IMG/VR virus record: IMGVR_UViG_3300027747_002400
Location: 1 to 27,063 of that record
Strand: one strand, 5' to 3'
Length of the DNA: 27,063 nucleotides
Origin: a virus
A program made the position numbers and the translations under genes. This document shows, in pieces, positions 1 through 27,063 of this stretch. How positions within the stretch are numbered: position 1 is the stretch's first letter; every line of letters begins with the position of its first letter. The notes beneath the pieces are model-generated. The model was not told the DNA's origin, did no database searches, and was given only the letters and a program-made list of their open reading frames with translations.

Positions 1-187
1 AGTAATATAACTGACCTAATTTAAATCTACCCGGTCTTAATTCTTCATCTTGTATCGTTCTGGCTATAACAGAAGGATTTCTTAACGCAGAAATTTTTGT
101 CAAAAGCCATTGATATGCTTCTCTTGAGGACATTTTATGTCCTTCCGCTTTTCTTTCTTGCGCCAGTTCCGTTAGTTTAGATGTCAT
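1..187 (-). CDS. Partial conserved T4-like phage protein (3' end outside window)
   Basis: An open frame reads leftwards from an ATG at 187-185 and leaves the window after 62 codons without a stop. It begins MTSKLTELAQERKAEGHKMS and continues with a basic, helical segment ending in RPGRFKLGQLYYF-like sequence. It lies 12 bases downstream of the gp4 stop codon on the same strand, so the two are probably co-transcribed. Genes beside gp4 in T4-like phages often act in head completion or protection of DNA ends (gp2 is next to 50/4 in T4). That role is only a positional guess here; the visible part is too short to assign. No clear Shine-Dalgarno precedes the ATG. The bases ACTAAATA, one mismatch from the late octamer, lie just upstream. 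Confidence 0.7.
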   Translation of the reverse strand, partial: MTSKLTELAQERKAEGHKMSSREAYQWLLTKISALRNPSVIARTIQDEELRPGRFKLGQLYY

Positions 188-199
188 AGAGTTATTTAG

Positions 200-637
200 T
201 TAGATACCAAGGTCTTTTTCTGTTATGATTTTAAATTCCCAACCACGGTCTTTACAATATTCATCGGCAGCTTTCCATTTAGCCTGATTCACAGCGTATG
301 TCTTAATTTCATTTTTATAACTTTCAGTAATGCGCTGTCTAGGCTTAGGCATTTGTGTTTGTGCCAAAGGTTTTATTTCTAAAACCATCGTTTTTGTTTG
401 TCCTGTTTGCGTTTTCATTTGAACAATGATATCAGGAAAGTATCGGTGTGGTCGTTTATCAACAGGACTCATATAAGGAATATGAAATTCTTCAGAACCC
501 CAACTAATGATATTAGGATTATTATCTATCCATGAAAAAACTTTGCTCTCCCAAGAACTACGATAAATGACATTATCCGGGTCACCTTTATATTTTTTAC
601 GATTTTTAACTTTATAGATACCTTGATAGTATTTCAT
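200..637 (-). CDS. gp4: Head completion protein gp4 (T4 gp50/gp4 family)
   Basis: This 145-residue protein matches T4 gp4 in length and along its whole course. It has the N-terminal YYQGIYKVKNRKKYKGDP segment, IYRSSWESK, ISWGSEEFHIPYMSPVD, HRYFPDIIV, LEIKP, and the closing YCKDRGWEFKIITEKDL. The E (SWE), D (FPD) and E-x-K (EIKP) residues are arranged like the acidic and lysine residues of a PD-(D/E)xK-type nuclease core. That is an inference from motif spacing. In T4, gp4 completes DNA-filled heads before tail joining. A good Shine-Dalgarno (AGGAAG on the minus strand) sits just before the ATG. The gene is divergent from the baseplate genes, whereas in T4 gene 4 runs in the same direction as 53 and 5. 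Confidence 0.92.
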   Translation of the reverse strand: MKYYQGIYKVKNRKKYKGDPDNVIYRSSWESKVFSWIDNNPNIISWGSEEFHIPYMSPVDKRPHRYFPDIIVQMKTQTGQTKTMVLEIKPLAQTQMPKPRQRITESYKNEIKTYAVNQAKWKAADEYCKDRGWEFKIITEKDLGI

Positions 638-654
638 GCTCTTCCTTTTTCCAC

Positions 655-662
655 TATAAATA
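655..662 (+). promoter_or_regulatory. T4-type late promoter (TATAAATA) for the baseplate operon
   Basis: The exact octamer TATAAATA lies in the 52-base divergent gap between gp4 and the first plus-strand gene. By the T4 rule that this octamer occupies about -13 to -6, transcription would start near 668. That leaves a leader of roughly 22 bases before the ATG at 690, with a weak Shine-Dalgarno (CGGA near 677-680). It has the right place and orientation to drive the long plus-strand run starting with the tube-cap gene. Confidence 0.75.
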
Positions 663-689
663 CTATGTATATTAACCGGAATAAATTAA

Positions 690-1913
690 ATGCCAACTAC
701 TATTTTTGATGACGGAAGCACATTAACGGAACTCCCGAATGGAACTTTTCGTTCTACAGACGCTACCGATGATGTGAATGTTATACGAGGACCTTTAGCG
801 TCTTTATACACAACACCGAATAATGCTTCGTTAAGATATCCTAGCGATTTAGGTGGTGGCCCACTAGTGGGACCTCCCAATGAAAAAAATCAAAAAAATC
901 ATTGGGTTAATTTTTCAATCAAAGAAATAAGAAAAAATGCTTCTTTTGTAGGTACGAATGGTCAGAGTAATGCTGTGGTTAACTTACCGAGTTTTGGTGA
1001 ATTGGCTACAAACGCAAGCAAGAGCGTTAAAGAATACCGTAAAAGTTATGTAGGTGGTATTGAAAATATTTTTACGGGAGGACTTTCAGGTTTAGTTGAA
1101 GATGGTGCTAGTGAGGCATTGGGCTATATTGGAGGCATTGCAGAGAGTGGTTTAAATTTTGCACCACAATATTCTGAAAATGTAGGTAATATTTCATTGT
1201 ATATGCCCGATACACTTAATGCTACTTACCATGCTAACTTTGAAGAAATGAGTTTGACGAAAGACTTAGGACCAGCACTAACAACATTACGAGCAGTTGA
1301 TAGTATCGCAGGAGCAAAAAAAACACAAAGTATAGGAAACATTATTTCATCAAATCCAGCCGCATTACAAGCGCTTAGTGGTGGTTTAGATACTCTTGGT
1401 AGAGGTATTCCTGGTGTAAATGTAGATAATGCTGTAACTTTATTACAAAGAGCACAAGGTTACGCTTTAAATCCGCAATTGCAAATGGTTTATCGTGGCA
1501 CAGGACTAAGAAGTTTTCAATTAAGTTTTATTTTTACACCAAAGTCAAGTGATGAAGCGCAAAAAGTAAATGAAATTATTGATAAATTTAGATATCATCA
1601 TTCACCTAGTTTGAGTGTTGGTTTAGGAACTTCAAGTAATTTTAATCAAGCAGCAAATTCAACAGAAAATATGTTTTTAGTACCTCCTTCCGTATTCAAT
1701 TTACAATTTGTTATTAATGGTAAAGAAAGTACTGTTCTTCCAAGATATGGCGATTGTGTATTGGAGTCAATAGATATTAACAATGCACCTAACGGATTAG
1801 CAGTATATGATGATGGTGCAATGGTTCAAACACAACTAAATCTTTCTTTTAAAGAAATGGATATTCTCACAAGAGACAAGATGAAATCATTTGAAAACGA
1901 CCAGGCACGATAA
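690..1913 (+). CDS. Baseplate tail tube cap/initiator protein (gp48/gp54-like)
   Basis: The 407-residue protein ends in a domain that looks like the tail-tube-related fold of T4 gp48 and gp54. Around residues 255-310 it reads LNPQLQMVYRG, RSFQLSFIFTPKS, DEAQKVNEIIDKFRYHH, followed by a beta-rich part ending LNLSFKEMDILT. This 'F-x-F-x-F-x-P-x-[SN]-x-x-E-A' style is typical of tube and tube-initiator proteins. The N-terminal half is Gly/Ser/Asn rich, with a possibly helical central stretch. In T4 these proteins sit on the hub and start polymerisation of the inner tube. Choosing gp48 rather than gp54 cannot be settled by eye; length (T4 gp48 is 364 residues) slightly favours gp48. The last base of the stop codon is the first base of the gp53 ATG, suggesting coupled translation. 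Confidence 0.72.
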   Translation: MPTTIFDDGSTLTELPNGTFRSTDATDDVNVIRGPLASLYTTPNNASLRYPSDLGGGPLVGPPNEKNQKNHWVNFSIKEIRKNASFVGTNGQSNAVVNLPSFGELATNASKSVKEYRKSYVGGIENIFTGGLSGLVEDGASEALGYIGGIAESGLNFAPQYSENVGNISLYMPDTLNATYHANFEEMSLTKDLGPALTTLRAVDSIAGAKKTQSIGNIISSNPAALQALSGGLDTLGRGIPGVNVDNAVTLLQRAQGYALNPQLQMVYRGTGLRSFQLSFIFTPKSSDEAQKVNEIIDKFRYHHSPSLSVGLGTSSNFNQAANSTENMFLVPPSVFNLQFVINGKESTVLPRYGDCVLESIDINNAPNGLAVYDDGAMVQTQLNLSFKEMDILTRDKMKSFENDQAR

Positions 1914-2545
1914 TGTTATTCTTCAATTCTTTTCCTAAAATACTAACAACCGATTACAAGGGTAACGGTATCATCATGACAAACATTATGGTGAGAACTC
2001 GTATTCTTTCTACGCTATCACAAAATCCTTTAATATTCTATACATACGGTATACAAGATGGTGATAGACCTGACATTATAGCAACAAAATATTATGGCGA
2101 CCAAGATAGATTTTGGATGATTTTTTATGGTAATCAATTGTATGACCCTTTATGGGATTGGCCATTAAAAACAAATGAATTTTTAAGTTATCTACAAGAC
2201 AAATATGGTTCTGATGCGGCAAATAATAACACATCAGTATTAACATATACACAAAATACAGTATATCAATATACCAAAACAATCATAACACTAGATAACA
2301 CATCAAATAAACAAACAGTTAAAACTATTATCATTGACCAAAATACATATAATACTGCAACACAAGGAGTAACAACAAGTAGTTTTACAAATGGTACAAC
2401 TGTAACACAAACAATATTAATTAATGCACAAAGCATTTATGATTATGAAAATCAACAAAACGAATCCAAAAGAAATATTAATTTAATTAATAAATCTTAC
2501 GCTTCACAACTTGAAAGAGATTTTGCATCTTTAATGAAGAAATAA
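1913..2545 (+). CDS. gp53: Baseplate wedge protein gp53
   Basis: The 210-residue protein follows T4 gp53 (about 196 residues). It starts MLFFNSFPKI, then has TNIMVRTRILSTL, YGIQDGDRPDIIATKYYG, RFWMIFYGNQLYDPLWDWPL, and a C-terminal helix NLINKSYASQLERDFASLMK matching the end of gp53. The central segment, with G-D-x-P-x-x-I-A and the N-x-x-Y-D-P-x-x-x-W motif, is the LysM-like core of the family. The region from about residue 100 to 175 is Thr/Asn/Gln rich and is more variable than the ends. gp53 joins neighbouring wedges to the hub during baseplate assembly. The gene overlaps its upstream neighbour by one base (TAATG). Confidence 0.9.
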   Translation: MLFFNSFPKILTTDYKGNGIIMTNIMVRTRILSTLSQNPLIFYTYGIQDGDRPDIIATKYYGDQDRFWMIFYGNQLYDPLWDWPLKTNEFLSYLQDKYGSDAANNNTSVLTYTQNTVYQYTKTIITLDNTSNKQTVKTIIIDQNTYNTATQGVTTSSFTNGTTVTQTILINAQSIYDYENQQNESKRNINLINKSYASQLERDFASLMKK

Positions 2546-2546
2546 T

Positions 2547-3881
2547 ATGGCAGGCATAAAAAATTCAAAAGACTATTCGTTAGAAACATTAGTCATTCAC
2601 ACCTCTGTTGCTTCTTTTGATTTAAAATTATCTATGGTAGAAATGTCATATGTAGAAGATTTATTTGCAAGCGTTTGTTCAGGATATGTATTAATAGCAG
2701 AAGCATCAGGTTTTATTGAAACTCTAGCACTCAATGGTACCGAATATTTAAGAGTTCGTTTTAGTAAATTTGGTGATGATAGCAATGTAATTGACAAAAT
2801 ATTTCGTGTTTACAAAGTAAGCAAAAGAAAACTTGAAGGCACCACCTACAAAGAATCTTATATAATTAATTTCTGTTCCGATGAACTATTGTTATCAGAG
2901 CAATATAAAATGAGCAAACGATATAGAAATAGTGCAATATCTGATAATATTTACGACATACTCAATAATTATCTTGGTGTACCAAGCACACGAATAGGTA
3001 CCATTGAACCGACTTACGGTCAATATGATTTAATTATACCAACTTTAAAGCCATTTGATGCTATTAATTTTATGTTGAATTATGCACGGCCTAATCCTTC
3101 AAATCCTGGTGCTGATATGTTGTTTTATGAAGATAAAAACGGATTTCAATTAAGGTCATTACAAACATTAATGAAGTTACCTGTTTATCAAGCATATTCT
3201 TATAAACCAAAAAATCTTCAACCAAATAATTTATTATTTGAATTATATAATGTATTATCATACGAAATATTAGATTCTTTTGATACATTAAATGGTATTA
3301 CAAATGGTACTTTTGCGAATCAATTAATTTCTGTAAATCCCTTAACAAGAAAAAGAAAAAAGACTAATTTTGATTACGGAATTTATTTACAAAATTCTCA
3401 ATCTTTAAATCCTTTTCCAATTGTTGATAACTCCACCAATCGTTTTGGTGATGCTGTTAATCAGACACATAAAGCACAATTAAAATTAATCTTTTCAAAT
3501 TTTGACAATATAAATACTGATTATATAGCAAGTGATCCTGGTGCGACACAAGGTGATATCTATGCTGAAACTTTTATACCTTACAGAACGGCACAATTAG
3601 GACTATTAAATTATACCAGAGTTCGCCTAGTAGTTCCTGGTGATTGTAATTTAACTATCGGCCGTATCATTACATTTAATTTAGGTTCAAAACAACCCAA
3701 TAATGCTTCTCTGGATAACTATTATTCAGGTAACTATATAATAACAGGTGTAAAACATATTATTGATATGACAAGTTATAGAACTATTATTGAAATTACA
3801 AAAGATAGTAACCCTTATCCTTATCCTACAAATGATAATGGAAATCCTACTTGGAGTGCAGCAGTTTCAGGATATATTTAA
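2547..3881 (+). CDS. Baseplate hub protein, gp27-like
   Basis: The 444-residue protein resembles T4 gp27 (391 residues) in pattern. An N-terminal beta domain reads LSMVEMSYVEDLFASVCSGY, then LNGTEYLRVRFSKFGDD, IFRVYKVSKRKLEG and SYIINFCSDELLL. A second domain contains the TLKPFDAINFMLNYARP helix and FYEDKNGFQLRSL. The C-terminal part has RLVVPGDCNLTIGRIITFNL and YYSGNYIITGVKHIIDM, parallel to gp27's late beta domain. gp27 trimers form the torus on which gp5 sits and through which DNA passes. The gene directly precedes the gp5 OB-domain gene and overlaps it by one base, as expected for hub and spike partners. In T4 gene 27 lies in a different cluster. The name rests on pattern and position, not on an alignment score. 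Confidence 0.75.
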   Translation: MAGIKNSKDYSLETLVIHTSVASFDLKLSMVEMSYVEDLFASVCSGYVLIAEASGFIETLALNGTEYLRVRFSKFGDDSNVIDKIFRVYKVSKRKLEGTTYKESYIINFCSDELLLSEQYKMSKRYRNSAISDNIYDILNNYLGVPSTRIGTIEPTYGQYDLIIPTLKPFDAINFMLNYARPNPSNPGADMLFYEDKNGFQLRSLQTLMKLPVYQAYSYKPKNLQPNNLLFELYNVLSYEILDSFDTLNGITNGTFANQLISVNPLTRKRKKTNFDYGIYLQNSQSLNPFPIVDNSTNRFGDAVNQTHKAQLKLIFSNFDNINTDYIASDPGATQGDIYAETFIPYRTAQLGLLNYTRVRLVVPGDCNLTIGRIITFNLGSKQPNNASLDNYYSGNYIITGVKHIIDMTSYRTIIEITKDSNPYPYPTNDNGNPTWSAAVSGYI

Positions 3882-4222
3882 TGAAAAGTACAAATAATTT
3901 TAATTTTGCCGGCTTAAATGGATTCATCTGGTGGATGGGACAAATAGAAAATCGTGCAGACCCTTTAGGTATGGGAAGATGTCAAGTGCGTATTTTTGGT
4001 TGGTACGGTGACGAAATTGTTACAGAAGATTTACCTTGGGCTATGCCTATGTACCCAATAAATAATTCAAAGTATTTTGAAGCGCCACCATTATACGATT
4101 GGGTTATTGGTTTTTTTATGGACGGTGAAGCAGCGCAATCTCCTATCATGTTAGGCGTAATACCAGGTATTAAACAAGAAACCGAAGAAACCAATTATCA
4201 AGGAGACAATTATGGCTACTAA
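3881..4222 (+). CDS. gp5: gp5 N-terminal OB-fold protein, stand-alone (baseplate hub collar)
   Basis: I take the ATG at 3881, which overlaps the preceding stop codon by one base; an in-frame ATG 30 bases earlier lies inside the hub gene. The resulting 113 residues match only the N-terminal OB-fold domain of T4 gp5: FIWWMGQIENRADPLGMGRC, VRIFGWYGDEI, LPWAMPMYPIN, WVIGFFMDG and SPIMLGVIPGI. In T4 this domain contacts gp27 and is fused to a lysozyme and then to the beta-helical needle. Here the chain ends right after the OB fold and a short acidic tail (QETEETNYQGDN). No lysozyme domain follows in any nearby gene. The needle is encoded separately at 5051. Confidence 0.88.
   Translation: MKSTNNFNFAGLNGFIWWMGQIENRADPLGMGRCQVRIFGWYGDEIVTEDLPWAMPMYPINNSKYFEAPPLYDWVIGFFMDGEAAQSPIMLGVIPGIKQETEETNYQGDNYGY
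4201..4205 (+). promoter_or_regulatory. Strong Shine-Dalgarno for the helical hub-region gene
   Basis: AGGAG lies 6 bases before the ATG at 4212 and inside the coding sequence of the OB-fold gene. It is one of the best ribosome binding sites in the window. It fixes the start of the downstream gene and shows that the 11-base overlap is real. Confidence 0.7.
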
Positions 4223-5048
4223 TACATTTACATTTGGTGCAGTCGTAACACAATTAACCCCAGCGCCAGGAAACTACGCAAGGTACATTGAACCTTATCC
4301 TCCTAAATCTGCTAATAAAGGTGATAGTATTCAAACTGGTTATTCTACTATTCCACAAACAGCCAGAGGATATATTCAAGGTACAAGTATTGCAATTAGC
4401 AATGCACAGATATTCCATGTTTGCGATCCTAAAGGAATAGTAGCAGTAGAAATTGCTCGTTTAAATTCAACAGTTGCGTCAGCAATACAAAGTGCAAGAA
4501 ATGCAATCGTTGATACTATTTTATCCGATTCACTTTTAGGTCCAGTCTACACATTAGCAAAAGATTTAATTAAAGATGCACTTTCTGCACTTAAATTTAT
4601 TAATAAAGTTTTATACAAACTTAACAAAACAATTCAAGAGGTAAATTCTTTTATTCTTTATGCAAATGGTTTCATTAACCTCATTAAAACTTTACCAGCA
4701 AAAATTGCACAAACTCTACAACAATGTCTTGCACTATTAAAAAGAGCGTTGAAAATTGCGTTGACTGTTAATTTGGGTGATATTGGTTCATTAATACAAC
4801 AAACTACAATTGCAATATCCCAAACAAAAACCGCCGTGAGTGGTATAAAATCAACAGGACAAAATTTAAATAATTTAGCAAAAAATATTTCATCAATACC
4901 TTCTTCACTAGCAACTAATTCAAAGCAAGCCGCTTCTGTTTTATCAGCAAGTGTAAAAAGTTTTTCATCAACAACAAATAGTTTAGTAAGTGTTACGGCA
5001 ACCGGTTCTGGAAACCCTAATCCTTCTGCTGGATACGGGAAACCTTAA
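4212..5048 (+). CDS. Helical baseplate-hub-region protein of unknown function
   Basis: The 278-residue protein lies between the two parts of the split gp5 and overlaps the OB-fold gene by 11 bases. Residues 1-70 are Pro/Gly/Ser rich with GNYARYIEPYPPKS and end in SIAISNAQIFHVCDPKG. Residues about 75-190 are a long run of amphipathic helix and include FINKVLYKLNKTIQEVNSFI and LPAKIAQTLQQCLALLKRAL. The rest is a Ser/Thr/Asn-rich helical tail. There is no signal peptide or convincing membrane segment; the hydrophobic stretches look like coiled-coil faces. It resembles structural proteins I recall beside gp5 in T4-like cyanophages, but I know of no assigned function. It could be a hub component, a chaperone of the spike, or a plug inside the hub. 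Confidence 0.8.
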   Translation: MATNTFTFGAVVTQLTPAPGNYARYIEPYPPKSANKGDSIQTGYSTIPQTARGYIQGTSIAISNAQIFHVCDPKGIVAVEIARLNSTVASAIQSARNAIVDTILSDSLLGPVYTLAKDLIKDALSALKFINKVLYKLNKTIQEVNSFILYANGFINLIKTLPAKIAQTLQQCLALLKRALKIALTVNLGDIGSLIQQTTIAISQTKTAVSGIKSTGQNLNNLAKNISSIPSSLATNSKQAASVLSASVKSFSSTTNSLVSVTATGSGNPNPSAGYGKP

Positions 5049-5050
5049 AA

Positions 5051-5854
5051 ATGGCTGATTTTATATATGATGGTATAGTAACTTCCGCAGCAAATACGCA
5101 GGTTGGTGTTTATCCTTACATTAATGTAAAACAAACAGAATCGGGTCATCAAGATATTTCAGATGATACACCGGGTAATGAATTTAGAAGATGGCAACAC
5201 GGTACAGCAGGCACATATGAACATTGGCATACAGACGGTGGTAGAGATATAGTTGTTCAAGGTAATAATTTTACAGTTATAGTAGGTGATGATAGTGTAG
5301 TTATTCAAGGTGGGTGTAAAGTAGAAATATATGGCAATTCAAGCCTCCATGTATATGGTAATATGTATTCACAAATTGATGGTACTCTTAGTGCTATTGT
5401 TACTGGCGATTCAAGTGTATATTGTGCAGGAGAAACTGATATTACTGCACAAAATGATATTAATATTACTTCAGCGACCGGTGATATTAATTTAAACACA
5501 CAAGATTCAGTAAATATTCAAGGTGATGTAATAATTCAAGGTGCGGTAACTTGTAAATCATTAACTTCACAAGGAAACATTAATTCTAAATCCAAAGTAT
5601 TTGCAACTGTAGGAATAGATACTTTAGGTGGTATTAATGTAGGGTTTTCAACACCAACAGGAACATTCGGTACAATCGTTGCGTCAACTTCGGTCACAGC
5701 ACCACAAATCAATGGTACAGTACAGACATATGGTGGTGTTTTAATGGATCCTCAAGGAGGTGCACCACAAATGAGAGGAGCTTTTGATTCACATTTTCAT
5801 AATGTTTTATCAAAAGATTTTGGAGTCACAGGCGGACCGACTCCATCAATGTAA
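5051..5854 (+). CDS. Central spike needle, gp5 C-terminal beta-helix-like
   Basis: The 267-residue protein reads like the lower part of T4 gp5. Residues about 35-60 (DDTPGNEFRRWQHGTAGTYE, then HWHTDGG) match the lead-in to the needle. From about residue 69 an octapeptide pattern with Gly at the third place repeats: VQGNNFTV, IVGDDSVV, IQGGCKVE, IYGNSSLH, VYGNMYSQ, IDGTLSAI, VTGDSSVY. This is the VxGxxxxx signature of the trimeric beta-helix of gp5C. The helix continues more loosely to about residue 190. Near the C-terminus, SHFHN puts two histidines in an HxH arrangement (residues 248 and 250 of 267), the motif that binds iron at the tips of P2-type spikes. The gene encodes the membrane-piercing tip without any lysozyme. 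Its ATG follows the previous stop by two bases. Confidence 0.85.
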   Translation: MADFIYDGIVTSAANTQVGVYPYINVKQTESGHQDISDDTPGNEFRRWQHGTAGTYEHWHTDGGRDIVVQGNNFTVIVGDDSVVIQGGCKVEIYGNSSLHVYGNMYSQIDGTLSAIVTGDSSVYCAGETDITAQNDINITSATGDINLNTQDSVNIQGDVIIQGAVTCKSLTSQGNINSKSKVFATVGIDTLGGINVGFSTPTGTFGTIVASTSVTAPQINGTVQTYGGVLMDPQGGAPQMRGAFDSHFHNVLSKDFGVTGGPTPSM

Positions 5855-5866
5855 TAGGAAAATATT

Positions 5867-6679
5867 ATGGGAATTTATAGTAGATTAGGACTTAATTTTG
5901 ATACAACTAGGTTTGGTAGCTCGCAAACCTTATCTAGTGACGCTGCAAATTCATTGAATTTAATGGCTTCGGCTGCACCATTAAAAAATTGGCAAAGCGC
6001 AGATTTAGCAGCTGGTCCAGTTTCAAGAACTAATTATTATCAAAATCCAACAGCAAGTAATGTAAACAGTATGATAACCAATACGACAAGTATTTTTACT
6101 AATTCAACATTAGTAGGAGATACGACTACTTCTGGATTAGCTAGTAATTTGGTAATTGAATTAAATAAATTTCTAACGCACACAAACAACCTAGCTGGCG
6201 TAACAGTTTCTACAACATATGGTATACCTTCATTAGAATCAGCGCAAAATATAGGCCAATTAAATATGAATTTATTGGCCAAAACAGATGGTGTATCAAA
6301 TACTGCCGTAATTCTCGGTAGTTTTACTAGTCTTTTTATACCAGATATTTTACAGGCAAATACAATCAAATTAACATTTTATGCTAACGAATACGCTGGT
6401 AGTATTAATTCTTCTATTGATCCTGACACAGGTTTAATAACTTATTCTTCAAATTTAGCACCGGCTGAAATTGCAAATATTCAAAATTATACAATTTCAA
6501 CAAAAAATGTTTTATACAATCAAAGAACTCAAGATTGTACTTTTTTCTTAAATTCATTACAAACATCTCAAGATACTGGTTTTATACAATCTTTCAATAA
6601 TATGGGCGGAACAATGAGTTATCTGGTGAATAATGTTGTAGGAACGCCTAGTTTATTACAAAAATTAAGTTCTTCCTAA
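5867..6679 (+). CDS. Conserved virion protein of unknown function in the baseplate operon
   Basis: The 270-residue protein starts MGIYSRLGLNFDTTRFGSSQ and is rich in Asn, Ser and Thr, with helical segments such as LASNLVIELNKFLTHTNNLA and SAQNIGQLNMNLL. It has no signal peptide and no catalytic motif I recognise. An AGGA Shine-Dalgarno at 5856-5859 supports the start. It is the last gene before a 94-base gap and a new late promoter, so it ends the hub/spike transcription unit. Its position suggests a baseplate or spike-associated structural protein. I cannot name the family. Confidence 0.78.
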   Translation: MGIYSRLGLNFDTTRFGSSQTLSSDAANSLNLMASAAPLKNWQSADLAAGPVSRTNYYQNPTASNVNSMITNTTSIFTNSTLVGDTTTSGLASNLVIELNKFLTHTNNLAGVTVSTTYGIPSLESAQNIGQLNMNLLAKTDGVSNTAVILGSFTSLFIPDILQANTIKLTFYANEYAGSINSSIDPDTGLITYSSNLAPAEIANIQNYTISTKNVLYNQRTQDCTFFLNSLQTSQDTGFIQSFNNMGGTMSYLVNNVVGTPSLLQKLSSS

Positions 6680-6761
6680 AAAATTCAAAATTTTGCGTTC
6701 GGGCCTAAAAATAATTTGACCGCAATCCAAGATTCCGAAAAGCGTTTTCATTCCTAAGCTC

Positions 6762-6769
6762 TATAAATA
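6762..6769 (+). promoter_or_regulatory. Late promoter octamer TATAAATA immediately before gp25
   Basis: The exact octamer begins 12 bases before the gp25 ATG at 6774, at the end of the 94-base gap after the previous gene. If it works as in T4, where the start site is about 6 bases past the octamer, the transcript begins at or within a base or two of the start codon and has no leader. The rest of the gap (6680-6761) holds no open frame and no convincing GC hairpin. AAAATT/AATTTT near 6682-6696 can pair only weakly. Confidence 0.7.
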
Positions 6770-6773
6770 TAGA

Positions 6774-7166
6774 ATGGCAAATTTAAATAACATATACTCC
6801 GACTTAGATTTAACCTTTAATAGGACACCTGTGACTAATGATGTCGCATTAAGCTATGACACGCAGTCGGTGGTTCGTGCAATAAGAAATCTTCTTACTA
6901 CTAGTTATTATGAAAGATTATTTCAACCAGGTATTGGTTCTAATGTAAATCAGTTATTGTTTGAACCTGTTGACCAGATAACTGCTTCTATTTTGGTGAA
7001 TGAAATAAAAACTACAATAAAAAATTATGATCCTAGAGTTTCTATAAATTTTGTTAATGTTTCAGTTTTACCAGATAATAATTCATATTCAGTATCCATT
7101 AGTCTTTTTATTGGAAATAATACAAGCGCAACAAATGTTAATCTAACACTTCAAAGGGCTAGATAA
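6774..7166 (+). CDS. gp25: Baseplate wedge protein gp25 (GPW/gp25 family)
   Basis: The 130-residue protein matches T4 gp25 (132 residues) in length and pattern. It has an N-terminal DLDLTFNRTPVTNDVALSYD, then VVRAIRNLLTTSYYERLFQP, GIGSNVNQLLFEP, and NYDPRVSINFVNVSV, where DPR replaces the usual EPR that binds the core of the wedge bundle. A final beta strand pair follows. gp25 nucleates the wedge core with gp6 and gp53 and links to the sheath. The gene begins a transcription unit at its own late promoter, lacks a clear Shine-Dalgarno, and overlaps gp6 by one base (TAATG). Confidence 0.93.
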   Translation: MANLNNIYSDLDLTFNRTPVTNDVALSYDTQSVVRAIRNLLTTSYYERLFQPGIGSNVNQLLFEPVDQITASILVNEIKTTIKNYDPRVSINFVNVSVLPDNNSYSVSISLFIGNNTSATNVNLTLQRAR

Positions 7167-9214
7167 TGGCTTCCAACACAAATATACAAATAGCCGAGCT
7201 AGATTTTACTAATATTAAATCTAACTTTATCAATTACTTAAAATCACAAGACACATTTAAAGATTACAACTTTTCTGGTTCAGCACTATCAGTTTTACTT
7301 GATGTTCTTGCATACAATACTCAATATAACGCCTATTATTTAAATATGGTGGCAAATGAGATGTTTTTGGATTCAGCAGTTCAAAGAAGTTCTGTTATTT
7401 CACACGCAAAATTATTAAATTACACACCACAATCAGCAATCGCTCCTACTGCCACTATTAATCTTGCATTAAGTGGCGTAACTTCCGCATCATATACTTT
7501 ACCTAAGTTTACTAATTTTATGTCTGAACCAATTAAAGGCGTAAACTATAATTTTGTTACAACAAATACAACAACAGTCAACACAATTAATAATGTAGCG
7601 TCATTCAATAATCTTGAAATTAAACAAGGTATACCCGCAACATACACTTATAGTGTTAATAGTGTTATTAATCCGACTTATACTTTTCAAATACCCGATG
7701 CAAACGTAGATACTTCAAGCGTTCAAGTAACTGTTCAACAATCTTCATCAAATACAAATTTTGTAGTATATACCGAAGCACAAAATTATCTATCTTTAAC
7801 GTCAAGTTCACCTGTATATTTCTTACAAGAAGCTACAAATGGTTATTACGAAATTTATTTTGGTGACGGAGCATTAGGAAATAAATTATCCGATGGTAAT
7901 ATTGTAGCAATTTCTTATATTGTAACTGACGGAACATCAGCATATAATGCAAATAATTTTTCTTTGATGACTTCTTTACCTGGTTACAGCACATATAGCA
8001 TTTTCCCTGTGACGGCCGCAAGTAGTGGTCAAAATAAAGAAACCATAGATTCAATTAAATTCCAAGCACCAAAGTCATATGCAGCGCAAGGACGTGCAGT
8101 TACAAAAGATGATTATATCACAGCATTACAAAAAAATACAGAAGGTCTTTCATTTGATGCTGTTAATGTATGGGGCGGTGAAGAAAATAACCCACCAGTA
8201 TACGGTATCATTTACATTGCAGCAAAGCCTTCAGGTGGATACGCTTTAACAGAAGCACAAAAACAAATTATTACAAATAATATTATTAATCCAATTTCTA
8301 TTTTAACTGTTACACCAAAAATTATTGATATTGATTATGTTTACTTATTGTTATCTGCAAATATTTTATATGATTCTAAAAAGTCAACATATTCTTCTTC
8401 ACAAATATCACAATTAGTAACACAAGGAACAATTAATTTTTGTAATAAATATTTAAATGATTTCAATTCAACTTTTATTATTAGTGATTTAATTTTATAC
8501 ATTAAGAGTCTAGACTATTCTATCGTTTCTGTTGATTTTGATTTATACTTACAAAAAAGATTTATACCTAATTTAAATTCAAGTCAAAATTACACAATTA
8601 ATTTTGGTAATCCAATTGAATTAGCAACAGGTAATAAACAACTTTCAATCACTCCTTCTTTTGCAACATATGATACTAAAGGTAATTATTACGATAATGT
8701 ATACTTAGAGCCTGCACCAGATTCAACCACAAATCTTGATACAATTACATTAGTTTCAGGAGGTTCAGGTTATACCGCTCCACAAGTTTTCATATCTGGT
8801 GATGGTAATGGTGCTACTGCTACCGCAACGGTAGTTCAAGGTGTTATCACCGGCATCACCGTAATATCAGGTGGTTCAGGTTTTACACAAGTAACTGTTA
8901 TTATTTCTGACCCAACAGGTTCTGGTGCTGTAGCTCAAGGTACTTTAAGAGGAAATTATGGTAACTTAAGAAGCTATTATTTCTCAAATGGCGTTAAGAA
9001 TATTTTAAATTCAAACGCAGGTTATGTAGATTATGATACTGGTGAAATAACATTAACAAATTTTAATCCGACATTAGTAAATAATACAGATGGTATAATG
9101 AGATTTAATGCTTTTGCTAAAAAAAGGATAGTTTCTTCATCTTACGATAAACTAATTACTTTAGATTCAAAAGATTCATCGTCAGTTTCCGTTAACTTAA
9201 CAACAATAAACTAA
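7166..9214 (+). CDS. gp6: Baseplate wedge protein gp6
   Basis: At 682 residues it is close to T4 gp6 (660). The N-terminus has FTNIKSNFINYLKSQDTFKD, SALSVLLDVLAYNTQYNAYY and the MVANEMFLDSAVQRSSVISH helix. Residues about 220-240 give YYEIYFGDGALGNKLSDGN, the conserved gp6/gpJ signature. KFQAPKSYAAQGRAVTKDDY then GIIYIAAKPSGGYALT follow, all as in gp6. Residues 527-594 are an extra Gly-rich module (VSGGSGY, then ISGGSGF) not found in T4 gp6. gp6 dimers form the continuous ring that holds the wedges together. The start overlaps the gp25 stop by one base. Confidence 0.93.
   Translation: MASNTNIQIAELDFTNIKSNFINYLKSQDTFKDYNFSGSALSVLLDVLAYNTQYNAYYLNMVANEMFLDSAVQRSSVISHAKLLNYTPQSAIAPTATINLALSGVTSASYTLPKFTNFMSEPIKGVNYNFVTTNTTTVNTINNVASFNNLEIKQGIPATYTYSVNSVINPTYTFQIPDANVDTSSVQVTVQQSSSNTNFVVYTEAQNYLSLTSSSPVYFLQEATNGYYEIYFGDGALGNKLSDGNIVAISYIVTDGTSAYNANNFSLMTSLPGYSTYSIFPVTAASSGQNKETIDSIKFQAPKSYAAQGRAVTKDDYITALQKNTEGLSFDAVNVWGGEENNPPVYGIIYIAAKPSGGYALTEAQKQIITNNIINPISILTVTPKIIDIDYVYLLLSANILYDSKKSTYSSSQISQLVTQGTINFCNKYLNDFNSTFIISDLILYIKSLDYSIVSVDFDLYLQKRFIPNLNSSQNYTINFGNPIELATGNKQLSITPSFATYDTKGNYYDNVYLEPAPDSTTNLDTITLVSGGSGYTAPQVFISGDGNGATATATVVQGVITGITVISGGSGFTQVTVIISDPTGSGAVAQGTLRGNYGNLRSYYFSNGVKNILNSNAGYVDYDTGEITLTNFNPTLVNNTDGIMRFNAFAKKRIVSSSYDKLITLDSKDSSSVSVNLTTIN
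8744..8947 (+). repeat. GSGY beta-module in gp6 (two units)
   Basis: Residues 527-594 of gp6 contain two copies of a roughly 30-residue unit. Each starts I-T-x-[LI/VI]-x-S-G-G-S-G-[YF] and runs through a VxISxxxGxGA-type strand. The first copy has SGGSGYTAPQVFISGDGNGA and the second ISGGSGFTQVTVIISDPTGS. The same unit occurs in three other baseplate genes of this window. Confidence 0.75.
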
Positions 9215-9221
9215 AAACTTA

Positions 9222-12011
9222 ATGTCTTACATTACCAAAACTTCGTTATTAGTTCCAACACAATTACCAAAATTCATTTCAGAAAACGGTGATTATCAAA
9301 CTTTTGTTTTGTTTTTACAAGCATACTATGATTGGATGGAACAACAAGGTGGCGCAATCTATGGTTCAAAAAATATACCTAATTATTTTGATATTGATAA
9401 TACATTAGAAGATTTTTTAAAATACTATCGTGATGAATTTTTAACTTTTTTTCCTAGTAATGCTTTTGTAGACCAAAGAAAATTAACAAAAATTGCAAAA
9501 GAATTATACCAAGCAAAAGGCAATGCATCATCATTTAAATTTTTGTTTCGTGTTCTTTATAATACTGATGTTGAATTATATAATTCTAAAGATTATGTTT
9601 TACGAGCATCTGATGGTAAATGGACCGTAACAAGGTCATTAACATTAGCGACAAATGACCCTACTTGGTTAAATTCAATTGGTTATAAATTATTCGGACA
9701 AACATCAAAAGGTTATTGTACAATTGAAAATGTAATTATTGGTACAACAAGTATACAAATTATTCTTTCAAATATACAAAGAGATTTTATTTCAGGTGAA
9801 TTTGTTACGGTTGTTGATGTAAATAATAATTCTGTTTTATTTAATAATTCAATTTTAAGTGCACAAATTCTAGGTGAATTATCAGGTGTAATAGTAGACC
9901 CTGCGAATAACGGCACAAATTATAGTGTAGGTGACCCCGTTGTATTTTTCGGTGGTTTAAATCCAAACAAAGCAAATGCGATTGGTGCTTCGGCATATGT
10001 CTCACAGGTAACTGGTGCAAGTATTACAAAATTAACACCGACATACCGTGGCCAAGGTTACCGACCAGGTGGTTTTACAACTGTCTCAATTATTTCAGGT
10101 TCAGGAACTGGTTCAAATGCGGCCGCAATTGCAACAACTTTTGATGCCAATACTTATACGATTCGTCTGGTAAATACAGATACAATTTTACCTCATGCAC
10201 CAATTTTATTATCTTCTAGTAATTATCAATTTGCTAATTTAGTAAATGCAAATGCTAATACAAAGTTATCCGAAGCATTATCTTTCCCTATATTAACTAC
10301 TTATGGTATTGCATCTGCAACGGTTACCTCTGGTGGTTCTGGTTATGATTCAACAACTTATGCTAATGCTACCGGTTATTATGCAACAGATTCTTCAACA
10401 TTACAATCATTACCTAATGTTGGTATATTAGCTCCAATTACAATTCTTTCTGGTGGTTCAAATTACGCAATTAATGACCGAATCGTTTTTAGTAAAGATG
10501 TACCTGGTTTAGGTGCTTATGCTAATGTTACATCGGTTAGTGGAACAGGTGCAATCACAAGTATAACATATGTTTCTGATCCCGAGAAAAAAATTGTAGC
10601 TCCTTTAGGTGGTATGGGTTATAGATATGGTATACCTACTGTTACTGTAAATTCCTCAGCAGGAACAGGAGCATCAATCGTTATACCTGGCCTAGTAGGA
10701 GGTGATGCACTATTTAATGTAACTTCAACATCATCAGGACAACTTTTAGAAATTACAATTACAAATCCAGGTCAAGATTATGTTTCAGCACCAGGCGTTT
10801 CATTACGAGTAGAAGATTTATTGGTATACAATGTTAATTCTTCTAATCCTCCTAAAAAAGGTGATGTGATATATCAAGGCACTTTAAGTGGTTCTACCTT
10901 TACTGCAAATGTAGATAGTATTGCAATATATTCAGCAAATACAACTAATCCGTTCAACAGTAATTATAATTTAAGAGTATATAACTATAATGGACTATTA
11001 AATTTAGCAAACAATATTTACATAGCAAGAAATGGCGTAGATATAGGTGCAAATTTACAAATGTCAAACACGACATCAGGAATTTACACACAAGGTAGAA
11101 AGATATACGGTAACGGAGCAGCTAAAGCTACAGCCAAATTTATAAATAAAATTCTTTTGGGTTCAGGTTTTTACCAAAATTCAGATGGTCATCCATCAGC
11201 ATATTCTGTATTGGAAAATGAAAACTATAATAATTACTCTTACATTTTACAATTAGAAAAAGCACTATCAAGTTATAAAGATTCGGCATTAGCGTTCTTG
11301 CATCCGTTAGGATTGAAATATAACACCTATAACTTATTAAAAAATAATAAATCTTTTAATACACAAAATACACAAATAGAATCAAAAGAGTATTCAATTA
11401 GCCCATTAAGTTATTATATAGAAAACAGTCTTTATATTGCAAACATTTCTCCTACATTAGCAAATACCATTGTTTTTAGTAATATATCAGGCGCAAATAT
11501 TGCTGAAGTTTTATTACCAAATTCTACGATAACAATTACACCAAAAACTGGCCATACTTTCTATTCAAAAGTAATTTCTTCCACCGCAAATACAGTTACC
11601 ATGGAAGATAATTGGACAACAACCGTACCAAATGTTGCAATAGCCACAGCGGCCGCAGGTTCTTCTCTTATAAATATCAATACATTAACAAATGCTTGGA
11701 ATATAGCAACCGGTAATATTATTTCTAGAGTTAGTGATTTTATTAATATTTACGATAGTGTTTCATTTGATGGTGTAACATTTAAACAAGTCACTCATGT
11801 AGACCAACCAAATGATGGTTCTACTGGCTTAACGATACTAGTTAATAGTTCATATGGCACACCTCAATCTGGTTATTTGACATTAACTAAGAATGTTATA
11901 TCAAGTAATGTTCTTGTTGGTGGTGTTACTGTTTTACCACAAGTAATTGTTTTATATGCAGAAAATAACGATGTTTTAATAACAGAAGATGGTTCACAAT
12001 TCGTACTATAG
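9222..12011 (+). CDS. Baseplate wedge protein in gp7 position, with Gly-rich repeat modules
   Basis: The 929-residue protein directly follows gp6, where T4 has gp7 (1032 residues). Residues 1-140 are a well-ordered helical domain: LPKFISENGDYQTFVLFLQA, YYDWMEQQGGA, LEDFLKYYRDEFLTFFP, KELYQAKGNASSFKFLFRVL and VLRASDGKWTV. That domain is familiar from structural proteins of T4-like aquatic phages. Residues 222-533 contain several GSGY-type units. A second helical block around 680-710 (LQLEKALSSYKDSALAFLHP) precedes a Thr/Asn-rich beta C-terminus. gp7 in T4 links the inner wedge core to gp8 and gp10. The identity with gp7 rests on position and size; I see no direct sequence match. The gene starts 7 bases after the gp6 stop, without a clear Shine-Dalgarno. 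Confidence 0.82.
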   Translation: MSYITKTSLLVPTQLPKFISENGDYQTFVLFLQAYYDWMEQQGGAIYGSKNIPNYFDIDNTLEDFLKYYRDEFLTFFPSNAFVDQRKLTKIAKELYQAKGNASSFKFLFRVLYNTDVELYNSKDYVLRASDGKWTVTRSLTLATNDPTWLNSIGYKLFGQTSKGYCTIENVIIGTTSIQIILSNIQRDFISGEFVTVVDVNNNSVLFNNSILSAQILGELSGVIVDPANNGTNYSVGDPVVFFGGLNPNKANAIGASAYVSQVTGASITKLTPTYRGQGYRPGGFTTVSIISGSGTGSNAAAIATTFDANTYTIRLVNTDTILPHAPILLSSSNYQFANLVNANANTKLSEALSFPILTTYGIASATVTSGGSGYDSTTYANATGYYATDSSTLQSLPNVGILAPITILSGGSNYAINDRIVFSKDVPGLGAYANVTSVSGTGAITSITYVSDPEKKIVAPLGGMGYRYGIPTVTVNSSAGTGASIVIPGLVGGDALFNVTSTSSGQLLEITITNPGQDYVSAPGVSLRVEDLLVYNVNSSNPPKKGDVIYQGTLSGSTFTANVDSIAIYSANTTNPFNSNYNLRVYNYNGLLNLANNIYIARNGVDIGANLQMSNTTSGIYTQGRKIYGNGAAKATAKFINKILLGSGFYQNSDGHPSAYSVLENENYNNYSYILQLEKALSSYKDSALAFLHPLGLKYNTYNLLKNNKSFNTQNTQIESKEYSISPLSYYIENSLYIANISPTLANTIVFSNISGANIAEVLLPNSTITITPKTGHTFYSKVISSTANTVTMEDNWTTTVPNVAIATAAAGSSLININTLTNAWNIATGNIISRVSDFINIYDSVSFDGVTFKQVTHVDQPNDGSTGLTILVNSSYGTPQSGYLTLTKNVISSNVLVGGVTVLPQVIVLYAENNDVLITEDGSQFVL
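9885..10820 (+). repeat. GSGY-type repeat region in the gp7-position protein
   Basis: Residues 222-533 contain at least five divergent copies of the Gly-rich beta unit. Markers in order are PANNGTNYSVGDPVVF, YRGQGYRPGG, VTSGGSGYDS, ILSGGSNYAINDRIVF, LGGMGYRYGIPTVTV and ITNPGQDYVSAPGVSL. Two copies carry an [NS]Y-x-[VI]-x-D-x-[VI]-V-F variant. Exact unit borders were judged by eye. Confidence 0.65.
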
Positions 12012-12021
12012 GAAAAAGTAA

Positions 12022-13926
12022 ATGAGTTATGTAAAAATTTCAGGATTGCCTGCAAGTTCAAATTTAAATAGTAATCCAGCACAATCTATTTTTCCTACTG
12101 TGGATTTAACATTAGGACAAACGACTAAAATTTCAGCACAGGCTTTAGGTAATTCTTTATATTCAAATAATACTTTAATTGTTGGTACAGGTGGTGTGCT
12201 ACTTCCTAATACTGTGGCACAATTTACAGGTCTTTCAGGTAAATATGCACAAGTTTCAGCACAAAATTTAAATGCGGCAGGTTCTATTGACTATATCTCA
12301 ACGGCAGATGTGGGTACGGACACTTCATATTATTTGGACATGGGTTTAAATAACTCAACATTTAATGATTCGACATTTACTGTGGCAAAAGCACTTGATG
12401 GTTATTTGTATGTTCAAGGAGGACTTGCTGGGCAAACTGCTAATTTGGCAATTGGTGTTGCAACTGCCAATTCAAATGTTAACTTTTTTGCTGGCGGTAC
12501 ATTATCACAGAATATTATAATGAGTATAAATTCTAGTGGCGTATCTATTACAAAATCATTAAATGTTTCAAGTAATGGTATTACTTTTTCTGACGGCACT
12601 ACATTATATTCAAATACTTCTATTCAGTCTGCATACAATCAAGCAAACTTAGCCAACTCTATTGCAAATACGGCAGTTCAAAATACAGCAACCATTCAAT
12701 TACAAACACTAAGACTTTCTGGTAATTTGATTGCAAATACACCAGGTCAAAGCATTTCTGTTGATAGAATTACTTCCAATACAGCAACATTTAATCAAAA
12801 TTTAGTGGTTCTTGGCAACTTAACAGCGAACACTTTATTAGGTAATGTTTTCTTTTCTAATGTAGTTACAACAACTTCACAGTCCAATTCAATTCTTTGG
12901 ACGACACAAGCAGGCGCAATTGCACAACAAACAGCACAGTTATGGTATTATTCTAATACGCAATCATTGATTTTAGATACCGATATTCCTGGTGATAGAC
13001 TTTCAATTTCTAAAGTTCTTTTCTTCCGTGCATTTAATAGCACTGGAGCAACAATTCCTATTAATTCATTTGTTCGTTTAGTACCGGGTGTTACTGCAAA
13101 TCAAATTCCTTATATTGCTTTGGCAGATGCAACTAATTCAGCAAATGCAACAGTTGCTGGTTTTGTTAAAAATGCAATTGCAAATTCGGCATATGGTTTT
13201 GCATACTCACAAGGTATTGTTGAAGATTTCAATACAACAAGTTTTGGTGCGAATGGTGATATTTTATTCTTATCAACAACACCAGGTCAATCATCAAATG
13301 TGGCACCATTGTCAGGAAATTCAAATACTGTTGTTCAATTAGGTAAAGTTATTCTAAGTGACGCAACTCAAGGTAAGTTGTTTATTAAAAACGAATTAAG
13401 AGAAGCGTATGGTCGTACCAATGGTTCTTTATTATATGCTTTTGCCAACAATATCACAGCAAGTAATACAGTTAGTATTAATGATTCCACACAAACATTA
13501 ACTTCAAATAATATTATTGCAAATACAATTACTGTTTCTGGTAATATATCAGCAAATACAATTATTGCAAATACTTTTGTCTATGGTTCTGCTACTGCTA
13601 ATGGAATGGTTACACAGTTAACAAGTAAATCTACGGCAGTTACATCCAATGGTATTACTGGACAAATTACAACGAATAATGCTGCATTAGCTGGTCAAGC
13701 ATATGTCACATTCACAGTTAATAATAGTTATGTTAAACACAGTAATGATATTATTATTCTAAATGTTCAAAATTCAGTAACAACTCCAAATCCATATCTT
13801 GTTGGTGTTGGTAATGTTTCTGTTGGTAGTTTTAATGTTACAGTATATAATGTTGATTCTGGTGGTGGTTCATCTCACTCAGACGCTATTGTATTGAATT
13901 ATGCAGTAATGAGAGTCGGAAATTAA
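12022..13926 (+). CDS. Tail fibre-like virion protein between gp7-position gene and gp8
   Basis: The 634-residue protein is rich in Asn, Thr, Ser and Ala and has the look of a fibrous phage appendage. N-terminal VKISGLPASS is followed by IDYISTADVGTDTSYYLDMG and DGYLYVQGG, a segment common in phage fibre and appendage proteins. The middle (residues about 185-285) has repeated short beta units such as SLNVSSNGITFSDGTTLYSN and VLGNLTANTLLGNVF. A later part (about 290-470) looks globular, and the C-terminus ends in beta strands. Shine-Dalgarno AGGAAAAAG (12010-12018) supports the start. T4 has no fibre gene between 7 and 8, so this is an insertion relative to T4. It may decorate the wedge or be a short fibre. 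No enzymatic motif was seen. Confidence 0.8.
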   Translation: MSYVKISGLPASSNLNSNPAQSIFPTVDLTLGQTTKISAQALGNSLYSNNTLIVGTGGVLLPNTVAQFTGLSGKYAQVSAQNLNAAGSIDYISTADVGTDTSYYLDMGLNNSTFNDSTFTVAKALDGYLYVQGGLAGQTANLAIGVATANSNVNFFAGGTLSQNIIMSINSSGVSITKSLNVSSNGITFSDGTTLYSNTSIQSAYNQANLANSIANTAVQNTATIQLQTLRLSGNLIANTPGQSISVDRITSNTATFNQNLVVLGNLTANTLLGNVFFSNVVTTTSQSNSILWTTQAGAIAQQTAQLWYYSNTQSLILDTDIPGDRLSISKVLFFRAFNSTGATIPINSFVRLVPGVTANQIPYIALADATNSANATVAGFVKNAIANSAYGFAYSQGIVEDFNTTSFGANGDILFLSTTPGQSSNVAPLSGNSNTVVQLGKVILSDATQGKLFIKNELREAYGRTNGSLLYAFANNITASNTVSINDSTQTLTSNNIIANTITVSGNISANTIIANTFVYGSATANGMVTQLTSKSTAVTSNGITGQITTNNAALAGQAYVTFTVNNSYVKHSNDIIILNVQNSVTTPNPYLVGVGNVSVGSFNVTVYNVDSGGGSSHSDAIVLNYAVMRVGN

Positions 13927-13928
13927 CG

Positions 13929-13936
13929 AATAAATA
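13929..13936 (+). promoter_or_regulatory. Late promoter-like octamer AATAAATA before gp8
   Basis: AATAAATA fits the looser NATAAATA form of the late octamer described for T4-like cyanophages. It begins exactly 12 bases before the gp8 ATG at 13941, the same spacing as before gp25 and before the fibre gene at 26473. It lies in a 14-base gap that otherwise contains no Shine-Dalgarno. Confidence 0.5.
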
Positions 13937-13940
13937 AACT

Positions 13941-15278
13941 ATGGCAAATACAGTAAACGGATTATTAACAACTTACGGTTCGGTTGTACAGGTACAACTG
14001 AATTATCTCAAACAGTCCAGTTCATTCTTTTTTATTGGAAAAGTTGATGCTTGGCCGGATGATTTAAATCCAGAATCGCCTAGTCAAACACAATCATATA
14101 TCAAAAAAGCATTTAAAAATGTGTTTGCAGCAAAAGCTTTATCGTCTGCAAATTTTTCTCCTGTTGTTCCTCGTATTGATTGGATAAAAGGAAATGTTTA
14201 TGTTCCTTATTCTGATTATACCGATGTTCTGGCGGTTGATTCAAATGGTGTAATTATTTCACAATTCTATGTTCGTAATAATTATGACCAAATTTTTAAA
14301 TGTTTATCAAATAATAAAGGTGTTCCTTCTACCGTTCAGCCATTATTACAAGCAGGTACAACAGATGTAACACAAACACTATATTTGGCCGATGGGTATA
14401 AGTGGATTTATGTAACAACCATAGATAAAGGTTTAAAGAAAGACTTCTTTGATAACAATTGGATGCCTATATCATTTGGTAGTTCCACACCTAATCCTCT
14501 TTTACCTGCAAAAATGGGTTCTATCAATGCAATCAATGTTACCAATTCAGGAAATAACTACAGTAACGGTTACTCAACAACAACAGTAACAATTGGTGGT
14601 GATGGTACAGGCGCAACAGCCCAAGCAAATGTATTTAATAATATTGTGCAAGATGTTCTTGTAACAAATACAGGAAATAATTATACTTACGCAACAGTTA
14701 CAATTGCACCGGTATCAGGATTATCAGGTTCTGGTGCTACTGCTAACGTCATTGTTTCCCCTGTTGGAGGTCATGCTTCCGACCCCGTTTCAGAGTTAGG
14801 TTGTAATCATGTTATGATAAGTGCAGAGTTTGATGAATCAGAATCAGGTAATGTTCCTACAAATATTAGTTATCGCCAATTAGGAATTATTACAAATCCA
14901 ATTTTAAAAACAGGAATTGCACCTACATCAACACTATATAATACAAGTGATTTAGCAACGGTATCATACGGTTTAGGAACATTTACATCAGGCGAAACAG
15001 TTTTTCAAGGTTCAACTTTATCATCCGCCACATTTAAGGCAACTTGTTGTTCATTTGATACTTCAAACAATATTATTTCGCTGATAAATACACAAGGCAC
15101 ATATACTTTAGGAAGTTCATTAACAGGAAATTCTTCTGGTATTTCAAGAGTTTTGTTAACTTATTCACCAACATCTTGGTCCGTTGGTTCAGGTTATATG
15201 AGTTATTTGGAAAACAGAATACCAGTTCAGCGTTCAGCAAATGGTAATGAACAATTTAGATTAGTTTTAAGATTTTAA
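13941..15278 (+). CDS. gp8: Baseplate wedge protein gp8 with an inserted Gly-rich module
   Basis: The protein has 445 residues against 334 for T4 gp8. Matching parts are FFFIGKVDAWPDD, VVPRIDWIKGNVYVPYSDYT, the FYVRNNYDQIFKCLSNN segment, LADGYKWIYVTTI, ISYRQLGIITNPIL, and the C-terminal GYMSYLENRIPVQRS and FRLVLRF. T4 gp8 has the equivalents WGDTRYPDP, GYVWEYLFEI, FRQISIITNPL, YMENRPPI and INILFTF. Most of the extra length is residues 195-277, a two-unit GSGY-type module (VTNSGNNYSNGY, VTNTGNNYTYATVTI, SGSGATANV). A further part near 320-390 is Thr/Ser rich. gp8 dimers connect gp7 and gp10 in the T4 wedge. Confidence 0.9.
   Translation: MANTVNGLLTTYGSVVQVQLNYLKQSSSFFFIGKVDAWPDDLNPESPSQTQSYIKKAFKNVFAAKALSSANFSPVVPRIDWIKGNVYVPYSDYTDVLAVDSNGVIISQFYVRNNYDQIFKCLSNNKGVPSTVQPLLQAGTTDVTQTLYLADGYKWIYVTTIDKGLKKDFFDNNWMPISFGSSTPNPLLPAKMGSINAINVTNSGNNYSNGYSTTTVTIGGDGTGATAQANVFNNIVQDVLVTNTGNNYTYATVTIAPVSGLSGSGATANVIVSPVGGHASDPVSELGCNHVMISAEFDESESGNVPTNISYRQLGIITNPILKTGIAPTSTLYNTSDLATVSYGLGTFTSGETVFQGSTLSSATFKATCCSFDTSNNIISLINTQGTYTLGSSLTGNSSGISRVLLTYSPTSWSVGSGYMSYLENRIPVQRSANGNEQFRLVLRF
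14523..14771 (+). repeat. GSGY-type module inserted in gp8 (two units)
   Basis: Residues 195-277 hold two units, INVTNSGNNYSNGY with VTIGGDGTGATAQA, then VLVTNTGNNYTYATVTIAP with LSGSGATANVIV. T4 gp8 has nothing like it, and it is flanked on both sides by sequence that matches gp8. Confidence 0.7.
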
Positions 15279-15322
15279 AAACGATTATTAAATATCCAAG
15301 CAATACTTAGGAAAATAGCACA

Positions 15323-18300
15323 ATGATAAATTATAATACTTCGCCATATTTTGACGATTTCAATCCAGAAAATAATTACCACAGAATTTTATTTAAACCT
15401 GGTAATGCAGTGCAGGCGAGAGAATTAACACAATCTCAGACTATTCTCCAAAATCAAATTTCTCAATTTGCATCTTCAATTTATTCACAAAACACTCCTG
15501 TTTCTGGTGGTCAAGTAACTACAAATTTAAAATGTAATTATATTAAATTAAATGTGGCATTTGGCGGTTCTTCAATTATTTCTTCAAATTATTTAAATCA
15601 ATTAATTACTGATGCAACAGGAACAATAGTAGCAAGAGTTATTGCAACAGCAGAAGCAACTGGTACTGCAGTAACTGCTGGCGACCCACCAACTTTAATT
15701 GTAACTTATTTGTCAGGTTTACAATTTTCTGATGGTCAAACTTTATATGTTATAAATGCAACTTCTACTGTTCCATTTGCCACAACGATTGGTACATCAG
15801 GAGGCACAACATCGGTTGGTCTTTCTTCTGTTGTTTCTATTGCCGCTGGTGTTTTTTGGGTAATTAACGGATATAATACAGTAACAAATACAGATGGTAC
15901 AACATCACAATATTCAATTGGTAATTTTGTTAATGTTTTACCACAAACTATTATACTTGACAAATATGATAATGTACCATCCTTAAGAGTAGGTTTAGGA
16001 ATCAATGAAACTACAGTAACTAGTGCAGACGATTCGTCCCTATTGGATCCCGCAACTGGCGCATCAAACTATCAAGCACCAGGTGCTGACCGTTATCGTA
16101 TTACTTTAAATCTACAGACACTTCCTGACACTTATGGTAATGATGATACTTTCATTCAATTATTAACTATTAATAATGGTGTTATTCAAAAACAGGTAGA
16201 TAGTACAATATATTCCACAATTGATGATTACCTATCTAAGAGAACAAAAGAAACAAATGGCGATTTTATTGTTTCTGATTTTAATTTTTCACCAAAAAGT
16301 AACACAGCAAATTCAGCATTGTATGATATCAATATTGGTCCCGGTATTGCTTATATTGATGGTAAACGATTAGAAAATCAATCAAATTATATAATTACAA
16401 ACAGTAGAGCAAGAACCACAGCAACACAAAATACTAATGCTGTAACTGTGGATTATGGTAATTTTTTCTATGTTGATACATTAAATGGTGTATTGGATGT
16501 AACAAGAGGTTCGCCTGTTGATTTACATTCCGTACCATTAGCTAATATTGTTTCAACAAATACGACAACTTATTCGTCATCATTAGTAGGTAAAGGTTAT
16601 ATTCGTAATTTAATTTATGTAACCAACACTTCAGATACAAATACAAACTCATATATTTACAAAGCATTTGTTTATGATATTACCGCAAATACTTTAACGA
16701 GTAATTCAACATCAAATAGTACATTATCTTCAGTTCAAGTATATGATACAACAGGTAAATTTTCTGGTTCAGCAAACGCTTATAATTATTCGGTTATAAC
16801 AATTGATTCTGGTTTAGGAACAGGTTATTCTGGTACAATTACATCATGGAATGCAACGACAAAAACTGCTACAGTAAATCCAAACTTTCCTGTTATTCCT
16901 ACATCCACTTCAAATGTTTCTATTCGTTTAGGTACACAATCTATCCAAACAATAGCGAACACAAATGGCACAACAACAATCTTAGCGTCAGCAAATATTA
17001 ATCCATTGAGTAAATATGGTGGTATTCCAACATCATATACTGTATATCAAAATCTTGGTTGGCCAGAATTAGTCTATAAATTAGGAAGTGATTTCGTTAG
17101 TAATTTAGATACCGCTTCTTATTATTCCACACAAGTATTTCGTGGTGTTGGTTTCTCTGTTGCCGGTGCAACTTCAACAAGAACAGTTACTTTGGATAGT
17201 TCAATACAAGGATACTTATCATTTACAGCAGGCGTAAGTGGTACAGTACCTTCTTCTATCGTAAAACAAAATTTTATTGTAATTAACACATCAACAGGTA
17301 GCGTTGTAGATTTAGTAACATCAGGTAATACAGTAAGTATTTCTGGTAAGTCTGCAACATTTACGGTGAATAATCAAAGTTTATCAAACGCTACAATTTT
17401 TGCTAAAGTAACTATTAATGATGCAGGTTCATCATCATCACCATTCTTAAGAACAAAAACATTAGTTAATGCAAATACAACGGTTGTTTCTTATGCTGGT
17501 CCTGATGGTATTATTAATTCAAATACATATGTTGATTTAACAAATTCACAAGTTTACATTAAAAATGTGGCGTTACTAGGTACAGGACAACCACAATTAT
17601 TATATGTAACTGACGTTAAGAATATTGTAAAAATTATTGATACTGGTTCTACTGCAACAGTACCAACAATTTCTATGTTGTCTAGTTCTGCTTATGATGT
17701 TACAAATAATTTCTTGTTTGTAAATGGTCAACAAGATTCACACTATGATTATTCTTATATTCAGTTAGCCTCTGGTGCTCCTCGTCCAAAAGGAAATTTG
17801 TTGGTTCTATTCAACTTCTACAAGCACAACTTAGGCACAGGTTACTTCAGCTATATGTCGTATAAAAATAGCGGAGAGAATTATGGTTCTATACCTACTT
17901 ACACTTCTAAATCTGGTACAACATATAACTTGCGTGACTGTTTAGACTTTAGACCAACATTAAAAAATGGTGTATCTGGTTATATTTTTGAATATGCTGC
18001 CGATCCAATATCAAGTGGATTTACAGGCACATATATTCCGGAAGATTTAACAAATTTTATAAGTAATTATTCTTGGTATTTGCCTCGCAATGATAAACTT
18101 GTTCTTACTAAAGATAAATCTTTCCAAGTCATTCAAGGTAATCCAGCAATTAATCCGACACTTCCTGTTACACCTCCGGGTTCTTTGTTGTTGGCTAATC
18201 TTTATCATACACCATACACTTCATATTTACCTAGTGAAGCGCCAACAGGCACACTACCAAACTTGTCTTTAGAAACAGTTCAACACCGCCGTTGGACCAT

Positions 18301-21300
18301 GTCAGATATTTCCAATTTACAAACACAAGTAAATAATATTGAATATTATACAACATTAAATGTATTGGAACAATCTGCATCTAACTTACAAGTTACAGAC
18401 AACAATGGTTTAAATAGATTTAAAAATGGTATACTCGTTGATGACTTTAGTTCTTATGGTACAGCAGATAGTGGTAATCCTGATTTCTCTGCATCTATTG
18501 ACCGTGTAAGTAAACAAATGTCTGCTTCACAAGTTGTAAAAAATTATCCACTACAATCAGCTTACCAAGTTAGTTCTTTAGGTAATATGGACGCAACTGT
18601 TCAATCTACTTTAGGTTATACAGTCAATACAATTAGTAAAGGTACAAATTATTACTCTTTACCTTATTCAGTTTCGCCTATCATTACACAAAGATTAGCA
18701 AGTAATACCGTTAACTTAAATCCATTCTCTGCTCCAGTATTTCAAGGATTCTGTAGTTTAAATCCTCCGATGGATAATTGGGTAGATAATACAAAAGCGC
18801 CTGATTTATTATTGGTGGATCCAAATTTACAAGTTTACCAGCAATCAGATACACTAAATGTTTTAAATGTTACTAACTGGCAAACAATACCTGGTTCACA
18901 GTATTCAACTACCGGCGACACAACATATACAATTGGTCACGATATTAATCCTAGTCCTTATGGTATTGTAGGTTATTCATCAACGCAGACAAATACTTAC
19001 GCTAGCCAAACATCAAAAACAACTTTAGGCTATTGGAGTAATCTAGGTTCATCATATAATCAAAATAATGGTTTTATTACTGATGTTTCTATACAACCAT
19101 ATATTAGACAACAACAAGTAATATTCCGTGCAAAAGGCCTAAAAGTAAACACACCAGTTAAGGCTTGGTTTGATGGTGTAAGTGTTGACAAATATATTGT
19201 TGCTCCTAATATTATTGAATTGAATAACCTTAAAGGAACATTTGAAGAAGATGATGTCATAGGTTTTTATGACACAGTAAGGAATGGTTTTTATCCTATA
19301 GGTACAGTTGTTGCAACATATAATTACGCCAATACTAATAATATTCGTTTGTATATTACAGGAGATTTCCATAGTTCATATACAGCAAATACAAATATTA
19401 TTTCAAATGCAAAATATGATACAAACGGAAATTATGTAGCGAACACAGCCTACGGAACAGCAGGCAATCAAAGAATTATTTCTCTGAATACCTCGGGTTA
19501 TGTTTCTTCGGTCGGTGGTTCATTTTCTGACGCAAACAATGTAACCATTACTGGTATCTACGCAAGTCAAAAATATATCGCTTCGCAGTTTTCAAATCTA
19601 TATGGCATTTGGAATTCCGCTACTAGTTATTATGGAACAATATGGCAAGGTATTCAAACAACAAATAATATACCTTCAACATTTGATGCTGCATTCAATG
19701 TAAACTTTCCGTCATCAGGCTACTACTATTTCGGTGGTGATTCACCTTATAACGCATCGTTTTACTTAGATAATGTTTTACAATTTACTGCTAGTGGAAA
19801 TAATCCTCAATTTCCAAGTGCAATTTATGTCTCTGCAGGTATTCATAAGATAAGAATTTATTGTAATAATCCTAATTCTGCCACCGATTTCAATTTAAAT
19901 GCTTTGGTAGCTTTAGCAATTTCTACCGCACCATTTGCATCTGACGGTACAACGGCAGGAACATTAGTATTTTCTTCTCTTAATCCTCCTGTCATTCCTA
20001 CTAACTCAGGAACACAAGTTGGTATGCCAGGTGGTGGTGTATATTATGTTGGCGCTACACAGGTTGCTTTAAATCCAATGGCACAAAATTCAGATAATTT
20101 TTATGTTGGCGCTAAAATTAATATTACAACAACATTTATTTCACAACCACTATTGTCTGGTTCGCAACTTGCGTATGGCGTCAATTATCAACCAAAAATA
20201 CAAACATCAGTTTACACAGCAACAATTACAGCTTATGATGGCGCATCAAGAATCGCTACTTTAAATACACCAGTAAATGTATCATTAGGAAATAATGGTT
20301 ACATAGGTGGCATAGTAACTTCCACTTATTCAATTCAAGGAACAAACACAAGTTATTTAATTTCCGTAAACGGTTCTTCTAATACGGCACCTTCGTTATC
20401 AACGAATGAAAATGGTGATTTCTCTGGCGTATTTAATATTCCACAAAATACATTTAAAACAGGTTCTAGAATATTCCGTATTGATAATAGAACAGTTGCA
20501 ACAGACGGTGGTGCATCTGCATCCACATGGGCAGAAGCAACATACACAGCATCAGGTTTATCAACAAAGTCACAAGCAATTAATTTTTCTCCTAGTATTA
20601 GTTCTGCTAAAAATACATTTACTAGAACGCAATATCAAGATAATGTTTTAGTTAATTCTGCTATAGTTCTTAATCCTTGGGATCCTGTAGCACAAAGTTT
20701 TATTATTGATCCTGCAACATATCCAAATGGAGCATTTTTAACATCTGTTAAATTTTTCTTCCAAAGTAAACCTACAACAAGTAATATTCCAGTTGAATTA
20801 TCTATTGTAGGAACTTCAAACGGTTATCCAAATGGCGAGACATTAGATAACTCTTTAGTCAATTTAACAGCAGATAAGGTTAATGTTTCTAACTCGCCTA
20901 ATATTTTAGATGCATCAACCTATACTGAATTTAATTTCCCAGCACCAGTTTATATTAAACCAGGTACTTTATATGCATTTATCGTCCATAGTGCATCAAA
21001 TGATTACGAAATCTATCTAGCAAAACAAGGTGGCACAGCAATACCATCTACAGTTAAGAACTTGCCTACTGATCCTACACCGACATCTATTACTAAAATT
21101 GGAACATCTCCATATGTTGCTTCGTTGTTTATATCACAAAATGCAATTACATGGACGGCAGACCAAACAGCAGCATTAATGTTTAGTGTTAATTCGGCAA
21201 AATTTGATACTACAAAAAATCCTACTATTCAATTTGTTATTCCCAAAAACTTACCAACTCGTAAGTTGATGACACAAGATATTCAAAAGTTTTATGGTTC

Positions 21301-22372
21301 TGGATTAGTAAATAATTTCCAAGGCATCTTTACAAATACTGATGTTACTTCTCACGCATTTAACTTAACTACAACAGATTTAATACCAACAAATACAAAA
21401 GTTAATTATACATACCAAGGTTTAATTGGTTCAACAAGTTCATTTGATGTTCAAAAATCTGTTGTACCTGGAAAATACGGTTCACCAACATACGATAACA
21501 TTTATTTGAGTGACAATAAAGGTCCAAGATTATTACAAGCAAATAGTTCTGCTACGTTTTCAATGTATGCTTCATTGAGTTCTACTGATACAAATATGTC
21601 TCCGTTTATCTCAGATGATGGAACTAGTTTATATAACATTCAATGGAATATTAATAATCTAAGTCTTTCAAATGGTATTATTTCTTTAGTATCTGGTGGT
21701 TCAGGTTACTACAATGCAAATACAATTAGCGTATCCGTTTCAGCACCAACAGCGGCAAATGGTGGTATTCAAGCGGTCGCTGGTTTTACTGCTAACACAA
21801 CATCTGGCACAATTCAGTCCGTTTACATTACTAATCCAGGTTCTGGTTATTTAAATACGCCTACGATTACAATTAGTGATGCAAATACGACACCAGGAAC
21901 TGGCGCCAATGTTGTATGTTCTTCTGAATTCTCACCAAGTGGTGGTAATGCGGCTACTCGTTATATAACAAAGAAAAATAAATTATCATTAACAAATACT
22001 TCAAAGGATTTACGAGTATATTTTTCTGCTTATCGTCCTATTGGCACAAATATCTATGTGTTTTATCGTGTTCAAAATAGTAGTTTAGACAATGCCTTAT
22101 TTGAAAATGGTCCATGGCAGTTAATGACTTTTATTCAGAACACAGCAAATGGTTATTCAACAGACCGAACAAATGCATATGAGTTTATTTGTGCACCAGG
22201 CGTTAACGGTACAGCAAATAATCAGTTAACATATACAAGCACATCGGGTACAACATATGCTTCGTTTGATACTTTTGCTATTAAGATTGTGATGACCACT
22301 AATGATAATACTTTTGTTCCTTTCTTAACTAATTTGAGAGTTCTTGCATTACCATCAGGAACAGGAATTTAA
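15323..22372 (+). CDS. Giant baseplate/tail-fibre protein (DUF4815-like N-terminus)
   Basis: The 2349-residue protein begins YNTSPYFDDFNPENNYHRIL then FKPGNAVQARELTQSQTILQ, the characteristic start of large virion proteins with a DUF4815-type domain. Around residues 840-880 it has YMSYKNSGENYG and LRDCLDFRPTLKNG. Residues about 1380-1535 resemble a PA14-like beta sandwich (YYFGGDSPYNASFYLDNVL, SAGIHKIRIYCNN), which would suit sugar binding. Residues about 1786-1965 have DPVAQSFIIDP, FLTSVKFFFQSKP and GTLYAFIVHSAS, a module common in such proteins. Residues 2120-2199 are a GSGY pair. Its place after gp8 is where T4 has gp9-gp10, so it may be the outer wedge and fibre attachment protein. Shine-Dalgarno AGGA lies at 15309-15312. 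The 44-base gap before it has no other feature. Domain names are from memory, not a search. Confidence 0.85.
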   Translation: MINYNTSPYFDDFNPENNYHRILFKPGNAVQARELTQSQTILQNQISQFASSIYSQNTPVSGGQVTTNLKCNYIKLNVAFGGSSIISSNYLNQLITDATGTIVARVIATAEATGTAVTAGDPPTLIVTYLSGLQFSDGQTLYVINATSTVPFATTIGTSGGTTSVGLSSVVSIAAGVFWVINGYNTVTNTDGTTSQYSIGNFVNVLPQTIILDKYDNVPSLRVGLGINETTVTSADDSSLLDPATGASNYQAPGADRYRITLNLQTLPDTYGNDDTFIQLLTINNGVIQKQVDSTIYSTIDDYLSKRTKETNGDFIVSDFNFSPKSNTANSALYDINIGPGIAYIDGKRLENQSNYIITNSRARTTATQNTNAVTVDYGNFFYVDTLNGVLDVTRGSPVDLHSVPLANIVSTNTTTYSSSLVGKGYIRNLIYVTNTSDTNTNSYIYKAFVYDITANTLTSNSTSNSTLSSVQVYDTTGKFSGSANAYNYSVITIDSGLGTGYSGTITSWNATTKTATVNPNFPVIPTSTSNVSIRLGTQSIQTIANTNGTTTILASANINPLSKYGGIPTSYTVYQNLGWPELVYKLGSDFVSNLDTASYYSTQVFRGVGFSVAGATSTRTVTLDSSIQGYLSFTAGVSGTVPSSIVKQNFIVINTSTGSVVDLVTSGNTVSISGKSATFTVNNQSLSNATIFAKVTINDAGSSSSPFLRTKTLVNANTTVVSYAGPDGIINSNTYVDLTNSQVYIKNVALLGTGQPQLLYVTDVKNIVKIIDTGSTATVPTISMLSSSAYDVTNNFLFVNGQQDSHYDYSYIQLASGAPRPKGNLLVLFNFYKHNLGTGYFSYMSYKNSGENYGSIPTYTSKSGTTYNLRDCLDFRPTLKNGVSGYIFEYAADPISSGFTGTYIPEDLTNFISNYSWYLPRNDKLVLTKDKSFQVIQGNPAINPTLPVTPPGSLLLANLYHTPYTSYLPSEAPTGTLPNLSLETVQHRRWTMSDISNLQTQVNNIEYYTTLNVLEQSASNLQVTDNNGLNRFKNGILVDDFSSYGTADSGNPDFSASIDRVSKQMSASQVVKNYPLQSAYQVSSLGNMDATVQSTLGYTVNTISKGTNYYSLPYSVSPIITQRLASNTVNLNPFSAPVFQGFCSLNPPMDNWVDNTKAPDLLLVDPNLQVYQQSDTLNVLNVTNWQTIPGSQYSTTGDTTYTIGHDINPSPYGIVGYSSTQTNTYASQTSKTTLGYWSNLGSSYNQNNGFITDVSIQPYIRQQQVIFRAKGLKVNTPVKAWFDGVSVDKYIVAPNIIELNNLKGTFEEDDVIGFYDTVRNGFYPIGTVVATYNYANTNNIRLYITGDFHSSYTANTNIISNAKYDTNGNYVANTAYGTAGNQRIISLNTSGYVSSVGGSFSDANNVTITGIYASQKYIASQFSNLYGIWNSATSYYGTIWQGIQTTNNIPSTFDAAFNVNFPSSGYYYFGGDSPYNASFYLDNVLQFTASGNNPQFPSAIYVSAGIHKIRIYCNNPNSATDFNLNALVALAISTAPFASDGTTAGTLVFSSLNPPVIPTNSGTQVGMPGGGVYYVGATQVALNPMAQNSDNFYVGAKINITTTFISQPLLSGSQLAYGVNYQPKIQTSVYTATITAYDGASRIATLNTPVNVSLGNNGYIGGIVTSTYSIQGTNTSYLISVNGSSNTAPSLSTNENGDFSGVFNIPQNTFKTGSRIFRIDNRTVATDGGASASTWAEATYTASGLSTKSQAINFSPSISSAKNTFTRTQYQDNVLVNSAIVLNPWDPVAQSFIIDPATYPNGAFLTSVKFFFQSKPTTSNIPVELSIVGTSNGYPNGETLDNSLVNLTADKVNVSNSPNILDASTYTEFNFPAPVYIKPGTLYAFIVHSASNDYEIYLAKQGGTAIPSTVKNLPTDPTPTSITKIGTSPYVASLFISQNAITWTADQTAALMFSVNSAKFDTTKNPTIQFVIPKNLPTRKLMTQDIQKFYGSGLVNNFQGIFTNTDVTSHAFNLTTTDLIPTNTKVNYTYQGLIGSTSSFDVQKSVVPGKYGSPTYDNIYLSDNKGPRLLQANSSATFSMYASLSSTDTNMSPFISDDGTSLYNIQWNINNLSLSNGIISLVSGGSGYYNANTISVSVSAPTAANGGIQAVAGFTANTTSGTIQSVYITNPGSGYLNTPTITISDANTTPGTGANVVCSSEFSPSGGNAATRYITKKNKLSLTNTSKDLRVYFSAYRPIGTNIYVFYRVQNSSLDNALFENGPWQLMTFIQNTANGYSTDRTNAYEFICAPGVNGTANNQLTYTSTSGTTYASFDTFAIKIVMTTNDNTFVPFLTNLRVLALPSGTGI
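21680..21919 (+). repeat. GSGY module near the C-terminus of the giant protein
   Basis: Residues 2120-2199 hold two units, ISLVSGGSGYYNANTISVSV and VYITNPGSGYLNTPTITISD followed by GTGANVV. This is the fourth gene in the window to carry the module. Confidence 0.7.
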
Positions 22373-22373
22373 T

Positions 22374-22601
22374 ATGGCTTTAGTTCAAGTAACAGGTACA
22401 CCTTTTGTTAGAGATACTGATTCAATGGTATTGAGCAATGTAGATTCGGTCGCAAGAGAAGAATATTATAATAAAGTTCGGATACTAACGAACCAAAAAG
22501 AGCAACTAAATAAAGTAAATGAAGAAATTAATCAATTGAAAGATGACGTAAGTGAAATCAAAAGTCTTTTAAAACAACTAATTAATACGAATAATCAATA
22601 A
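22374..22601 (+). CDS. Small coiled-coil virion-associated protein
   Basis: I take the ATG at 22374, one base after the giant gene's stop; an upstream in-frame ATG lies inside that gene. The 75-residue product starts MALVQVTGTPFVRDTDSMVL. It continues with SVAREEYYNKVRILTNQKEQ and a heptad-patterned helix (LNKVNEEINQLKDDVSEIKS). The charged, leucine/isoleucine-spaced C-terminal half should form a coiled coil. Similar short proteins are common next to the large structural genes of T4-like aquatic phages and have no assigned role, to my knowledge. It may help to trimerise or attach the neighbouring fibres. The last base of its stop is the first base of the next ATG (TAATG). Confidence 0.8.
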   Translation: MALVQVTGTPFVRDTDSMVLSNVDSVAREEYYNKVRILTNQKEQLNKVNEEINQLKDDVSEIKSLLKQLINTNNQ

Positions 22602-23383
22602 TGTCCAATACAATATCAGCTCTTAGTTACGCAAACACCTTTGGTGATTGGGTAATAACAACTCAAGGTATTACAAATGAAGTTAATAATTTAGGTAAAA
22701 GCCAATATACAAAGGATGCTGGTACTTTAGTTATTAATTCATCTGGTATTGGTTTACAAGTATCAAACAATTCATTATTTACAGGTAATGTAGTTATTTC
22801 CGGTTCAGGTCAAGCATTACAAGTAACAAAAGATGCTATTATTTCTGGTAATCTGACTGTATTAGGTACATCACTATTATATGGCCAAGAAATTGATTTA
22901 TCAGATATCACAAGTAATACACTCCATGTAAATACATCTACACTAAATGTAGCTAGTATCAATACTGCAACAATAAATGTAGCAACTGTTAATATAATAA
23001 CAATTAATACTGCCACGATAAATGTAGCAACCATTAATATAGCTACCATAAATACAGCTACTATTAATATAGCCACGGTAAATACTGCCACGATAAATGT
23101 AGCAACCATTAATATAGCTACCATAAATACAGCTACTATTAATATAGCCACGGTAAATACTGCAACAATAAATGTATCAACGATTAATACATCAACAATA
23201 AATGTAGCGACCATTAATACAGCAAGTATAAATATATCAACGGTGAATACTTCAAATGTTTTAGGTTCAGAAACTATTGGTGGTAATTTAACATTAACAG
23301 GTAATTTTACAGGTGCTGGTGCAAATAGTTTTGCGGCATCATTAACGGCAACCGCACTTGCTTTTTCAGTTGCCTTAGGATAA
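22601..23383 (+). CDS. Tail fibre-like protein with pentapeptide repeats
   Basis: The 260-residue protein has three parts. Residues 1-108 are a beta-rich head typical of fibre-like virion proteins of T4-like phages (ANTFGDWVITTQGITNEVNN, VISGSGQALQVT, ISGNLTVLGTSLL). Residues 109-218 are 22 consecutive five-residue units of the form [TS]-[IV]-N-x-[AS], mostly TINVA, TINIA, TINTA and TVNTA. Residues 219-260 are a Gly/Ala-rich cap (GGNLTLTGNFTGAGANSF). In register A-T-I-N-x, the Ile or Val takes the inward place of a pentapeptide-repeat beta-helix, so a rigid right-handed solenoid is likely. Pentapeptide proteins usually prefer Leu or Phe at that place, so this is a variant. It overlaps the preceding gene by one base. 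An antisense open frame through the repeat is a by-product of its regularity. Confidence 0.85.
   Translation: MSNTISALSYANTFGDWVITTQGITNEVNNLGKSQYTKDAGTLVINSSGIGLQVSNNSLFTGNVVISGSGQALQVTKDAIISGNLTVLGTSLLYGQEIDLSDITSNTLHVNTSTLNVASINTATINVATVNIITINTATINVATINIATINTATINIATVNTATINVATINIATINTATINIATVNTATINVSTINTSTINVATINTASINISTVNTSNVLGSETIGGNLTLTGNFTGAGANSFAASLTATALAFSVALG
22925..23254 (+). repeat. 15-bp coding repeat, 22 units (pentapeptide array)
   Basis: Twenty-two in-frame 15-base units encode residues 109-218 of the fibre-like protein. Units alternate codon choices (acg/acc/aca/act for Thr, ata/att for Ile, gca/gct/gcc for Ala). Most are therefore diverged at DNA level, apart from the perfect 75-bp duplication inside. 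Confidence 0.9.
23011..23160 (+). repeat. Perfect 75-bp tandem duplication within the pentapeptide array
   Basis: Bases 23011-23085 are repeated without a mismatch at 23086-23160, with five further identical bases on the left. The copy is five pentapeptide units (25 residues), so the frame is kept. Neighbouring units differ at synonymous positions, which marks this as a recent event. Confidence 0.92.
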
Positions 23384-23401
23384 TTTAAAGAGAGTAATTA
23401 A

Positions 23402-23719
23402 ATGGCAAATAATTTTAGGTCATACGGTCTATCAAATGTTACAGCAAATACGTCCTTATATACTGTACCATTAGGAACACAAACAACAGCGATTGGTCTA
23501 GTTATTGCAAATAGAACTAACGGCACAGTAACAACAAATGTATCCATTACAAGAGCATCAAACACTTACTATATGATACAACAAGCACCTATTGTTACCG
23601 GTTCTTCTTTAGTATTGATTGGTGGCGACCAAAAAGTTGTTTTACAAGCAAACGATTCTGTAAGTATTTCATCCTCGGCCAATACCGATGCATGGATAAG
23701 TGTCCTTGAAATTTCCTAA
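23402..23719 (+). CDS. Short beta-rich virion protein
   Basis: The 105-residue product starts MANNFRSYGLSNVTANTSLY and consists of predicted beta strands (TAIGLVIANRTNGTVTTNVS, SSLVLIGGDQKVVLQANDSV, AWISVLEIS). The pattern is an immunoglobulin-like or jelly-roll sandwich of the kind seen in small decoration or fibre-associated proteins. Proteins of this length and shape are frequent near the fibre genes of T4-like phages infecting aquatic bacteria. A Shine-Dalgarno-like AAGAGAG (23388-23394) supports the start. No signal peptide or enzyme motif was seen. The role is not known to me. Confidence 0.78.
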   Translation: MANNFRSYGLSNVTANTSLYTVPLGTQTTAIGLVIANRTNGTVTTNVSITRASNTYYMIQQAPIVTGSSLVLIGGDQKVVLQANDSVSISSSANTDAWISVLEIS

Positions 23720-23734
23720 ATTGGAGAATAATTA

Positions 23735-24589
23735 ATGTCATACTTGGGAAATTCAAACTCGTTATACGACCCAACTAGATATGCACCTAGAGTTGCTCAA
23801 GTATTTTCTGGTGACGGTGCAACTACTGATTTTACATTACAGAATTCAGTAGCACAATCAACCGACATTCAAGTAATGGTAGATAATGTGGTTCAACAAC
23901 CAGATTACGCTTATACTGCTACCAATTTATCTTTATCATTTACTGCACCACCTTTACCCGGTGTCAATAACATTTATGTTGTCTACAATAAAACGGCAAG
24001 TATTACTGGTTTTGTTCCTGATGGTTCTATTTCTTCATCAAAGTTAGCAACAAATATTCGTTTGTTAGCAACCGACCAGTATACGGGTAATGGCGTAGCA
24101 TCTTCATTTGCACTTTCTGATACACCTGCTGATGCAAATTCTTTAATTGTAACAGTCAACGGTGTTACACAATCGCCACCTAACAATTATACAGTAACAA
24201 ATAATATTATTACCTTCACATCAGCACCAGCAAACGGTGCAAATGTGGTGATTCGTAATGTAGGTTTTAGAACATCACAGACATTATTTGCTTTAGGTTC
24301 AGGAACACCAATCGTTCAACCACAAATTACTGGTGGTACAGTTAATCTAGCATCTTCTATTTCAACGACAGGTAATGTATCAGTATATGACTTTACAGGT
24401 ACTCAATTAAAAGCACAGATAGGTCCTAATTATGTATTGACCGCTAATCCGTTCTTTCTAAATAGTAATACAATAACGGCCAACGTAACGATTCCAACTG
24501 GTTACAATGCATTTGCAATTGGTCCTTTAACACAAGCAGCTAACGTAGTGGTATCAGTTTCTACTGGCTCTAAGTATGTTATATTCTAA
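23735..24589 (+). CDS. Tail fibre protein with two tandem T7-fibre-type domains
   Basis: The 284-residue protein contains a domain of about 70 residues twice. The first copy (residues about 20-88) has VFSGDGATTDFTLQN, DIQVMVDNVVQQPDYAYT and LSFTAPPLPGVNNIYVVY. The second (about 112-180) has YTGNGVASSFALSD, SLIVTVNGVTQSPPNNYTVT and ITFTSAPANGANVVIRNVGF. Units of this design are known near the N-terminus of T7-type tail fibre proteins. The C-terminus (NSNTITANVTIPTGYNAFAI, then TVSTGSKYVIF-like) is a short fibre tip motif frequent in phage fibres. It probably sits at the base of the fibre cassette as an adaptor or short fibre. Shine-Dalgarno TGGAG lies at 23722-23726. Confidence 0.82.
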   Translation: MSYLGNSNSLYDPTRYAPRVAQVFSGDGATTDFTLQNSVAQSTDIQVMVDNVVQQPDYAYTATNLSLSFTAPPLPGVNNIYVVYNKTASITGFVPDGSISSSKLATNIRLLATDQYTGNGVASSFALSDTPADANSLIVTVNGVTQSPPNNYTVTNNIITFTSAPANGANVVIRNVGFRTSQTLFALGSGTPIVQPQITGGTVNLASSISTTGNVSVYDFTGTQLKAQIGPNYVLTANPFFLNSNTITANVTIPTGYNAFAIGPLTQAANVVVSVSTGSKYVIF

Positions 24590-24598
24590 GGTTAAAAC

Positions 24599-25729
24599 AT
24601 GGCGCTAATATATGACGGTACAAACGGTTTAACATTTAATGATGGCACTCAAATATCAAGTGTCAATCAGGTAGGTATTCGTAATCGTATTATCAATGGT
24701 GATATGCGTATTGACCAAAGAAATGCTGGATCAACAGTAACTTTTGGATCCGGAAGCGTTGATGCTTATGTTGTTGACCGTTTCAAAGGCAGTAAAAGTA
24801 GCACAGGTACCTTTACTCTTGTACAATCTAGTATTGCACCACCGGGTTTTACAAAAAGTTTATTATTTACGGTTACTGGAACTGAGGCTTCATTAGCTTC
24901 AAGTTCTTATTATGATATAATCCAATACATTGAAGGTTATAATATTGGTGATTTAGATTGGGGCCTATCAACAGCTAAAACTGTTACTTTATCATTTTGG
25001 GTTCGCTCGAGCGTCACTGGAACTTATTCATATGAATTAAGAAATGCTTCAGCAAACAGAAGTATTACTTATAACTATACAATTAACGCCGCAAACACTT
25101 GGCAACAAATAACACAAACAATACCCGGCGATACTACAGGCACATGGGCAACAGATGGTGGTATAGGTATTGGTTTGTTATTTCCTTTAGCTAGCGGATC
25201 ATCGTTCACAACAAGTAATATTGGCACATGGCAAGCAGGAAATTACAATGCATCAACAAGTGCAATTAATTTAATGGCAACAAACGGTGCAACATTCTAC
25301 ATCACCGGTGTGCAATTAGAGAAAGGCTCTGTGGCCACTCCGTTTGATTTTAGATTTTATGGTAAAGAACTTTTGTTGTGTCAGAGATATTTCTTAAAAA
25401 CTTTTCCACAAGGAACTGCTCCTGCTCAAAATGCTGGTACTCTTGGCACTGCTTTAGTTTGGTCATCATCGGGAGCTAATAGTACTTTTGGAACACAAGT
25501 ACAATGGAGATTTCCCGTAACAATGAGAACAGCACCAACAGCCATTTACTACAATCCATCAGCAGCAAATGCTAATGCAAGAAATTATGCTATAAGTTCT
25601 GATATGGTATTAGGTTCATCTCCAGCTACTGGTCCTGGAGATTCATCCTTACAATTTGTTTCTAATGATACTGCTTCATCAGCAGGACATTGTTGTTTTA
25701 TTCATGTGACAGCTTCAGCGGAGTTATAA
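24599..25729 (+). CDS. Tail fibre / receptor-binding protein (NRIINGDM type)
   Basis: The 376-residue protein starts with a short N-terminal module MALIYDGTNGLTFNDGTQIS, nearly the same as in the gene at 25898. It then has RNRIINGDMRIDQRNAGSTV, VDRFKGSK, IQYIEGYNIGDLDWG, KTVTLSFWVRSSVTGTYSYE and FYITGVQLEKGSVATPF, followed by FRFYGKELLLCQRYFLKTF. This body is a beta-sandwich domain resembling carbohydrate-binding modules and is common in phage receptor-binding proteins. The C-terminal 100 residues are a separate, more variable tip ending HCCFIHVTASAEL. It is directly followed, after one base, by a 55-residue chaperone-like gene. The partial gene at the right edge is a paralogue of its body. 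AAGG at 24588-24591, overlapping the previous stop, may serve as ribosome binding site. Confidence 0.85.
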   Translation: MALIYDGTNGLTFNDGTQISSVNQVGIRNRIINGDMRIDQRNAGSTVTFGSGSVDAYVVDRFKGSKSSTGTFTLVQSSIAPPGFTKSLLFTVTGTEASLASSSYYDIIQYIEGYNIGDLDWGLSTAKTVTLSFWVRSSVTGTYSYELRNASANRSITYNYTINAANTWQQITQTIPGDTTGTWATDGGIGIGLLFPLASGSSFTTSNIGTWQAGNYNASTSAINLMATNGATFYITGVQLEKGSVATPFDFRFYGKELLLCQRYFLKTFPQGTAPAQNAGTLGTALVWSSSGANSTFGTQVQWRFPVTMRTAPTAIYYNPSAANANARNYAISSDMVLGSSPATGPGDSSLQFVSNDTASSAGHCCFIHVTASAEL

Positions 25730-25730
25730 A

Positions 25731-25898
25731 ATGTATAAAAAAATTAAAAATATAGATAATACAATTTCTGAAAATATCATCATTCGTATTTCAGATGGAG
25801 CATGGATTCCATTTGTACCCGACAATACCGATTACCAAGAATATTTAAAATGGGTATCAGAAGGTAATACTCCAGAACCAGCAGAAGGAACAGAATAA
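25731..25898 (+). CDS. Small tail fibre assembly/chaperone-like protein (55 aa)
   Basis: An ATG one base after the previous stop opens a 55-codon gene. The protein starts MYKKIKNIDNTISENIIIRI, then SDGAWIPFVPDNTDYQEYLK and WVSEGNTPEPAEGTE. The IPxxPxNxDYxEYLxWxxEGNTPEPA segment is the typical ending of tail fibre assembly (XkdW/DUF4376-like) proteins encoded next to phage fibre genes. Here almost only that segment remains, joined to a short N-terminal beta strand. The last stop base is the first base of the next ATG, so it is translationally coupled to the fibre gene at 25898. It may help fold either neighbour or be a detachable fibre C-terminus. Confidence 0.8.
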   Translation: MYKKIKNIDNTISENIIIRISDGAWIPFVPDNTDYQEYLKWVSEGNTPEPAEGTE

Positions 25899-26446
25899 TG
25901 GCCCTAATTCTTGACGGCTCCGCCGGACTTACATTTCCCTCAGGAAATACTCAAAGTAATGCTGGTATTACTACTGGCGGCGGATCACTTAATGGTCCTT
26001 TGTCACTTGGTGGTAACTTATCATTCAATACATCTAATGCTGGAGTTACATTCAACAACTCATCAGCTTTGGTTAATAGCACATTAAACGATTATGAAAC
26101 AGGCACTTGGTCACCAACCATTACTTCTTTAACAGGTTCAATTACATCTTATACGTCAACTGGATTTTATGTAAAGGTTGGTAAATTAGTTTCTCTTATG
26201 TTTAATGTAAGTATTACAAATGCAGGTACTGCTGGGGGCGTAATGATAATAACTAATTTGCCTTTTACTACAGGTGGTAATAATAGTAGTGCAGGTGTTA
26301 TGCGTGAAAACGCATTAACTGGAATTAACGGTGGTTTAGTCCCAGTAAACTCAACAACGCTTTACGGTGCTAAATATGATGGTGGTAATCCTACAGTTAC
26401 AGGATACACATGGGCGTGTCAAATAACTTATTTAGGCTCTTTTTAA
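25898..26446 (+). CDS. Short tail fibre protein / receptor-binding protein
   Basis: The 182-residue protein begins MALILDGSAGLTFPSGNTQS, the same N-terminal design as the gene at 24599. It continues with a Gly/Asn-rich linker (GGGSLNGPLSLGGNLSFNTS). From about residue 65 a tip domain starts LNDYETGTWSPTITSLTGSI and contains YTSTGFYVKVGKLVSLMFNV and the ending GYTWACQITYLGSF. The D-Y-E-x-G-T-W-[ST]-P opening is very common at the start of small phage receptor-binding tip domains. The two MALI-type genes share the attachment end but carry different tips. The start is fixed by the TAATG junction with the chaperone-like gene. Confidence 0.85.
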   Translation: MALILDGSAGLTFPSGNTQSNAGITTGGGSLNGPLSLGGNLSFNTSNAGVTFNNSSALVNSTLNDYETGTWSPTITSLTGSITSYTSTGFYVKVGKLVSLMFNVSITNAGTAGGVMIITNLPFTTGGNNSSAGVMRENALTGINGGLVPVNSTTLYGAKYDGGNPTVTGYTWACQITYLGSF

Positions 26447-26460
26447 TTATTTTTTAACAC

Positions 26461-26468
26461 TATAAATA
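26461..26468 (+). promoter_or_regulatory. Late promoter octamer TATAAATA before the last fibre gene
   Basis: The exact octamer begins 12 bases before the ATG at 26473, in a 26-base gap. The T-rich stretch just upstream (26437-26456) has no GC stem, so I do not call a terminator. As before gp25, the predicted start site falls at the start codon. Confidence 0.7.
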
Positions 26469-26472
26469 AACC

Positions 26473-27063
26473 ATGACTATAATTAATTCAATATCTTCTC
26501 CAACACCAGCACTCGTTACTACCGTTGATTCTACCGGTAACTTAGCATTTCAGGTTGCAGGTACAACAGCACTCACACTAAATGCTCAGCAGAATGCTAA
26601 TTTTTCTGGCTCTGTGAATTCTGTGAATACATTTGGATTTAAGAATCGTATTATTAATGGTGCTATGGTTATTGACCAAAGAAATAGTGGTGCTAGTACT
26701 ACTCCATCAGGTACAGGAAGTACTTACACGGTTGATAGATTTTATTATCCTGCTACAGTAGGATCAAAATTTGCAATTCAACAAAATGCTGGTTCGGTCA
26801 CTTTACCAGCAGGATTTGTAAATTATTTAGGATTTACCTCTCAATCTGCGTATTCTTCTGGGTCAACGGATCAATTTGGTTTAAGACAAGCTATCGAAGG
26901 TTACAACATTGCGGATTTGGCTTGGGGAACTGCAAACGCTAAAACGGTAACATTGTCGTTTCAGGTTTACAGTTCATTAACAGGAACATTTTCAGGGTCT
27001 TTTTATAACTCTGCATCAAGCCGTTGTTATGTATTTACTTATTCAATTCCTACTGCAAATACT
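26473..27063 (+). CDS. Tail fibre / receptor-binding protein, partial (3' end outside window)
   Basis: An open frame of 197 codons runs from this ATG to the right edge without a stop. The N-terminus is MTIINSISSPTPALVTTVDS, then LAFQVAGTTALTLNAQQNAN, a different attachment module from the MALI type upstream. From about residue 55 it matches the body of the protein at 24599: FKNRIINGAMVIDQRNSG, YTVDRFYYPATVGS, LRQAIEGYNIADLAWG and AKTVTLSFQVYSSLTGTF. It is therefore a paralogue with an exchanged front end. It has no Shine-Dalgarno and its own late octamer 12 bases before the ATG. Confidence 0.87.
   Translation, partial: MTIINSISSPTPALVTTVDSTGNLAFQVAGTTALTLNAQQNANFSGSVNSVNTFGFKNRIINGAMVIDQRNSGASTTPSGTGSTYTVDRFYYPATVGSKFAIQQNAGSVTLPAGFVNYLGFTSQSAYSSGSTDQFGLRQAIEGYNIADLAWGTANAKTVTLSFQVYSSLTGTFSGSFYNSASSRCYVFTYSIPTANT

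Follow-up and report, generated by a model that had tools for sequence, protein, structure and literature searches.

A homologous beta module with the predicted fold of T4 gp18 domain I recurs in otherwise unrelated baseplate-region proteins of a T4-like phage

Domain I of the phage T4 tail sheath protein gp18 (PF22639; PDB 3FO8, 3FOA) is a six-stranded barrel plus a helix that protrudes without making sheath-sheath contact; it binds the baseplate and the retracted long fibres, and three point mutations in this domain prevent the fibres from retracting (PMC3004832). The wedge of the T4 baseplate contains two gp6 and two gp8 chains (PMC3004832). Phage Ig-like accessory domains are also small beta domains found in unrelated virion proteins, where they are thought to be exposed and accessory (PMC9230969). 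Here we compare with these systems a Gly-rich module, named after its GSGY signature, that occurs in several proteins of an uncultivated phage fragment.

The window, that is, the whole 27,063-nucleotide stretch of DNA analysed, is a fragment of a T4-like phage, with Kyanoviridae the nearest among named phages. Its genes run in the order gp25, gp6, gp7-position protein, a 634-residue ORF, gp8, a giant DUF4815 protein, and fibre-like genes; no tail sheath gene was seen within the 27 kb. The gp6 protein (gene 7166-9214) belongs to the T4 gp6 baseplate wedge family (PF21379, E 1.7e-20; phrog_219, E 5.6e-147) and shares 41% identity with gp6 of Methylophilales phage Melnitz-3 and ~34% with gp6 of Synechococcus phage S-RIM2. 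Closer gp6 relatives are found on many IMG/VR contigs, of which 80, with 49-65% identity in gp6, were kept. The gp8 protein (gene 13941-15278) belongs to the T4 gp8 baseplate wedge family (PF09215, E 1.6e-6), and its model matches 1n7z at Z 16.7.

Several other ORFs of the window were also inspected. Positions 200-637 on the minus strand encode a protein with a TnsA-like endonuclease fold, assigned to the head closure family phrog_218 (T4 gp4-like head completion protein). A 260-residue ORF at 22601-23383 consists mostly of 5-residue repeats (ATIN/VATVN type) with a 15-base period in ~18 copies; it perhaps encodes a beta-solenoid fibre, Pfam gave no match, and PHROG gave weak matches to families of unknown function. 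The opposite-strand ORF 22810-23214 is a shadow of this repeat. The fibre-like ORFs 24599-25729 and ~26474-27063, the second cut by the end of the window, have the motif RIINGxMxIDQRNxG in common and therefore look like paralogues; the first matches the tail fibre family phrog_4492.

The first-pass annotation reported GSGY units in gp6, the gp7-position protein, gp8, and the giant protein, and they were found in these places, all on the plus strand. In gp6, the module covers 8738-8953 (units 525-559 and 560-596; unit HMM 33.5 and 27.8 bits), and in gp8 it covers 14523-14762 (units 195-234 and 235-274; 27.0 and 34.3 bits). The giant protein (gene 15323-22372) carries units 2118-2162, which is weak, and 2163-2203 at 21674-21931; the module profile also matched giant proteins in two relatives, in frames of 2085 and 2360 residues. 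Inspection of the gp7-position protein (gene 9222-12011) disclosed about six divergent units within residues 220-533, namely 220-265 (GTNYSVGD type) and 266-307 at 9879-10142, and 363-405, 405-444, 445-493, and 508-533 at 10308-10820.

Homologues of each protein were gathered separately, and profiles were made from the module region only. The gp6 module-region family profile found the window gp8 (E 1.2e-14) as well as 27 gp8 proteins and 20 gp7 relatives (E<1e-3), and the gp8 profile found the window gp6 (E 4.6e-12). Alignment of the gp6 and gp8 module families with hhalign gave a probability of 99.4% (E 1.6e-21, 72 columns). A single-unit HMM trained on gp6 and gp8 alone found residues 2165-2200 of the giant protein (E 4.2e-4), with the first unit of that protein marginal at 2.2 bits, and it also found 11 gp7-family members (E<1e-3, best 9.5e-9) and gp8 of phage C48C1. 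The S-RIM2 giant gene adjoining gp6, a partial frame of 4806 residues, contained ~16 matches to this HMM, several of them sub-significant. Among reversed and shuffled proteins of the same composition, the best E was 0.4. The window's own gp7 gave no match to the gp6+gp8 unit profile; its units are too divergent for it, and so the gp7 link rests on the gp7 family and on the Pfam model of sheath domain I. These profiles, the hhalign comparison, and the AlphaFold models described below support the first-pass reading in this respect: proteins that are otherwise unrelated share a single module, which is homologous among them and is predicted to fold separately.

AlphaFold predicted the gp6 module alone, from a 44-sequence alignment, to be a six-stranded domain (mean pLDDT 94.9, pTM 0.80), and the module region of the full gp8 model (mean pLDDT 79.8) has six strands as well, with block pLDDT ~83-90. 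Using the VIA aligner, we matched the gp6 module to T4 gp18 domain I (3fo8 residues 99-188; Z 6.4, rmsd 2.8, 72/78 residues), which was the sole solved match above Z 3, the next unrelated chain appearing at Z 2.9. The full gp8 model independently matched the same domain through residues 196-272/274 (Z 5.4 to 6.1). VIA listed only two further chains, an antibody Fab (Z 2.9) and a flagellar hook cap (Z 2.1), and both were discounted for their low Z. Plain Foldseek of the module against the PDB gave no significant match, and the module profile, run against the sequences of solved structures, matched none up to E 10. Among predicted viral structures, the module was matched at query-normalised TM ~0.8 to 0.93 in wedge, hub/lysozyme, P22 gp10-like, and beta-helix proteins. 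As modelled, the module appears to adopt the fold of T4 gp18 residues 98-188; the moderate Z of 6.4, within the range where a shared common arrangement is possible, indicates likeness and is not proof of ancestry.

A link to domain I was also seen in sequence. The T4-type domain I sequence (TISTPGSNYAVGDKITV...EGKITEVDADGKIKKINIPT) follows the motif order of the GSGY module, the order common to both being G-S-N-Y...VGD-I-V...G-x-I. In a longer reading (TISTPGSNYAVGDKITVKY...EGKITEVDADGKIKKINIPT...GSNWTAEI), the GSGY motif followed by the strand pattern of the module occurs twice, plus a helix, which fits the published six-stranded barrel plus helix (PMC3004832). GSGY windows from the alignments of the four proteins outscored other windows against the domain I profile (p 2e-4; reversed 0.86); gp7 windows 201-285 ranked high, and the best window by hhalign was gp7 401-485, at 88.6%. 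Only gp7 units reached this value, direct hhalign of the gp6 or gp8 modules against gp18 domain I being weak (probability 2-4%). The Pfam model Gp18_dom_I matched residues 406-460 of the window gp7 (E 0.0018, or 2.9e-5 for one genome) at 18.6 bits, below the 27-bit curated cut-off, and the module is therefore not filed as a member of PF22639; the gp6, gp8, and giant-protein modules gave no match to this model. The weak gp6 and gp8 alignments mean that the gp18 link rests on the fold plus gp7-type intermediates, and homology of the module to T4 gp18 domain I is likely, not proven.

The gp6 module cleanly interrupts a hairpin turn in the C-terminal part of the protein, with a strand before it and GNLRTYY after it; at this site the gp6 proteins of Melnitz-3 and S-RIM2 have a short DDG turn. 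The module is present in 80/80 IMG/VR relatives, at ~50% identity or more, and absent from 3/3 named Kyanoviridae gp6 tested (Melnitz-3, S-RIM2, and C48C1). For gp8, T4 gp8 matches the flanks but not the module region, while Kyanoviridae relatives, among them S-RIM2, Syn19, and P-SSM3, contain the module, as do 28/29 gp8 relatives with invariant residues, the lone exception being a 135-residue fragment. The first-pass description of both modules as extra relative to T4 therefore holds for gp8; for gp6, the insertion is clean relative to other Kyanoviridae, T4 gp6 being too divergent to give the exact site. The gp8 module, which T4 does not have, is older than the gp6 insertion.

A tree of module copies grouped them mostly by host gene. 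Of the gp6 copies, 70/78 fell in a clade with nothing else, and the eight-member subclade of the window formed another; since support between the two is low, the gp6 subclade to which the window belongs may have acquired the module a second time. Identity between gp6 and gp8 copies was 42.2% on the same contig and 41.9% on different contigs. Sharing a contig does not make the copies more similar, so nothing indicates recent exchange within a genome, and with the tree ordered mostly by host gene, a recent spread inside the genome was rejected. The grouping by host gene and the near-equal identities suggest that the insertions are old and were inherited with each gene.

The module is distributed widely beyond the window. 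Searches of whole records gave 19-22 module matches in S-RIM2, Syn19, and P-SSM3, 1-6 in other Kyanoviridae records and in phages of Sinorhizobium, Rhizobium, and Stenotrophomonas, and none in the T4-type phage, Salmonella PMBT18, or Vibrio K367 g2. In other phages, the carriers include neck, tail-sheath, hub/lysozyme, tail-fibre, and giant structural proteins, and the module was found in sixteen PHROG families. The gp18 of Stenotrophomonas phage Marzo (L098:1419-3392), a true tail sheath protein, has a GSGY module insert at residues ~238-319; by inspection its insertion point differs from that of T4 domain I, and it is apparently an independent insertion. A prophage-type sheath in Pseudovibrio also carries the module, again at a point other than that of T4 domain I. 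The earlier proposal of a spread within the baseplate gene set was hence both too narrow, in view of the neck, sheath, hub, fibre, and bacterial copies, and too recent, as gp6 and gp8 give no sign of exchange.

Bacterial genomes contributed 62 loci with the module, some of which are phage gp6, gp8, or sheath genes; the other bacterial carriers are beta-helix, lipocalin-like (CrtC), and Ig-rich surface proteins, in which the number of matches ranges from 2 to 12 or more. Nine bacterial-binned contigs encode phage gp6 and/or gp8 with the module and are probably mis-binned phage contigs or prophages. Five bacterial loci (Opitutia, Chloroflexi, and Verrucomicrobiae) encode proteins with 8-12 module units, and in the two of these proteins that were scanned, Ig-like, fn3, or Cu-oxidase domains accompany the units. 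When phages were searched by plain tblastn with the module or its consensus, no match was returned because the low-complexity filter masks the module, and 44 module sequences scanned against Pfam and NCBIfam yielded scattered weak matches only.

In our proposal, the GSGY module is a mobile beta domain of six strands that folds on its own; it is built of two ~37-residue beta-beta-beta units, has the fold of gp18 domain I, and is probably related to that domain. It would have been inserted once per host gene at tolerant places, the hairpin turn in gp6 and the ~195-275 segment of gp8 that is missing in T4 gp8, and then inherited with each gene. If the T4 stoichiometry holds, each baseplate would carry 24 module copies on gp6 and gp8, with more on the gp7-position and giant proteins. 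We suggest that these copies face outward as docking or decoration domains, making weak contacts between sheath and baseplate, between wedges, or with stowed fibres. The structural match to T4 gp18 domain I supports the analogy with an outward-facing surface domain; homology to that domain beyond mere likeness, surface exposure, and a docking function are inferred from these comparisons. Against docking stand the bacterial proteins with up to 12 or more matches, in which the module is not tied to phage tails. Taken as a whole, an explanation that combines a mobile gp18-domain-I-type module, inheritance by gene, and surface docking or decoration seems to us somewhat probable. More tentatively, GSGY and gp18-domain-I modules could all belong to a single, general type of mobile docking domain that sits on the sheath, neck, wedge, hub, and fibre proteins of tailed phages and holds neighbouring outer parts of the virion together, with T4 gp18 domain I as one surviving member in the T4 lineage; this extension is possible but rather doubtful.

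Two other roles would account for part of the data, and we consider both unlikely, to a similar degree. The module could be a passenger of nearly neutral effect or a spacer; being stable and soluble, it would be tolerated at surface turns and persist because it is harmless or fills space between wedges. This is consistent with its presence in a great number of unrelated proteins of phages and bacteria and with the lack of a conserved putative active site. However, some lineages should have lost a 75-residue insert that served no purpose, and the module is kept in 80/80 gp6 relatives and 28/29 gp8 relatives, with invariant residues. Weak sugar binding on the host surface, suggested in the first pass, could gain avidity from the many copies per virion, as proposed for phage Ig-like domains (a precedent cited in PMC9230969), and tail-fibre, endosialidase, and beta-helix proteins do carry the module. 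Nothing in the comparison points to this role, however: the columns that the families have in common consist of structural residues (glycines, one aromatic, and core hydrophobics, as G-x-Y, G-A, and hydrophobic strands), no aromatic or acidic binding cluster is conserved from gp6 through gp18, and the upper or inner position of gp6 and gp8 in the T4 baseplate is a poor place for receptor contact (PMC3004832). Since only structural residues are common across the families, sugar binding is a possible but unsupported function. Convergence, by which Gly/Ser/Thr-rich beta repeats without common ancestry would share only composition, might be suspected from the divergence of the gp7 units and from the low-complexity filter stripping the module entirely from BLAST, but it is highly improbable, given that the profiles reached E 1e-12 to 1e-14 while the reversed and shuffled controls stayed clean, and given the 99.4% hhalign probability between the gp6 and gp8 families; for the gp6 and gp8 copies it is already contradicted.

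Standard annotation overlooks the mobile docking or decoration module we favour, since low-complexity filtering hides it and neither Pfam nor NCBIfam has a model for it. Its positions show where the surface of conserved baseplate proteins tolerates insertions in abundant aquatic phages, and the module offers a possible origin for T4 gp18 domain I, which projects from the sheath and is known to take part in fibre retraction. Some PHROG families (phrog_438, 460, 701, 2885, 19630, 708, 1922, 4406, and 5342) already contain the module inside their whole-protein profiles, hence their matches to the gp6 module; these families describe whole proteins and not the module separately, and the gp6 family is not among the listed matches. 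Like phage Ig-like accessory domains, the module is a small beta domain in unrelated virion proteins, but it differs from them in its two beta-beta-beta units and its GSGY signature, and no Ig-type Pfam model was among its consistent matches; the outcome of the fold search is nevertheless compatible with an Ig fold. The closest known counterpart is T4 gp18 domain I, which has the same size, likewise has six strands, and is likewise inserted within another domain, protruding from the tail (PMC3004832). In contrast to the module, domain I has an extra helix between its halves and is without the GDG-TGA loop, and it resides in the T4 sheath, whereas the module described here resides in baseplate proteins.
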